From Novosphingobium sp. Gsoil 351 (GTDB lineage: Bacteria > Pseudomonadota > Alphaproteobacteria > Sphingomonadales > Sphingomonadaceae): a DNA stretch of 64,000 nucleotides. Shown piece after piece: positions 1 to 64,000 of the stretch. Each line of letters opens with the position of its first letter. Position 1 is the stretch's first letter. The stretch spans positions 2,633,501 through 2,697,500 of the forward strand of contig NZ_CP046120.1 in assembly GCF_009707465.1 (NCBI RefSeq), written 5' to 3'. The translations under genes were made by a program, and so were the position numbers. The notes beneath the pieces were generated by a model, which was not told where the DNA came from, did no database searches, and saw only the letters and a program-made list of their open reading frames with translations.

Positions 1-1490
1 TCGCTATCTTCCGGCCAGCCCAGCGTGGCGAACGGCCACAGCGCGGAGGAGAACCAGGTGTCGAGGACGTCCTCGTCCCGCGTCAGACGCCGGTCGTCGC
101 CGGCCAGGGCGCGCGCGGCGGCCTCGTCTTCGGCAACGAAGATATTCTCGTTGTCGTCAAACCAAGCCGGAATCCGATGCCCCCACCACAACTGGCGGCT
201 CACGCACCACGGTTGGATGTTCTCCATCCAGTTGAACCAGGTCTTCTCCCAGCTCTTGGGAACGATCTCGATCCGGCCGTCGCGCACCGCCGCGATCGGG
301 GGCTGGGCGAGAGTCTTGGCGTCGACGTACCATTGGTCGGTCAACCACGGTTCGATCACCACGCCGCCGCGGTCACCGAAGGGGGTGGGGATGGTCCGCG
401 GTTCGCAGTCGTGTTCGGCGCCGTCCTTGTCCACGAATGGTACCAGGAAACCCCGTTCCTTCATCCGCTGGACGACCAGGTCGCGTGCGACGAAGCGGTC
501 GAGGCCCAGGAAATCGGCGGGCACCAGCCCGTCGGCGGTCTGCACCACCTGCGCCTCACCATCGAACATGTTGAGCATCTCGCCCGGCCTGAACCCGGCG
601 CGCTTGCCCACCTCGAAGTCGTTGAAGTCGTGCCCCGGGGTGATCTTGACCACGCCGCTGCCCAGTTCGGGATCGGCGTGCTCGTCCGCCACCACCGGGA
701 ACAACCGCCCGGTGAGCGGCTGGAGGATCTGCTTGCCGACGATCCCGGCGTAGCGCGCGTCGGTCGGATGCACCGCCACCGCCATGTCCGCCAGCATCGT
801 CTCGGGCCGGGTGGTCGCCACCTCCACCGAGCCGCTGCCGTCGGCCAGCGGGTACCTGAACCGCCAGAACCCGCCCTTGACGTCCTGCGTCTCGACCTCG
901 AGATCGCTGATCGCGGTCTTGAGCTTGGGATCCCAATTGACCAGCCGTTTGTCGCGATAGATCAGGCCTTCGTTGTAGAGATCGACGAACACCTTGGTCA
1001 CCGCGCGGGTGAAGTGCGGGTCCATGGTGAACTGCTCTCTGGACCAGTCCATCGAGCATCCGAGGCGGCGGAGCTGGCGGGTGATCGTCCCGCCGCTCTC
1101 GTGCTTCCACTCCCACACCCTGGCGACGAAGTCCTCACGCGTGTGGTTGGTGCGCTTGTCCTGGCGCAGCTCCATCTCGCGCTCGACCACCATCTGGGTG
1201 GCGATCCCGGCGTGGTCGGTGCCGACCACCCACAACGCGTCCTTGCCGCGCAGCCGCTCATAGCGGACGACCACGTCCTGCAGCGTGTTGTCGAGCGCGT
1301 GGCCGATGTGGAGGCTGCCGGTGACGTTGGGCGGCGGGTTGACGATGGTGAACGGCGTTGCCTCGGGCCGATCGGGGCGGAACAGGCCGTGGCATTCCCA
1401 ATGCGCATACCAGCGCGCCTCGATGGCGGTGGGATCGAAGGTCTTGGCCAGGGTTTCGGGGGCCGGGGTCGCGGGATCGTCAGGGGTCAT
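1..1490 (-). CDS. valS: Valyl-tRNA synthetase, C-terminus beyond window
   Basis: Class I aminoacyl-tRNA synthetase that charges tRNA-Val in the cytoplasm. Only about the first 496 residues are present; the gene runs off the left edge. Visible motifs are the catalytic-fold entry [14 protein letters not shown] (HIGH at residues 61-64), the editing-domain motif TTRPET near residue 226, and [16 protein letters not shown], where the chain returns from the editing insertion to the catalytic core. The KMSKS loop should lie outside the window. The ATG at 1490 gives a normal N-terminus ([12 protein letters not shown]). It is divergent from the Mla operon, with 115 bases between the two starts. Family assignment is secure. 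Confidence 0.96.
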
Positions 1491-1605
1491 GGCCGCGGGG
1501 CTTTGCCAGCGGGAATGCTGCACCGCAAGCACGCGCGAGCCGCCGGTCGGCGGGATTGGCCCGATACACTTGTCGCGGCACGGTTTTTGCCGCAAGACCC
1601 CGGCC

Positions 1606-2718
1606 ATGCGGGCACTTGCCGATTACACCCTGGAACCCGGCGCGGATGGCGCGGCGACGCTGGCTTTGCGCGGGCCGATGGTGGTGTGGGGTGTCGGCCC
1701 GATGGACCGCAAGCTGCGTGAGCTTCAGGACAAGATCGCCAGGGTCGATCTCGCCGGGGTCGAGTGCATGGACACCGTCGGGGCGTGGACCGCGTGGCGC
1801 GTCGCACGCGACCATGATGCAGAGATCGTCGGCGGCACGCCCGAGGCCAACAAGCTAATCGAGGCGGTCAAGGCCTCGGCCGGCAAGGGCGACATCCGCC
1901 CCGAACGCGGCAGCCTGGTCGAACGCGTGCCCGAGGCGGTCGGCACGCTGGTGACCGGGATGGCGCAGGGAACGCTGGCCTCGATCGCATTCCTCGGCAC
2001 GATCATCATGGCGATCGGCACGGTGATCCGCCATCCGCGCCGTTTCCGAACGAAGGCGCTGGTCCACCAGATCGAGCTGGTCGGGGTCTCCAGCCTGGGG
2101 ATCATCGGTCTGATGAGCTTTTTGATCGGCATCGTCGTCGCCCAGCAGGGCGCAGTCCAGCTCCAGCAGTTCGGCGCCGAGATCTACACGATCAACCTGA
2201 CCGGGCGGCTGTGCATGCGTGAGCTGGGCGTGCTGATGACCGCGATCATGGTCGCCGGCCGATCGGGTTCGGCGTTCGCCGCGCAGATCGGCACGATGAA
2301 GCTGACCGAGGAAGTGGACGCGATGCGCACCATCGGGGTCTCCCCGGTCGAGGCGCTGGTCCTCCCCCGCCTGCTCGCTGCGGTGCTGATGATGCCGCTG
2401 CTGGGGTTCTATTCGACCGTCGTCGCGGTGATCGGCGGCGCGTTCGTCGGGAACTTCGCGCTCGACATCCCGTTCTGGACGTTCCTGTCGCGAATTCAGG
2501 AAGTGGTGCCGCTGCACGATGTCTGGGTCGGGCTGGTCAAGGCCCCGGTCTTCGGGCTGATCATCGGCCTGGCGGGGTGCTACAACGGGATGCAGGTCAA
2601 GGCCAATGCCGAGGAAGTGGGCCTGCGCACCACCGCGGCGGTGGTCATGGCGATCTTCATGGTGATCGTGCTCGACGCGTTCTTCGCGGTGTTCTTCACC
2701 AAGGTCGGCTGGGCGTGA
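1606..2718 (+). CDS. MlaE-family lipid ABC transporter permease with N-terminal STAS-like domain
   Basis: Inner-membrane permease of an Mla/MCE-type phospholipid transporter, 370 residues. Residues about 1-100 form a soluble region resembling a STAS (MlaB-like) domain; residues about 120-368 are the MlaE permease with several hydrophobic helices (for example 124-141, 163-180, 255-282, 312-325, 344-364) and the family motif [13 protein letters not shown] at 235-247. In E. coli MlaB is a separate protein; here it appears fused to the permease, an arrangement known in other proteobacteria. The ATG at 1606 begins a compact protein. The stop overlaps the GTG start of the ATPase gene (GTGA), so the two are probably translationally coupled. 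Confidence 0.9.
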
Positions 2719-3612
2719 GCGACACGGTCGAATTTCCGGATGAGGCGCTCGATCTCAATCTCGACGAGTTCACCGGCGAATACCCGATCCGCGTCCATGG
2801 GTTGAAGAACGCATTCGGCGATCAGGTGGTCCACGAAGGCCTGGACCTCGACGTGCGCAAGGGCGAGATCCTCGGCGTGGTCGGCGGCTCGGGTACCGGC
2901 AAGTCGGTGCTGATGCGCTCGATCATCGGTCTGCAAATCCCCTGCCGAGGGTGACATCGAGGTGCTCGGGCGCTCGATCACCGGGGCGCAGGAAGACGAC
3001 GACATCGACATCCGCAGCCGCTGGGGCGTACTGTTCCAGGGCGGGGCGCTGTTCTCGACGCTGACCGTGGCCGAGAACGTCGAAGTTCCGCTCAAGGAGT
3101 TCTTCCCCGAGATCAGCCCCGAACTGATGCACGAGATCGCGCGCTACAAGGTGGTGCTGTCGGGGCTGCCCGAGGAGGCGACCAGCAAGTATCCCGCCGA
3201 GCTTTCCGGCGGCATGAGGAAGCGCGCCGGGCTGGCCCGCGCGCTGGCGCTCGATCCCGAACTGCTGTTCCTCGACGAGCCGACCGCCGGGCTCGATCCG
3301 ATCGGCGCGGCGGCATTCGACAGCCTGATCGTCGAGCTCAAGCAGGCACTCGAACTGACCGTGTTCCTGATCACCCACGATCTCGATACCCTCTACGAAA
3401 TCTGCGACCGGATAGCGGTTCTGGCCGATGGCAAGGTGATCGCGGTGGGGACGATCCCCGAACTGCTCGCCACCGATCACCCGTGGATCCAGGAATACTT
3501 CAACGGTCCGCGCGGACGCGCCGCGAAGGACACCAAGGACCGCCTCGATGCGGGCCGCGCGCCGATTTCCACGGCAAAAGCCGTGGACTCGACGGCGCGG
3601 GCCGAGGCATAA
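2715..3612 (+). CDS. MlaF-like ABC transporter ATPase, frameshifted
   Basis: ATP-binding subunit of the Mla-type lipid transporter. The GTG start overlaps the permease stop. Walker A GGSGTGKS is at residues 57-64; downstream are the signature LSGGMRKRAGLARAL, Walker B LLFLDEPTAGLDP and the H-loop LITHD. As sequenced the frame breaks: the first part stops at 2954 and the rest continues one base out of phase. Removing one C from CCCC at 2939-2942 joins them as GLQIPAEGDIEVLGRSI, giving about 298 residues, normal for the family. All catalytic motifs are intact on both sides, so this looks like a base-call error rather than decay. Confidence 0.87.
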
Positions 3613-3631
3613 GAACGCCAGGGGCAAGATC

Positions 3632-4570
3632 ATGGAAACGCGCGCAAATCATCTCTGGGTGGGAGCCGTCAGCCTGATGCTGCTGGCCGCGCTGGCGGCC
3701 GGAATCATCTGGCTCGCGCGGCTCAACAACGGCGATCAGAAGGAATACGACATCTTCTTCAAGCAGTCGGTCGACGGGCTGGCGCGCGGCTCGCAGGTGG
3801 CGTTCTCGGGGGTGCCCGCGGGGCAGATCAAGACCATCGAGTTGTGGGAGAAGGACCCGGAATTCGTCCGCGTGCGGATCACTGTCGATGAGAAGATCCC
3901 GATCCTGCTCGGCACCGTGGCGACGATCCAGGGCAGCTTCACCGGGGTCTCGGCGATCCAGCTCGATGGCGCGGTGCGCGGCGCTCCGCCGATCACCGAG
4001 CCCGGCCCCGAAGGCGTGCCCGTGATCCCGACCAAGCAGGGCGGGATCAACGCGATCCTCAACAACGCGCCGCTGCTGCTAGAACGCCTGGCCACGCTGA
4101 CCGAGCGGCTGACGCTGCTGCTGTCGGACAAGAACCAGGAATCGATCCAGGGCATTCTCGCCAACACCGAACGCTTGTCGGGCAACCTCGCCGACAGTTC
4201 GCCCAAGGTCGACCGGGTGATGAGCGAGCTGCAACTGACCCTGCGCCAGGCCAACGAGACGCTGGCGAGCTTCGAGGCGGCGGGGGATTCGCTCAACAAG
4301 ACGCTCGACAACAACGGCGACCGGCTCGCCGATCAGCTACGCTCCACGCTCAAATCGGCGCAGGGCGCGGCGGACGAGCTCAAGGCGACTTTGGGCGACG
4401 CGCGCCCCGCAGCCAAGCAATTGACCGAGCAGACCCTGCCCGCCGCGGAGGCTGCGATGCGCGATCTGCGCGCGACCAGCCGCTCGTTGCGCGAGGTCAC
4501 CGATCGGCTCAATGATCAAGGCGCGGGTGGGGTGATCTCCGGACCCAAACTGCCCGACTACAAGAAGTGA
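3632..4570 (+). CDS. MlaD-like MCE domain protein
   Basis: Membrane-anchored substrate-binding subunit of the Mla-type transporter, 312 residues. A single N-terminal transmembrane helix (about residues 9-28) is followed by an MCE/MlaD domain (about 37-115) and a long Ala/Leu/Gln-rich, probably helical region (about 150-300). MCE proteins form hexameric rings that pass lipid across the periplasm. The ATG at 3632 places the membrane helix directly at the N-terminus; the frame is open further upstream, but that part overlaps the ATPase gene. It sits 19 bases after the ATPase stop and just before the lipoprotein gene. Confidence 0.92.
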   Translation: METRANHLWVGAVSLMLLAALAAGIIWLARLNNGDQKEYDIFFKQSVDGLARGSQVAFSGVPAGQIKTIELWEKDPEFVRVRITVDEKIPILLGTVATIQGSFTGVSAIQLDGAVRGAPPITEPGPEGVPVIPTKQGGINAILNNAPLLLERLATLTERLTLLLSDKNQESIQGILANTERLSGNLADSSPKVDRVMSELQLTLRQANETLASFEAAGDSLNKTLDNNGDRLADQLRSTLKSAQGAADELKATLGDARPAAKQLTEQTLPAAEAAMRDLRATSRSLREVTDRLNDQGAGGVISGPKLPDYKK

Positions 4571-4584
4571 GAAGGATGCGTCAC

Positions 4585-5169
4585 ATGAGGGCCGGAACGA
4601 TCGCGCGCATCGCGCCGCTTGCTGCGCTGGCGTTGCTTGGCGGCTGCATCAGCTTCGGCGCCAAGGCCCCGCCGACGCTGTTCGACCTGACCGCCGAGAA
4701 CCCCGCCCCCGCCGGCGCCGGCCAGAGCGGTTCGCTTTCCAGCGCGCTGGTGGTCGAGGTGCCCGAAGCTCCGCTCGCGCTCGCCGTCACCCGCGTGCCG
4801 GTGCAGATCGACGCCTCGAACCTCGCCTACGTCAAGAACGCCGGGTGGGTCGAACGCCCGGCGCGGCTGATGCAGCGGCTGCTGGCCGAAACGATCCGCG
4901 CCAAGGGGAGCCGCCTGGTGCTGGAAAGCGAGCCGGGAACGGGGGCCAGCGAGGTGCTGTCCGGACGACTGCTGGCGATGGGCTTCGACGCCCAGACCAA
5001 TATGGCGGTGGTGCGCCTCGACGCGATGCGCAGCAGCAAAGGCGGCCTGGTACAGGTCCGCCGCTTCGAAGCCACCCAGGGCGCCTCGGCCAAGCCCGAA
5101 GCGCTCGGCCCCGCGCTCAACCGCGCCGCCAACGACGTCGCGCGGCAAGTGGCGGAGTGGGTGGGTTAG
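4585..5169 (+). CDS. ABC-type transport auxiliary lipoprotein
   Basis: Predicted outer-membrane or periplasmic lipoprotein of about 194 residues at the end of the Mla-type operon. Similar lipoproteins (PqiC-like) accompany many MCE transporters and are thought to act as the outer-membrane partner. The signal peptide ends in lipobox ALLGGC with the acylated Cys at residue 21 from this start. I chose ATG 4585 because AGAAGG at 4570-4575 then lies nine bases upstream; ATG 4576 would leave no spacing. The operon appears to be permease-ATPase-MCE-lipoprotein with no MlaC-like periplasmic carrier gene. Confidence 0.8.
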   Translation: MRAGTIARIAPLAALALLGGCISFGAKAPPTLFDLTAENPAPAGAGQSGSLSSALVVEVPEAPLALAVTRVPVQIDASNLAYVKNAGWVERPARLMQRLLAETIRAKGSRLVLESEPGTGASEVLSGRLLAMGFDAQTNMAVVRLDAMRSSKGGLVQVRRFEATQGASAKPEALGPALNRAANDVARQVAEWVG

Positions 5170-5221
5170 GACCCTTTGGCACCAACGAAACGATCTTTGA
5201 AAGGCGCGGTAGACTTGAAAG

Positions 5222-5515
5222 TCAGCCGCGCGCGTTCTTGCGCCGCGTCGCCCAGCCTTTCCTTGCCGCCGCCGAACGATCCTCGGCCGATCGCGACGAA
5301 CTCGCGGCTCCGCCCTTGCGTGCCGGGGCTTTGTTCTCGGCCTTGCCGCGACCCGAACCGGATTTTTTGCCGCCACCGCTCATCGCGTTGACCGTCGCCC
5401 AGGCGCGGCCTTCGGCCTCTTTCACTGAGACGCCGCGGTCCTCATAGCCTTGCTCAATGTGTTCGGCCTGGCGTTTCTGCTTGTCGGTATAGGCGTCCTT
5501 GTCGCCACGGGGCAT
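5222..5515 (-). CDS. Small basic protein of the 'plasmid stabilization' family
   Basis: A 97-residue charged protein beginning MPRGDKDAYTDKQKRQAEHI. The conserved front half (with GYEDRGVSVKEAEGRAWATVN) matches a short family widely labelled 'plasmid stabilization protein' in proteobacteria, a name without firm functional evidence. The back half is a Gly/Ser/Lys/Ala-rich tail. No signal peptide or membrane segment is visible. A GAGGAGAA ribosome site lies about five bases before the ATG at 5515. It is convergent with the Mla-type operon, 52 bases away. The role is unknown. Confidence 0.75.
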   Translation of the reverse strand: MPRGDKDAYTDKQKRQAEHIEQGYEDRGVSVKEAEGRAWATVNAMSGGGKKSGSGRGKAENKAPARKGGAASSSRSAEDRSAAARKGWATRRKNARG

Positions 5516-5585
5516 CTGCGTTCTCCTCGCGTTGCGTTCCCGTCCGTTTGCGTAAGTGCTTGAGAGGCAGCGAGGTTCCTGTGAA

Positions 5586-6281
5586 TCAGGGGCGCGCCAG
5601 CACCGCGAACCGCGCCGCTTGCACAAACGTTGCCAGCTTGCGCGCGCGGGTCTCTTCAGCCTGATAATCCCAACCCCACTGTTCGGCCTGCCAGTCTTCC
5701 TCGAGGTTGCTGGCGGTGAACAGCGTTTCCGCATCCGCGCCGGGTTCAAGCGCGGCGAGACCAATTACGAGCGAGGCGGCGAGGCTGGAGAGCGTTTGCA
5801 ACGCAGCGAGCGTGAACGGGTCCAGCGCTTCGAGGCGAGCCTGCAAAGTGTTCAGTGTCGCTGCCGGTTGGGGCCGGTGAAGGATACCCACAACCCGCTC
5901 GAACCGCACGCGATGTGCGGCTTCGGCGGCGTTGAGCAGCGGTTCCCAGATTGCCCGTTGGCGCGCGGCGAGGGGCTCGTCGGGCTCGGCGCGGTAACAC
6001 AGCGTCTCTCCCTGGGCGTAGGCGAGGATGCGGCGGATCGCATCGCCGGGTTCCGCCGATACGATGTCGATCGCATAGTCGGCCATGTCGCGCAGGCCGA
6101 ACCCGGCGGGGCTTACCTCGTCCGGCTGGACGCGCCATTCGTCGGCCAGGGCCTCGCCTAGCGCGCGCGTGGGTACGACTTGCGCTCTCCCTTGCGCGGT
6201 CTTCACCATTCGACCGTCGAGTGCGACCTGCCAGCCCGTGTCGGCGGGTTCGACGGAAACTTCGCGCCAGAACCGCCTCAC
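5586..6281 (-). CDS. ATP12-type F1-ATPase assembly chaperone
   Basis: Predicted chaperone for the F1-ATPase alpha subunit, 231 residues, homologous to mitochondrial Atp12 and common in alphaproteobacteria. It begins VRRFWREVSVEPADTGWQVA and has an ATP12-like core (VALDGRMVKT, then DMADYAIDIV, YRAEPDEPL, WEPLL and ETLFTASNLEEDWQ). The GTG start at 6281 overlaps the stop of the preceding small gene (GTGA), indicating coupled translation. The order HAD phosphatase, microprotein, ATP12 suggests one operon. The frame is open far upstream, but that part overlaps the neighbours and is not used. Confidence 0.85.
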   Translation of the reverse strand: MRRFWREVSVEPADTGWQVALDGRMVKTAQGRAQVVPTRALGEALADEWRVQPDEVSPAGFGLRDMADYAIDIVSAEPGDAIRRILAYAQGETLCYRAEPDEPLAARQRAIWEPLLNAAEAAHRVRFERVVGILHRPQPAATLNTLQARLEALDPFTLAALQTLSSLAASLVIGLAALEPGADAETLFTASNLEEDWQAEQWGWDYQAEETRARKLATFVQAARFAVLARP

Positions 6282-6505
6282 GCGTCGGGCGTCCGCCAGC
6301 GACGCGCCATCAGTCTGGTCACCACGAACACGTCGATGAAGCCGATTCCCGCGAGGACATAGCCGAGCCAGCGCGGCAGGTCGGCAAAGGGCGAAAATCT
6401 GCCTGCGGTCTGGAGCAGGCCGACGAGGACGAACGCCACACCCATAGCGCGGGCCGCTTGAATCGCCATCCAGCGGCCGGCGGCGGGGTCGCGTCGCTCG
6501 GTCAA
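6278..6505 (-). CDS. Small two-helix membrane protein
   Basis: A 75-residue predicted inner-membrane protein with two hydrophobic stretches (GVAFVLVGLLQ and LGYVLAGIGFIDVFVV) separated by TAGRFSPFADLPRW. The TTG start at 6505 overlaps the HAD gene stop (TTGA), and its own stop overlaps the GTG of the ATP12 gene, so it is locked between both genes. An internal ATG would give a 63-residue form. I do not recognise a named family. The tight coupling argues that it is real. Confidence 0.7.
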   Translation of the reverse strand: MTERRDPAAGRWMAIQAARAMGVAFVLVGLLQTAGRFSPFADLPRWLGYVLAGIGFIDVFVVTRLMARRWRTPDA

Positions 6506-7158
6506 GGCGCCATTTCCAACAGATCGAACAACGTCGCGGCATCGGGAGCGACCGCATGTGCCCCCGCTGCGTCGAGTTCTGCGGGCTGATGATAGCCCCA
6601 CGCGACGCCTATCGCCCGTGCCCCGGCGGCGCGAGCCATCGCGATGTCGTAGGCGGTGTCGCCGATCATCGTGGTTTCGGCGGCGGTCGCCCCGATCGAA
6701 TCCATCGCTGCCTGGAGCATTGCCGGGTGCGGCTTCGAGGGATGCCGGTCGGCGGTTTGCAGGGTCACGAAATGCCCCGCGATGCCATGCGTGGCGAGGC
6801 AGTGGGCGAGGCCGCGGTCCGACTTGCCGGTCGCCACACCGAGCAGCCAGCCCGCCGCGCTCAGCCGTTCGAGCAGCGCGGCGATGCCCTCGAACAGCGG
6901 CTCGTCGAGCACGCCCGCCGTGCGCCGCGCCCGATAGGCATCGCGATAGTGCGCGGCCAGACCCTCGTGCACGGCCGGATCGCCCAGGGGCAGCAGCTTG
7001 CGCATCGCTTCGGGCAGCGACAGCCCGACCATGCGCCGGGTGAGGTGGCGGTCTGGCGCGGCCAGGCCTTGCGCGGCGAACGCGGCATCCATCGCTTCGC
7101 AGACGTCGGCCTGGCCGTCGACCAGCGTCCCGTCGCAATCGAACACGGCGAGGCGCAT
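6502..7158 (-). CDS. HAD-superfamily phosphatase (phosphoglycolate phosphatase-like)
   Basis: Cytoplasmic HAD hydrolase of 218 residues. Motif I is FDCDGTLVDG with Asp7 as nucleophile and Asp9 as acid/base; motif II is VATGKSDRG; motif III includes HPSKPHP; motif IV is MIGDTAYDIAMARAAG. An alpha-helical cap lies between motifs I and II, as in Gph-type enzymes. The substrate cannot be read from sequence. The start overlaps the stop of the upstream pseudouridine synthase gene by one base (TGATG). Confidence 0.88.
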   Translation of the reverse strand: MRLAVFDCDGTLVDGQADVCEAMDAAFAAQGLAAPDRHLTRRMVGLSLPEAMRKLLPLGDPAVHEGLAAHYRDAYRARRTAGVLDEPLFEGIAALLERLSAAGWLLGVATGKSDRGLAHCLATHGIAGHFVTLQTADRHPSKPHPAMLQAAMDSIGATAAETTMIGDTAYDIAMARAAGARAIGVAWGYHQPAELDAAGAHAVAPDAATLFDLLEMAP

Positions 7159-8357
7159 CAGCGCTTGGGGGCCTTGGGCGCGGGCTTGAAGGATTTGGGC
7201 TTGGCCGACACCTTCTTCGGCGATGCGGGCTTGCGCGAGGCGGGACCGTCGCGACGGCCGCGCTTGGTCAGAGCTTCACCGCGGCGCTCTTTGCGCAAGT
7301 CCTTGGCGTGCGCTTTCGCGGCCTGCTTCTTGGCCACCGCGGCAGTCGGCTTGGGCGGGGCGGGGGGTGCCACGTCGCCGTCGGCCTCGGTGAAGCCGAG
7401 CTGCTCGAGGCTCGTCGCGAAGTGCTCGGGCAAGGGCGCGGTGACGTCAATCGTGTCGCCTTGGGGGTGGTCGATCACCAACCGCCGCGCGTGCAGGTGC
7501 ATCTTGCGGCTGACGCTGCCGGTGAGGAAAGCGAGCTGCCCGCCGTACTTGCCGTCGCCGACGATGGGATGGCCGATCGCCGCCATGTGCACGCGCAACT
7601 GGTGTGTGCGGCCGGTCAGCGGCTGCAGCTCGACCCACGCGGCGCGGTTGCCCGCGCGGTCGATTACGCGGTACTTGGTCTTGGCCGGCTGGCCGTTCTC
7701 GACATCGACGTGCATCTTCTCGCCGCCGCTGCCCGGCTGCTTGGCCAATGCAGCCTCGATCAGCCCCTCGCGCTCTTCGGGTACGCCGACCACCAGCGCC
7801 CAGTAAGTCTTCTTCGCCGAGCGGCCCGAAAAGCGCTTCGAAAAGAACGCCGCGCTGCCGGGAGTGCGCGCGATCAGGAGCACGCCCGAGGTGTCCTTGT
7901 CGAGCCGGTGGACCAGCCGCGGGCGGGGCTGGTCCTCGCCGGCAAAAGCGTCGAGCAGGCGATCGACGTGATCGAAGGTGCCGCTGCCGCCTTGCGTCGC
8001 GAGGCCCGGCGGCTTGTTGAGGACGATCGCTGCGCGGTCCTGGACGATCACCATCGCTTCGGCTCGCGCGACCTGCCCGGCGTCGAGCGGCTCGCGCATC
8101 CGCGTCTTCTTGGTCGAGGGCATTGCGGTGCCGGGAGGGACGCGCAGCACTTGGCCCGCGCTGACCCGGTCGGCGGGATCGGCGCGCTTGCCGTCGACCC
8201 GGATCTGCCCGGTGCGCGCCCAGCGGCTGATCGTGGCGAAGCCGATTTCGGGAAGGTTGCGCTTGAACCACCGGTCGAGGCGAACCTGGTCGTCGTCCGG
8301 AGCGACAGTGAACTGTCGTACCGAGTCCCGCTCACCTTCAGCTTGTTGGAGGGTCAT
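7158..8357 (-). CDS. RluA-family 23S rRNA pseudouridine synthase with long basic tail
   Basis: Converts specific uridines in RNA to pseudouridine; RluC/RluD-type by architecture. The 399-residue protein has an N-terminal S4 RNA-binding domain (VRLDRWFKRNLPEIGFATIS), the catalytic motif PRLVHRLDKDTSGVLLIAR with the Asp nucleophile, and the Leu-rich RTHQLRVHMAAIGHPIVGD motif. The last 70 or so residues are a Lys/Arg/Ala/Pro-rich extension outside the usual fold that may bind RNA. The start overlaps the crcB stop (ATGA), so it follows crcB in one transcript. Confidence 0.9.
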   Translation of the reverse strand: MTLQQAEGERDSVRQFTVAPDDDQVRLDRWFKRNLPEIGFATISRWARTGQIRVDGKRADPADRVSAGQVLRVPPGTAMPSTKKTRMREPLDAGQVARAEAMVIVQDRAAIVLNKPPGLATQGGSGTFDHVDRLLDAFAGEDQPRPRLVHRLDKDTSGVLLIARTPGSAAFFSKRFSGRSAKKTYWALVVGVPEEREGLIEAALAKQPGSGGEKMHVDVENGQPAKTKYRVIDRAGNRAAWVELQPLTGRTHQLRVHMAAIGHPIVGDGKYGGQLAFLTGSVSRKMHLHARRLVIDHPQGDTIDVTAPLPEHFATSLEQLGFTEADGDVAPPAPPKPTAAVAKKQAAKAHAKDLRKERRGEALTKRGRRDGPASRKPASPKKVSAKPKSFKPAPKAPKR

Positions 8358-8773
8358 GCGGCCAGCCGCATGACGATCAGGCCGATGTACAGCGCGGTCA
8401 GGCCGGCCAGCAGCGAGATCGCGGCATAGACGAACGCGGTGCTCGCCTGGCCGCGCTCGATCAGCAGCGCCATCTCCAGGCTGAAAGCGCTGAAAGTGGT
8501 GAAGCCGCCAAGCACGCCGACCCCGATCAGCAACCGCCAGGTCTCGCCCGCTCCTTGTGCGTCTGGGCCATGCCGCGCCAACCAGCCCGCGAGCAGTCCC
8601 ATCGCGAGGCTGCCCGACACATTAACCACCAGCGTCGCCCACGGAAACGTCGCTACCGCCGCCGGGCCGAGCACGCCGGTCAGCATCCGTCCCGTCTGAT
8701 AGCGCAAAACGGCGCCCGCACCGCCGCCTAATGCGACGAGGCCGGTGGCGGCAAGGGGGGAGGGCGTCGTCAT
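8354..8773 (-). CDS. crcB: CrcB/FluC fluoride channel
   Basis: Fluoride export channel of the inner membrane, 139 residues with four hydrophobic helices. Family motifs are [14 protein letters not shown] near the N-terminus, [16 protein letters not shown], and [12 protein letters not shown], whose Phe/Thr/Ser residues line the fluoride path. The ATG at 8773 gives the normal length. I searched the 169-base leader shared with tatA for a fluoride riboswitch and saw none. Translation is coupled to the pseudouridine synthase gene by ATGA. Confidence 0.93.
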
Positions 8774-8942
8774 TTCGAGCGCCTTAGCCGGGTCTTGCCC
8801 CCGCTCCAAGCTTCGCCGCTCCCCCGCGTGGCCACGGCCCGCAAACTGCCCGTATGCCTCGACCAAAGCTTGCAATCAGGTTGCGCGTGACTGGCCAAGT
8901 GTTCCACCCGGGTCTATATGCGCTGCAAAGGAGTACGTTTCG

Positions 8943-9209
8943 ATGGGCGGTCTTTCGCTTCCTCACCTGCTTATCCTCGCGCTGGTCGTTCTGGTGCTGT
9001 TCGGGCGCGGTCGCATCTCGGAGATGATGGGCGATTTCGGGAAGGGCATCAAAAGCTTCAAGGCCGGGATGAACGAGGAGACCGATCGTCCCGTGGTCGC
9101 GCCGCCCGCGCAGATACCGCCGCCGCCTGCCCCGCAGCCGACCGCGACGCTGAACGGCGAGAGCGTAGTCAATCCCGGCGGCGATCCCAGCACTCCGCCG
9201 CGCAACTGA
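8943..9209 (+). CDS. tatA: Twin-arginine translocase subunit TatA
   Basis: Pore-forming subunit of the Tat system, 88 residues. A short N-terminal membrane helix ([20 protein letters not shown]) is followed by the [21 protein letters not shown] hinge and amphipathic helix, then a Pro-rich tail. An AAAGGAG ribosome site ends nine bases before the ATG. It is first in tatABC and divergent from crcB. Confidence 0.95.
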
Positions 9210-9226
9210 CCGCCTGAGCCGCCGCC

Positions 9227-9592
9227 ATGTTCGACATCGGCGCGTCCGAGTTGCTGCTGACTGTGATCGTCGCGATCGTGGTCATCGGTCCCAAGGACCT
9301 GCCACTGGCCTTGCGCACCGCGGGGCGCTGGATCGGCAAGATCCGCCGCGTCTCCAACCATTTCCGCACCGGAATCGAGACTATGATCCGCGAGGCGGAG
9401 CTTGAGGAGATGGAGCAGAAGTGGCGCGAGCAGAACGCCAAGATCATGGCCGAGACGCCGGCGGCAGAGCCTGAAACCGCGTCGCCCACCGAAGGCCCGT
9501 TGGCCATTCCTGCGCCCGAGTCGAGCCCCGAAGCTGCGCCCGAACCGGCCTCGGCCGAGGCCGCCGGCGCGCCATCCAAGCTTTCCTCATGA
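9227..9592 (+). CDS. tatB: Twin-arginine translocase subunit TatB
   Basis: Tat receptor subunit, 121 residues. It has the characteristic start MFDIGASELLLTVIVAIVVI, then GPKDLPLALRTAGRWIGKIR, an amphipathic helix rich in Glu/Arg, and a Pro/Ala/Glu-rich tail. TatB and TatC together recognise twin-arginine signals. It lies 17 bases after tatA and overlaps tatC by ATGA. Confidence 0.95.
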   Translation: MFDIGASELLLTVIVAIVVIGPKDLPLALRTAGRWIGKIRRVSNHFRTGIETMIREAELEEMEQKWREQNAKIMAETPAAEPETASPTEGPLAIPAPESSPEAAPEPASAEAAGAPSKLSS

Positions 9593-10416
9593 ACATGTTT
9601 CGCGTCACCGACATCGACGAATCGCAGGCGCCGCTGCTCGATCACCTGATTGAACTGCGCACCCGCCTGTTGCGCAGCGTCCTCGCGCTCGGCGTCGCGT
9701 TCGCTATCTGCCTCTATTTCGCCGACGATATCTTCGCGATCCTGGTCCGCCCGCTGACCGAGGCATTCCCCGCAGGGCAGGGCAGGCTCATCTACACCAA
9801 GCTCTACGAGGCGTTCTTCGTCGAGCTCAAGGTCGCGCTGTTCGCGGCGTTCTTCGTAAGCTTCCCGATCATCGCCAACCAGTTATGGGCGTTCCTCGCG
9901 CCGGGACTCTATGCAAGGGAGAAGCGCGCCTTTCTGCCGTTTCTGATCGCGACTCCGGTGCTATTCACGATGGGCGCGTCGCTCGCCTATTTCATCGTCA
10001 TGCCGACCGCGTTCAAATGGTTCCTGGGGTTCCAAGGCAACAAGGGAGGGATTCAGCTCGAAGCGCTGCCTGGAACGGGTGACTACCTCGGGCTGGTGAT
10101 GCAGTTCATCCTGGCGTTCGGAATCAGCTTCCTGCTGCCTGTGCTGCTGCTTTTGCTCAACCGCGCCGGGATCGTCAGCCGCGACCAACTGACCAAGGCG
10201 CGGCGCTATGTGATCGTGGCGATCTTTGCGGTCGCCGCGGTGGCGACCCCACCCGACGTGGTCTCGCAACTGATGCTGGCGATTCCGCTGCTGTTCCTGT
10301 TCGAAGGCTCGCTGATCGTCATGCGCCTGACCGAGAAGAGCGAAGCCAAACGCAAGGCCCAAGAGGAGGCCGACGCCGCCAAGACTGTCGCCGTCTCCAG
10401 CGACCCGGCTGCTTGA
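9589..10416 (+). CDS. tatC: Twin-arginine translocase subunit TatC
   Basis: Six-helix Tat receptor, 275 residues. Hallmarks are the cytoplasmic N-terminus LLDHLIELRTRLLRS, the FFVSFPIIANQLWAFLAPGLY loop, and the later helices. The C-terminal tail is cytoplasmic and charged. The gene ends in TGA directly abutting the TCA (minus-strand TGA) of the convergent kinase gene, so the two stops form the palindrome TGATCA at 10414-10419. Confidence 0.96.
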   Translation: MNMFRVTDIDESQAPLLDHLIELRTRLLRSVLALGVAFAICLYFADDIFAILVRPLTEAFPAGQGRLIYTKLYEAFFVELKVALFAAFFVSFPIIANQLWAFLAPGLYAREKRAFLPFLIATPVLFTMGASLAYFIVMPTAFKWFLGFQGNKGGIQLEALPGTGDYLGLVMQFILAFGISFLLPVLLLLLNRAGIVSRDQLTKARRYVIVAIFAVAAVATPPDVVSQLMLAIPLLFLFEGSLIVMRLTEKSEAKRKAQEEADAAKTVAVSSDPAA

Positions 10417-12374
10417 TCACCCCGGCTTTTCGTCGACCGTCCGGTACCAGATCATCTCAGACTTCCAGCCTTGCGCCTTGGCGGTCGAGAGGAAGCGGTT
10501 GACCCATGACGGGCTGACTTCGCCCGGCCCTTTTTCGAGCAGCGTCGGGTCGAACGGGCCCTTGCCCTTGAGCAGGAGGATTCCCGACCAGCCCTTGTGA
10601 TCTGTGGTCAGCTTGAAGCTGGTCACCCCGGGGCGCGGGGTGGTGGTGACGAACTGGCCGAGCTCGCTCTTGCTTTTGATCAGCGGGGTGATCGCGCCGG
10701 TCTCCTCCATCCCGAACAAGGCGAAATCGTCGGCGAAGTTGTTGGTGTCGATCTCGATCTCGGGATCGGCGGCGAGCGTGCCGGCCTGGTTGGCCATCTC
10801 GTACTGGCGCTTGGTGGTGTTGAGCCGCGCGCCTTCGTAGTCGCGGACCTGACGGAACGCGTCGATCGGGCTGCAATCGGTCGGCGCGATCGTCTTGACG
10901 TCGGAGAAATCGATGTCGCCCGCCTTCAGCCCGGCCTTCTCGAGCACGAAGCCGACGTCGGCCTTGGCCTTGTCGGGCTTGCCCGAAACCCCGCGCAGCG
11001 CGACGTCGACGGTGGCGTCGCGAGCCTGAACGCTACCCACGTCGAGCCAACTGCAAGGCACGTCACGTAGGCCTGTGGCGAGCGCGGTCTGCGCCGCGCC
11101 CTGCGGATCGCTCGGTCCGCGGCCGAATAGGAAGTAACCCCCGGCAGCCAGCGCCAGCAATACCGCTGCACCGCCGCCTACGAGCAGGCCGGTGTTGCTC
11201 TTCTTCGGGGCCTCAAAACCAGGCTGGAACTGGACACGGGTCGCCTGATCGAAAGCGGCACCCCCACCGCCTTGCGCGGCGACCTCCGCGAGAACCGCGT
11301 CCATCGAGCGCAACCGGTCGGCGGGATCGGGGACGAGCATCTTGGCCAGGATCGGGCGCAGCTGCTCGGGCGCCTCCGAAAGATCGGGCACGTCCTTGCG
11401 CTTGTCGAAGGCGTCGGCGAGGCTTCCGCCCATGTCGACGTCCTTCTTGCGCGCCACCGCCAACATCACCAGCGCGAGGCTGTAGACGTCCGACCAAGCG
11501 CCGACCGAGCGGCCGTATGAGCCCAACTGTTCGGGCGCGACGTAGTTGAGCTTGCCCGCGAACCCGTCGCCGACGATCGTCTTGGCCCCGGCATCGAGAT
11601 CCTTGGCGATGCCAAAGTCGATAATCTTGGCGTCCTTGAGCCTTCCGCCTTCGAGCAACACGTTGTCGGGCGAAATGTCGCGGTGGACCGCGTCGAGCTC
11701 GTGCGCCGCGCCGAGCGCGGCGGCCAGCCGCTTGAGCAGGGTGAGTTGATCCTCGGGAGTGGTATCGAGCGTCTTGAGCACGTCCGAAAGGTTCACCCCA
11801 TCGACAAACTCGGTAACGATGTAGGTCACGCCCAACTGCGGCTCGCGCCCCAGCATGCGATACTGGACCAGGCCCGGGTGGCGCAGCCTTGTGAGGGTCT
11901 TGGCCTCCTTCGAGAACATCGCCTGGACCAGTGGATCGGCGGCGAGATGCGGCAGCATCACCTTGATCGCAACGCGATCGTCCTCGGCGTTGACGTTCAC
12001 GCCTTCGAACACCTCGCCCATCCCACCGCGAGCGATGAATCTGCGGACCTCGTAGGTGTGGTTGAGCACGTCGCCGATCTGGATCCGTCGCGCCTGCTGG
12101 GGCGAGGGCATCGCCTGCGCCGCCGACATCGCGGTGCCCGACGGCGTCGACGACGTCTCGGGCGCAGGCGCGGTGGCGACTGGCTCGACCGGGGGCGGAG
12201 CCGGGCTCGCTTCCGCATCGGCGGGTGCCGCGGCCGGCGCCGCATCGGGCATATCAGCCGGCGCAATAAAGCGGGTGCGATCGTCTTGGCCGGGCGTGGT
12301 CTCGCCGCCGGGTGAGAAGATCGTCGCCTCGTCACCGCCTTGGGTGGGGGGGTATCCTTGTTGTCGTCGCTCAT
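10417..12374 (-). CDS. PpkA-like membrane Ser/Thr protein kinase, frameshifted near start
   Basis: Hanks-type kinase of about 652 residues resembling PpkA of T6SS threonine-phosphorylation pathways. After a Pro/Ala-rich leader come the glycine loop IARGGMGEVFEG, the VAIK lysine, the catalytic loop VHRDISPDNVLL (near 11677), DFGIAKD (near 11615) and VAPEQLG. A single membrane helix (about 11125-11195) precedes a C-terminal region expected in the periplasm. The ATG at 12374 overlaps the phosphatase stop (ATGA) and reads MSDDNKDTP, but the frame shifts within seven G at 12346-12352. One extra G restores MSDDNKDTPPTQGGDEATI. The long upstream open frame is otherwise a phosphatase shadow. Confidence 0.87.
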
Positions 12375-13129
12375 CGGGCGCTCCCCTCACCGGCGAGGAC
12401 CAGCATCGTCGGCTCGCTGGCATAGACCAGCACCACGGTGACGTTGTCGGGCGCGCCGCGCTCGAGGCTGGCCTCGATCAGGTTTTGCGCCCCCGCACTG
12501 CCGTGCTCCGCCAAGATCGCGGCGATCTCGACTTCATCGACCACACCGTGAAGCCCGTCGCTGCACAGCAGGAACAAATCACCCTTTACCACGTGGTCGC
12601 GGATCGCATCGACCTGGAGTTCCGCCTGCACGCCCACGGCGCGCGCGAGAACATGACGCATCGGGTGGTCGGCGGCCTCCTCGGGTGTCAGCATTCCGCG
12701 ATCCATCAGATCCTGGACCTGGCTGTGATCGCGGGTGAGCTGGATCAACTGGCCGTCGCGGAAAAGATAGGCGCGGCTATCGCCCGCCCACATCACCGCG
12801 AATTCGCCATCGCGCACCACCAGCGCGACCACGGTCGAACCCATCATCTTGCCCGCCTCGCGGCTGGTGGCGAAAATCCGCTCGTTGGCGGCGTGGATCG
12901 CATCGCCAAGTGCATCGCACGCCGGTTCGAGGCCTTCGGGTATCGTTGCCGCTCGCGCCGCCTCGACGATAGCCTGGCTGGCGAAGCGGCCATTGTCGTG
13001 CCCGCCCATCCCGTCGGCGACCAGCCATACCTGCTGTTGCGGCAGGCTGGCGTGGCAATCCTCGTTTTCCGCCCGGGCGAGGCCTGTGTCGGTCAGCGAC
13101 ACGTCCTCGATCCGCAATTGTGACGTCAT
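12371..13129 (-). CDS. PP2C-family protein phosphatase (PppA-like)
   Basis: Metal-dependent Ser/Thr phosphatase of 252 residues, expected in the cytoplasm. Motifs include ARAENEDC (metal-site Glu/Asp), VADGMGGHDNG, MGSTVVAL, WAGDSRAYL, LCSDGLHGVV and APDNVTVVLV, which together cover the PP2C core. In T6SS clusters PppA reverses phosphorylation by PpkA. Here the stop overlaps the start of the PpkA-like kinase gene (ATGA) and tagF lies 24 bases upstream, so the kinase, phosphatase and TagF control set is kept in order. Confidence 0.92.
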   Translation of the reverse strand: MTSQLRIEDVSLTDTGLARAENEDCHASLPQQQVWLVADGMGGHDNGRFASQAIVEAARAATIPEGLEPACDALGDAIHAANERIFATSREAGKMMGSTVVALVVRDGEFAVMWAGDSRAYLFRDGQLIQLTRDHSQVQDLMDRGMLTPEEAADHPMRHVLARAVGVQAELQVDAIRDHVVKGDLFLLCSDGLHGVVDEVEIAAILAEHGSAGAQNLIEASLERGAPDNVTVVLVYASEPTMLVLAGEGSAR

Positions 13130-13153
13130 TCGGTGCGCCCCCCAGGGTCTGTC

Positions 13154-13748
13154 TTAGCCGGCAACTTCGAGCATGCGTTCGACCACTCCTTCGGGGAACC
13201 GGCCGGTCATTTCAATCCTTGTGCCATCTTCAGCCTCGATCGCCCAGACCGATTGCGTGGGCGGCGGGTCGGCGGCTTTGTCGGCGACGATCGAGCCGAG
13301 CGCCAGCGCCAGCTGATCGGCATCCCAGCCTTGGCCGAATGTGGTGAAGACCAATTCCGAGCGCGGCGAGCGCAACCTCGCGCGCCGTTTCCGCGCCAGA
13401 GGCCGGGGCGGCGACAAGGATGGGAAAACGCCGCCCGACCTTGTCGACCGACAGGCAAAGCGCGCCCCCGCTCCACGCCCCCGCCCCATCGACATCGACG
13501 AAATACCACGGGGGCGCCTGGACATAACGCGCGTCGAAATCGGTGAAACGGCTTCGCCCTCGGGCCACTTCGGCCGAAAGCCAATCGTCCATCAGCACGT
13601 GCGTGGCGTGATCGATCCCGCGAGAGATGAAATCGCCGTGCGCGGGAATCTTGCCGAATAGCCAGGCTCCCGCGGGTCGAAGCGTTTCACCCAGCGTTTC
13701 CGCCGTCTCGTCGCGCCGCGGCCCGGAAGCGGACGAGAACATCTTCAT
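13154..13748 (-). CDS. tagF: TagF/ImpM-like T6SS regulatory protein, frameshifted
   Basis: TagF is a cytoplasmic negative regulator of type VI secretion. The N-terminal signature AWLFGKIPAHGDFISRGID and LSVDKVGRRFPILVA are typical. The frame breaks after ETAREVALAA near 13357-13372; removing one base joins it to ELVFTTFGQGWDADQLALAL and the C-terminus ERMLEVAG, giving about 197 residues. The ATG at 13748 overlaps the stop of the upstream TssM-like gene (ATGA); a second ATG two codons later is possible. Part of the frame is open into the tssM region, which would create a false TssM-TagF fusion. Confidence 0.83.
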
Positions 13749-15146
13749 CCGGGGGCGCTTGCGCCTGGGGGCGCCACCGTCTGCATGGCCACCTGCGGCA
13801 CGGGCGCGGCGCTCTTCGACGACAAGTAGTTCATCACGATCAGCCCGAGCAGGACCACCGTCACCACGCCGATCCCGATCAGCGAGGTAATCAACTGCTT
13901 GCGCTGAGCCCTCACGCGCCGCGCGTCCGGTCTGAACTAGTCCCGCCTCGCGGAACACCACTTCGCGAAGCAGGCGGTTGAGGAAATAGGTCTTGCCCGA
14001 TTCGCTGGTGGTTTGCGGCTTGGAATAGATTTCCGCCACGCCCGACAGCAGCCGGTCGAGCGGCGCGCCTTCCTGGACCCCGCTTGTGAAGTAGAATCCC
14101 CGCAACGATCCGACGGGCTCGCCCGGTCCGAAGGCGGCGCCGACGAATCGCGCGAGCCGCGAGCGCAGCGAGGCGAGCTGGGCGGGATAGCCCAGGATCA
14201 GGCTGCGGCGGGTGGCATCGCCCTCTTCGCTCAGCCGCTTGGCCTGGCGCGCACCCTGGGCTGAGACGAAGCGGTCGAATGCCGCGACGATCTCGTTCTG
14301 GTCATAGGCCGCGTCGGGGTCCTTCAGCGTCACCCCCAACACCGCGCGGCGCCCCTGCGCATCGAGATCGTCGTAGAACTCGATGAACCCGGCGAGCAGA
14401 TCGACCTTCGTCAGCAGCATGTAGATCGGCACGTTGAGGTCGAGCACGCGCCGCAGTTCGCTCAGGCGGCGGCGGACGTTGGCGGCGTGGCGATCGACTC
14501 CAGCGAGATCGGCCTTGAGTAGTTCATCCACTCCCAACGCGATGATCACCCCGTTGATCGGCTGTTTGGGCCGGTTGGCGCGGAGCTGGCCGAGCAGGCT
14601 GGCCCAGCCCTGCGAATCGGCGGATGCATCGGAATCCTGGCTGGTATAGCGCCCTGCGGTATCGACGATCGCGGCCTCATCGGCGAACCAGAAGTCGAGG
14701 TTGCGGGTGCCGCCGATGCCCTTGAGCGACTGGTCGGAAAACGGGAAGCGCAGCCCCGAGTTGAGCAGCGCGGTGGTCTTGCCCGATCCCGGCGGGCCGA
14801 TGATCACATACCAGGGACGGCTGTAGAGATAGTCGCGCTGGCCACCCGAGGCCGCCTTGAACTGGCCTATCGCCTCGGCCATCCGCTTTTGGACGACAGC
14901 ATCCTCGGCCGCGCCCGAGGCGGTAGCGAGCTGGTTGGCGATGGTATCGTTGGCTTTTTTGGCCTTCATCCGGCGCAGGAGCGCAACCGTCGCCCACGCG
15001 CCCAGGACGATCCCCACGAGCGCCGCGCGGATCGCAACCGCGCCCAGCGCGGGCAGCAGGATCGGGAACCCGAACCAGATCAGGATCGCGACGGCGAAAG
15101 CGAGGAGTCCCGTGACTGCGGTCCAGTTGTTGAGGAAGCCCTTCAC
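13745..15146 (-). CDS. Short TssM/IcmF-like protein ending after third membrane helix
   Basis: Inner-membrane protein with the N-terminal half of TssM/IcmF. Two hydrophobic helices (about residues 8-34 and 36-57) precede a GTPase-like domain with Walker A GPPGSGKTT at 117-125, then FWFADEAAIVDTAGRY and LLTKVDLL. The frame breaks near 13910-13935 (after GLVQTGRA); dropping one base restores RAQRKQLITSLIGIGV and a third helix, then a 25-residue tail to the TGA at 13745, about 466 residues in all. Family members usually exceed 1100 residues with a large periplasmic domain, which is absent here. Its stop overlaps the tagF start and its ATG overlaps the tssL stop, so the short end looks genuine. 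Confidence 0.85.
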
Positions 15147-16051
15147 GCCCCGCCTCCCATCACGCGCAGCAGCGCATAGACCGCCAGCACCAGCACCAGC
15201 GCCCCGGCTGCGGCCAGCGCTATCACCGGCCCGCTCCCCACTTTACCCAGCGGGGCGTCGAACCCGACCCATTGCGGCGAGACGAAACGCTGCGAGAGCG
15301 CCTTGATGTGATCGATCCCGGCATAAATCCGCCCGGTTAGATCGTTCAACTGCGCCCGCCCATTGTCGGCGGTGCGGAACTTGCCCTGGTATCCCGCCGC
15401 GATGCAGGCGTGGGCCAGCTCGATGATGTCGGCGTTGTCCTCGGGTTCCTTCAGCGCGGTCTCGATCTCCTTCCAGATCGTCTCCTCGTCGCGGCTGGCG
15501 CCGTATTCGGCGGAAAGCGACGGGCCAGTCCATGGCATCGCGCCATCGAGATTGGGCAGGTTGGTGGCGATGTCGTCGATCGTTGCGGCGAGTAGGGCGC
15601 GCGCCGTCCGTCTGGTTTCGTCGGGATAGAGCGGGGTGATCGCGCGGTCGTAGGCGAGTAGGGCGTCGCTGGCGGCGCGTTGGAAATCGGGCATCGCGAT
15701 GCGGGCGCGGCCCGAGCGGACGCTCGCCGCCAAGGCCAGGACCGGCCCCGCCTCTGTCGCCAGCGGTGCGCGCAGCTCGCGCGGGGTCGCGGGTACGGGA
15801 AAGCCTTCGTCGCTCAGCCGCGGCCCGGTCGGGCGGGGCGGCGGCGGGGCGGCGGCAGGGGGAGGTGGCGTGAAGTTCGGTGCGGGTTGGGCCGGCTCTG
15901 CCTGGCGCGCGGCCGCTTCGGGCGTCGGCGCGACAGGCGGCGGGGCGGCGGGTGCCGCGGGCTGAAATTGAGTTTGAAGCCCGGCCAGCGGCGACGGCCG
16001 GAATACCGTCCGGTTGCCGCCAGCAGAGGGGTCGTCTTCGCCGCCGCTCAT
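15143..16051 (-). CDS. TssL/DotU-like inner-membrane protein
   Basis: T6SS-type DotU/TssL protein of 302 residues. It starts MSGGEDDPSAGGNRTVFRPSP, a typical extended TssL N-terminus, followed by a Pro/Ala-rich linker to about residue 95, a cytoplasmic helical domain (PDFQRAASDALLAYDRAITP, then ELAHACIAAGYQGKFR) and one C-terminal membrane helix (ALAAAGALVLVLAVYALL). There is no OmpA-like peptidoglycan domain. ATG 16051 has an AAAGGAA ribosome site. In secretion systems TssL binds TssM; here its gene overlaps the short tssM by ATGA. Confidence 0.87.
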   Translation of the reverse strand: MSGGEDDPSAGGNRTVFRPSPLAGLQTQFQPAAPAAPPPVAPTPEAAARQAEPAQPAPNFTPPPPAAAPPPPRPTGPRLSDEGFPVPATPRELRAPLATEAGPVLALAASVRSGRARIAMPDFQRAASDALLAYDRAITPLYPDETRRTARALLAATIDDIATNLPNLDGAMPWTGPSLSAEYGASRDEETIWKEIETALKEPEDNADIIELAHACIAAGYQGKFRTADNGRAQLNDLTGRIYAGIDHIKALSQRFVSPQWVGFDAPLGKVGSGPVIALAAAGALVLVLAVYALLRVMGGGA

Positions 16052-16072
16052 TCGCGTTCCTTTCGTCACCCC

Positions 16073-16092
16073 GCCTCCTTGCGGAGGCTTTT
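16073..16092 (-). promoter_or_regulatory. Stem-loop in the tssL leader
   Basis: A perfect six-base stem (GCCTCC/GGAGGC) lies at 16073-16088, about 22 bases upstream of the tssL ATG. On the minus strand the loop reads GCAA, a stable GNRA-type tetraloop. Four T follow on the plus strand, so it would resemble a plus-strand terminator, yet no plus-strand gene ends here. A leader structure affecting tssL translation, or chance, are both possible. Confidence 0.35.
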
Positions 16093-16328
16093 CGACCCGG
16101 CAGCCCGGCATCTGACGTGCCGGTTGTCATGGACGAGGCAAGCCCGAACGGCGCATTGACGGCACCGGCGGGCGGCGCAGCGCAGCTTCGTTCCGGACAT
16201 GGCGACAGGACACCCCTGTCATCCCCCGCGCAATGCGTTTAAGCACAGCTTCCGCCAATCCGAAAGGCGCGTTATGGTGTCGCCGGCGTCCTTTTTGGAG
16301 CGCCTCGGGCAGGGGACCGCGACAGCCG

Positions 16329-16574
16329 ATGGGGCCAAACGATTCGTTCGACCCGCGCACCTGGAAAACGGGCGATCCCGCTGCTGGCGGAGCGCCCGTA
16401 ACCGCGCTGAGCCCCGCACCGCCAGTGCCCAAACCGCAACCCGATGCAGGACCGGCTTCGCGCAGGTGGCTGGGGCTGGCGCTGAGTGTGGCGATCCTTC
16501 TGGCCGGCGCCATGGCGGCCTACGTGACCCGCGGCGATGAACCGGCCCAGGCTCCAGTCGCGTCAGCGCGATGA
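16329..16574 (+). CDS. Small single-pass membrane protein, unknown
   Basis: An 81-residue open frame starting MGPNDSFDPRTWKTGD with a Pro/Ala-rich stretch and one membrane helix (LGLALSVAILLAGAMAAYV), ending VASAR. The layout predicts a cytoplasmic N-terminus. AGGGG lies about a dozen bases before the ATG. It is divergent from tssL (277-base gap) and its end overlaps the CPBP protease end by 12 bases. I do not recognise a family. It could be a component of the adjacent TssL/TssM module or a spurious frame. Confidence 0.5.
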   Translation: MGPNDSFDPRTWKTGDPAAGGAPVTALSPAPPVPKPQPDAGPASRRWLGLALSVAILLAGAMAAYVTRGDEPAQAPVASAR

Positions 16575-17426
16575 CGATTCCACGGAAGCCATTCGTCGGC
16601 TGAACGCTGGCAGCAGCGGGATGATCAAAGCGGCCAGAACCAAGGTCATCGCGATACTGGCGTTAAGTCCTTCGTCCGAGCCGCCCCACATCCTTAGTCC
16701 GGTCAGATCGAAGTTCGTCAACGCTCCAAGCTCGTCCACGCCGGGGTTGGGGTCCAGCCCGAACCCAATCGATTCGCTGGCATTCCAGGCGAAATGCGCG
16801 GCCATGGGCGCCACGATGCCGCCGCTGCGCTCCGCCAGCAGCCCGAACCACAGTCCCCCCAGCATGAGGTTGGCCAGACTGACCACATCCGCGGTCGCCC
16901 CGCCCGCCCACCAGTGAAACCCCGAGAAGGCTATGGCCGAAAGCAGGACGGCCAGCGACGAGCCGAGCATGTCCTGGACCGCCCCCAGCAACCAGCCCCG
17001 GAACAGAAACTCCTCGGCCGCCACACCGAGCAGAACGATCGCAGCGCTGAGGATCAGGTGATGCTCCGCCGTCGGTTCGATTGGCACCTGATGCAAGCTC
17101 GCGTTGAGCCAGGCATAAATCACACAGGTCGTCAGTCCGCCCGCTCCGATCGCCAGACCTAGAGCAAGCCACCCGAGCGGGCTTTCCCCGGCGCGCAGCA
17201 CCTGGTGCCTCCCAAGAAGGCCGAGCAAAAGACTCAACAGGATCAACGGCGCGAACAAGATGAGATAGAACAACACGTTCGCGGCGATCATCGAATCGAC
17301 CGTGATCCTTTCGCCAATCGCGTCACGGACCGGTTCGGCCACCGTGAACAGCGCCGCGCCGATGCCGAAGACGATCATCGCCCAATCGGCGATTGCGGAT
17401 CGTGGCTGTGCCTCTTGTCCGACCAA
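16563..17426 (-). CDS. CPBP-family intramembrane metalloprotease
   Basis: CAAX-protease/bacteriocin-processing (CPBP, Abi) family integral membrane protease of 287 residues with about eight hydrophobic helices. Motif 1 is AAEEFLFRGWLLG (the EExxxR metal/catalytic motif), motif 2 is FSGFHWWAGG, and motif 3 is HFAWNASES. It starts 24 bases after the CHAT protease gene on the same strand and may share its transcript. Family members prenyl-process proteins or act in peptide maturation and immunity; the substrate here is unknown. Confidence 0.88.
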   Translation of the reverse strand: MVGQEAQPRSAIADWAMIVFGIGAALFTVAEPVRDAIGERITVDSMIAANVLFYLILFAPLILLSLLLGLLGRHQVLRAGESPLGWLALGLAIGAGGLTTCVIYAWLNASLHQVPIEPTAEHHLILSAAIVLLGVAAEEFLFRGWLLGAVQDMLGSSLAVLLSAIAFSGFHWWAGGATADVVSLANLMLGGLWFGLLAERSGGIVAPMAAHFAWNASESIGFGLDPNPGVDELGALTNFDLTGLRMWGGSDEGLNASIAMTLVLAALIIPLLPAFSRRMASVESSSR

Positions 17427-17450
17427 GCCTGGTTCCTTCCGCCCCCCGGC

Positions 17451-20400
17451 CTACCGGCTCGCCGCAGTGCCGGCCTGTCCCAGCAACTGCGCCTGCGCCT
17501 GGCCTGAGATCAGCGATTTGTTGGCATCGCCGACGACGAAGAACGCGCCCCAATAGATCGGGTGCGAACTTGCCCGCTGGTTCATGATCGCGAGCTGCGC
17601 GCTTTGCAACGCGTCGCCGATCGTGCCGCCCCGCGCGGCGCGATAGAAGTCCTCGATCAGCGCCTCGCTCTCGCCCTCGTCCGAGATCGGCCAGTAGGTG
17701 GTCAGAACCGCGCGGGCGTTGGCGGCCAGGAACGCGCGGACCAAGCCTTCGAGAGTATTGCCCGCTTCCTCCTGCCCGGCGGCGCGGGCTTCGGCCTGGC
17801 TGACCCCGCTGGCGGTCTCGCACGCCGAGAGCACGACCAGATTGGCGTCGAGCCTCAGCCGCGCGATTTCGTTGAAGCTGAGGATCCCGTCGGAACCGGC
17901 GTCGCCCATGCTTGTGACCAGCGCGGGAGGCGATTTGGCGCAGCCCCACTGACCTTCGGTTAGCCCGTGCGTTGCGAAGTGGAGCACCTGGAACTGGTCG
18001 AGATCGCTGCGTTTGAGCACCGCACTGTCGCTGAACGCAGCGTCGGTCAGCATCGGCGTTTCGCGCAGCCCCAGGGCATTCCCCGCGCGGACCAGCTCAC
18101 TCTTGTCGATCGGTGCCAGCTCGCGGCTGAGCGCTGCGATGGTCTTGAGTTCGACCTGGCAGCCGCTGCCTACGCTGACCATCGTCCCCGCTGCCTGCCC
18201 GGTCATCGGGATCGGCATGTGCTCGGCAAAGCCCATGAACGGCAGCGGAGCGTTCGAGGCCGGGAGGCCCCTGGAGACCAGCAGCGAACGAGGGCTCAGC
18301 GCGGAGGACAGCGTCACGCGCCGGGCGAGGAAGTTTGTCCGGGTGTAATCGTAAGGATCTCGCGCACGAGTTGCTTTGAAATCATCGACGCTCGCCTGGT
18401 CGGTGACCAAGACGCCCAGCGGCAGCCGCTCGAGCGGGCCCGAGGGATCGACGATCAGCGATTTGGCACCTAGCATCCGGTTCTCGACCGGCCCCGCGAC
18501 CAGCTGGAACAGCGCTCGCGCCGCGCCCACATCGAAGATAGGCAGCTTGTCATAGCCGCCGTCGATCGACGCGCGAGTCCGGTTGGCCAGCGCGTCGATC
18601 GTCGCGTTGTTGCGGGCGACCCGATATATCTGCGCGCCGTCGGCATCGATGAGGATGCCGAACGCATAGTTGCGCACCTCTGTCAGCTTGAAGAACGCTT
18701 CCCCCGGCCGCAGCACCTTGGTGATATCCGCGACCGTCACCGGGGTGTCGTCGACCGCGCTGAACGAAGAGTTGGCCTGAAGCTCGCCGTCGATCTGGAC
18801 CAGGCGGCCCTCCAGCGCCTCGCGCTTCTCGTCGAGGCCCTTGGCAAGACCCGCCTGATCGTTGGGGATCGCCGCGATCTGATAGCGCAGCTTGGTGATC
18901 TCGCGCTCGACCTCGTCGCGGTCCTGGACTTTGGCGGCGAGCGCGCCATTGGCGGTGACCACCGACTGGAGCTGGACGAACTGCCGCGCCACTGCCGGAT
19001 CGCCAACCGACTGGATCGCGCGGAAGAACTTCTCTGCGGCCTCGGGCGATCTGGTCCGCCGCGATTCGGAGACGAGCAGATCGAGGTACTGCTCGAGCGC
19101 GGGGGGCAGCAGCGAACCGGCCGCGTTGGACGAGACCAGCGCGTCGACCGCCTTGTCGAACTCCGCCATGACTTCTTCGCGCGGGCGCCCTGCCTGCGAA
19201 GCCATCCCTGCGCGCTCGAGCCGCGTCTCCGCCAGGCTCGGCCCGAAAGTCACTGCTTCGCTTCCCGCGCCTTCGAGATTGCTGACCGCCATGTCGAGCG
19301 CGGCAAGCGCTTCTGGATAACGCTTGTCCTGCGCGAGCAGCCGGGCGCGCTGGCGCTGGACCCGCGCGACCAGCCAGGCGACCTGCTGCTGATCGATCTG
19401 CTCGCCCTTGAGCGCGGCGATGCTGCGATCGGCGGCGTCGAGCGCGGCGATGGCTTCTGGTTTCTGCCCTTGAGCGAGCAACGCGACGCTGCGCGCCCAA
19501 TTGGCCTGGGCATCGATCACCAACTGCGACAGCGAGGCGATGTCGGGGGTGGAGACCAGTCCGTTGCGGCGGTTTCCGGCCATCATCTGATTGATCATCC
19601 GCACCGTGGTCGGGTCGGTCAGCGGCTGGCTGGGGTCCATCGGCGCCGAGGCAAGCCGGTCGAGCGCGGCCACCGCGTTGGCGAAGTTGCGGCGGTTGAG
19701 CAGATCGAGCGCGCCGTAACTGTTGCGCTTGCGGACGAGGACTTCCGCGCCCGGCAGGGTGGGATTGGCGGCGAGCAGTTGATCCGCGCGATCGAAGTAG
19801 TTCTGCGCGGAATCGAAGAACCGCAAGTTGGAATCGGCAAGGCCCGCGACCAGCAGCAATTCGATGCGCTCGGCTATGGGGGCGTCGGCGGGCAAGCGGC
19901 TGATCGCGTCGTTGAGCGAGCGGCTGGCCTCCATGTGGAGCCCTTGGCGGATCAGCCGCAGCCCCTGCTGCAACGCGCTCTCGCTGTCCGCGGCGAGCGT
20001 GTTCGCGCCCATTTCCATCGGCGCGGGGGCGAGCGAGGCGAACTCGACGCCCGGCGCCGCGGTGCGGTTGCGATCCGGATTGACCTTGCTAGCCCCGGTC
20101 AGCAGCCGCAGCGCCTCTTCGCCCGGACCCTGCGCGGACGGAATTACGCTCAAGCTGAAGCGGCGCCCGTCGCGTTCCGCCACGGTCTCGATCGTCTGGA
20201 AGCCGAGCAGGCTGTCGAAACAGCGCCGCGCGCGGACCGTGCCGACTTCGGCGACGCGGGCATCGGCCGGGGCGCCGCACTGCAATGCCGCCTCGATCCG
20301 CGCCACATCGGCATCGCGCACCGCGCGGATCACGCCCAGATAGCGGTTCGCGGTCGCCCCGCGGCAGGTGATCGCATAGCTATCGGAAAAGTGGTCGGTG

Positions 20401-20591
20401 ACCGAAGGGTCGTCCCAGTACCGCGTCGCCAGGCACGGCTCGCCCCGCGAATCGCGACCCAGTTCGAAGGTATCGGGTGCGTTCGGGCGCTTGGCCCATG
20501 CCGGGGCGGTCCCACCCGAAAGCGCCACCAGCGGCAACACCGCCAACATCGCCAAGCGCAGCGCGCGGCTTGCTGTGGAAGGCGCGGTCAT
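17451..20591 (-). CDS. Exported CHAT-domain caspase-like protease with TPR-like repeats
   Basis: A 1046-residue predicted exported protein. A signal peptide (about 33 residues, ending TAPAWA) leads into a roughly 600-residue helical region with TPR-like segments (for example YPEALAALDMAVSNLEGAG). The C-terminal CHAT domain has the His/Cys dyad: LHFATHGL with His875 and VLSACETASG with Cys924, plus the family ending YWGAFFVVGD. CHAT proteases are separase/caspase-clan peptidases. The start overlaps the stop of the giant exoprotein gene (ATGA), so a role in processing or controlling that exoprotein is likely but unproven. The catalytic pair appears intact. Confidence 0.93.
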   Translation of the reverse strand: MTAPSTASRALRLAMLAVLPLVALSGGTAPAWAKRPNAPDTFELGRDSRGEPCLATRYWDDPSVTDHFSDSYAITCRGATANRYLGVIRAVRDADVARIEAALQCGAPADARVAEVGTVRARRCFDSLLGFQTIETVAERDGRRFSLSVIPSAQGPGEEALRLLTGASKVNPDRNRTAAPGVEFASLAPAPMEMGANTLAADSESALQQGLRLIRQGLHMEASRSLNDAISRLPADAPIAERIELLLVAGLADSNLRFFDSAQNYFDRADQLLAANPTLPGAEVLVRKRNSYGALDLLNRRNFANAVAALDRLASAPMDPSQPLTDPTTVRMINQMMAGNRRNGLVSTPDIASLSQLVIDAQANWARSVALLAQGQKPEAIAALDAADRSIAALKGEQIDQQQVAWLVARVQRQRARLLAQDKRYPEALAALDMAVSNLEGAGSEAVTFGPSLAETRLERAGMASQAGRPREEVMAEFDKAVDALVSSNAAGSLLPPALEQYLDLLVSESRRTRSPEAAEKFFRAIQSVGDPAVARQFVQLQSVVTANGALAAKVQDRDEVEREITKLRYQIAAIPNDQAGLAKGLDEKREALEGRLVQIDGELQANSSFSAVDDTPVTVADITKVLRPGEAFFKLTEVRNYAFGILIDADGAQIYRVARNNATIDALANRTRASIDGGYDKLPIFDVGAARALFQLVAGPVENRMLGAKSLIVDPSGPLERLPLGVLVTDQASVDDFKATRARDPYDYTRTNFLARRVTLSSALSPRSLLVSRGLPASNAPLPFMGFAEHMPIPMTGQAAGTMVSVGSGCQVELKTIAALSRELAPIDKSELVRAGNALGLRETPMLTDAAFSDSAVLKRSDLDQFQVLHFATHGLTEGQWGCAKSPPALVTSMGDAGSDGILSFNEIARLRLDANLVVLSACETASGVSQAEARAAGQEEAGNTLEGLVRAFLAANARAVLTTYWPISDEGESEALIEDFYRAARGGTIGDALQSAQLAIMNQRASSHPIYWGAFFVVGDANKSLISGQAQAQLLGQAGTAASR

Positions 20592-23500
20592 GGGGCTCTG
20601 TCCTCGGATTTGGCGGCGCAATCGCCTTCCTTGTCGGGGTCGCACTCGATCGTCTGCAAGGGAAGATCGCTCAGCCCGAACGAGCCGACGTCGCCGAACA
20701 GCGATTCGTTGTTGGTCCCCACCACCGGATCGAAGGGAATGGAGAAATCGCCCTGGGTGCTGAAGATGTCGCCGCGGAACGCGTTGAGCGGGGGCAGCGG
20801 CGGCGAGCTGGTCGTGCTGGCGATGCAGCCCGACCCCGACCCGATGAGACAGCCGTTGATCCGCGCGCTGATCCGGTCGACCGCGTTCAAAGTGATAATC
20901 TGGTCGCCGAGAACCGCGGCGGCTGAATCCGGAACGCCGTTGATCGTCCCGAACAACGCAAACCCGCCCGCGTTAGGTGGGTTTGGACCCTGGAGGAAAA
21001 GCGCCGGGCTGGACGGACTGGCGGTCGAAGCCAGTACCGCGCCCGAATTGATCGCCGACCCGCCGGTGTTCTGGAACAGCGCGTAATCGGAATACCGCAC
21101 CGTCACGCTGCTCGCCGACAAGATCGTCGGCGAGGTATAGACCGCCGCGCCAAATGCATCCGCGACGTAGAGCGTCGAGGAACCCCGCGCGACGTAGTCG
21201 GTGGCCACGGTCGCGGGTGCCGCGGGCGATCCGCCAGGCGTCAGCCCCAACGTAGCGAGGAAGCTGGCGTCGAGGCCCATCCCGATGCGGTCGGCCCGCA
21301 GATCGAGCGCCAGCCCCGGCACCAGAACCCGCCCGCCGGCGTCGGCAGTGGTGGCGAAGCGCATTGTCGTGGCGCGCGCGGTGGGCGACGCCGAACCGCC
21401 CAGGCGAAGCGTGCGCGTCCCGGTGGCGCTCGCCGAGATCGTCCCGGTGACGTCGAACCGCTGGAGTCCGAGCACGTCGATCCGGGTCGCTCCGGTATCG
21501 GCATCGAGCGCGAGCGTGCCGATCGCCACGTCCTGCCTGGCGCCTGCGCCAGTTCCGGCATCGAGGATCACGGTGGCGGCGTTGAGCCGGTTGATCTCCG
21601 CCTGGCTCAGCGCGAAGCCGCTGCTGCCGATCGCCCCGTCGCCCAATCGCAGCGGGCTGGCCCCGGTCGCGCGGTCGATCACGGTGATCTGGGTGGCGGC
21701 AACTGCCCCGTTGATGTCGGCATCGCTGGCGCTGAGCGTCACGTTGCGTCCCGTGGCGGTGACCGGACCCAGCGTAGCGCGGGTCGCCGCCGCCAGAGTG
21801 ATGTCGCCGCCGGAGACCGCCGAACCCAGCGTCAGACTCGATCCGGTGGCGTTGAGGTTTAGAGTGGTGCCCGTGGTCACCGCACCCGCCGTGATCGCCC
21901 CCGCCGTGACCGCCGCGCTCGTTCCCGCCGCCAGGCTTCCGAGATTGGCCGTAGTCCCGCCGTTGATCGTCACGCTCGCCGCTGTCGCGGTGGTCGCGCC
22001 GGTGACGCCAAGCGACCCGCCGTTGACGATCACCGAGCGGGCGGCGGTGATGTTTGCACCGTTGATCGCTCCGCTCGCGTTGAGGACGACGTCGTGCCCG
22101 AGGTTGGTCGCGGTGATGTCGGTGAAGCTCAACGGGCCCGCGGTCACCGCGATGTCGACCGTGCTCGCGTTCGAAACCGGATCGGCCCCGCGCGCAGCGT
22201 TGCCCGCGCTGATCGCTTCGCCCGCTGCGAATTCGGTGGTCGCGCGCGCGGTCAGGCTCGCGCCATCGACCTTGCCCACGGTGATGCCGTTGGCGGTTAG
22301 CCGCACGTCGCTTTCGCGACCGGCGGTGCTTCCACCGGTCAACTGCGAATTGGCGAGCACGATATTGCCGCTGGCCGCCGAGACGGTGAGCGTTTCGGTG
22401 TTGTTCGCCGCCGTGCGGTCGGCATTGGCGACGAGCGTGAGGCGCCCGGCGCCCTTGGCGACATCGCCGCTGGTCGCGGTGACGGCGGCGTTGCCAGTGG
22501 CCGCCTGCGTCCGTGCCGAACCGTCGCCGAGCGTCACGCCCGTCCCGCCGGTCACGGTGTAGTTGCCGCCCGCCGTCACGTTCTGCTGGATCGCAGCGGT
22601 CGTACCCGCGCTGATGGTGGTGTTCGCACCAGTGGTAACGTCGCCGACGAGTTGCGAGGACGTGCCCGAGGCTACTGCGACGTTGCCGGCGGTCGCGGTG
22701 GTGCTTCCGAGCAGCGCCACGCTGGTGCCGGCGGCTACGGTGACATCGCTCGCTGCGGTGAGCGCCGCGCTGGCGATGACGTTCGCGCCGCTCGAATTGA
22801 TGACGATGTCTCCGCCCGCGTTGGTCTCTGCCGCGTAGGCCGCGTCGAGCGCCGCCGCGCCGAAGGTTACGGTGCGCGTGTCCGGGCCGGTGCCTGAAGC
22901 GTTCACCGCTCCGCCGGTGGTGATTGTCCCTTGTCCGGCGAGCAACACGTCGTCGCCCGCGGTGGTGGCGCCGGTAATGGCGACGCTCGCGGTGTTCGAT
23001 TTGAGCGCGATGTCCTCGCCCGCGCTGGCGCTGCCGATGGCGATGGCGTTGCCTGCCCGTCCGACCAGACTGCCGCCCGCACTCAGCGTGGCGGCGGTCA
23101 GGCCGGTTGCAGCTCGGATGTCGATGTCATGACCGGTGCCGATGGCGTTAACGGCGCCGACCGTGACCGAGCCGCCGGTAGAGACCAGATCGACCGACTG
23201 GCCCTGCGCCAGGTCGCCTAGATCGGCCGCGCCGTTCCCCGCATCGATGGTATCGGCGACAATGTTGCCGCCTGCACTGACCAGCGCGCGGTCGGCGTCG
23301 ATGTCGTCGGCGGTTACCGCACCCGACGCCGAAAGGCCCACGTCGCTCTCGCGCCCGGCAATGCTGCCGCCGGTAAGCTGCGAGTTGGCCAGCACGATGC
23401 TGCCCGCGTTGGCAGTGATGCTCAGCGCCTCGGTTCCGGTGACGTCGCTGTTGCCGATCACCGTCAGGCGGCCCGAACCTTGCGCCACGTTGCCGCTGGT

Positions 23501-26500
23501 CGCGGTGATCGTCACCGCGCCCTTGGCCGCCTGCGTCCGCGCCGACGCATCGCCGAGCGTGACCCCCGTCCCGCCGGTGACGGTGTAGTTGCCGCCCGCG
23601 GTGACGTTCTGCTGAACCGCCGCGGTGGTGCCCGCGGTGACCGTGCTGTTCACGCCGCTGGTGACGTCGCCGACCAGTTGCGCGGAGGTACCCGAAGTCA
23701 CCGCCACATTGCCCGCGGTCGCGGTGGTGGCGCCGAGCAGAGCCACGCTGGTGCTGGCGTTGATCGTCACATCGCTCGCCGCACTTAGGGCGCCGCTGGC
23801 GATCACGTTGGCAGTCGTGGAACGGATCACAATGTCCGCGCCGGGATTGCTCTCGGCGGGGAAGGCGATTGCGGTGGGCGAGGCGAAGTCGACCGTCCGA
23901 GTGTCCGGACCGACCCCACGCGCAATGGCCGCCGCGACCGTGACCGCGCCCGCACCAGTCACCAGCACGTCATCGCCCGCATCCATCGCGCCCAGCGAGG
24001 CATTGCGCCCGGCCGAAACACCAATGTCCTCGACCGCGGTCAGCGCGCCGGTCGAGGCGTCGCGGCGCGCGCGGGCGCCAAGGCTGCCAGCGCTGCCCAC
24101 GGTCGTCAGGGTCAGGTCGTTCGCGGCATCGATCCGGGTATCGCCGCCTCCGGCAAGTGCGCCGCTGACGATGTTGCCGCTGTCGCCGCCGCCGCTGACG
24201 TTGCTGACGAGCATGGTAGTTCCGGCGGACGCGCTGCCGATCAGGATGTCGCCGTCGTGCGCCGCATCGCCCAGCGGAGCGATTCCGGTGGCGGTTAGCG
24301 CGAGCGCACCTCCGGCTTGCGCGGTGGTCAGGTCGATCGAACCATCGCTGGTGGCGGTCCCGGCGGCGACGGTCAGGCTGGTGCCCGCATTGGCGGTGCC
24401 AAGCTGGGCGAGCCCGCCAGCGGCCGCGCCGATCGCGCCAGTGGCGGTGACGTTCGCGCGCCCGAACGCGCTGTTGCTGGTGCCCGTAGATGCCCCTGCC
24501 AGTCCAGTGAGATCGGCGGGCGTCGCCAGAGTCACCGTGCCACCGGAACCGAGCGCGCCGAGGCGGATGTGAGTCGAACTTGTCAGCGTTGCGCTGCCGG
24601 CGGAAGTGGCGCTGCGTGCGCGCAGCTCGTCTCCCGCAGTCGCCGCGGCACCGCCCGATTTGGTCAGGCTCAGCGCACCGCCGAGCGAGGTCATCAGGAT
24701 CGAGAGCGTGCCCGTGGTTGCCGTGATCGTCGCGGTGCCGTTGGCCGAGGTCAGCGAATCCGCCACTGCCGCAGCGGTGCCGAGATTGAGCGTGGTGCCG
24801 AAAGCGACGTCGCTGAGTTGCGCCGCGCCCCCGATCGTCCCCGAGATCGCGGTGCCGGCGCCGAGGTCGGTCTTGCTAAAGCTCGCGTCGAACGCTTCGG
24901 GCGCGCCCGCGGCGTCGAGCGCCACGAGAGGGATCGCGGCGGTCGGCTGCCCGGTGAGCACCACCGTCAGGTCGCCGGCGCCGCTCAGCAGCCCGACGTA
25001 ATAGTTGTCCGCGGTCAACGCCGCGCCCGAGGTGTCGTTGAGCGTGATGGTGCCGGTATTGGTGGCGAGCGTGCCGATCGCCAGCTGATCGGCGTTGATC
25101 GTGATGTTGCGGTCGGCAACGATCCGATTGAGCGTGACCACGTCGAGCAGCGGGGTTGCCGCCAGCCCCGAACGGATGGTGACGTCGCCACCCGCACCGG
25201 TGGCGAAGATCGCCCCGCCGACGACGTTGGTTCCGGTCGGCGCGCCGCCGCTCAGCGGCGAGCCGGTGAGGGACCCGGCGATGTTGAGCGCCAGCGATCC
25301 GCCCGCGGTCAGGCTGTCGAACCGCGCGTCGCCGTCCGAATTGATCGTTAGGTTGCCGGTGGTGCTGAGCGCGGCGACCCCGCGCTGGGTCGTCGGCAGC
25401 GTGTTCTCGCCCCCGCCGATGCCATAGACCGAGCCTTGAGCATCGATCGCGACGTCGCCGCCGTTCGACCGGATCAGCCCGGTATCCGCCGCGGAATTGT
25501 AGGCCGCCAGCAGCACATCGTCGCCCGAATCGAGAGAAATGTTGCCTGCGGCGGTTAGCTTGGCCGCGATCGTGATGTCGCCGCCGGTGCTGGTGAGCGT
25601 GGCGGTCGTCCCGGCGCCGCCAGTGCCCAGGGCGATCGCCCCGCCGGTCGCGGTGATAGCCAGCGCGCCGCCGGTCGCGGTGACGGTGCCCGCGGTCACG
25701 CTCGCCCCGGTCAGCGTCGCGCTGGTCCCCGCGGTTACCGTCGTCGCGTCGAGCGCGGTCCCCGCGGTAAGCGCGGTGCTGGTGCCCGAAGTCACGCTGG
25801 CGAGCAGCGCGCTGGTGCCCGCGTTGGCGATGACGTTGCCGCTGCCCGCGCTGAGGTTCGCGCGCCCGCCGCCGGTGCCGCTGAGCGCGCCGGTGGCGGT
25901 TACGCTCAGGGTGCCGGCGGTCGCGGCGGCGTTGGCGATCCGCGCGTTGGTGGAAGACCCGATCGTCGTGCCGGTGGCCCCGGTGACCGAGCCATTTACG
26001 GCCAGTTCGCCGCTGACGCCGGTTTTGATCAGCGTCGCCGTGGCTCCGGCGCTGCCGGTGCCCAGCGTAAGGTTGCCGACATCGGCGCGCAAATCGATCA
26101 GTCCGACCGCGGTCGCGCTGTCCACGCTCACCACGTCGCCGCTGACGACGATGTCCGATCCAGCGCCGCTGGCGGAGACCGGGCCGAGCCGCGCCAGCGT
26201 TCCCGAGGTAACGGTGACGTCGCCGCCGGTTCCCGAAAGGTTGGCGTTGCCCGTGCCGATGCCGGTAACCTCGCCCGAGGTTGCGGCAACGGCGATCGAG
26301 GCCGCTGTCAGCGCGCCGATCCGCGCGTTGCCAGACGAGGTGATCGAGGCCGCGCCGGTGGCGGTCGCGTCGGTGATCGTGGTGTCGCCGCCATCGATCG
26401 TCAGCGAAGCGAGCGGCGCGGTGCCACCGGCGGTGCCGAGCAACGTCACTGGCCCGGCGGTCGTGATCGCCAGAGCCACTGCGCCGTTGGTCGTGCCGGC

Positions 26501-29500
26501 AAGCGTGATCGCCCCGCCGCCGGTGCTGGTCAGCGTGGTCGCCACGCCGAGCGTAACCGCGTCGTTGTAGGCCTGCGCCCCGGTGGTGCGCACCGTCCCG
26601 CCGTTGATCGCGGTGGTACCGCCCGCATCGGTGGTTAGCGAAGCCAGAGCCGCGCCGCTGCCGACCACCCCCCGAAAGTGGTGGCCGCGGAGGTGTTCAC
26701 GGTCAGGGCGCGTGCGGTCGTGTCGCTGTCGACCGTCGTGGCGAAGCCGATGTTGCCGCCCGCGCTCAGCGTGGTGTCCGCGCTCAGGACCACGGCGTCG
26801 TTGTAGGTTTGCGCGCCGCTGGTGATGACGGTGCCGCCGTTGAGGTCGGTCGTCCCGGCCGCGTCGGTGGTCAGCGAGGCCAGTGCGGTACCCGCTCCAA
26901 CCGTGCCGAGGAACGTGGTTATGCCAGCGGTATTTACCGCAAGGGCTTGCGCTCCGTTCACGGTCGAGCCGAGCGTGATCGCCCCGCTGCCGGTGCTAGT
27001 CAGGGTGGTCCCTGCGCCGAGCGTGACCGCGTCGTTGTAGCTCTGCGCGCCGGTGGTGGTGATCGCGCCGCCATTGATAGCGGTGCTTCCCGCGCCATCG
27101 GTGGTCAGCGACACAAGCGCATCGGTTCCGCCGACCGCGCCGCCGAACGAGGTGATCCCTGCGGTGTTGACCGTCAGCGACCGCGCGCCGTCGAGCGTGG
27201 TGGCGAAGGCGATGTTGCCGGTGGCGGTGCTGGTCAGGACGGTGGTCGCGCCCAGCGTGACCGCGTCGTTGTAGCTCTGCGCGCCGGTGGTGTTGATCGC
27301 ACCGCCATTGATCGCGGTGGAACCGCCTGCGTTGGTGGTGAGCGAAGCGAGCGCCGTGCCTGCACCGACCGCGCCGCCGAACGAAGTGGTTCCTGCGGTG
27401 TTGGCCGTCAGCGCCTGCGCGCCGTCGAGCGTAGTGGCGAAGGCGATGTTGCCGGTGGCGCTGCTGGTCAGGATGGTGGTCGCGCCGAGCGTGACCGCGT
27501 CGTTGTAGCTCTGCGCGCCGGTGGTGTTGACCGCACCGCCATTGATCGCGGTGGAACCGCCTGCGTTGGTGGTGAGCGAAGCGAGCGCCGTGCCTGCACC
27601 GACCGCGCCGCCGAACGAAGTGGTTCCTGCGGTGTTGGCCGTCAGCGCCTGCGCGCCGTCGAGCGTAGTGGCGAAGGCGATGTTGCCGCTGCCGGTGCTG
27701 GTCAGGATGGCATTCGCGCCCAGCGTGACCGCATCGTTGTAGCTCTGCGCGCCGGTGGTGGTGACCGCGCCGCCATTGATCGCGGTGGACCCGCCTGCGT
27801 TGGTGGTGAGCGAGGTGAGGGCAGTCGTCCCACCGACCGCGCCGCCGAACGAAGTGATCCCGCTTGTGTTGACCGTCAGCGCCTGCGCGCCGTCGAGCGT
27901 AGTGGCGAAGGCGATGTTGCCGGTGGCGCTGCTGGTCAGGATGGTGGTCGCGCCGAGCGTGACCGCGTCGTTGTAGCTCTGCGCGCCGGTGGTGGTGACC
28001 GCGCCGCCATTGATCGCGGTGGAACCGCCTGCGTTGGTCGTCAGCGAGGCGAGCGCGGTGGTCGCGCCGACCGCGCCAATGAAGGTCGTTGCGCCGGTGG
28101 TGTTGACCGTTAGCGCCCCACCACCGTCCACTGCCGAGCCGAGCGTGATCGCCCCGCCGCCGGTGCTGGTCAGCGTGGTCGCCACGCCGAGCGTAACCGC
28201 GTCGTTGTAGGCCTGCGCCCCGGTGGTGCGCACCGTCCCGCCGTTGATCGCGGTGGTACCGCCCGCATCGGTGGTTAGCGAAGCCAGAGCCGCGCCGCTG
28301 CCGACCACCCCCCGAAAGTGGTGGCCGCGGAGGTGTTCACGGTCAGGGCGCGTGCGGTCGTGTCGCTGTCGACCGTCGTGGCGAAGCCGATGTTGCCGCC
28401 CGCGCTCAGCGTGGTGTCCGCGCTCAGGACCACGGCGTCGTTGTAGGTTTGCGCGCCGCTGGTGATGACGGTGCCGCCGTTGAGGTCGGTCGTCCCGGCC
28501 GCGTCGGTGGTCAGCGAGGCCAGTGCGGTACCCGCTCCAACCGTGCCGAGGAACGTGGTTATGCCAGCGGTATTTACCGCAAGGGCTTGCGCTCCGTTCA
28601 CGGTCGAGCCGAGCGTGATCGCCCCGCTGCCGGTGCTGGTCAGGGTGGTCCCTGCGCCGAGCGTGACCGCGTCGTTGTAGCTCTGCGCGCCGGTGGTGTT
28701 GATCGCGCCGCCATTGATAGCGGTGCTTCCCGCGCCATCGGTGGTCAGCGACACAAGCGCATCGGTTCCGCCGACCGGGCCGCCGAACGAGGTGATCCCT
28801 GCGGTGTTGACCGTCAGCGACCGCGCGCCGTCGAGCGTGGTGGCGAAGGCGATGTTGCCGGTGGCGGTGCTGGTCAGGACGGTGGTCGCGCCCAGCGTGA
28901 CCGCGTCGTTGTAGCTCTGCGCGCCGGTGGTGTTGATCGCACCGCCATTGATCGCGGTGGAACCGCCTGCGTTGGTGGTGAGCGAAGCGAGCGCCGTGCC
29001 TGCACCGACCGCGCCGCCGAACGAAGTGGTTCCTGCGGTGTTGGCCGTCAGCGCCTGCGCGCCGTCGAGCGTCGCGACGAAGGCGATGTTGCCGGTGGCG
29101 CCCACGCCGCTGCTCGCCAGCGTGGTCGCGCCGAGCAAGCTGACGATGTCGTTGTAGGTTTGGGTGCCGCTGGTCGAGATCGTCCCGCTCAGCGTCGTGG
29201 CTCCGCCGTTGCCGGTGGCGAGGTTGCGGACTCCGGTGAAACCGCTGTCGAGCGTGGTCGTCCCGCCGAAGTCGAGCGTGAGATCGAAGCCATTGCCGAT
29301 GAGACCCATCGCGAAGCTGCCGCTGCCGCCGGTCAGCGTGGTGTTCGCGCCAAGGCTCACCTGGTCGCCAAAGCTCTGCGCCCCGCTGGTGGTGATCGCG
29401 CCGCCATTGATCGCGGTGGTCCCCCCCGTGTTTGTAGTCAGCGAAGTCAGCGCGATGCCAGCGCCGACCGCGCCGGAGAAGGTGGTCGTCCCGGTGGTGT

Positions 29501-32500
29501 TTGCGGTCAACGCGAAGCCGCCATTGACGCTCGAGCCAAGCGTCAGCGCGGCATTGCCCGAGCTCGCCAGCGTGGCGTCGCCGGTTAGGACCACCGCATC
29601 GCTATAGGTCTGCGAGCCGCTGGTAGTGATCATGCCCGCAAGCTGGGTGGTGCCGACAGCGTCGGTCGTAAGGTTGGCAATTCCCGTGAACCCGCCGTCG
29701 ATCGCGGAGACGCCCGAGTAGTTCAGCGTCAGGTCGTTGCCGTTGCCGAGCACTCCGGGGGTGAAGCTGCCGGTGGTACCTATCAGCGTGGTGTTCGCGC
29801 CGAGCGAGACCTGATCGCCAAAGCTCTGCGATCCGGACGTGGTGACGAAGCCGCCGTTGATCGCCGTCGTCCCGCCGGCGTCCGTGGTCAGCGAGGCAAG
29901 CGAGGTGCCGACGCCCACGGCGGCGGCGAAGCTTGTCGTCCCGCCGGTGTTGACCGTCAGCGCCTGCGGCCCGTTCACCGTCGATTGGAAAGCGATGGCG
30001 CCTGCGTTCGAACTGCTAAGCGTGGTCGCCCCAGCCAGCGTGATCGCGTCGGAATAGGTCTGTCCGCCGACGGTCGCGATCGAACCCGAAAGCGCGGTAG
30101 TGTTGCCGCCGTCAATGACCAAGTCGTCGATCCCGGTAAAGGCACCGGTCAATGAACTCGACGCCGAATAGCTCAGCGTCACGTCGAAGCCGTTGCCCAC
30201 GAGGCCCGCCGCGAACGTTCCCGCGGTCCCGCTGAACACCGTGGCGACGCCGAGCAGGATCTGGTCGTTGAACGTCTGCGCGCCGCTGGTGGTCACGGTT
30301 CCGTCACCGAACCGGGTGGTGCCACCCGCATTGGTGGTGAGGTTCGCGACCCCGGAAACGGTACCCGCGATGTTGGTCGCGCCCGAGAAGGCGAGCGTCA
30401 GGTCGGACCCGCCGCCCGCGATCGCGGCGAAATCGCCGGTGGTGCCGGTCAGCGTCGTCGCGGTGCCCAACGACACGGTGTCGCCATAGGATTGCGCTCC
30501 GCTGGTGGTGACCGAGCCGCCGTTGATCGCGGTCCCGCCGCCGGCGTCGGTAGTCAGGCTGGCGATGCTGACCGCGCCGCCCAAGGTCGTCGCTCCGCTC
30601 GTGTTGACCGTCAGTGCCTGCGCGCCGCTGACCGCGCCGAGCAGCGCAATCGCCCCCCGCTGGTGCTGGTCAGGGTCGTCGCTGCGCCCAGCGTGACCGG
30701 ATCGCCGTAGGATTGTCCATTGACCGTCCGCACGCTGCCGCCGTCCAGTGCGGTGGTGCCCGTCGCATTTGTTGTAAGCGAAGCAAGCGCGGTGGTCGCG
30801 CCGACGGCCTTGGAGAAGCTGGTGACGCCCGCACTGTTCGCAGTCAGGTCGAACCCGCCGTCGAGCGTTTCGCTGAAGCCGATGGCGCTGCCGCTCAGCG
30901 TGGTGTTTCCGGTCAGCAGCACCACGTCGCCATAACTCTGGCTGCCGTTGGTCGAGATCGCGCCCGAAAGCTGGGTGGTCCCGCCGTTGCCTGTGGTCAG
31001 GTTCTTGATGCCGGTGAAGCCCGAACCGATCGCCGAGGTGCCCGAATAGTTCAGCGTCAGATCGAAACCGTTGCCGTTAAGGCCCGCGGCGAAGCTGCCG
31101 GTGGTGCCGGTCAGGGTGGTGCCGTTGGTCAGCGTCACCGCATCGCCGAAAGTCTGCGCCCCGCTGGTCGTGACCGCACCGGCGCCCAGCGACGTGGCGC
31201 CGCCGGCGTCTGTGGTCAGCGCGGTCAGCAGGGAGGTCCCGCCGACCGCGCCGCCGAACGTGGTGGTGCCGCCGGTGTTGACCGTCAGGTCGAAAAGACC
31301 ATTGACCGTGCCGGAGAGTGCGATGTTTCCGCTGCCATTGCTCGCCAGCGTGGTGTTTGCTCCCAGCGTCACCGTGTCGCCGTAGGTCTGCGCGCCGGTG
31401 GTGGTGACCGCGCCGCCGTTGATCGCGGTGCCGCCGCCCGCGTCGGTGGTCAGCGAGGTGAGCGCTGTGCCTGCCCCGCCGCCGACCACGCCGCCGAACG
31501 TCGTGACGCCCGCCGTGTTGACGGTCAGCGCCTGCGCGCCGTCGAGCGTCGAGCCGAACGTGACCGCGCTCCCCGCCAGCGTGGTGTTCGCTCCCAGCGT
31601 CACCGCATCGCCGTAGGTCTGCGCGCCGGTGGTGGTGACCGCGCCGCCGTTGATGGCGGTGGAACCGCCTGCGTTAGTGGTCAGCGAGGCGAGCGCGGTG
31701 GTCGCGCCAACCGCGCCAATGAAGGTCGTTGCGCCGGTGGTGTTGACCGTTAGCGCCCCACCACCGTCCACTGCCGAGCCGAGCGTGATCCCGGCACCGC
31801 CGGTGCTGGTCAGCGTGGTCGTCGCGCCCAGCGTGACCGCATCGCCAAAGCTTTGTGCGCCGGTCGTGGTAACCGCCCCGCCGTTGATCGCGGTGGTACC
31901 GCCCGCATCGGTGGTTAGCGAAGCCAGAGCCGCGCCACTGCCGACCGCCCCGCCGAAAGTGGTGGCCGCGGAGGTGTTCACGGTCAGGGCGCGTGCGGTC
32001 GTGTCGCTGTCGACCGTCGTGGCGAAGCCGATGTTGCCGCCCGCGCTCAGCGTGGTGTCCGCGCTCAGGACCACGGCGTCGTTGTAGGTTTGCGCGCCGC
32101 TGGTGATGACGGTGCCGCCGTTGAGGTCGGTCGTCCCGGCCGCGTCGGTGGTCAGCGAGGCCAGTGCGGTACCCGCTCCAACCGTGCCGAGGAACGTGGT
32201 TATGCCAGCGGTATTTACCGCAAGGGCTTGCGCTCCGTTCACGGTCGAGCCGAGCGTGATCGCCCCGCTGCCGGTGCTAGTCAGGGTGGTCCCTGCGCCG
32301 AGCGTGACCGCGTCGTTGTAGCTCTGCGCGCCGGTGGTGGTGATCGCGCCGCCATTGATCGCGGTGCTTCCCGCGCCATCGGTGGTCAGCGACACAAGCG
32401 CATTGGTCCCGCCGACCGCGCCGCCGAACGAAGTGGTTCCTGCGGTGTTGACCGTCAGCGCCTGCGCGCCGTCGACGGTGCCGCCAAGGGTGACCGCGCC

Positions 32501-33706
32501 GTTCCCGCTGCTGGCCAAGGTGAGGTCACCGCCCAGGGTGATCGCGCCCCCAGAGACGCCGATAGCACCGCCCGCACTCTGGGTAACAGCACTCGCACCG
32601 CCAAGCGTGATCGCAGTGCCGCTGACGGTGTAGTCGCCCGCTGCGCTGACCGAGCCCGAGATGGTCGCGGCGTCGGTCGAGGCGACCGTAACGAACCCGT
32701 TCAGGCCAGTCGCGCTCAGCGACCCAGCGCTGACTATCGCAGAACCTGCCGCAGGGGCTCCCGTGCTGGTCGTCTTCAAGAGGATGCCACCATTATCGGC
32801 GGACGCGGTGAGGGTGGCAGCGCCATCGACGTTGAGCAGTGAACTGATGATGGCAGTCGCATTGGCCCCGACCAGCGCGACCGAACCGCCGCCCACTGTG
32901 CCGGTGGCAAGCACGTGGACGCCGCTGAGCGTCGTGCCGGTGGTGATCGTAAAGTCGAGCGGACTGCCGACACCGCTGTTGAAGGTCACGTCCTGCGCGG
33001 CGACAAGCGCGGTATCGCCGCTAGCCGAGATCGAGCCGGCGACCGATATTTCCTGCGCGACGAGGACGATGCTGCCGTTGGTCGCGCTGAGCCCGTAAGG
33101 TCCACCCATCGCTGCGGGCGCGCCAAGGACGATTTTCTCGGCCGAAGTGCCGGCTAGATTGATGCTCCCGCCGTCGAGGAAGTCGGTGTCGGTGACTCCC
33201 AGCGTAGTCATCACCAGGCTGCCGCCGTTGAAAGCGCCGGTCGGCCCGAAGGTGATCCCCGCCGGGTTGCTTAGGTAGACCGCGATGTTTGACTTGCCGT
33301 TCAGGGTTCCGTCGATCAGCGACCTGTAGATCGTCGGTGTCATCGCGCCATCGACGCCGGTGACCCGATTTAGCACCCCGATCGCTGCGGTGCCCGGTGT
33401 AGTGAAATCGACTTGGTTGCCGGCCGCGACGTTGAACGTCTGCCAGTTTATCACGCGCGATTGATCGTTGAGGTTTACACTGAGTTGCGTAGGGTTCGGG
33501 GTCGGCGATGGTGTGACGGACGTAGGCAATCCGAGTGGCCCGGTCGTGTCGGAAAAACTCGCTCCCTGCGTGCCGCTTAGCACTGGCAGCGTGTCGGTCA
33601 TGCTTTGCGCTCGGGCCGCAGTCCCCCCGCCGAACGTCGCCAACGTCGTGGCCAGCGCGGTGCTGAGCTGGAGGGCTCCGGTCCGGCGAATGCGGGCGAC
33701 GGTCAT
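20588..33706 (-). CDS. Giant two-partner secretion exoprotein (filamentous hemagglutinin-like), three frameshifts
   Basis: TpsA-type exoprotein of about 4373 residues once three bases are restored. The N-terminus has a signal peptide (ends AARAQS) and a TPS secretion domain with RVINWQTFNVAAGNQVDF and SNPAGITFG. The bulk is Gly/Thr/Ala-rich repeats typical of a right-handed beta-helix; many are 78-residue units. The C-terminus has two C-x7-C pairs (near 20820-20860 and 20605-20640). The frame is broken at six-C runs 26668-26673, 28308-28313 and 30653-30658; adding one C to each restores it, and the corrected length is a multiple of three. It lies 25 bases after the TpsB gene and overlaps the CHAT gene start. 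Confidence 0.9.
26506..27460 (-). repeat. Long near-identical duplication, copy 1
   Basis: About 950 bases from 26506 match 28146-29100 almost exactly at an offset of 1640 bases, with only a few scattered substitutions in the parts compared. The match includes the same frame-breaking CCCCCC run. It ends where the second copy diverges (CGTAGTGGCG against CGTCGCGACG). This is within the exoprotein coding region. Confidence 0.85.
26822..28222 (-). repeat. Tandem 234-bp repeats in the exoprotein gene
   Basis: Units recur at an exact 234-base spacing (27053, 27287, 27521, 27755, 27989, 28223), preceded by a 231-base variant from 26822. Each encodes 78 residues of the form SLTTNAGGSTAINGG, TTGAQSYNDAVTLGA, GNIAFATTLDGAQALT. 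The units are nearly identical, so they expand or shrink easily and are hard to assemble. They also explain the series of 73-codon antisense open frames on the plus strand, which are not genes. Confidence 0.9.
28146..29100 (-). repeat. Long near-identical duplication, copy 2
   Basis: Second copy of the segment at 26506-27460, offset 1640 bases. Differences include GTGCTGGTC against GTGCTAGTC near 28637 and GACCGGGCC against GACCGCGCC near 28775. High identity over this length suggests recent duplication or gene conversion inside the exoprotein gene. Confidence 0.85.
31881..32380 (-). repeat. Third partial copy of the duplicated segment, in frame
   Basis: About 500 bases match 26601-27100 at an offset of 5280 bases. 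At the frameshift site this copy reads GACCGCCCCGCCGAAAG, one base longer than GACCACCCCCCGAAAG in the other two copies, and stays in frame. It is thus an internal control for the missing base in the others. Confidence 0.85.
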
Positions 33707-33731
33707 GGCAGCATTCCTTCGCGATACGGCA

Positions 33732-35468
33732 TCAGTGGCGACCCCCGAAGGGCACGAGTTGCGCGGTGAGCGAGACGAGCAGGCGATCCTTGGGCACCTT
33801 AGCGCTGGCTCCGGTCAGCAACGGCCTGTCCAGCGGGTGCGCATACGTGACGTCGAGCCGGGCGATGCCCGACAGCGTCACCCGCACACCGCCGCCATAG
33901 CTGTTGAGCCGGCGGTTGGCCTCGGTGCTGCCGGTGTCGAGGTTGTACAGGTGGACGTGATCGTAGAAACCGAACACCTGCGTCGCCACGCGCGGCCCGG
34001 TCGGCAGGTTGGCGCGCAGCTCCGCGGTCCCCGCAATGGCCTTGTCGCCGGTATTGGCGCCCGGATCGTAGCCGCGCCCGACGGTCAGGTTGCCGATCGA
34101 GAATTCGTCGTAGTTGAGCAGGGGCTGCTCGGTCCATTGCCCCCGCGCCGATCCGAACAGCTCGAAAATCGGGCCGAGACCGATCTTGCTGTCGATCTGC
34201 CCGCGGATGACCCAGGCTTTGGCGTCGCCCTCGAACCGCGAGGGCGCATAGCCGGCCTTGGTGATGACACCGGTCTTGGTCGCGTTGAACAAGTCCAGCC
34301 CCTTGCGGACCTCGGCAAAGCCATTGACCGCGACGGCCTCGGTTCCGTCGCCGCGCAACTTGCGGGCATTGCCCGCGAACCGCATGTAGATCGTGCTGAT
34401 CCGGTCGAGGTTCAGCGCGGCGCGGCCCCCCGCACCCCCCAGGTCGGTACGCTGGTCGATCCGCTCGAAGCCGACGCCCAGGTAATAATTCTCGTTAACC
34501 GTCCGCAGCAGGGGCTGCATCAGCTCGGCGTTGAGGATCCACGACTTGGTCCGCAGGTCGAGCGAGGGCAGGGTCGGGCGCGAATCGGCGAACGTCGCGC
34601 GCAGCGCCAGCGAGGTGCCGCTCTGGTCGACGAGCATCTCGTGGCCGACCTGGACGATCTTCTGCTCGTCGAAATCGACCGTCGTCGATCCGGCCAGATA
34701 GGTCAGGTCGCCCAGCCCGGTAAGGCCGTAAAGCTCGCCGCGGGCATAGACGGTCTCACGCCCCAGCTGCTTGGAGTTGTAGTTCTGCGCGTTCACCACC
34801 ACCCCGAACGGGTGGTAGTCGACGGTCAGCTCGCCGATCACCTCGCCCGGCGCGCCGCCCGCGGGCTGGAGGGTGAGGCGGACGTCGAGCCCGGGGATGT
34901 CGTCGGCGAGCAGAAGCAGCCGCTCGGCCTGCGCTTCGTTGAGCGGATCGAACGATTGCAGCGCGGTGATCCGCTGCTCGATCAGGCCTTCATAGGGCCC
35001 GGCGTCGCCACGCACCCGGGTCTCGACGATGTGCGCGGTGACCACCTCGAGCTGGAGCGGTCCTCCCTCGAGCCGCTGTGCCGGAATCTGGACCGTGGCG
35101 ACGTAGCGCGCCTGGCGCAGCGCGGCGTTGGCGGCGTCGCGGATGTCGCAGATGACGCGCACCGGCTGCTCGCCCGCGGGCGCACGGACATTGGCGAGGA
35201 TCGGGACGAGTTCGGGCGCAAGCGGCTTGCCCCCCGCGCCGCCGAACTGGACCGAGGGGATCGTCGTTCGCAACTCGCTGCCGTCCAGCGGGCAGGGGCC
35301 GCGGTTGAAGGCGGCGCTGGAATCGACCGAGACCTTGCCCGGCTGTGCCTCGCGCTTGGGCGGCTCGGGATTGACCTCTTCGCGGGTTGGGGCGGATTGC
35401 GCCTGGGCGGCGGCCGAGAACCCGAACACCGAAACCAGAAACAGGGCTTTGCGCCAGTCGACCGTCAT
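33732..35468 (-). CDS. TpsB outer-membrane transporter (ShlB/FhaC/HecB family)
   Basis: Two-partner secretion pore of about 578 residues that exports and folds the adjacent exoprotein through the outer membrane. The signal peptide is MTVDWRKALFLVSVFGFSAA, cleaved near AQAQS. POTRA-like segments follow (VATVQIPAQRLEGGPLQLEV; ERLLLLADDIPGLDVRLTL), then the 16-strand barrel, with GRGYDPG corresponding to the conserved VRGY motif of loop 6, and a terminal LVSLTAQLVPFGGRH strand. The ATG at 35468 was chosen for its GGGGGA ribosome site; an ATG at 35480 is possible. It is the first gene of the tpsB-tpsA-CHAT unit. Confidence 0.92.
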   Translation of the reverse strand: MTVDWRKALFLVSVFGFSAAAQAQSAPTREEVNPEPPKREAQPGKVSVDSSAAFNRGPCPLDGSELRTTIPSVQFGGAGGKPLAPELVPILANVRAPAGEQPVRVICDIRDAANAALRQARYVATVQIPAQRLEGGPLQLEVVTAHIVETRVRGDAGPYEGLIEQRITALQSFDPLNEAQAERLLLLADDIPGLDVRLTLQPAGGAPGEVIGELTVDYHPFGVVVNAQNYNSKQLGRETVYARGELYGLTGLGDLTYLAGSTTVDFDEQKIVQVGHEMLVDQSGTSLALRATFADSRPTLPSLDLRTKSWILNAELMQPLLRTVNENYYLGVGFERIDQRTDLGGAGGRAALNLDRISTIYMRFAGNARKLRGDGTEAVAVNGFAEVRKGLDLFNATKTGVITKAGYAPSRFEGDAKAWVIRGQIDSKIGLGPIFELFGSARGQWTEQPLLNYDEFSIGNLTVGRGYDPGANTGDKAIAGTAELRANLPTGPRVATQVFGFYDHVHLYNLDTGSTEANRRLNSYGGGVRVTLSGIARLDVTYAHPLDRPLLTGASAKVPKDRLLVSLTAQLVPFGGRH

Positions 35469-35583
35469 CGAATCCCCCATCGCGCCGCCCGGGCGTGTGT
35501 CGAAATCGGCGCGTACGATGCCTTCGTGGCAAGGCACGACCGGCAACCCTGAACATTGTTTTGATTGGCTGCCTGATTGGAAC

Positions 35584-35602
35584 CAGAGGAAACCTCTGTC
35601 AA
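35584..35602 (-). promoter_or_regulatory. Possible tpsB promoter element with palindrome
   Basis: On the minus strand a consensus -35 hexamer TTGACA (35597-35602) is followed by GAGGTTTCCTCTG. The palindrome CAGAGGaaaCCTCTG (35584-35598) overlaps it and could bind a repressor or activator. No convincing -10 hexamer sits at the right distance. The region is about 120 bases upstream of the tpsB start and is AT-richer than its surroundings. Confidence 0.35.
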
Positions 35603-35638
35603 CCGAACGTTAGCCGCCGAATCGCCGAATGGAAGCGG

Positions 35639-36107
35639 CTACATTTCTGTTCTTGCAAGAAACTCTGCCCAGGGCCGTGCCTCGGGCCGATCGCTGGTTT
35701 GCGGGTCCCACTGCCGGGTCATCAGCGTCCTCGCCATGGCTTCGTCCATCCCCTGGGTTTCGCGGTGCCAGCGAAAGAAGAACGCGGAAACGCGGTAGTT
35801 CATGATGCAGTGGACGTGGACCGGCGCGGTATCTGCGGAAGCCAGGGCCTGGGCGAAGGCGGCATAGTGCTCCCTCGCGGGGATCGTCGAACGGCACCGG
35901 GATATGGGTATAGCCGATGCCCAGCGCGCTCAGCTTTTCCGCCTCGTTCGCCAGCGCCTCGGGATGGTTGTCGAGCGCCAGGTTAACGACATGGCGCACA
36001 CCGATCGCGGCCAGCGCCGCCAGGTCTTCGTCACGCAATCGGCCCGACGTGGTGGTCCGCGCATCGAGCCGCTGGAAATTGCGGATGCCGGTGGGGTCCT
36101 CAGCCAT
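35639..36107 (-). CDS. Tyrosine-phosphatase-like protein with altered active site, frameshifted
   Basis: A dual-specificity-phosphatase-like protein of about 155 residues starting MAEDPTGIRNFQRLDART. The frame breaks after IPVPFDDPRE at CCC 35872-35874; removing one base restores EHYAAFAQAL, then VHVHCIMNYRVSAFFFRW and the end LARTEM. The loop HCIMNYR has only four residues between Cys and Arg, not the five of the classical CX5R, so catalysis is doubtful; relatives with similar loops are annotated as tyrosine phosphatase family. The ATG overlaps the acyl-CoA dehydrogenase stop (TGATG), tying it to that operon. Confidence 0.78.
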
Positions 36108-37072
36108 CACCCCGCCTTGCGATCGCCTCGCGCCGCGATCTCGCGCCATAGCCCCACGCCGCCCAGCCGGGCCGTGCGCTCGCCCAGCGCGCGGGCCCAG
36201 AACGCGTCGTTGCCGAACTCGCTGCGCCAACCCATCAAGCGGCGGGTGTAGCGGTTGAGCGGATACTCCATCGTGAACCCGATCGCGCCGTGGACGCGGT
36301 GGAGGATTGGCACCGCGATTTCGATCGCGCGGTTGGTGCGCAGCTTGGCCGCGGCGATCTCGAACGAGGCGTCGCCGGCATCGAACGCGGCGGCGGCGGC
36401 CTGTCCCGCCGCGCCGACCGCGGCGATTTCAGAACTCGCTTCGGCCGATGCCTGCTGGACCGCCTGGAACTTGGCCAAGGGTTTGCCGAACTGGACGCGG
36501 GCGTTGACGTGGTCGATGGCGAGCTGGAACCCGGCCTCGAGCGCGCCCGCAGCCATCGCCACGCGAACGAACGCGCCCTTGGCGCGCAGATCGGCATTGG
36601 AGGCGAAGACGGCGGCGGGTTCGCCGCTGAAGAACACCTTGTCGCGCGGGTTGCCGTCGGGCGAGGCGCCTTCGGTGAGCGTCAGCGCCGCGCGCGGATA
36701 GAGCTTCAGCCCCCCTTCGCCCGCCGTCAGAACCGCCGCGCAGTCCCGCCCAAAGCTCGCGTAATCGCGGTCGAGCAACCCGATCGCTCCCTCGGGCGCC
36801 TCGATCCCCGCTTCCGCGAGCAGCTTGTGCGCGACGATCGTCTCACCCAGCGGGGCGGCAAGCGCGTGGCTTCCGGCAAGGCGGAGAACGGCGAACAGGT
36901 CGCCCCAGTCGCCGCCGAACCCGCCCCCATTTTGACCGGCGCCTTCGGGCACGAGCAGTGTGGCGAATCCGGCTTCGGCCAGGCGCGGCCAGGCGGTCGC
37001 GCAATCGGCGCCGGCCAGTTCGGCGAACAGCCCGTCGGCCATGTCGGTCAGGAGGGTGCGGTTCTCGCTCAT
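36107..37072 (-). CDS. Acyl-CoA dehydrogenase family protein (short subunit)
   Basis: FAD-dependent acyl-CoA dehydrogenase-like protein of 321 residues. Recognisable parts are the helical N-domain, a reduced middle beta domain, and a C-terminal domain with VNARVQFGKPLAKFQAVQQ and HGAIGFTMEYPLNRYTRR. At 321 residues it is shorter than the usual 380. It lies 14 bases downstream of a second acyl-CoA dehydrogenase gene; pairs like this form hetero-oligomers in steroid and branched acyl-CoA oxidation in other bacteria. Which subunit carries the catalytic base cannot be settled by eye. Confidence 0.88.
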   Translation of the reverse strand: MSENRTLLTDMADGLFAELAGADCATAWPRLAEAGFATLLVPEGAGQNGGGFGGDWGDLFAVLRLAGSHALAAPLGETIVAHKLLAEAGIEAPEGAIGLLDRDYASFGRDCAAVLTAGEGGLKLYPRAALTLTEGASPDGNPRDKVFFSGEPAAVFASNADLRAKGAFVRVAMAAGALEAGFQLAIDHVNARVQFGKPLAKFQAVQQASAEASSEIAAVGAAGQAAAAAFDAGDASFEIAAAKLRTNRAIEIAVPILHRVHGAIGFTMEYPLNRYTRRLMGWRSEFGNDAFWARALGERTARLGGVGLWREIAARGDRKAG

Positions 37073-37086
37073 CTATCGAGGCCCCG

Positions 37087-38229
37087 TCATCGCAGGCCCA
37101 GGCCGCGCGCGATGATCCCGCGCAGCACTTCGGGCGTGCCCCCGCGCAGCGAATAGCTGGGCGATTGTACCAGGATGAACTTCAACAGTCGCGCCAGCCG
37201 GGTGTCATCGGCGAAATCGACGTCCTCGACCACCGCCTGGACCAGCCGCGGCATCGCCTGTTCATAGGCGTTGCCCAGGTCCTTGACGATCGCCGCCTCG
37301 ACCATCGGGTCTTCGCCCGCGGCAAGCTTGGCGGCGGTCGCCAGGCTCATCTGCCGCAAGGTCCACATCTCCGCCGTCAGCCGCCCGATCAGCTCGGCCA
37401 GCGCGGGGGCGGGCGAGGGTCCGGCGTGGTCGATCAGCGCCTCGAGCAGCATGTGGCTCGAAAGATACCGCTCCGGGCCTGAGCGCTCGAGCGCGAGTTC
37501 GGCGGTGACTTGCGCCCAGCCGCGCCCCTCTTCGCCGACCAGTGCATCCAATGGCACCAGCACGTCCTCGAAGAAAATCTCGTTGAAGTGGTGCTGCCCG
37601 GTCATGTCGATGATCGGACGGATGGTGACGCCGGGCAGGTCGAGGTCGATCATCAGTTGGCTCAGCCCCGCCTGGCGTTCGCTGCCGGCCTCGGTGCGCA
37701 GCAGGGTCAGCGCGGCGTGGCTCTTGTGCGCGCCGCTGGTCCACACCTTCTGGCCGTTGACCCGCCAGCCCTCGGCGGTCTTTTCGGCAAAGGTGCGCAC
37801 GCTGGCGAGGTCCGAGCCCGAGTTGGGTTCGGACAGCCCGATGCAGGCATAGATTTCGCCCGCCGCCATGCCGGGCAGGTACTTCGCCTTGATCCGTTCG
37901 GTGCCGTACTTGACCAGCAGCGGCCCGGTCTGGCGGTCGGCGATCCAGTGCAGGCCCGAGGGCGCGCCGTTCGCCAGCAGCTCCTCGATCACCACATAGC
38001 GTTCGAGCGCGTGGCGTTCGTGTCCGCCATATTGCTTGGGCCACGTCATCCCGAGGAAACCGGCGTCGCCGAGCGCGCGGCTGAACTCGGGGTCGAAGCT
38101 GAACCACGGGTTGGCGCGCTGTTCGGGCGCCCAGCGGTGTTCGTGCGCCGCGATCAGCGCGCGCACCTCATCGCGAAGGGCGGTCACGTCTCCGGGCGGG
38201 GCGAATTCGCGCAAGCTGAAGATTTGCAT
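37087..38229 (-). CDS. Acyl-CoA dehydrogenase
   Basis: FAD-dependent acyl-CoA dehydrogenase of 380 residues, full family length. Motifs include the FAD-contact segment CIGLSEPNSGSDLASVRT, VNGQKVWTSGAHKSH, and the C-terminal RGGTPEVLRGIIARGLGLR. It should introduce the alpha-beta double bond of an acyl-CoA. It is divergent from the enoyl-CoA hydratase gene (56 bases between starts) and followed by the shorter dehydrogenase and phosphatase-like genes. Confidence 0.93.
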   Translation of the reverse strand: MQIFSLREFAPPGDVTALRDEVRALIAAHEHRWAPEQRANPWFSFDPEFSRALGDAGFLGMTWPKQYGGHERHALERYVVIEELLANGAPSGLHWIADRQTGPLLVKYGTERIKAKYLPGMAAGEIYACIGLSEPNSGSDLASVRTFAEKTAEGWRVNGQKVWTSGAHKSHAALTLLRTEAGSERQAGLSQLMIDLDLPGVTIRPIIDMTGQHHFNEIFFEDVLVPLDALVGEEGRGWAQVTAELALERSGPERYLSSHMLLEALIDHAGPSPAPALAELIGRLTAEMWTLRQMSLATAAKLAAGEDPMVEAAIVKDLGNAYEQAMPRLVQAVVEDVDFADDTRLARLLKFILVQSPSYSLRGGTPEVLRGIIARGLGLR

Positions 38230-38285
38230 CGCCGCCGTCCCTATGGCAGCGGCAAGCCTTCCGCAACGCCCAGAGGTGATAGCCG

Positions 38286-39089
38286 ATGACCCCGTTTCTC
38301 GAAGTCGAACGCCAGGGCCGGATCGCGATCCTGCGGATGGACCGCGCCGACAGCCTCAACGCGATCGGCACGCTCGAGGATTGCGACAATATTGCTGCCA
38401 CACTCCAGCAACTGGGAGACGACCGCACCGTCCACGCCGCGATCCTCACCGGCAAGGGCCGCGCGTTCTGTTCGGGCGGAAACATCAAGGGAATCAAGGA
38501 CCGCGTCGGCATCGGCCCGCTCGACCAGCCCGATTCCACCCGCTGGAACTACCGCCGCGGGGTCCAGCGCACCACCCGCGCGCTGCTCGATTGCGAGATC
38601 CCACTGATCGCCGCGATCAACGGCCACGCGATCGGTCTGGGACTCGACCTCGCCTGCCTGTGCGACGTGCGGATCGCCGCGAAAAGCGCCAAGATGGCGG
38701 CGAGCTTCATCAAGGTTGGGATCGTTCCGGGCGACGGCGGGGCGTGGACGCTCCAGCAGATCGTAGGCTATTCCAAGGCCGCCGAGCTGTTCCTCACCGG
38801 CGAGACTTTCACCGCCGAAGAGGCGTTGCGGATCGGCCTGGTCAGCCAGGTCGCCGAGGACGACGCACTGCTCGACGCCGCCCTGACGCTTGCAGGCAAG
38901 ATCGCCGCCAACCCGGTCCGCGCGCTGCGCCTGACCAAGCGTCTGCTGCGCGAAGGGCAGAAGGGCGATTCGGACCAGGTGCTGGAATTGTCCGCCGCCT
39001 ATCAGGCGATCGTCCACGAAACCAAGGATCACGTCGAGGCGGTGACCGCGATCCTGGAGAAGCGCTCGCCGACTTTCACCGGGGATTGA
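38286..39089 (+). CDS. Enoyl-CoA hydratase/isomerase (crotonase family)
   Basis: Crotonase-fold enzyme of 267 residues, likely hydrating the product of the neighbouring dehydrogenases. The oxyanion-hole segments are GKGRAFCSGGNIKGIKDR and INGHAIGLGLDLACLCDVR; the C-terminal region holds FLTGETFTAEEALRIGLV. A catalytic glutamate where classical hydratases have one is not obvious in KVGIVPGDGGAW, so isomerase or other crotonase chemistry is possible. It is divergent from the dehydrogenase operon. Confidence 0.9.
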   Translation: MTPFLEVERQGRIAILRMDRADSLNAIGTLEDCDNIAATLQQLGDDRTVHAAILTGKGRAFCSGGNIKGIKDRVGIGPLDQPDSTRWNYRRGVQRTTRALLDCEIPLIAAINGHAIGLGLDLACLCDVRIAAKSAKMAASFIKVGIVPGDGGAWTLQQIVGYSKAAELFLTGETFTAEEALRIGLVSQVAEDDALLDAALTLAGKIAANPVRALRLTKRLLREGQKGDSDQVLELSAAYQAIVHETKDHVEAVTAILEKRSPTFTGD

Positions 39090-39130
39090 TAGTTGCGGGA
39101 ACAACCTGACCGCTCGGCGGCTTTGGCCGC

Positions 39131-39928
39131 ATGACCCTCACCATCGCTGCGCATATCCGCTACAATTTCCCCGAACCGACCGATTTTCTGCTCCAGATCG
39201 AGCCCGCGATCATCCCCGAGCAGCGCGTCGATGGCTGGTTCTCGTGCACCCCGACCGAGCACTTTTCCCGCGTCGCCGCGCAGGACGGGATCGGCGAGCG
39301 AATCTGGTTGCGCCACCAGGGCGAGTTCGAGGCTTGGTACAACGCGAAGGTGCAGGTCGATCGTCTGCTCGCGCCGATCGAGAGCCTCGCTGCGGTGCCG
39401 ACGCACCTGCTGCCGGGCGAGACCATCCAGTACCTGATGGATTCGCGCTATTGTCCGGCCGACCGCTTTCAATCGTTCGTCGGCGCGGAGTTCGGCGGGC
39501 TGGAGGGCGGGGCGCTGGTTTGGGCGATGCGCGACTGGATCTCGTCGCACTTCACTTATGCCCAGGGCTCGACCTCGATCACCACCGCGCTCGACACTTT
39601 CGTCGAGCGCCGCGGGGTATGCCGCGATTTCGCGCACATGCTGGTCACGCTGGCGCGCGCCGCGGCGATCCCGGCGCGGTTCGTCAGCGTCTACGCGCCG
39701 CGGGTGTTTCCGCAGGATTTCCATGCGGTCGCCGAAGTGTTTCTCGCCGATCCGACCCGGCGCGACGAGATCGGCGGCGCGTGGCACATGATCGATGCCA
39801 CCGGCATGGCCGAACCCGCCGAAATCGCCAAGATCGGCATCGGGCGAGACGCTGCGGACGTCAGCTTCCTGACCAGCTATGGCTTTGCCGAATTCCTCGA
39901 CAAGAGCATCGAGGTGAGCAGCGGCTAG
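39131..39928 (+). CDS. Transglutaminase-like cysteine protease family protein
   Basis: A 265-residue protein with a bacterial transglutaminase-like N-domain and core. The catalytic triad is visible: Cys164 in RRGVCRDFAH, His198 in QDFHAVAEVFL and Asp222 in HMIDATGMAEPA. No signal peptide is seen, so it is probably cytoplasmic. Such proteins are mostly uncharacterised, some being peptidases or amidases. It lies 41 bases after the hydratase gene and is convergent with a short-chain dehydrogenase across a hairpin. Confidence 0.9.
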   Translation: MTLTIAAHIRYNFPEPTDFLLQIEPAIIPEQRVDGWFSCTPTEHFSRVAAQDGIGERIWLRHQGEFEAWYNAKVQVDRLLAPIESLAAVPTHLLPGETIQYLMDSRYCPADRFQSFVGAEFGGLEGGALVWAMRDWISSHFTYAQGSTSITTALDTFVERRGVCRDFAHMLVTLARAAAIPARFVSVYAPRVFPQDFHAVAEVFLADPTRRDEIGGAWHMIDATGMAEPAEIAKIGIGRDAADVSFLTSYGFAEFLDKSIEVSSG

Positions 39929-39953
39929 ACTTGCTTCGCGTTGAGTGACTGTC

Positions 39954-39976
39954 GTCCCGCTCGGCATGAGCGGGAC
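39954..39976. terminator. Hairpin between convergent genes
   Basis: A perfect nine-base stem (GTCCCGCTC/GAGCGGGAC) with loop GGCAT lies between the transglutaminase stop and the convergent dehydrogenase stop. There is no T run, so it may be a bidirectional terminator or a member of the palindromic repeat family also seen at 40794 and 54984, which shares the GCTC...GAGC core. Confidence 0.55.
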
Positions 39977-39991
39977 TGGCGTCGGTTGGGT

Positions 39992-40777
39992 TCAGCCCAG
40001 ACCCTTCATCAAATCCATCCGCGAGGCGTCGCCCACCTGGCTGCCGCCATCGACGTCGATGATCGTGCCGGTGACATAGGCTGCTGCGTCCGAGCACAGC
40101 CATACCGCCGCCTCGGCTACCTCGCCGATCTCGCCCCAGCGTTTGGCGGGAATTCGCGCGAACTGCTTGTCGGTGTCGCCGCGCGCGGGGGCGAGGCGGG
40201 ACATGCCTTCGGTCCCGGCGATCGGTCCGGGCGAGATTCCGTTGACGCGCACGTCCGGCCCCCACTCGATCGCCAACACGCGGACGAGCTGGTTGACCCC
40301 CGCTTTGGCCGCGCAGGCGTGCGCCTGGAGCGCCATGGCGTTGACCGCTTGGCCCGCGGTGATCGCGATCAGGCTGGCGGGGGTGGCGAGCAGGTCGTGG
40401 CAGCCGCGGAACACGTTGAAGGTGCCGATCAGGTCGATGTCGATCACCGCCTTGAAGGCGTTGGCGCTCATCCCCAGCGCCGGGGCGAGGAAGTTGCCAG
40501 CCGCGCCCGAGACGACGATGTCCATCGGGCCGAGTTCGTTGCGGACGCGCTCCATCGCCGCGCGGGTCGCCCCGTAATCGCGCACGTCGGCGGTAAGCGC
40601 CAGCGCGCCGATGGGTTCGGCGGCGGCGGCGGCCTTTTCCGGATTGCGCCCAAGGATCGCGACTTTCGCGCCGAGTTCGGCAAGCCGCGCGGCGATGCCC
40701 AGATTGATTCCCGAGGTTCCCCCGGCGACAAAAGCGACTTTACCGGCGAACAGGCCGTCGCGGAATGGGCTGGTCAT
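39992..40777 (-). CDS. SDR-family oxidoreductase (2,4-dienoyl-CoA reductase-like)
   Basis: Short-chain dehydrogenase of 261 residues. The cofactor motif is FVAGGTSGINLGIAARLAELG (TGxxxGxG-like with GGTSGIN). The middle has VSGAAGNFLAPALGMS, typical of peroxisomal-type dienoyl-CoA reductases, which have no classical Tyr at the usual place. Cofactor specificity is suggested by LGRNPEK, favouring NADPH. The ATG at 40777 has a GGGAGAGAA ribosome site. Its place in a fatty-acyl cluster fits a role in unsaturated acyl-CoA oxidation. Confidence 0.83.
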   Translation of the reverse strand: MTSPFRDGLFAGKVAFVAGGTSGINLGIAARLAELGAKVAILGRNPEKAAAAAEPIGALALTADVRDYGATRAAMERVRNELGPMDIVVSGAAGNFLAPALGMSANAFKAVIDIDLIGTFNVFRGCHDLLATPASLIAITAGQAVNAMALQAHACAAKAGVNQLVRVLAIEWGPDVRVNGISPGPIAGTEGMSRLAPARGDTDKQFARIPAKRWGEIGEVAEAAVWLCSDAAAYVTGTIIDVDGGSQVGDASRMDLMKGLG

Positions 40778-40793
40778 ACGGTTCTCTCCCAAG

Positions 40794-40869
40794 GTCCGCT
40801 CGCGCCGAGCGAAGTCGAGACAAGCCGCGCAAGCGGGTATCCCTCGTCTTCGCTCGGGATGAGCGGGAT
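40794..40869. repeat. Imperfect palindromic intergenic repeat
   Basis: The left arm GTCCGCTCGCGCCGAGCGAA (continuing GTCGAGAC) and the right arm TCGTCTTCGCTCGGGATGAG (continuing CGGG) form an imperfect inverted repeat filling the gap between two minus-strand dehydrogenase genes. A related element lies at 54984-55068. This is probably a dispersed REP-like sequence. I see no open frame inside. Confidence 0.65.
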
Positions 40870-40877
40870 TAGCGCAT

Positions 40878-41663
40878 TTATCTGGGCGCCATTCTTATCG
40901 CGCCGTCGAGACGGATCGCCTGTCCATTGAAATAGCCGTTGCGGACGAATTCGAGCACCAGCGACGCGAATTCCTCCGGATGGCCCAGGCGCTTGGGGAA
41001 CGGTACGCTCGCCGCGAGGCTGTCGAGCACGTTCTGCTTGGCGCCCAACATCAGCGGGGTGGCGAAGATTCCGGGCATGATCGAATTGACCCGTATCCCC
41101 AGGTCCATCAGGTCGCGCGCCAAGGGAAGGACCAGGCCGTTGACCCCCGCCTTGGCCGATCCATAGGTGACCTGGCCGATCTGAGCGTCCTGTGCGGCGA
41201 CCGAAGCGGTCAGGGTGATGCACCCGCGCTCGCCGTCCTCGGTGACTGGCTCGAGACTGGCCATGCCCTCGGCGCTGAGCGAGGCGATGCGGTAGCTGGC
41301 GACGAGGATGCCATTGACCCCGTATTGATAATCCTCGGTCGACAGGCGCTTCAGCCGCCCCAGTTCCTTGTCGAACGCCAGCGTCTTGCCGCGGCGGCTG
41401 GTCATCGCGCAGTGGACCGTGATCCGCTCCTGCCCGTGCGCCGCGCGCGCCTTGGCGAACCCGGCGACGACCGATTCTTCGCTGGTGATGTCGACGTTGC
41501 AGAAGACGCCCCCGATTTCGCGCGCGACCGCCTCGCCCGCCGCGACATTCACGTCGAATACCGCGACTTTTGCACCCGCGGCGGCCAGCGCTATTGCGCT
41601 CGCCTTGCCCAAACCCGATGCCGCACCCGTGACGACGGCGGCTGTGGTCGAATCGATCTGCAT
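40878..41663 (-). CDS. SDR-family dehydrogenase (3-hydroxyacyl-CoA dehydrogenase type II-like)
   Basis: Short-chain dehydrogenase of 261 residues. The N-terminal VVTGAASGLGKASAIALA is the nucleotide motif, and VFDVN suggests NAD. The active-site Tyr/Lys lie in TYGSAKAGVNGLVLPLARDL. MPGIFATPLMLG and LDGAIRMAPR match the mammalian HSD10-like family, which oxidises 3-hydroxyacyl-CoA. It is followed by the dienoyl-CoA-reductase-like gene on the same strand and is divergent from the alcohol dehydrogenase. Confidence 0.87.
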   Translation of the reverse strand: MQIDSTTAAVVTGAASGLGKASAIALAAAGAKVAVFDVNVAAGEAVAREIGGVFCNVDITSEESVVAGFAKARAAHGQERITVHCAMTSRRGKTLAFDKELGRLKRLSTEDYQYGVNGILVASYRIASLSAEGMASLEPVTEDGERGCITLTASVAAQDAQIGQVTYGSAKAGVNGLVLPLARDLMDLGIRVNSIMPGIFATPLMLGAKQNVLDSLAASVPFPKRLGHPEEFASLVLEFVRNGYFNGQAIRLDGAIRMAPR

Positions 41664-41726
41664 TGCCTTCTCCCTTTAATCGGGCGATTAAACGGCTGCC
41701 TGCCCCGCTGCAAGGAGTACCCGACC

Positions 41727-42770
41727 ATGACCGCCACCGCCGCCTGGGGCGCCACCGCCCCCGAATCGGGTCTCGCCCCGCTGACCATCGACCGCCGCAA
41801 CTTGCGCGACGAAGACGTGGCGATCGACATCGCGTTCTGCGGGGTGTGCCACTCCGATCTCCATGCCGCGCGCAACGACTGGGGGCGGACGACCTATCCG
41901 TTGGTGCCCGGCCATGAGATCGTGGGCACGGTCAGCGCTGTCGGGTCCGGGGTCACCAGGTTCAAGGCGGGCGACCGGGTCGCCATCGGCACGATCGTCG
42001 ACAGTTGTCGCCACTGCGACGCCTGCGTCGACGACGAGGAACAGTATTGCCGCGAGGGCATGACCGGCACCTACAACGCCAGGGACCGGGTCGACGGGAC
42101 GACCACGTATGGCGGCTATTCCAAGAGTATCGTTGTCGCCGAACCTTATGTGCTGCGCATCCCCGACGGGCTCGACCTCGCGCGCGCCGCGCCGCTGCTG
42201 TGCGCCGGCATCACCACTTATTCGCCGCTCAGGAACTGGGGCGTCGGGCCGGGCAGCAGGGTCGGCGTGATCGGGCTGGGCGGGCTGGGCCACATGGGCG
42301 TCAAGTTTGCCAAGGCGCTCGGCGCAGAGGTGACCATGATCACCACCTCACCGGAAAAGGGCGCCGACGCGCAACGGCTGGGCGCGGACAAGGTGCTGGT
42401 CTCGAGCGACAAGGCGGCGATGAAAGCGGCAACGCGCAGTTTCGATTTCCTGCTCGACACGATCCCGGTAGCGCACGAGATGACGCCCTATCTCCAGCTC
42501 CTCGACCGCAAGGGCACGCTGTGCATCGTCGGCGCGATCGACATGTTGCCCAGCTTCCACACCGGCGTGCTGCTGATGAAGCAGGGCTCGGTCGCCGGAT
42601 CGGGCGTGGGCGGTATCGCGCAGACTCAGGAAATGCTCGACCTCTGCGCGCAGAAGGGGATTTTGGCCGAGTGTGAGGTGATCCCGATGGACGGGATCAA
42701 CGCCGCGTTCGAGCGGATGGAAAAGGCGGACGTGAAGTACCGCTTCGTGATCGACATGAGCACGCTTTAG
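41727..42770 (+). CDS. Zinc-dependent NAD(P) alcohol dehydrogenase (YahK/CAD-like)
   Basis: Medium-chain alcohol/aldehyde reductase of 347 residues. The catalytic zinc site is CGVCHSDLHAARNDWG with GHEIVGTV; the structural zinc site has the spaced cysteines of CRHCDACVDDEEQYC. The Rossmann motif is GVIGLGGLGHMGVKFAKALG. The overall pattern resembles cinnamyl-alcohol-type reductases that reduce aldehydes with NADPH. CAAGGAG at 41711-41717 is ten bases before the ATG. Sequence upstream of the ATG in the same frame belongs to the antisense of a dehydrogenase. Confidence 0.93.
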   Translation: MTATAAWGATAPESGLAPLTIDRRNLRDEDVAIDIAFCGVCHSDLHAARNDWGRTTYPLVPGHEIVGTVSAVGSGVTRFKAGDRVAIGTIVDSCRHCDACVDDEEQYCREGMTGTYNARDRVDGTTTYGGYSKSIVVAEPYVLRIPDGLDLARAAPLLCAGITTYSPLRNWGVGPGSRVGVIGLGGLGHMGVKFAKALGAEVTMITTSPEKGADAQRLGADKVLVSSDKAAMKAATRSFDFLLDTIPVAHEMTPYLQLLDRKGTLCIVGAIDMLPSFHTGVLLMKQGSVAGSGVGGIAQTQEMLDLCAQKGILAECEVIPMDGINAAFERMEKADVKYRFVIDMSTL

Positions 42771-42801
42771 CGTACGACACGCCTGCCAATCCCGTGCCGA
42801 G

Positions 42802-43584
42802 CTAAAGGCTCTGCCCGTCGTCCACGGTCAGCTCCGCGCCCGTGACGTGTGCGGCCAGGTCCGAGCAGAAGAACAACAGCGGTGCGTCCATCGCCGTCAT
42901 CGGGGTGAGCGCCCGGCGGGGAAAACTCTTCAGCAACCACTCTCCGCCCTTGCTGCCCTCCGCGAACAGGTCGCCGGTCATCTCTGTCTCGATGTAGCCG
43001 GGCAGGATCGCGTTGACGCAGATACCCTTGCGCGCCCATTCGCGTGCCAGCAGTCGGCTCATGTGAAGCACCCCGGCCTTGCTCGCGGCATAGGCGGTCA
43101 TCGCCGCGTAGGGCTTCTTGGCGGTGATCGAGCTGACCACCACCACCCGGCCCCGGCTCGCCCGATCCGCCGCGATCAGCCGCCGCGCGCCCTCGCGCAC
43201 GGTCTTGAACACCCCGGTGAGGTTGATCGCGACGATCTGCTCGAACGAATCGGTCGGGAGCTCGAGCGCCAGGCGGTCGTCGGAAATCCCGGCATTGGCG
43301 ACGATCGTATCGATCGGGCCGAATTCGGCTTCGCCTGCAGCATAAGCGGCGGCGGTGGCGGCTTCGTCGCACACGTCCAGCGGCACCGCCAATGCAGCGC
43401 CACCCGTCGCCCGGATTTCCGCCGCGACGGTCTCGAGCCGATCGGTCCGGCGCGCCGCCAGGACCACTTTGGCCCCCGCCGCCGCGAGCAACCGCGACCA
43501 ATGCTCGCCGAAGCCGGAGGATGCGCCGGTGACCAACGCCACCCGTCCGGACAGGTCGAACCGCGGAACCGATACTTCGCTCAT
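42802..43584 (-). CDS. SDR-family oxidoreductase (FabG-like)
   Basis: Classical short-chain dehydrogenase of 260 residues. TGASSGFGEHWSRLLAAAG binds the nucleotide, NAGIS is in the core, and the catalytic set is Ser in VVVSSITAKK and Tyr/Lys in AYAASKAGVLHMSRLLA. VLAARRTDRL favours NADP. The ATG at 43584 overlaps the stop of the upstream dehydrogenase (ATGA), so the two genes are co-translated. The substrate is unknown; the cluster suggests acyl or terpenoid catabolism. Confidence 0.9.
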   Translation of the reverse strand: MSEVSVPRFDLSGRVALVTGASSGFGEHWSRLLAAAGAKVVLAARRTDRLETVAAEIRATGGAALAVPLDVCDEAATAAAYAAGEAEFGPIDTIVANAGISDDRLALELPTDSFEQIVAINLTGVFKTVREGARRLIAADRASRGRVVVVSSITAKKPYAAMTAYAASKAGVLHMSRLLAREWARKGICVNAILPGYIETEMTGDLFAEGSKGGEWLLKSFPRRALTPMTAMDAPLLFFCSDLAAHVTGAELTVDDGQSL

Positions 43585-44375
43585 TTGCCCACCCCGAACG
43601 ATCTCACCATCGTCTTGCGCAGCCGCCCCGGCATCCACCGCGCGGCGAAAGCAAGCCGCCGCGCGGTCTTGCCCACCAGGTGGTGGAGCTTGGGCGAACG
43701 GATCGCCTCCCAGGCGGTTTCCGCCACGACTTCGACGGGGGTGAACTCGAGCCCCGCCTCGACTACGGTGTCGCGCTTCGACTGGTTGCTGCCCGCGTGG
43801 GCGGGGGTGTGGAGCAGGGGCGTGTCGATGAACCCCGGCATCAGGCTGCGCACCGCGATCCCGTCGCCCGCCCATTCGACGTCGAGCGCCTCGGTCAGCG
43901 CGCGAACCGCGAACTTGGTCGCCGAATAGACCGCCAACCCCGCCCCGCCATAAAGCGCCGCGGCGCTGGCGGTGTTGAGCAGGACCGAGCTGCGCGTGTC
44001 GCGCAGATAGGGGAAAGCCGCTTGCGCGCCATAGGCGACGCCGCGGAAATTGACGTCGATGAGCTGGTCGATCTCGGCCTGGCTGTTGCCCTCGAACGGC
44101 CCGCCATGGGCGACCCCGGCGTTGTTGAACAGCACGTCCAGCCGTCCGCCGCTGGCCTGGACGAAGGCGGCGAGTGCCTGATCCCATGCGGCGCGATTCT
44201 GCACGTCGAGTTTGGTCGTCCAACTTGCGCCTTGTGGCAGCAGCGCGGCGGTTTCGGCCAGACCCGACTCGTCGATGTCGGCCAGCCCGATGAACCAGCC
44301 CTCGCGCGCGAACCGCTGCGCCACCGCGCGCCCGATCCCGCTGCCCCCGCCGGTGATGAATATTGCTTCGCGCAT
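43581..44375 (-). CDS. SDR-family oxidoreductase
   Basis: Short-chain dehydrogenase of 264 residues. Motifs are FITGGGSGIGRAVAQRFA, LADIDESGLAE, NNAGVAHGGP, and the active-site Ser/Tyr/Lys in LNTASAAALYGGAGLAVYSATK. The C-terminal basic region (MPGRLRKTMVRSFGVGK) resembles membrane-associated retinol-type short-chain dehydrogenases. It is first in a two-gene operon with the FabG-like enzyme and about 250 bases upstream of the divergent rpsU. Confidence 0.9.
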   Translation of the reverse strand: MREAIFITGGGSGIGRAVAQRFAREGWFIGLADIDESGLAETAALLPQGASWTTKLDVQNRAAWDQALAAFVQASGGRLDVLFNNAGVAHGGPFEGNSQAEIDQLIDVNFRGVAYGAQAAFPYLRDTRSSVLLNTASAAALYGGAGLAVYSATKFAVRALTEALDVEWAGDGIAVRSLMPGFIDTPLLHTPAHAGSNQSKRDTVVEAGLEFTPVEVVAETAWEAIRSPKLHHLVGKTARRLAFAARWMPGRLRKTMVRSFGVGK

Positions 44376-44432
44376 GATCGAGCCTCCCCGCTGGGCGAGC
44401 CTCTAACGCGGGAATCACGGCGCGGCCACTAT

Positions 44433-44453
44433 CCTCTCCCGCAGTAGGAGAGG
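44433..44453. repeat. Short palindromic intergenic repeat
   Basis: A seven-base stem CCTCTCC/GGAGAGG within ATCCTCTCCCGCAGTAGGAG. The same CTATCCTCTCCC arm occurs as a longer palindrome at 60655-60683, so this is a dispersed element. It lies between the divergent dehydrogenase and rpsU genes; the rest of that 250-base gap shows no other recognisable feature. Confidence 0.55.
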
Positions 44454-44627
44454 GGGTGCGGACGCCCGCGGCCGCTTGCCATCGCCGCCGCCTTCTGTTA
44501 GCGGCCCGCTCGCTTTCGGGCGGTCCACGTGGATTCGCCCTCATTTTGTTTTGCCTTGATCGGGCCTCTGACGCGCAAACGCCGTGTCCATGCCCGCAGA
44601 CGAGAAGAAAGAGGTACAGGCGGTCTT

Positions 44628-44834
44628 ATGCAAATCATGGTTCGCGAAAACAATGTCGACCAGGCCCTGCGCGCGCTGAAGAAGAAGCTGCAGCGCGAGG
44701 GGGTGTATCGCGAAATGAAGCTGCGCCGCCACTACGAGAAGCCGAGCGAAAAGCGTGCTCGCGAAAAGGCCGCCGCGGTTCGCCGCGCGCGCAAGCTCGA
44801 GCGCAAGCGGGTCGAGCGCGACGGCGGGAAATAA
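44628..44834 (+). CDS. rpsU: 30S ribosomal protein bS21
   Basis: Small basic ribosomal protein of 68 residues, starting [20 protein letters not shown], with the bS21 pattern [17 protein letters not shown] and a Lys/Arg/Ala-rich tail. An AGAAAGAGG ribosome-binding site lies about ten bases before the ATG. A strong hairpin follows 38 bases downstream of the stop. Confidence 0.97.
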
Positions 44835-44872
44835 GCTTCCCGCTTGAAGCCGCCGCATGAAGCGGCCATGAC

Positions 44873-44904
44873 AAGGCGTCGGGCAACCGGCGCCTTTGTC
44901 GTTT
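44873..44904 (+). terminator. Rho-independent-like terminator after rpsU
   Basis: A ten-base stem AAGGCGTCGG/CCGGCGCCTT with one G-T pair closes a GCAA tetraloop (44883-44886), followed by T-rich TGTCGTTT. It separates rpsU from the FKBP gene. Confidence 0.75.
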
Positions 44905-44936
44905 GCGCCGTGTCTCGGTGAGTTGGGGGGACAGTC

Positions 44937-45488
44937 ATGACCGAAATCCACCGCGTACCGCTTTTGCCGATCGCGAAGGGTTCATTGACCAAGATTTGGC
45001 TGGGCGTACTGGTGGCGTTGCTGGTGGCCGCCGGACTGGTCTGGGTAACGCGTTCGCACGACGTGCGGGTGGAAACCCTCGTCCCGGGCAATGGCCCTTC
45101 GCCGAAGATCGAGGACGTGGTCCAGATCAACTACGTCGCCAAGCTGACCGACGGCACCGAGTTCGACAGGGGCCAGTTGGTGCCGATGAAGCTGGACGAG
45201 GTCATTCCAGGCTTCGGCCAGGGCATCACCCGGATGCAAAAGGGTGGCAAGTACCGCCTGACGATCCCGGCCGAAAAAGCCTACGGCCCCGAGGAAAAGC
45301 GCAACCCGCAAACCGGCAAGGTCGTGATTCCGGCCAATAGCGACCTGGTTTTCGACGTCGATCTCCTCGATTTCAAGACTCGCGAGGAGATCATGCGCCA
45401 GCAGCAGATGATGCAGCAGTTGCAACAGATGCAGGGCGGCGCGGGTGGACCGCCTCCGGGAGCCGGAGCGCCGCCGCCACCGCAATAG
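44937..45488 (+). CDS. Membrane-anchored FKBP-type peptidyl-prolyl isomerase
   Basis: Proline isomerase of 183 residues facing the periplasm. An N-terminal membrane anchor (WLGVLVALLVAAGLVWV, about residues 21-38) is followed by one FKBP domain (VVQINYVAKLTDGTEFDRG, IPGFGQGITRMQKGGKYRLT, IPANSDLVFDVDLLD). The end is a Gln/Met-rich segment (about 155-168) and a Gly/Pro tail. GGGGGGACAG precedes the ATG. It is a single transcription unit between two terminators. Confidence 0.93.
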   Translation: MTEIHRVPLLPIAKGSLTKIWLGVLVALLVAAGLVWVTRSHDVRVETLVPGNGPSPKIEDVVQINYVAKLTDGTEFDRGQLVPMKLDEVIPGFGQGITRMQKGGKYRLTIPAEKAYGPEEKRNPQTGKVVIPANSDLVFDVDLLDFKTREEIMRQQQMMQQLQQMQGGAGGPPPGAGAPPPPQ

Positions 45489-45501
45489 CCTCGCTTCGCT
45501 T

Positions 45502-45543
45502 GAAGCCCGCATGACGCGCTGCTAGCGCGCGGGCTTCGTTTTT
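45502..45543 (+). terminator. Strong intrinsic terminator after the FKBP gene
   Basis: The stem GAAGCCCGC (45502-45510) pairs with GCGGGCTTC (45529-45537), with further pairing inside (GCGCT/AGCGC), and is followed by GTTTTT. It ends the FKBP transcript about 30 bases before gatC. Confidence 0.85.
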
Positions 45544-45571
45544 GCCCCATCAACCGGTCGGGAAAGCTTGC

Positions 45572-45859
45572 ATGTCCGTCGACAAGGCCACCGTGGCGAA
45601 GATCGCCTCGCTGGCGCGCATCCGCATGAGCGACGAAGAAGTCGCGGCGATGGTGCCCGAATTGAACAATATCCTCGGCTGGGTCGAGCAACTCGGCGAG
45701 GTCGACGTGACCGGGGTGGAGCCGATGACCGCGGTGATCCCCAACACCTTGCGCCTGCGCGACGACGTGGTCACCGACGGCCGTGTCCGCGCCAAGGTTC
45801 TCGCCAACGCCCCCGCGCCCGAACACGGCTTCTTCGGCGTTCCCAAGGTGATCGAATGA
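45572..45859 (+). CDS. gatC: Asp-tRNA(Asn)/Glu-tRNA(Gln) amidotransferase subunit C
   Basis: Small subunit (95 residues) that stabilises the GatCAB amidotransferase. It has the family pattern [38 protein letters not shown] and LRDDVVTDG, ending [10 protein letters not shown]. The stop overlaps the gatA start (ATGA). An in-frame upstream ATG would add residues from the terminator region and is unlikely. Confidence 0.95.
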
Positions 45860-47343
45860 CCGACCTGACGAGCCTTGGCGTCGCCGCGATCCGCGATGGA
45901 GTCGCTGCGGGCGAATTCAGCGCGCGCGAAGTAGCGGAGGGCTTCAACGCCAATGTCGCCGACGCGCAGGCTGCGCTCAACGCGTTCATCGTCGCGACCC
46001 CGGACAAGGCGCTCGCCGCGGCCGATGCGGTCGATACCGCGCGCGCCGCGGGCAAGCCGCTGGGCAAGCTGGCGGGCGTGCCGATAGGGATGAAGGATCT
46101 GTTCGCCACCCAGGGCGTCCAGACCACGGCGGCCAGCCACATCCTCGAAGGCTTCGTCCCCGAATACGAATCGAGCGTATCGCAGAAACTGTGGGACGCC
46201 GGCGCGGGAATGCTGGGCAAGCTCAACATGGACCAGTTCGCGATGGGCTCGTCGAACGAGACCTCGTACTTCGGGAACGTCCGCAGCCCGTGGAGGCGCA
46301 ACGATGGCGGCAACACGGCCTTGGCTCCCGGCGGTTCCTCCGGTGGTAGCGCGGCGGCGGTCGCCGCGCGGTTGTGTCCCGCGGCGACAGGCACCGACAC
46401 CGGCGGTTCGATCCGTCAGCCCGCCGCGTTCGTGGGGATCAGTGGGATCAAGCCCACCTACGGGCGCTGCTCGCGCTGGGGCATCGTCGCCTTCGCCTCC
46501 AGCCTCGACCAGGCCGGGCCCATGGCGCGCGACGTGCGCGACTGCGCGATCATGCTCGAGGCGATGGCCGGGTTCGACCCCAAGGATGCGACCAGCCTGA
46601 ACCTGCCGGTGCCCGCGTGGGAAGCCGGATTGAACCCCGATCTGCGCGGCAAGCGCGTCGGCATCCCGCGCGAATACCGGATGGACGGGATGGACGCCGA
46701 TGTCGCCAAAAGCTGGGACGACGGGATCGCCTGGCTGCGCGAAGCAGGCGCACAGATCGTCGAGATCAGCCTGCCGCATACCAAATATGCGCTGCCCGCC
46801 TACTACATCGTCGCCCCCGCTGAAGCCTCGTCCAACCTCGCGCGGTACGACGGGGTGCGTTACGGCCTGCGCGAGCTCGCCGAAGGCGGCGGCTTGCAGG
46901 ACATGTACGCCGCGACACGCGCCGCCGGCTTCGGAGCCGAGGTCAAGCGCCGCATCCTGATCGGCACTTACGTGCTCTCCGCCGGGTTCTACGACGCCTA
47001 TTACACCCAGGCGCAGAAGGTCCGGACTTTGATCGCGCGCGACTTCGAGCACGCCTGGACGGAGTGCGATGTGATCCTTGCCCCGACCGCTCCCAGCGCC
47101 GCGTTCGCCCTAGGCGACAAGAGCGAGGACCCTCTGGCGATGTATCTGAACGATGTGTTCGCGGTGCCTGCCAGCCTTGCGGGACTGCCCGCGATGAGCG
47201 TACCCGCGGGCCTCAACCGCGAAGGCCTTCCGCTCGGCCTCCAGATCGTCGGCAAGGCGTTCGACGAGCAGGGCGTCCTCAACGCCGGGCTGGCGATCGA
47301 GGCAAGAGCCGGGTTCAACGCCAAACCGGAGAAGTGGTGGTGA
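45856..47343 (+). CDS. gatA: Asp-tRNA(Asn)/Glu-tRNA(Gln) amidotransferase subunit A
   Basis: Glutaminase subunit of GatCAB, 495 residues, of the amidase-signature family. The Ser-cisSer-Lys triad is visible: Lys80 in IGMKDLFA, Ser161 in [10 protein letters not shown] and Ser185 in [13 protein letters not shown]. It releases ammonia from glutamine for transfer to mischarged tRNA. The stop overlaps the GTG start of gatB. Confidence 0.97.
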
Positions 47344-48845
47344 GCGACTATCGCATCGAAGGCGCGACCGGCGCGTGGGAGGTCGTGGTCGGCCTCGAAG
47401 TCCACGCCCAGGTCACCAGCCATTCCAAGCTGTTCTCGGGCGCCTCGACGACGTTCGGGGCCGAGCCCAACAGCCAGGTCAGCCTGGTCGATGCCGCCAT
47501 GCCCGGGATGCTGCCGGTGCCCAACCGCGAATGCATCCGCCAGGCGGTGCGCACCGGGATGGCGATCGAGGCGAAGATCAACAAGTGGAGCCGGTTCGAC
47601 CGCAAGAACTATTTCTACGCCGATCTGCCGCAGGGCTACCAGATCAGCCAGCTTTACCACCCGCTTGTCGGCGAAGGCGCGATCGAGGTCAGCCCCGACG
47701 ACAAGAACCCCGACAAGACCAAGACCATCGGCATCGAGCGGATCCACGTCGAACAGGACGCGGGCAAGCTGATGCACGATCAGCACCCGACGATGAGCTA
47801 CGTCGACCTCAATCGTTCGGGCGTCGCGCTGATGGAGATCGTCAGCCGCCCGGACATGACCTCGCCCGCGGAGGCCGGGGCCTACTTGCGCAAGCTGCGC
47901 TCGATCCTGCGCTATGTCGGGTCGTGCGACGGCAACATGGAAGAAGGCTCGATGCGCGCCGACGTCAACGTCAGCGTGAGGAAGCCGGGGGGCGAACTGG
48001 GGACGCGGACCGAGACCAAGAACGTCAACTCGGTGCGCTTCGTGATGGCTGTGGTCGAGCAGGAGGCGAAGCGCCAGGTCGGAGTGATCGAGGACGGCGG
48101 CAGGATCGTCCAGGAAACCCGGCTCTACGATCCCGACCGCAACGAGACCCGCTCGATGCGCAGCAAGGAAGACGCGCACGATTACCGCTATTTCCCCGAT
48201 CCCGACTTGCTCCCGCTCGAACTCGATGATGCGTTTCTCGAAGAGTGCCGCGCCTCGCTGCCCGAGCTGCCCGACGCCAAGCGCCACCGCTACGAGACGG
48301 CGCTGGGCCTCTCGCCTTATCTCGCAGGCGTGCTCACCGCCGAGGCCGAGACCGCGCGCTGGTTCGAGGCACTGCTCGCCGAGAGCAGCGGACGCCAGGA
48401 TCGCGACGAGCCCGATATCGCCAAGCAGGCGGCCAATTGGCTGACCGGCGAGTTGTTCGGCGCGCTCAACCGTACCGGCGCCACGTTGGCGACCTCTCCG
48501 GTCTCCCCGGTGCAGGCGGCCGAGCTGCTCGCGCTGGTCGCCGACGGAACGATTTCGGGCTCAATCGCCAAGCAAGTGTTCGAGAAAATGCTCGAAACCG
48601 GCGAAGGAGCGGCAGCAATAGTGCAACTGGGGGGGCTCAAGCAGACCAGCGATGCCGGCGCGATCAACGCCGCGGTCGATGCGGTGCTGGCCGCCAACGC
48701 CGACAAGGTCGAACAGTACCGCGGCGGCAAGGAGGCGCTGTTCGGCTTCTTCGTCGGCCAGACGATGAAGGCGATGCAGGGCAAGGGCAATCCGCGGCTG
48801 GTGAACGAGGTGCTGCGGGAGAAGCTCGGACCGGCGACGGCGTAA
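47340..48845 (+). CDS. gatB: Asp-tRNA(Asn)/Glu-tRNA(Gln) amidotransferase subunit B
   Basis: Kinase/transamidase subunit of GatCAB, 501 residues. The catalytic domain has [47 protein letters not shown] and [12 protein letters not shown]; the helical YqeY-like C-domain ends [20 protein letters not shown]. The GTG at 47340 overlaps the gatA stop; another GTG one codon earlier is possible. GatCAB presence implies that the organism makes Gln-tRNA and/or Asn-tRNA by the indirect route. Confidence 0.97.
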
Positions 48846-48912
48846 GTCCCGCATTTCATTGGCGCTTCCGCGGTGGCATGATCCGCGCGAATCGCCGTGG
48901 AGCCGGGCCGGA

Positions 48913-49722
48913 ATGCCGATGAAGAGGATGTTTGCCGGATTGGCCGCCGCGGCGCTCGCCGTGGCGATCGCCCAACCCGCTGCCGCCCAGTTCGGCGGGC
49001 CCGAGGCGACCGCGGTCAAGCCAGGGTTCCTGTTACCCCCGGGAGAAGCGCGGATTCTGGTGTTTCGGCCCGATATTGCGGTCGGTGAGCAGACCACCGG
49101 CGGGATGAACGAGCCCAACGCCGATTGGACCCGCACCGCGCGGGCCAACTTGCTCGCCGCGCTGGCCAGGGCGCCCGTGATGCAGGGCAACCGGGTGACG
49201 CTCGCGCCCGATCTTCAGGGCGCGGATAGCGCGGCGCTCAACGACTATACCGCGCTGTTCAAGACCGTCGCGCAGGCGGCGTTCAGCCATAAGATGTTCC
49301 CCGGCAACCGCCTTCCGACCAAGAAGAGCGATTTCGACTGGACCCTGGGCGAGGGCGCGGCGGCCTTGAAGCCGCTCGGCGGGGACTATGGCCTGTTCTT
49401 CCTAACTTACGATTCCTACGGCTCGGCGGGCCGCAAGGTGGCCCAGATCCTGGGGGCGGTGATGGGGCTGGGTTTGATGAGTTCGGGAGTCCATATCGGC
49501 TATGCGGGGCTGGTCGACCTGAAGACCGGCGACCTCGTTTGGCTCAACGCCGATACCTCGATGGGCGGCGATCCGCGCGATGCGGTGGGAGCGGACAAGC
49601 GCATGGCCCAGCTGCTCGAGGATTTTCCCAAGAAGGCCGGCACGGGGCCGACCGGAACGGTCAAGGTCGATGTCCCACCAGAGAAGAAGCCGGAGCAAAC
49701 CAAGGGTGAGCCGCAGCCGTGA
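48913..49722 (+). CDS. Exported protein of unknown function
   Basis: A 269-residue protein with a clear signal peptide (MPMKRMFAGLAAAALAVAIA, cleaved near AAAQ). The mature part contains LLPPGEARILVFRPDIAVGE and a glycine-rich hydrophobic stretch (VAQILGAVMGLGLMSSGVHIG), ending in a Pro/Lys tail. I do not recognise a named family. The stop overlaps the GTG start of an M48 peptidase gene, so it probably works with it. ATG 48919 is an alternative start. Confidence 0.8.
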   Translation: MPMKRMFAGLAAAALAVAIAQPAAAQFGGPEATAVKPGFLLPPGEARILVFRPDIAVGEQTTGGMNEPNADWTRTARANLLAALARAPVMQGNRVTLAPDLQGADSAALNDYTALFKTVAQAAFSHKMFPGNRLPTKKSDFDWTLGEGAAALKPLGGDYGLFFLTYDSYGSAGRKVAQILGAVMGLGLMSSGVHIGYAGLVDLKTGDLVWLNADTSMGGDPRDAVGADKRMAQLLEDFPKKAGTGPTGTVKVDVPPEKKPEQTKGEPQP

Positions 49723-50918
49723 GAGCGCTTGCCGCGCTTCTGGCGGGAATCGTGCTGACGGGCGCCGCGCCCGTGAAGCCGCCTGCCAAGCCCGCGCTAC
49801 CGCTGCCCAGCACCGCCGGATACCGCCCGCAGGACAAGCTCGAGGAAGGGCTGTGGTTCGAAATGGACGAGCAGGAACGGCTGCTCAAGCAGTCGAAATT
49901 CCTCGTCACCGACCCCGCGCTCAACCAGTATGTGCGCGGCGTGCTGTGCCGGACGGTGGGCGAACAGCGTTGCGCGGCGACGCGGCTGTACATTGTCCGT
50001 ACGCCGTATTTCAATGCAAGCATGGCCCCCAACGGCGTCACGATCGTCTATACCGGACTGTTCCTGCGGATGCGGGACGAGGCGCAACTCGCGGCGGTGC
50101 TGGGCCACGAATACACCCATTTCGAGCAGCGCCACACGCTGCGCCTGTTCAAGGACATCCGTGCCAAGACCGACGCGCTGAGTTGGCTGAGCTTCATCCC
50201 GATTCCTTACGTAGGAATGCTCGGGCAGATCGCGCTGATCGGGGGGATCTATTCGTTCAGCCGCGACATGGAGCGCGAGGCCGACGCTGGCTCGCTGGCC
50301 GAGCTGGCGCGGGCGGGTTACGATCCGCGCGAGGCCTCGGCGATCTGGGAGCAACTCGGTGCGGAGAACGACGCAACCGCAAAGGTGCGCGGCCACAAGA
50401 GCCAGAAGGACAAGAACGGCGGGATGTTCGCCACCCATCCCAAAAGTACTGAGCGAATGGCGACGCTGCGCGACAAGGCCGCAGCCATGGCGCTGGCCGA
50501 GCCGGGAGCCAAGCGGACCGCCGAGTATCGCACGGCGCTCAAGCAGTGGTGGCCCAAACTGATCGACGACCAGATCAAACTGCAGGATTTCGGCGGGACC
50601 GAATACTTGTTGGGCACGCTGGCGGCGGGCGATCCCGCAGGATGGACCCCGGACTTGCTCTACGCGAAAGGAGAGCTTTACCGCAGTCGCGGTGCGCCGG
50701 GGGATTTCGAGCAGGCCGTGGCGGCGTATGAGGCGGCGGTCGAGGCCGGAAGGAGAATTGGGGGCGGGGCATTTCCCGAAACCTGGCGTGGACTTGGCCT
50801 GGCGCGATTGCGGCTGGGGCAGGCCGAAGCAGGGCGCGCGGCGATCCGCGAGTATCTGGCCAGGCGGCCCAACGCCGAGGACGCGCTGATCTTGGCCTCG
50901 ATGGTGCAGGGGGTATGA
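49719..50918 (+). CDS. M48-family metallopeptidase with TPR-like C-terminus
   Basis: Zinc peptidase of 399 residues with an N-terminal signal sequence (about 18 residues), so periplasmic. The zinc motif is HEYTH at 130-134 and the third ligand lies in MEREADAGS (185-189). The C-terminal region has TPR-like helices (QAVAAYEAAVEAGRR, LARLRLGQAEAGRAAIREYL), as in BepA/YfgC outer-membrane quality-control proteases. The GTG at 49719 overlaps the upstream stop. Further roles are inferred only. Confidence 0.9.
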   Translation: MRALAALLAGIVLTGAAPVKPPAKPALPLPSTAGYRPQDKLEEGLWFEMDEQERLLKQSKFLVTDPALNQYVRGVLCRTVGEQRCAATRLYIVRTPYFNASMAPNGVTIVYTGLFLRMRDEAQLAAVLGHEYTHFEQRHTLRLFKDIRAKTDALSWLSFIPIPYVGMLGQIALIGGIYSFSRDMEREADAGSLAELARAGYDPREASAIWEQLGAENDATAKVRGHKSQKDKNGGMFATHPKSTERMATLRDKAAAMALAEPGAKRTAEYRTALKQWWPKLIDDQIKLQDFGGTEYLLGTLAAGDPAGWTPDLLYAKGELYRSRGAPGDFEQAVAAYEAAVEAGRRIGGGAFPETWRGLGLARLRLGQAEAGRAAIREYLARRPNAEDALILASMVQGV

Positions 50919-50944
50919 GAGCCGGTTTCGCAACAAATATCCCC

Positions 50945-51044
50945 GTCGCCCCGGCGAAGGTCGGGGCCCAGCCGGACTCGCCACCTCACGCAATGGTCGC
51001 ATGGGAGGATAGGCTGGTTGGGCCCCGGGCTTCGCCGGGGCGAC
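50945..51044. repeat. Palindromic intergenic repeat with 26-bp arms
   Basis: GTCGCCCCGGCGAAGGTCGG (50945 on, arm to 50970) pairs with the arm at 51019-51044 (ending GGCTTCGCCGGGGCGAC), separated by about 48 bases. This kind of CCCCGGCGAAG repeat is common between genes in sphingomonads and relatives. It lies between the M48 gene and the next one and is translated in some open frames by accident. Confidence 0.8.
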
Positions 51045-51076
51045 GGCTTGGGGTTTTGGGGCGGTGGAGGATTTGT

Positions 51077-51688
51077 TTGGCCATTATCGCTCTGGCACCG
51101 CTCGCCGCCCCGCCGCCCGCCGCCGCCCAGTTCGTTCTCTCGACCCCGTGGAAGCTCGTCCGCGACGGCGAGGTGCGCAAGGTCGGGACGGACGAGATGG
51201 TGGTTACCGCGGTCGGCGACTGGAACCGATCGACCAACAGCGACCTGAAGCGCAACGAGAGCTGGACCCAGAACGGCACCGGGCTAGACGATTTGTCGTT
51301 TTACGGTGGGATCGCGAAGGGCAAGGCGCTGTTTCGCCAGCGCGACAAGAAGAAGGATCCACTGCCCAAGTTCGATCCGGCGATGCTGCCCACCGACATT
51401 GCCGAATGGTTCGAGAACTCGGCGCGGATCGCGCTTGCCAGCGCGGTATTCGAAGTCGGCGCGGTCCGCCCGGCGACGCTGGCAGGCGCGGCGGGCATCG
51501 AGATGGACTATGCCTATGCCACGGAGGGCGACAATCTCGAACGCCAGGGGGTTGCGCGTGCCGCTGTGGTCGGCGGCAAGCTCTACGTGATCAGCTTCGA
51601 CGCGCCCAAGATCCATTACTTCAAGGCGGGCCTGCCGACCGCGCTCGCGATCATGGATACGGCGAGGGTCGCGGAGAAGCGGCGATAG
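51077..51688 (+). CDS. Exported protein of unknown function
   Basis: A roughly 203-residue predicted exported protein. From TTG 51077 the signal peptide reads MAIIALAPLAAPPPAAAQ, with GGAGG six bases upstream. The frame is open back to ATG 50915, but that would translate straight through the palindromic repeat, so the later start is preferred. Features include KVGTDEMVVTAVGDWNRS, TDIAEWFENSARIALAS and YVISFDAPKIHYFKAG. It is not a family I can name. It follows the M48 peptidase gene and may belong to the same envelope-related group. Confidence 0.7.
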   Translation: MAIIALAPLAAPPPAAAQFVLSTPWKLVRDGEVRKVGTDEMVVTAVGDWNRSTNSDLKRNESWTQNGTGLDDLSFYGGIAKGKALFRQRDKKKDPLPKFDPAMLPTDIAEWFENSARIALASAVFEVGAVRPATLAGAAGIEMDYAYATEGDNLERQGVARAAVVGGKLYVISFDAPKIHYFKAGLPTALAIMDTARVAEKRR

Positions 51689-51699
51689 TTCGTGCTTCA

Positions 51700-51730
51700 A
51701 ATTCTCCCCGAGACAAGCTCGGGGAGAATT
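51700..51730. terminator. Bidirectional hairpin between convergent genes
   Basis: A perfect thirteen-base stem AATTCTCCCCGAG/CTCGGGGAGAATT with loop ACAAG lies between convergent stops. There is no T run, but the long stem between convergent genes suggests termination in both directions. The TCTCCCCGAG motif may also be a dispersed palindrome. Confidence 0.65.
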
Positions 51731-51736
51731 CGAGAA

Positions 51737-52036
51737 TTACGCCGCCCGCGTACCGCTCATCGGCATCTTGCCGAATGCGCCAGCGTCGACGGTACCGGTG
51801 ATCGTGTCGCCTTCGACGGTGGCCTCGCCGGTGAGCTTCATCGGCATCGGAACGGTCATGTTCATCGTCCAGGTCAGGGTGTTGCCATCGACCTTGCCGT
51901 CGACCACGTCCATGCTGCCCATCGCCCCAGCCTGCTGCCCAGTGAAAGTGTCGCCGTCGACGTTGACGGTGAACTTGGACTTCTGGTCACCCATCGGGGT
52001 CTTGGTCACGCAGTCATAGGTTCCGGCAACGCTCAT
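51737..52036 (-). CDS. Small protein of unknown function
   Basis: A 99-residue protein, MSVAGTYDCVTKTPMGDQKS, then KFTVNVDGDTFTGQQAGAMG and GEATVEGDTITGTVDAGAFG. The alternating pattern predicts a beta-rich lipocalin-like or calycin-like fold. It has no signal peptide. I do not recognise a functional family. It is convergent with the exported protein gene and follows the M16 peptidase gene on the minus strand by 39 bases. Confidence 0.75.
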   Translation of the reverse strand: MSVAGTYDCVTKTPMGDQKSKFTVNVDGDTFTGQQAGAMGSMDVVDGKVDGNTLTWTMNMTVPMPMKLTGEATVEGDTITGTVDAGAFGKMPMSGTRAA

Positions 52037-52075
52037 CGCTTCTCTCCCGATGGGGGTGATTGTGGTGGAAGTGTT

Positions 52076-54964
52076 TCAGTCGCTGTCGACACTCGTGTCA
52101 ACGGGGGGCGTGTCAACCTGCATGTATTCGATCGGCAGGCCCAGGCCCTTGAGTTGCGGGTCGATCACCTTGCGATCGCCCACCACCACGAACACCAGAT
52201 CATTCGCGCCGAGATAGGCCCTGGCGGCCGCGTCGAGCGCCTTGGCGTCAAACGTGCGGTACAGCGTAGGCAGCTTGGCAACATAGTCGTCAGGCCGCCC
52301 CAGGCGGTCGTTGAGCACGATCGCCGAAAGGATTTGCGCCATCGTCTCATAGCGGTTCGGCAGTCCGCGGATGTTTCCGTCGGTGACCCGCTGAAGCTCT
52401 TCGGCGTTGACAGGGGTCTTGCCGGTGGCAAGCGCCTTCATGTCGGCGATCAGAAGCTTGAGTGAATCGCCGGTCTTGTCGCTCTGCACCGGTGCGGTGA
52501 TGACGAAGCTGCGCTTGCCCAAGTTGCGCGCGACCCGGCTCGAGACGCCATAGCTCCAGCCCTTGTCCTCACGAAGATCCATATTGAGGCGGCTCAGGAA
52601 GCCGTTGCCCAGCACTTCGTTGGCCAGGTCGATGTCCTCACCCTGCTGCCCTCCGGTCACCGGCAGCACGCGCCCGCCCATGATCACCGATTGCGGCGAA
52701 TTGGGGCGGTCGATCACCACGATCCGGCTTTTCGGTGCGGGGATGGCGACGGTCAGGTCCTTGTTCGGCCGCGGTCCGGCGGGCGCCTGCCAGCCGCCGA
52801 ACGCCGTCTCCAGCTTTGGCAGCAATTCGGCCATCGTCGTGTCGCCGACCACGGTGATCCGCGCGAGGTCGGGACGCAGCCAGGCGTCGTGGACTTTTCG
52901 CAACGTCTCCGGTGTCAGCGCGGCGACCGCCTTGGGATCGCCGAGCCCGCTGGCCGGAACGCCGTAAGGGTGGTTGGGGCCGTAGATCAGCGGCTGAATC
53001 GCCCGATTTGCCAATCCGACCGGCGAAGCTTGTTCCTGCGCGATCTCGGACAATCGCTGATCCTTGAGCCGCGCGACCTGATCGGGCGCGAACGCGGGAT
53101 TGCGGACGACGTCGGCCATCAGAGCCAGCGAGGGGGCCAAATTTGCTGACAGCGCATTCAGGATCACTGAACTCGAATCGATGTTCGCCCCGCTCGAAAG
53201 CTGCGCGCCCAACCGCTCCTGCTCCTCGGCGATGGCGATGCTGTCGCGGGTGGTCGTGCCCTCGTCCAGCAGCGTCAGCATCAGCGACTGGGTGCCGAGC
53301 GCGTCGCGTGGGTCGGCGGCGTAGCCCGCGTCGAAGTTGAGGCTGACCAGCACCTTGGGTACCGTGGTGCGCCGCGCGAAGGCGACCGGGATGCCGTTCG
53401 ACAGCGTCGCGCGCTCGACCGCGGGGAAGGTCAGGTCGCCCACCGGAGCGATGCCGGGGAGTGTGCGCTTCGATCCGGTGACGAGTTTGGCGGCCGGCTT
53501 CTTGGCGTCGGGCTTGGGCGTCGGCGTCGTGGCCTCGTCGCCCCAGCCGCCCAGCTTTCCGCCATCCAGGGTGCGCGCGCCGGGAACCACCGCGAGCTTG
53601 TAAGCGGGGCGGGTCAGCCATTTCTGCAGGGCGGCGCGAACCTCATCGGGGGTGATCGCGGCGACGGCTGCCAAGTCGGTCTTGTAGTGCGCCGGATCCC
53701 CCGAATAAAGCAGCCCCTCGGCCAGCGTCTCCGCTTTGCCTAGCACGCCTTCGAGCTGGCCCAGCGACTGCGATACATACTGCGTCGCGGCCCGCTGCAG
53801 CTCGTCGGCGGTCGGCCCCTCGCGGATCAGCTTGGCGATGACTTCGTCATAGCGCCGCTCGGCCTTGGCGCGATCTACTCCGGGCTTCACGTCCATATAG
53901 GCCTGGACGAACGTTACCTGCTCGAAATCCTGCGCTTGGGCGGTGACCGCGACGGCCAGTTGCTCGTCACGGACCAACGCGTTGTCGAGCCGCGAGCTGG
54001 ATAGGCCGCCGAGGACGCTCATGCCCAGCTTGAGTGCCTGCGTCTCACGGTCGTTGAGCCCTGGCGCGCTCCAGGCGCGGTAGAGACGGGTGACCGGCAC
54101 CTGATCCTTCAGTTCCTCGCTGACCGCCGCAGCCAGGGTCACCGGCGCGGCGGCGGGATTGGTCACCTTGGGACCCGGTTTGATGTCGCCGAACCACTTC
54201 TCGACCAGCGGCCGCGCAGTGGCGGCGTCGATGTCGCCCGTCAGCGCAAGGATCGCGTTGTTGGGACCGTAGTGGTCGGTGAACCACTTGCGCACGTCGC
54301 CGATCGAGGCGGCGTTTAGATCGCTCATCGAGCCTATCGTCTGGTGGCGATAGGGATGGCCGACCGGGAACAGACCGTCGCCGATCAGGTAGTCGTCGAG
54401 GCCATAGGGCTGGTTGTCGCCTTGGCGCTTCTCGTTCTGGACGACGCCGCGCTGCTTATCGAGCTTGTCCTGGGTCACCGCGCCCAGCAGGTGCCCCATC
54501 CGGTCGCTTTCCATCATCAACGCGCGGTCGAGCGCGCCGGTGGGCACGGTCTCGATGTAGTTGGTGCGGTCGTACCAGGTGCTGCCGTTGGTCGGGGTGG
54601 AACCGGCGCCTTCGAGCGGAATGTCGAAATTGGGGACGTTTTCGCTGCCGCCGAAGAACAAGTGCTCGAACAAGTGGGCGAACCCAGTTCGGCCCTTGGG
54701 CTCGTGCTTGGAGCCGACCCGGTAGTATGTCGTCACCCCGACGATCGGCGCTTTGCGATCGGTGTGGACCAGCACGGTCAGGCCGTTGGCCAGCGAGAAG
54801 CTCTCGTAGGGGATATCGACCGCGGCGACTAGTTGGCTGAGCGGCGCGGGCTGGACTGTTGCGGCCGGCTCGGGCGGGGGCGCCGAAGCCTGCGGTTTTT
54901 CGACATTGGCGGCGCAGGCGGAAAGCGATACGGCGAGGACGGAGGTGGTGAACTTACGGTGCAT
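52076..54964 (-). CDS. M16-family zinc peptidase lipoprotein (pitrilysin-like)
   Basis: A 962-residue two-half M16 peptidase. The signal sequence ends in a lipobox-like VSLSAC with Cys17, so it may be lipid-anchored. The inverted zinc motif is HLFEH at 97-101 within FAHLFEHLFFGGSE; the C-terminal half lacks it, as expected for the structural half. Members degrade peptides in the periplasm or process exported proteins. The ATG at 54964 was taken because the upstream in-frame extension lies in a palindromic repeat. Confidence 0.92.
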   Translation of the reverse strand: MHRKFTTSVLAVSLSACAANVEKPQASAPPPEPAATVQPAPLSQLVAAVDIPYESFSLANGLTVLVHTDRKAPIVGVTTYYRVGSKHEPKGRTGFAHLFEHLFFGGSENVPNFDIPLEGAGSTPTNGSTWYDRTNYIETVPTGALDRALMMESDRMGHLLGAVTQDKLDKQRGVVQNEKRQGDNQPYGLDDYLIGDGLFPVGHPYRHQTIGSMSDLNAASIGDVRKWFTDHYGPNNAILALTGDIDAATARPLVEKWFGDIKPGPKVTNPAAAPVTLAAAVSEELKDQVPVTRLYRAWSAPGLNDRETQALKLGMSVLGGLSSSRLDNALVRDEQLAVAVTAQAQDFEQVTFVQAYMDVKPGVDRAKAERRYDEVIAKLIREGPTADELQRAATQYVSQSLGQLEGVLGKAETLAEGLLYSGDPAHYKTDLAAVAAITPDEVRAALQKWLTRPAYKLAVVPGARTLDGGKLGGWGDEATTPTPKPDAKKPAAKLVTGSKRTLPGIAPVGDLTFPAVERATLSNGIPVAFARRTTVPKVLVSLNFDAGYAADPRDALGTQSLMLTLLDEGTTTRDSIAIAEEQERLGAQLSSGANIDSSSVILNALSANLAPSLALMADVVRNPAFAPDQVARLKDQRLSEIAQEQASPVGLANRAIQPLIYGPNHPYGVPASGLGDPKAVAALTPETLRKVHDAWLRPDLARITVVGDTTMAELLPKLETAFGGWQAPAGPRPNKDLTVAIPAPKSRIVVIDRPNSPQSVIMGGRVLPVTGGQQGEDIDLANEVLGNGFLSRLNMDLREDKGWSYGVSSRVARNLGKRSFVITAPVQSDKTGDSLKLLIADMKALATGKTPVNAEELQRVTDGNIRGLPNRYETMAQILSAIVLNDRLGRPDDYVAKLPTLYRTFDAKALDAAARAYLGANDLVFVVVGDRKVIDPQLKGLGLPIEYMQVDTPPVDTSVDSD

Positions 54965-54983
54965 GGCGAACCCTACAAAAGTC

Positions 54984-55068
54984 CCGCTCATGTCGAGCGA
55001 AGTCGAGACCATCTCGCGCTACGGTGAGGCCGGGCGCGCGATCCCTCGACGTTGCTCGGGATGAGCGG
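54984..55068. repeat. Imperfect palindromic intergenic repeat
   Basis: The left arm CCGCTCATGTCGAGCGAAGT and the right arm ATCCCTCGACGTTGCTCGGG (continuing ATGAGCGG) form an inverted repeat upstream of the M16 gene. It is the same family as at 40794-40869. The 135-base gap contains little else. Confidence 0.65.
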
Positions 55069-55099
55069 TGGGGAGATATGCGCTCGGACTAGCAAAGCC

Positions 55100-57319
55100 C
55101 TAGCGATTGCTCACCACATATCGACGAACGGCGTGCGCGGTCACATCGGCGGCGAAGAAGTGGACTGGCTTGAGCCGGTGCGCGGCGAACAGCGGGGCCT
55201 GGTCGGTGAAGTGTGGGCTGTCCGGCCGGGTGGTCGCGGCGCCGAACGGCTGGACCGAGCGCGAAGTCACCTTCCCGTCCTGGGGCCATTCGATAAACAT
55301 CACGAAACTGTCGCCGTGCTTGATCAGCAGGCGTCCGTCTTTCGGATCGACGTTCCAACTGGTTGCGGCGCGCAGGGTATCGCCGCCGCCGTCGAGCGGC
55401 AGGTCGATCCTGTACTTGCCCGGCCCCTGGCGCAGCCGCTCGACCCGGCCCAGCGGCGGATCGAGGCGCCCGAAGTATTTCATCAGGTGGCTCGAGGCCC
55501 ATTCGAGTTGCGCGCGCGGATCGGGTGGGACGGTGTGCTGGTAGCTGGTCTTCATCGCGTCCTTGAGAACCATTACAGCCAGCGCATCGCCTGGGTTGCG
55601 GCCGTCGGCGCGTAGGTCCCAACCGCCGATCAGCGCCTGGGCCTTGCTCAGAACGGGATCATTGCGGACATCGAGCCTGGCGATCCCGTCGAGCATCCAC
55701 GCGACTTCGGCGGTGCGCTCGTAGCCGGTGTCGTACTTGATCGCGTGCAGGTCGCGCCGCCCGATCGGGTTGGTCGCATCCATCAACCGGCCCGCGCGGC
55801 GCGAGCGGTTGGTCTCGTCGAGTTCGACCCCGAGCAGCGGCGATGTCTGCGCTGGATCGAGATCGTGGCCCTTGCCGGCGGCCCGAAATGGGGTGTTGTT
55901 GGCGTTGTAGAGGAAACCTGAAGCCGGGTTGAGGTAGTGCGGAACCTGCTCCGATCGCACCGTTTCGTGCCAGATGAGGTCGGATCGATCGCCAGGCAAG
56001 GTGCGTCGCCAGTCGAACCCTGGTCGCCTCACCGGAAACGCCGCGTTGTAGAGATAGGCGATGTTGCCCGCGCGGTCGGCGTAGATGAAATTGGTCGAGG
56101 GCAGCGGGTGCTTGGCCATCAGCGCCTGCCATTCGGCGAAGTTGCGGGCCTTGTTGAGGTGATAGTAGTCGGCGATGTTGGCAATGCTGTCGATCGCGGC
56201 ATAACGGATCGCAAAGGCGCCCTCGCGGTTGACGATCACCGGGCCATGGATCGAGCGCCAGACCGTCTTGGGCACCGGCAGCACCAGCGGCCCGAACCGC
56301 ACGGGCAGCCACACCCGCAGTTTTTCCAACGGCTGCCACTTGCCGTCGAGGCGGTAGTGCGAGCCATCGCCGTCGAGCACGAGCTTGTAGGTGTCGATCA
56401 GGTCCGGCCGATTGACGGTGTTGGTCCAACCCAAGGCTTCGTTGTGGCCCAGCGCGAGGAACGGCATTCCCGGAAACAGCGCCCCGGCCATGTGCCAACC
56501 GTTGTCGCTCTCGACCACGATTTCGTACCACGCGACCCCGCCGCGGTAAGGCTGGTGGGCGTTGGAGACGAGCCGCGTAACTCCGTCGCCCGAGCGCGAT
56601 GGCGCAACCGCGAAAGCATTGGAACCAGCCAGCGCGGCATCCTCGCCGATCGGCAGCGGACCTGGCCGAGCGATTGGATCGACGGCTGCGGGGATCAGGC
56701 TGCCGCCGCCATGCTCGTAGTCGGGCAGCGGCTTGCCATCGAGCGCGGGGCCGTTGTCGGCGCCCAGCGGGGTATCACCGACGAGCGCGCCGATGACGTT
56801 ATCCAGTCCGAAGAAGAACGGCTGGCGCAGTGCGAAGCCGGTGGCGATGTCGCGCCCGTTCAGCGGAAACAGCCGTGCCAGTTTGATCTCCGCCGGGTGC
56901 TTGGCGGCGTAAGTGTTCAGCCCGGCAGCGTAGGCGTCGAGAAGCGCGCGGGTGTCGGCCGGCAGCGCCGCGTAGCGGCGCCGCACGGTCCCCCGCGCGT
57001 CGAGCAGATGGAACGCGAAATCGACCTTGGCCCCGTTCACCCCGGCGATCGCGCCGTAGCGCCCTCGGGTCATCGCCGCCACGTCCTGCAAGGTCGCGAA
57101 ATCGTCCTCGGCATGGGCGAAGGCGATTCCGAAGGCGACATCGGGATCGCTCTTGCCGTGGACGTGTGGCACGCCGAACTCGTCGCGGGTGATCTGGACC
57201 GAATAGCTTCGCGGCGCGGGCGCGGCGGGGGCGGGGGCGAAGAACGGCTCCCAGGTCATCAGTCCGACGAGGATGACGAGCAGGAAGGAGGCTAGCCCCC
57301 AAGCTATCCGTGCCCTCAT
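55100..57319 (-). CDS. Penicillin-acylase-family (Ntn hydrolase) enzyme
   Basis: Exported Ntn-hydrolase precursor of 739 residues. An N-terminal hydrophobic segment (IAWGLASFLLVILVGLMTW) gives export or anchoring. The alpha chain has ITRDEFGVPHVHGKSDPDVA and FAHAEDDFATLQ. Autocleavage is predicted before Ser233 in AALAGSNAFAVAPS, which becomes the beta-chain nucleophile; LVSNAHQPY and GHNEALGWTNT follow. The family includes penicillin G acylase, cephalosporin acylase and AHL (quorum signal) acylases such as PvdQ; substrate is not readable from sequence. It is divergent from yqgE. Confidence 0.92.
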   Translation of the reverse strand: MRARIAWGLASFLLVILVGLMTWEPFFAPAPAAPAPRSYSVQITRDEFGVPHVHGKSDPDVAFGIAFAHAEDDFATLQDVAAMTRGRYGAIAGVNGAKVDFAFHLLDARGTVRRRYAALPADTRALLDAYAAGLNTYAAKHPAEIKLARLFPLNGRDIATGFALRQPFFFGLDNVIGALVGDTPLGADNGPALDGKPLPDYEHGGGSLIPAAVDPIARPGPLPIGEDAALAGSNAFAVAPSRSGDGVTRLVSNAHQPYRGGVAWYEIVVESDNGWHMAGALFPGMPFLALGHNEALGWTNTVNRPDLIDTYKLVLDGDGSHYRLDGKWQPLEKLRVWLPVRFGPLVLPVPKTVWRSIHGPVIVNREGAFAIRYAAIDSIANIADYYHLNKARNFAEWQALMAKHPLPSTNFIYADRAGNIAYLYNAAFPVRRPGFDWRRTLPGDRSDLIWHETVRSEQVPHYLNPASGFLYNANNTPFRAAGKGHDLDPAQTSPLLGVELDETNRSRRAGRLMDATNPIGRRDLHAIKYDTGYERTAEVAWMLDGIARLDVRNDPVLSKAQALIGGWDLRADGRNPGDALAVMVLKDAMKTSYQHTVPPDPRAQLEWASSHLMKYFGRLDPPLGRVERLRQGPGKYRIDLPLDGGGDTLRAATSWNVDPKDGRLLIKHGDSFVMFIEWPQDGKVTSRSVQPFGAATTRPDSPHFTDQAPLFAAHRLKPVHFFAADVTAHAVRRYVVSNR

Positions 57320-57386
57320 GCGCAATTCGATACCCCCATTTCGCAACGGTTCTCTTTTGCCCGTCTCATGCTTAGTGTCTATCGTG

Positions 57387-57947
57387 ATGAGCGAAGTGCA
57401 AACCCTCACCGGCCGCTTGCTGCTCGCCATGCCGGGAATGAGCGATCCGCGGTTCGATCACGCGGTGATCGCCATGTGCGTCCACGATGAGGCGGGTGCG
57501 CTGGGGATCGGCATCGGCAAGCTCCATCCGGGGCTGCGCTTTCGCCAACTGCTCGAGAACATCGGAATCGACCCGGGCGAGGCTCCCGACGCGCCGGTCC
57601 ACAACGGCGGTCCGGTGGAAATGCAGCGCGGGTTCATCCTCCACTCGCCCGAATGGTGCTGCCAGGACACGATCCTGGTCGAGCAACAGTACGCACTTTC
57701 CGCCAGTCTCGAGGCCCTGCGCGCGATCGCCCGTGGCGAAGGGCCTACACGGTGGATTTTCGCGCTGGGCTATGCCGGATGGGGACCGGGCCAACTCGAC
57801 GGCGAAATGCAGCGCCACGGCTGGTTCGCCGCGCAGGGCCACGACAGGATCATCTTCGATACCCCTGCCGCGGTGCGCTGGACCGCCGCGTGGAAGGCGG
57901 AAGGGATCGATCCGGCGTTGCTGGCGAACACGACCGGGCGCGCTTGA
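57387..57947 (+). CDS. YqgE/AlgH family protein
   Basis: A 186-residue protein of the UPF0301 family. The N-terminal LTGRLLLAMPGMSDPRFDHAV and the later VHNGGPVEMQRGFILHS, then FALGYAGWGPGQLDGEM, are diagnostic. Function is poorly known. The ATG at 57387 gives the normal length. It is a single gene between the divergent acylase and the convergent SPOR gene. Confidence 0.93.
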   Translation: MSEVQTLTGRLLLAMPGMSDPRFDHAVIAMCVHDEAGALGIGIGKLHPGLRFRQLLENIGIDPGEAPDAPVHNGGPVEMQRGFILHSPEWCCQDTILVEQQYALSASLEALRAIARGEGPTRWIFALGYAGWGPGQLDGEMQRHGWFAAQGHDRIIFDTPAAVRWTAAWKAEGIDPALLANTTGRA

Positions 57948-58008
57948 GCCGACCGTTCTCGATCCGACACCGCTAGGAAGCAACGGATCGATGCGTGGCC
58001 GCGTATGC

Positions 58009-58854
58009 TTACTTCTTGACCTGGCACCCCTGGCCCGAGGCCTTTAGCTTGGTGCACAATTCGGTGGCGGATGCCACGTCGCCCGCGACGGCCTGCAAGC
58101 GGAACACCCGTCCGAACTCGGCCTGGCCTTCGACCACTCGGTGCTTGAAGCCGGACAGCGCATCGTGGCGTGCGGAAAGCGCCGTCCAGCCGGCTTCGGC
58201 GTCGCTGGCCGAGGTATAGGCCCCGACCTGAACGCCGACACCGCCGCTCGTGACGGGCGCGGCGCCGGTCGCCGTGCTGGCCTTGGGCGCGGGCGTGGCT
58301 GAGCCGGTGGCCGATGGGGACGCTGTCGCCGTCGCGCCGACGCCGGGCGTGGGCGAACCGTCCTCACCCGCGATCGTCCCGCTGCGGGTCTCGCCCTGGG
58401 CAACCGCGTAGCTGGTGTCGCCGGTGCCGGCGAATTTCTTGCCGCCGGGGTTTTCGGGAGGGACCTTGTAGGGCCCGGCCTCGGCGCGGATCGTGCTGCC
58501 GTCGGCGGCGGCGGGGCCGCGGTGGCTGGCGATCCACACCGCCGCCACAATCATCCCCAAGGCGACCAGACCAAGCAGGACGAAGCCGATAACCCGCCCA
58601 CTGTCGAATCCTTCGTGGGGATCGATGTCGTCGGCGGATTCGAGCCAGGGCAAGCGCTCCTCGCCATCGCCCAGGCTGAGGCGTGGCGGTGCGGCAGGCG
58701 CGAAGCCTTCGCCGCTCGTGCCGTAATCCTCGTCTTCGCGGTCACCGTCCCAGCGCGGCGAGACTGGGTTGCCCGCGGGCGGGATGGCGTCCTCGGGTGG
58801 CAGATCGTCGCTGGTGAAGATCGATCTGCGCCCGGTTTTATCATCGCCTGCCAT
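58009..58854 (-). CDS. SPOR-domain membrane protein
   Basis: A 281-residue bitopic membrane protein. The acidic cytoplasmic N-terminus is followed by a membrane helix (about 87-108, GRVIGFVLLGLVALGMIVAA), a Pro/Ala/Thr-rich periplasmic linker and a C-terminal SPOR domain (VGVQVGAYTSASDAEAGW, then ELCTKLKASGQGCQVKK). SPOR domains bind denuded peptidoglycan at the septum, so a cell-division role is likely. It starts four bases after argS ends, so it is in the argS transcript. Confidence 0.92.
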   Translation of the reverse strand: MAGDDKTGRRSIFTSDDLPPEDAIPPAGNPVSPRWDGDREDEDYGTSGEGFAPAAPPRLSLGDGEERLPWLESADDIDPHEGFDSGRVIGFVLLGLVALGMIVAAVWIASHRGPAAADGSTIRAEAGPYKVPPENPGGKKFAGTGDTSYAVAQGETRSGTIAGEDGSPTPGVGATATASPSATGSATPAPKASTATGAAPVTSGGVGVQVGAYTSASDAEAGWTALSARHDALSGFKHRVVEGQAEFGRVFRLQAVAGDVASATELCTKLKASGQGCQVKK

Positions 58855-58858
58855 CTGC

Positions 58859-60612
58859 CTATAGCTCCTCGGCCGCTTCCACCCCCAGGATGGCGAGACC
58901 GTTGCGGACAACCTGCCCGATCTGGGCGACCAGGAAAAGTCTGGCGGCGGTTAGCTGACGGTCCTGTGTCACTATGAAGCGTTTGTCCGGGCGGTCGTTC
59001 CCAAGGTTCCAGTGGGCGTGAAAGCCCGCGGCGAGGTCGTATAGGAAGAACGCCACGCGGTGCGGCTCGCGCGCGGCGGCAGCGCCTTCGACCACGCGGG
59101 GAAACTGCGCCGCCAACTTGATCAGTGCCAGTTCGTCGGCTTCGAGCCGGTCGATGGCGGCTACGTCGGGCACGATCCCCTCCGCCTCTGCCTTGCGCAG
59201 CGTCGAGCATGCGCGGGCATGGCAATACTGGACGTAGAATACCGGATTGTCCTTCGACGCCTCGACCACCTTGGCGAAATCGAAGTCCATCTGCGCTTCG
59301 GGTTTGCGGGTCAGCATGGTGAAGCGGACTACGTCCTTTCCCACCTCGTTCACCACATCGGCCAGGGTGACGAAGTTGCCGCTGCGCTTCGACATCTTGA
59401 CCGGCTCGCCGTTGCGCATGAGCTGGACCATCTGCACGAGCTTGACCTCGAACGGTTTGGGCGGTTTCCCGTCCGCCCCGGTCAGCGCGGCGACCGCGGC
59501 GCGGATGCGCTTGACCGTGCCGGCATGGTCCGCGCCCCAGATGTCGACCAGCGCGTCGGCGGACTGCGCCTTCTGGAAGTGATAGGCGAGGTCGGCGCCG
59601 AAATAGGTCCAGGCGCCGTTGGACTTGCGGATTGGACGGTCCTGATCGTCGCCGAACCGGGTCGAGCGGAACAGGGGAAGAGTGACCGGCTCCCAATCAT
59701 CGTCCGGCGTCTTGCCCTTGGGCGCTTCGAGCACCCCATCATAAACCAGATCGTGCGCGCGCAGCCAGGCTTCGGCGGCCTCGGGCTTGCCCGCGGCCTG
59801 GAGTTCGGCTTCCGAGCTGAACAGGTCATGGTGGATGCCGAGCAGCGCGAGATCGGCGCGGATCATCACGAGCATCGCCGCGACCGCGCGGGCGCGAAAC
59901 AGCGCGAGCCAGTCGGCTTCGGGTGCGGCGGCGTAGCGGTTGCCGAATTCCGCCACCAGTTCCTGCCCGATCGGGATCAGGTAGTCGCCGGGATACAGGC
60001 CGTCGGGGATTTCACCGATGTCTTCGCCCAGCGCTTGGCGATACCGCAACTGGACCGAGCGGGCCAGGACATCGACCTGCCCGCCTGCGTCGTTGACGTA
60101 GTACTCGCGCGTCACTGTGTGGCCCGCCGCTTCGAGCAGGCTGGCCAGCGCATCGCCGACCACCGCGCCGCGGCAGTGGCCCATGTGCATCGGCCCGGTC
60201 GGGTTGGCGGAGACGTATTCGACGTTGACCCTAGTGCCCGCGCCGATCGCTGAGCGGCCATAGGCGTCGCCCGCTGCCGCGATCGCGCGCAGTTCGTCGC
60301 GCCAGGCGGCGGGGGTCAGGCGCAAGTTGATGAACCCCGGCCCGGCGACTTCGGCGGCCTCTACGCCGGGGGCCGCGCGCAATTCGACCGCCAAAGCCTC
60401 AGCCAAGGCCCGCGGGGGGTCGCCGCGGGCTTCGCCAGGACCATCGCGGCGTTGGTCGAAAGGTCCCCATGGCTCGGATCGCGCGGCGGTTCGCAGGTGA
60501 TGCTGGCGCGGTTTAGCCCGCCCGGCAGCGCACCTGCCGCCTCGAGCCGATCGAGCGCGGCGGCGATGTGGCCGGTGTAGGTGGCGAACAGGTTGGCGGG
60601 GGTCTGGGTCAT
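58859..60612 (-). CDS. argS: Arginyl-tRNA synthetase, frameshifted
   Basis: Class I synthetase of about 584 residues after correction. The N-terminal domain (ITCEPPRDPSHGDLSTNAAM) precedes the ArgRS motif ANPTGPMHMGHCRGAVVGD (HMGH in place of HIGH) and PVKMSKRSGNFVTL (KMSK loop); the C-terminal anticodon domain ends VEAAEEL. The frame is broken at six G on the plus strand (60414-60419). One more base restores LAKPAATPPRALAEALAVEL and the length becomes a multiple of three. ArgRS is essential, so an assembly error is far more likely than loss. Confidence 0.92.
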
Positions 60613-60654
60613 GGCGATGCCGGGCGGTTAGCCGAGGAGGCCGGGAGATGAAAG

Positions 60655-60683
60655 CTATCCTCTCCCCTCGCGGGAGAGGATAG
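60655..60683. repeat. Perfect 12-bp-stem palindrome between argS and lipoprotein gene
   Basis: CTATCCTCTCCC (60655-60666) pairs with GGGAGAGGATAG (60672-60683) around loop CTCGC. The following bases up to about 60820 contain further small hairpins (GTTCC/GGAAC at 60692-60703) and a second CCTCTCCC arm. This composite element fills the 213-base gap; I see no gene inside. It is related to the element at 44433. Confidence 0.75.
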
Positions 60684-60825
60684 CGCAGCTTGTTCCGTCA
60701 GGAACTAGCGAAGCTTGGTGGGGGGCGAGAAGCGGGCGCGACGCTGCGCCTCCTCGCAAGCTTAGCCCGGCGAGCGCGCTCGCAAGGCTCCACATCCTCT
60801 CCCGCGAGGGGCGAGGAGGACAGCC

Positions 60826-61480
60826 TCATCGCGTGGCGTTATAGGCGATCTGGGCTTCGCTCAGTTGAAACCCCACCAGCAGCTCGAAGCTTGCGCGAGC
60901 GAGCGCGGCGCGGACGTCGGGTTCGGCGAGCGGATCGAGCGCGGCGTTCTCGTCGCCGGCCTTGCGCTTGGCGGTGATCCGCTTGCGGATGTCCTCGGGC
61001 AAGGTGGCCTCGGCGCGGTCTATGTAGGACGCGGCTTGAGCGTGGCCCTGGGCGCGCTCCTGCCCGTCGGCGAAGGCGATCGTTACCGTGCCGACCCGTT
61101 TGGCGATCACTGCGGTGCCGCCGCGGACGACGGTCACGAAATAGGGCAGTTGAACGGTCCGCGCGCCGCGCACGTCCGTGCGCCGAGCGAGGACGTCGAA
61201 ATCGGCCACGGTATAGACCTTCTCTCCCGTATCGTTGCACGTGCTGCGAACGTTGGTGAGCGAAGCGGTGAGATCGATTCCCCCCTGCATCGGTGCGCCC
61301 GGGCGCGCTGAACTGGGTCACGTCACCCGTGTAGTCGGGTACGCCCACGGTTGGGCAGGCGGTGCGCAGCGCGGTGACGCCGACGCCCGAATCGATCACC
61401 AGCTCGCCCTTCTTGGCGCAGCCTGCCGCAAGCGCGAGCAGAGGCAGGGTGGCGAGGGCGAGGTAACGGGTGGGGGTCAT
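60826..61480 (-). CDS. Putative lipoprotein of unknown function, frameshifted
   Basis: Predicted lipoprotein of about 217 residues. The signal peptide ends LALAAGC with lipidated Cys21. The frame breaks after DVTQFSAPG near 61293-61304; removing one base gives [20 protein letters not shown] and an open frame to the TGA at 60826. The rest includes [15 protein letters not shown] and [20 protein letters not shown], then a helical C-terminus. I do not recognise a characterised family. It is divergent from ispH (85 bases apart). Confidence 0.78.
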
Positions 61481-61565
61481 GCGTCTGGCATCCTTGGTGT
61501 CGCGCGGTTCTCTAGACATCCCGGCGGCTTTGCGAAAGGCGGGATTTGCGGGTAGGGCGCGGACC

Positions 61566-62513
61566 ATGAACCCGGCCTTGCCTCCCTTGCGCATGCTGAT
61601 CGCCGCACCGCGCGGCTTCTGCGCCGGCGTCGATCGCGCGATCCTGATCGTCGAGCGGGCGATCGAACAGTATGGCGCGCCGGTCTATGTGCGGCATGAG
61701 ATCGTTCACAACCGCTTCGTGGTCGATTCTCTCAAGGCCAAGGGCGCGGTGTTCGTCGAGGAACTCGACCAGGTTCCCGATGGCGTGCCGGTGGTGTTCT
61801 CGGCCCACGGGGTGCCCAAGGCGGTGCCTGCGGCGGCGGCCCAACGCGGCCTCGACTGGCTCGATGCGACCTGCCCGCTGGTCAGCAAGGTCCACCGCCA
61901 GGCCGAACGCCACCTCGAGGCGGGGCGGCACATCCTGTTCATCGGCCACCGTGGCCATCCCGAGGTGATCGGTACGTTCGGTCAGGTGCCTGCAGGCTCG
62001 ATCACACTGGTCGAGACGGTCGAGGATGTTGCCGCGCTGGCGTATTCGCCCGACAAACCGCTGGCATTCCTGACCCAAACAACACTTTCTGTCGATGATA
62101 CCGCCGAGATCGTCGCCGCCTTGCGCGCGCGCTTTCCCGCGATCGCCGGGCCGAAGGCCGAGGACATCTGCTATGCCACCTCGAACCGCCAGACCGCGGT
62201 GAAGGCGATCGCGGAGGAGTGCGAGCTGGTGCTGGTGATCGGCGCCCCCAACAGCTCGAACTCACTGCGCCTGGTCGAAGTGGCCGAGCGTCTGGGTACG
62301 CCGGCGAGGCTCATCCAGCGCGCGATCGAAATCAACCGGTCGTGGCTCGACGGAGTGACCACCCTGGGCCTGACGGCGGGGGCCTCCGCTCCCGAAGTGC
62401 TGGTCCGCGAGGTGGTCGATACCTTGCGCCAGTGGCGCGATGTTACCGAGGAAACCGTGGTCAGCGCGGAAGAACGCATGGTCTTCAAGCTGCCGCGACA
62501 GCTCGTCGCCTGA
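61566..62513 (+). CDS. ispH: 4-hydroxy-3-methylbut-2-enyl diphosphate reductase
   Basis: Last enzyme of the MEP isoprenoid pathway, an iron-sulfur protein of 315 residues producing IPP and DMAPP. The three cluster-binding cysteines are visible: Cys19 in [12 protein letters not shown], Cys103 in [12 protein letters not shown] and Cys202 in [29 protein letters not shown] contains the substrate-binding SNS residues. The ATG at 61566 gives normal length. It is followed by thrB six bases later. Confidence 0.97.
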
Positions 62514-62519
62514 CGACAG

Positions 62520-63497
62520 ATGGCCGTCTATACCCAGATCGGCGCCGAGGCGATGGCCGAGCTTGTCGCCCAATACGATGTCGGCGAGCTGGTTTCGGCC
62601 AAGGGCATCGCCGAGGGCGTGTCCAACAGCAACTGGCTGATCGAGACCACCGGCGCCGACGGAAACGGTTCGCGCTTCATCCTGACGATGTACGAATTGC
62701 GGATCGAGATCGCCGACCTGCCCTACTTCCTGTCGCTGCTCGATCACCTCGCCGCGCGCGATTGTCCGGTGCCGCGCACGATCCACGATCGCGACGGTCG
62801 ATTGTTTCGCTTGCGTGATGGCAAAGCGATCGCGCTTATCGAGTATCTGCCCGGCGTCTCCGTCAGCCAGCCGACCGCCGGCCAGGCTCGGGCGGTCGGT
62901 GAGGCATTGGCGCGGATGCATCTTGCGGTGGAGGATTTCCCCGGCGAGCGAGCCAATGCCATGGGTGTAGCAGAATGGCGGCGCCTGGCGGAGGCGTGTG
63001 GAAGCGAAGGGCTGGGCTCGATCGATCCGGTGCTGGCCGACCTTGTTGCGCGCGAACTCCCCCTGCTCGCCGCGCAGTGGCCTGCGGACCTGCCCCGCTC
63101 GGTGATCCATGCCGACCTGTTCCCCGACAACGTCCTCATGCGGGGCCAGCGAGTGACCGGACTGATCGATTTCTACTTCGCCTGCAACGACCTGACCGCT
63201 TACGACGTCGCTGTAACCCACGCGGCGTGGTGTTTCGCCGAGGAGGGGCGGCGGTTCCGGCCCGATCTGTCGGCGGCCTTGCTTGCCGGATACGAAGCCC
63301 TGCGTCAGCTTTCGGCCCGGGAACGCGAGGCCTTGCCACTGCTGGCGCGCGGCGCGGCGCTGCGATTTGCGCTGAGCCGAGCCTACGACTGGCTCAACAC
63401 CCCGCCGGGCGCGTTGGTCACACGCAAGGATCCAATGGCCCCCGCTCGGCAACTTCAGTTCTACTCCGATCCGGCCAACGCGGCGGTTTTCGCGTGA
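62520..63497 (+). CDS. thrB: Homoserine kinase, aminoglycoside-phosphotransferase fold
   Basis: Threonine-pathway kinase of 325 residues, of the alphaproteobacterial ThrB type with a choline-kinase-like fold rather than the GHMP fold. It has [13 protein letters not shown] (ATP-binding loop), [15 protein letters not shown] (catalytic loop with Asp) and [17 protein letters not shown] (metal-binding Asp). The stop overlaps the rnhA start (GTGA). The ispH-thrB-rnhA order is typical of this bacterial group. Confidence 0.95.
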
Positions 63498-63931
63498 AGC
63501 ACGTCGAGATTTTCACCGACGGTGCGTGCAAGGGCAATCCCGGCCCTGGCGGATGGGGCGCGCTGCTGCGGATGGGGCATCATGAAAAGGAGCTATCGGG
63601 CTCCGACCCGGCGACTACCAACAACCGGATGGAGCTGACCGGCGCGATCCGGTCGCTTCAGGCGCTGGCCGAGCCCTGCCGGGTGACGCTCCACACCGAT
63701 AGCAAGTACGTGCTCGACGGCATCACCCGCTGGGTCCACGGCTGGCAGAAGAACGGCTGGCGCACCGCGGCGAAGAAACCCGTGCTCAACGCCGAGCTGT
63801 GGCGCGAACTGATCGACGCGGTGCGCCCGCACCGCGTCGAGTGGGTCTGGGTCAAGGGCCACGACGGCCACCCGGAGAACGAGCGCGTCGATGCGCTCGC
63901 CAGCGCTGCGGCGGATGCGGCGCGGGGGTGA
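63494..63931 (+). CDS. rnhA: Ribonuclease HI
   Basis: Endonuclease of 145 residues that degrades RNA in RNA-DNA hybrids. The DEDD active site is visible: Asp9 in [18 protein letters not shown], Glu47 in NNRMELTGA, Asp69 in LHTDSKYV and Asp133 in NERVDALA. The GTG start overlaps the thrB stop. It is the last gene in the window; the final 69 bases hold only a small palindrome. Confidence 0.97.
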
Positions 63932-63960
63932 AATCAGTTCCCGCACCCCAAGTTCCGTCA

Positions 63961-63979
63961 CCCTGAACTCGGTTCAGGG
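63961..63979. repeat. Short palindrome after rnhA
   Basis: A perfect eight-base stem CCCTGAAC/GTTCAGGG with loop TCG. It could terminate rnhA, but the CCTGAAC...GTTCAGG palindrome is also a common dispersed element in related genomes. No T run follows. Confidence 0.55.
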
Positions 63980-64000
63980 TTCATCTCTCCCCACAAACCG

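Follow-up and report, generated by a model that had tools for sequence, protein, structure and literature searches.

What is a set of type VI secretion system (T6SS) control and membrane genes doing in a genome in which the secretion machine cannot be found? The question is raised by five genes at 16051-10417 on the minus strand of the window, the 64,000-nucleotide stretch analyzed here (G000:C1:2633501-2697500), which belongs to a genome of 3,818,329 bases (3.82 Mb) assembled as a single contig, with an estimated completeness of 99.46 and contamination of 2.79. Pfam matches identify the genes as TssL/DotU, the N-terminal part of TssM/IcmF, TagF, a PP2C phosphatase and a membrane Ser/Thr kinase, confirming both the five-gene cassette and every identity proposed in an initial annotation. 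The tssL/dotU gene (15143..16051; all cassette features are on the minus strand) scores 93 bits with DotU PF09850 and encodes the cytoplasmic DotU domain and a membrane helix without an OmpA domain, and its N-terminus carries an NRTVFRPSPL motif that includes Thr15. The tssM/icmF gene (13745..15146) matches the IcmF N-terminal domain (PF14331, 229 bits) and encodes, in order, two helices, an NTPase domain with the sequence GPPGSGKTT, a third helix and a short tail. TagF (13154..13748) matches TagF_N (PF09867, 74 bits), and its copy at the related locus L018 scores 81 bits with TIGR03373 against a cut-off of 41. The PppA-like phosphatase (12371..13129) matches PP2C_2 (PF13672, 50 bits) and PF00481 (47 bits). 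Finally, the PpkA-like kinase (10417..12374; Pkinase PF00069, 106 bits) has a predicted periplasmic domain (10420..11121), presumably the signal input, that shows invariant Cys, Trp and Gly columns in a 43-sequence alignment and is modeled by AlphaFold2 with a mean pLDDT of 91.9; a search for relatives of this domain found no informative one.

The junctions had been described as ATGA overlaps, apart from a 24-nt gap between tagF and the phosphatase gene. The gap and the ATGA overlaps at TssM/TagF and PP2C/kinase are as described, whereas the TssL/TssM overlap is GTGA, meaning that tssM starts with GTG and not ATG in the window; in L018 this overlap is ATGA. Approximately 190 nt upstream of tssL, a pattern match to the sigma-54 consensus marks a weak promoter candidate (16242..16258, minus strand), the bases of which are identical in L018 and L019.

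Searches of the whole own genome for TssC (contractile sheath), TssK (baseplate connector) and Hcp (inner tube) gave no matches, with E. coli controls positive for each, and VgrG was not found beside the window cassette. Four other genomes with short forms of TssL and TssM also gave no match to TssC: G348 (96% complete), G303 (68%), G508 (100%) and G548 (99%), the search of the latter two being controlled with two genomes of the family that were both TssC-positive. It could be argued that a working T6SS is present in the own genome and was missed or left unassembled, given that the machine search covered TssC, TssK and Hcp only and that some contamination is estimated. However, the assembly is a near-complete single contig, three independent core families are absent with controls positive, TssL and TssM are without parts that a T6SS uses, and four further genomes agree on the absence of TssC, making this highly improbable. 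The locus is not a T6SS. The core of the initial annotation, that T6SS parts are kept here without a T6SS, is therefore borne out by the own genome, and its suggestion that the cassette should recur in genomes lacking the machine by the four TssC-negative relatives; a "stand-alone" and "envelope-sensing" function is something that we, likewise, infer. The initial annotation did not mention the T6SS-locus origin of the gene order, the missing periplasmic domains of both membrane proteins, the retained TagH or the apparent second reduction, all described below.

Two of the proteins are strikingly short. TssM is approximately 1150 amino acids long elsewhere, as opposed to approximately 470 in the window lineage, where it ends shortly past the third membrane helix. 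In L018, tssM is an open 471-amino-acid gene that overlaps tagF and ends around 30 residues past the third helix as judged by eye, and its TIGR03348 match covers positions 4-465 of 1168. In the window PF14331 was the only TssM domain found, the periplasmic domains were not, and the locus does not encode a full T6SS membrane complex. At least 28 TssM clusters (P0123-P0150, 69-91% identity), one of which is the isolate Novosphingobium tardum, measure 444-479 amino acids among the 120 of 469 matches listed. Short TssL ends directly after its membrane helix. Among the 120 of 306 TssL matches listed, the 98 at 52-100% identity (P0003-P0100, the window's own included) have no OmpA domain, ten of these being gene calls with a late start, and all 22 at 43-48% identity (P0101-P0122) have one.

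IcmF and DotU are also found without a T6SS sheath in type IVB secretion, a likeness that raises the alternative that TssL and TssM are accessory proteins of another exporter. The window TssL does pass the NCBIfam cut-off for the type IVB IcmH/DotU family (57.4 against 50) and misses that for DotU/TssL (80.9 against 89.95). However, a TssM closer to type IVB IcmF than to T6SS TssM was rejected for the L018 copy, for which the T6SS model gives 434.4 bits and the IVB model 73.9, and the tree described below places TssM within T6SS TssM. Furthermore, in contrast to type IVB secretion, the pair is accompanied by a kinase, a phosphatase, TagF and TagH. On these scores, the tree and the accompanying genes, we consider a type IVB-like role very unlikely.

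Where the cassette came from is indicated by its relatives. When genome contigs were scanned with the N-terminal part of TssM, 68 loci were obtained, 63 of which contain TssK. The five misses are L018 and L019, which are of the short type and are the window's two nearest relatives, and L038, L047 and L050, the contigs of which end just upstream. At L024, the order is CHAT, CAAX protease, M23 peptidase, TssK, TssL with OmpA, a 1154-amino-acid TssM with four Pfam domains, TagF, PP2C and kinase, and then TagH and VgrG. In G371 (locus L205), the T6SS goes on with a ClpB/ClpV-type ATPase, TssG, TssF, TssE (gp25), TssC, TssA and an OmpA-family protein with a VCQLTGDC motif that stands across from VgrG and TagH. 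In most relatives, this gene order is part of a T6SS locus. Given the presence of TssK in 63 of the 68 loci and the shared order in the L024 and G371 T6SS loci, the window gene order was therefore inherited from a T6SS locus. Complete loci of this kind in Novosphingobium, Sphingomonas and Caulobacter are its direct relatives, with the same order from CHAT/CAAX protease to kinase, but they hold TssK, full-length TssM and TssL with OmpA and go beyond the window content with VgrG in L024 and the ClpV-type ATPase and TssA, C, E, F and G in G371. The former T6SS locus has thus lost TssK, the sheath and tube genes (TssC, TssK and Hcp having been tested) and, from both TssL and TssM, the periplasmic domains. 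Still present are the kinase, the phosphatase, TagF, TagH/Fha and an OmpA-family protein of the periplasm, together with the portions of TssL and TssM that lie in the cytoplasm.

The same reduction is seen outside the window's genus. The TssM N-domain is present in 26 of 397 genomes of the family, at 29 places, 25 of which have open frames of at least 894 amino acids. The four exceptions are the window's genome, a 105-amino-acid fragment in G505, and frames of 554 and 537 amino acids in G508 (Sphingomonas crocodyli) and G548, respectively, both of another genus than the window's. The G508 and G548 loci consist of CAAX protease, TssL without OmpA, a TssM of 462 amino acids, TagF, PP2C and kinase, and TssK, TagH and VgrG were not found within the 20 kb read at either; the G508 locus additionally includes CHAT and exoprotein genes. 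A tree of 40 TssM N-domains places the 11 rows of Novosphingobium short forms inside the Novosphingobium T6SS clade and the three rows of the S. crocodyli group elsewhere, with support of 100/100 in each case. A single clade for both short groups was rejected by the AU test (p = 0.00118, a value weakened by the groups having been picked after the first tree). On this phylogenetic evidence, the short form was apparently reached twice, independently.

Loss of the machine genes would also fit the view that the cassette is debris of a lost T6SS heading for deletion, as would frame breaks in the window, which lie near 13.9 kb in tssM, near 13.35 kb in tagF, near 12.35 kb just after the start of the kinase gene, and in the exoprotein gene upstream. 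However, the essential argS gene in the same window also has its N-domain split over two frames, and the breaks in three of the five cassette genes are therefore likely to be assembly errors. The cassette genes are open in L018, L154 and L155 with Walker A, kinase and phosphatase motifs intact, tssM and tagF being intact in L018. Nei-Gojobori estimates of dN/dS between the window and L018 are low: 0.15 for TssL, 0.10 for TssM codons 1-400, 0.05 for PP2C, 0.14 for the kinase and 0.29 for the N-terminal part of TagF, with 0.08 and 0.15 for the neighboring CHAT and CAAX genes. They are somewhat higher, at 0.16-0.24, for four genes each between the window and L019 and between L018 and L019; values for five genes between L154 and L155 are 0.04-0.12, and those for a full-T6SS pair (L024-L030) 0.045-0.24 with dS above 1. 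TagH gives 0.096 (L194-L195), 0.15 (L194-L196), 0.21 (L195-L196) and 0.096 (L197-L198). Judged by these ratios, the cassette genes and TagH are under purifying selection. Low dN/dS, survival of the same set in two separate clades and the 28 or more clusters with a TssM of 444-479 amino acids all speak against decay, and we regard debris as an unlikely explanation.

The distribution of the genes across the genus extends the unit. Of 195 genomes, 31 have DotU, 28 have TssC and 27 have both. DotU without TssC is found in the own genome, G348 and G303, all of the short type, and in G338, which is 67% complete and has a long TssL frame; G343 has TssC without DotU. TagH (PF20232) is present in 34 of the 195 genomes, comprising 30 of the 31 with DotU (G338 being the miss) and also G201, G299, G324 and G343. 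The latter four carry TagH without DotU; TagH can exist without TssL. TagH is also found in G508 and G548, so that five of five short-type genomes searched keep it. In the own genome, TagH (TIGR03354, 282.8 against an NCBIfam cut-off of 120.25) lies with two OmpA-family genes approximately 178 kb from the cassette. In G303, and very probably in G348, only a TPR-like gene separates it from the kinase gene; in G508 it is on another contig, and in G548 it is approximately 45 kb from the cassette. In G000, G348, G303 and G508, TagH has a divergent neighbor, an OmpA-family protein with a VCQLSGxC motif; no such protein was seen next to TagH in G548. The unit is larger than five genes, with TagH and two OmpA-family genes located far off.

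With the Fha/TagH reader (PF20232, TIGR03354) added to the kinase, PP2C and TagF identified by Pfam, the parts of a threonine-phosphorylation pathway are in place. According to PMC3953482, PpkA of A. tumefaciens phosphorylates Thr14 of TssL, which is then bound by Fha, and TssM changes conformation; Fha is in turn bound by TagF (PMC5995506). The window organism shares with that pathway the protein set, a kinase with a membrane helix, a threonine in the TssL N-terminus and TagH, but differs in having no sheath, tube or TssK, no OmpA domain in TssL and no periplasmic domains in TssM. The motif [RK]T[VI]F[RK]PSPL is found at the TssL N-terminus in 88 of the 98 short and all 22 OmpA-type sequences among the 120 of 306 matches listed, the ten without it being the late-start calls. 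Because the Thr14 region is reported to be conserved in Agrobacterium and Rhizobium and not in distant TssL (PMC3953482), we treat the motif match as a resemblance and a lead. Of the 48 loci in which a kinase was identified by script (70 loci examined), 45 have a similar T[VI]FxP motif ahead of the kinase domain. An Fha reader can act outside the T6SS through its phosphopeptide-binding residues: in Vibrio cholerae, TagH regulates a non-T6SS protein, an effect that is not reproduced by mutating tssB or tssM (PMC8993066), although V. cholerae, unlike the window organism, still has a T6SS.

The reduced, T6SS-derived phospho-switch is a variant of a known regulatory pathway, and we think it probable that it was retained for another output after the machine was lost. 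The kinase would use its periplasmic domain to sense an envelope signal and would then phosphorylate TssL at Thr15, perhaps along with the T[VI]FxP motif in the kinase's own N-terminus. The phosphothreonine would be bound by TagH on the TssL-TssM platform, whereupon the TssM NTPase may change state; TagF would hold TagH back and PP2C would reset the switch. The output would no longer be a needle and is most likely TagH-dependent control of other proteins or genes.

The adjacent genes offer one candidate output. Upstream of the cassette and in the same direction (all on the minus strand) are a CPBP/CAAX-type intramembrane protease (16563..17426; PF02517, 60 bits), which neighbors the cassette in five of five short-type loci read, a CHAT-domain protein with a signal-peptide-like start that is predicted to be exported (17451..20591; PF12770, 140 bits), a two-partner-secretion exoprotein gene present here as four ORFs (20588..33706; PF05860, 57 bits in the first ORF) and its ShlB-type outer-membrane transporter (33732..35546; PF03865, 36 bits); tatC is convergent, downstream of the cassette. 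It is possible, though in our estimation doubtful, that switch and neighbors form one unit controlling the exoprotein and the CHAT protein. CHAT orthologues scoring at least 398 bits, a threshold chosen after a gap was seen with up to four candidates scored per genome, occur in 23 of the 195 genomes, each of which is one of the 31 DotU genomes, whereas no other copy exceeds 327 bits, and CHAT adjoins the cassette in both T6SS-positive and T6SS-negative loci. However, such an orthologue is missing from eight of the 31 DotU genomes, the G548 cassette has neither CHAT nor exoprotein in the 20 kb read, and neighborhood is not function.

Our broader proposal, to which we give about even weight, is a free-standing signaling system: cut from the weapon twice independently through loss of the TssL and TssM periplasmic domains, the phospho-switch and the half of the T6SS membrane complex that faces the cytoplasm would link a signal at the envelope, perhaps attack or damage, with a new output via TagH. 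In the papers cited here, the regulators of the T6SS switch are mostly treated as triggers of the weapon. That the weapon was dropped and the trigger kept under purifying selection in one lineage, and apparently in a second, suggests that the TssL-TssM-TagH switch has a function apart from the weapon, and perhaps has it in T6SS-positive bacteria as well. For both TssL and TssM, the short forms set the signaling half apart from the channel half, and the lineages that carry them would provide a natural background in which to study the output of the switch without the machine.

Next to tagH, the gene of the phosphothreonine reader TagH/Fha, the Gsoil 351 genome carries a tandem pair of OmpA-family genes with a VCQLSxxC motif (10278-12038 of its tagH locus, L194). 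The same arrangement is found in G348 and G303, two Novosphingobium genomes with the cassette and without TssC, and a homologue sits within the T6SS locus of G371. At the tagH loci of the relatives, the kinase and tagH genes are separated by one that encodes a TPR-like protein of ~550 aa (L196, 886-2580; L195, 10173-11828), an order that is present in G303 and very probably in G348. Neither the window nor the T6SS loci compared yielded a counterpart of this protein, and an NCBIfam search gave no match. Among the genus genomes searched, G201, G299, G324 and G343 matched the T6SS FHA C-terminal domain but not DotU; in G343, a piece of TssC is present as well, located at a contig end.

Upstream of tssL, a tentative match to a sigma-54-like promoter at 16242-16258 (minus strand) has the same bases in L018 and L019, the window's two nearest relative loci. 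The N-terminal domain of argS (58859-60700, minus strand) is split over two reading frames, which points to indel errors in the window's assembly.

Genes for an exported CHAT protein, a two-partner-secretion exoprotein and its transporter occupy 17451-35546 (minus strand); in many sphingomonads this set adjoins a T6SS locus. Among the genus genomes searched, CHAT orthologues (matches of at least 398 bits) are confined to those with DotU, occurring in 23 of 31.
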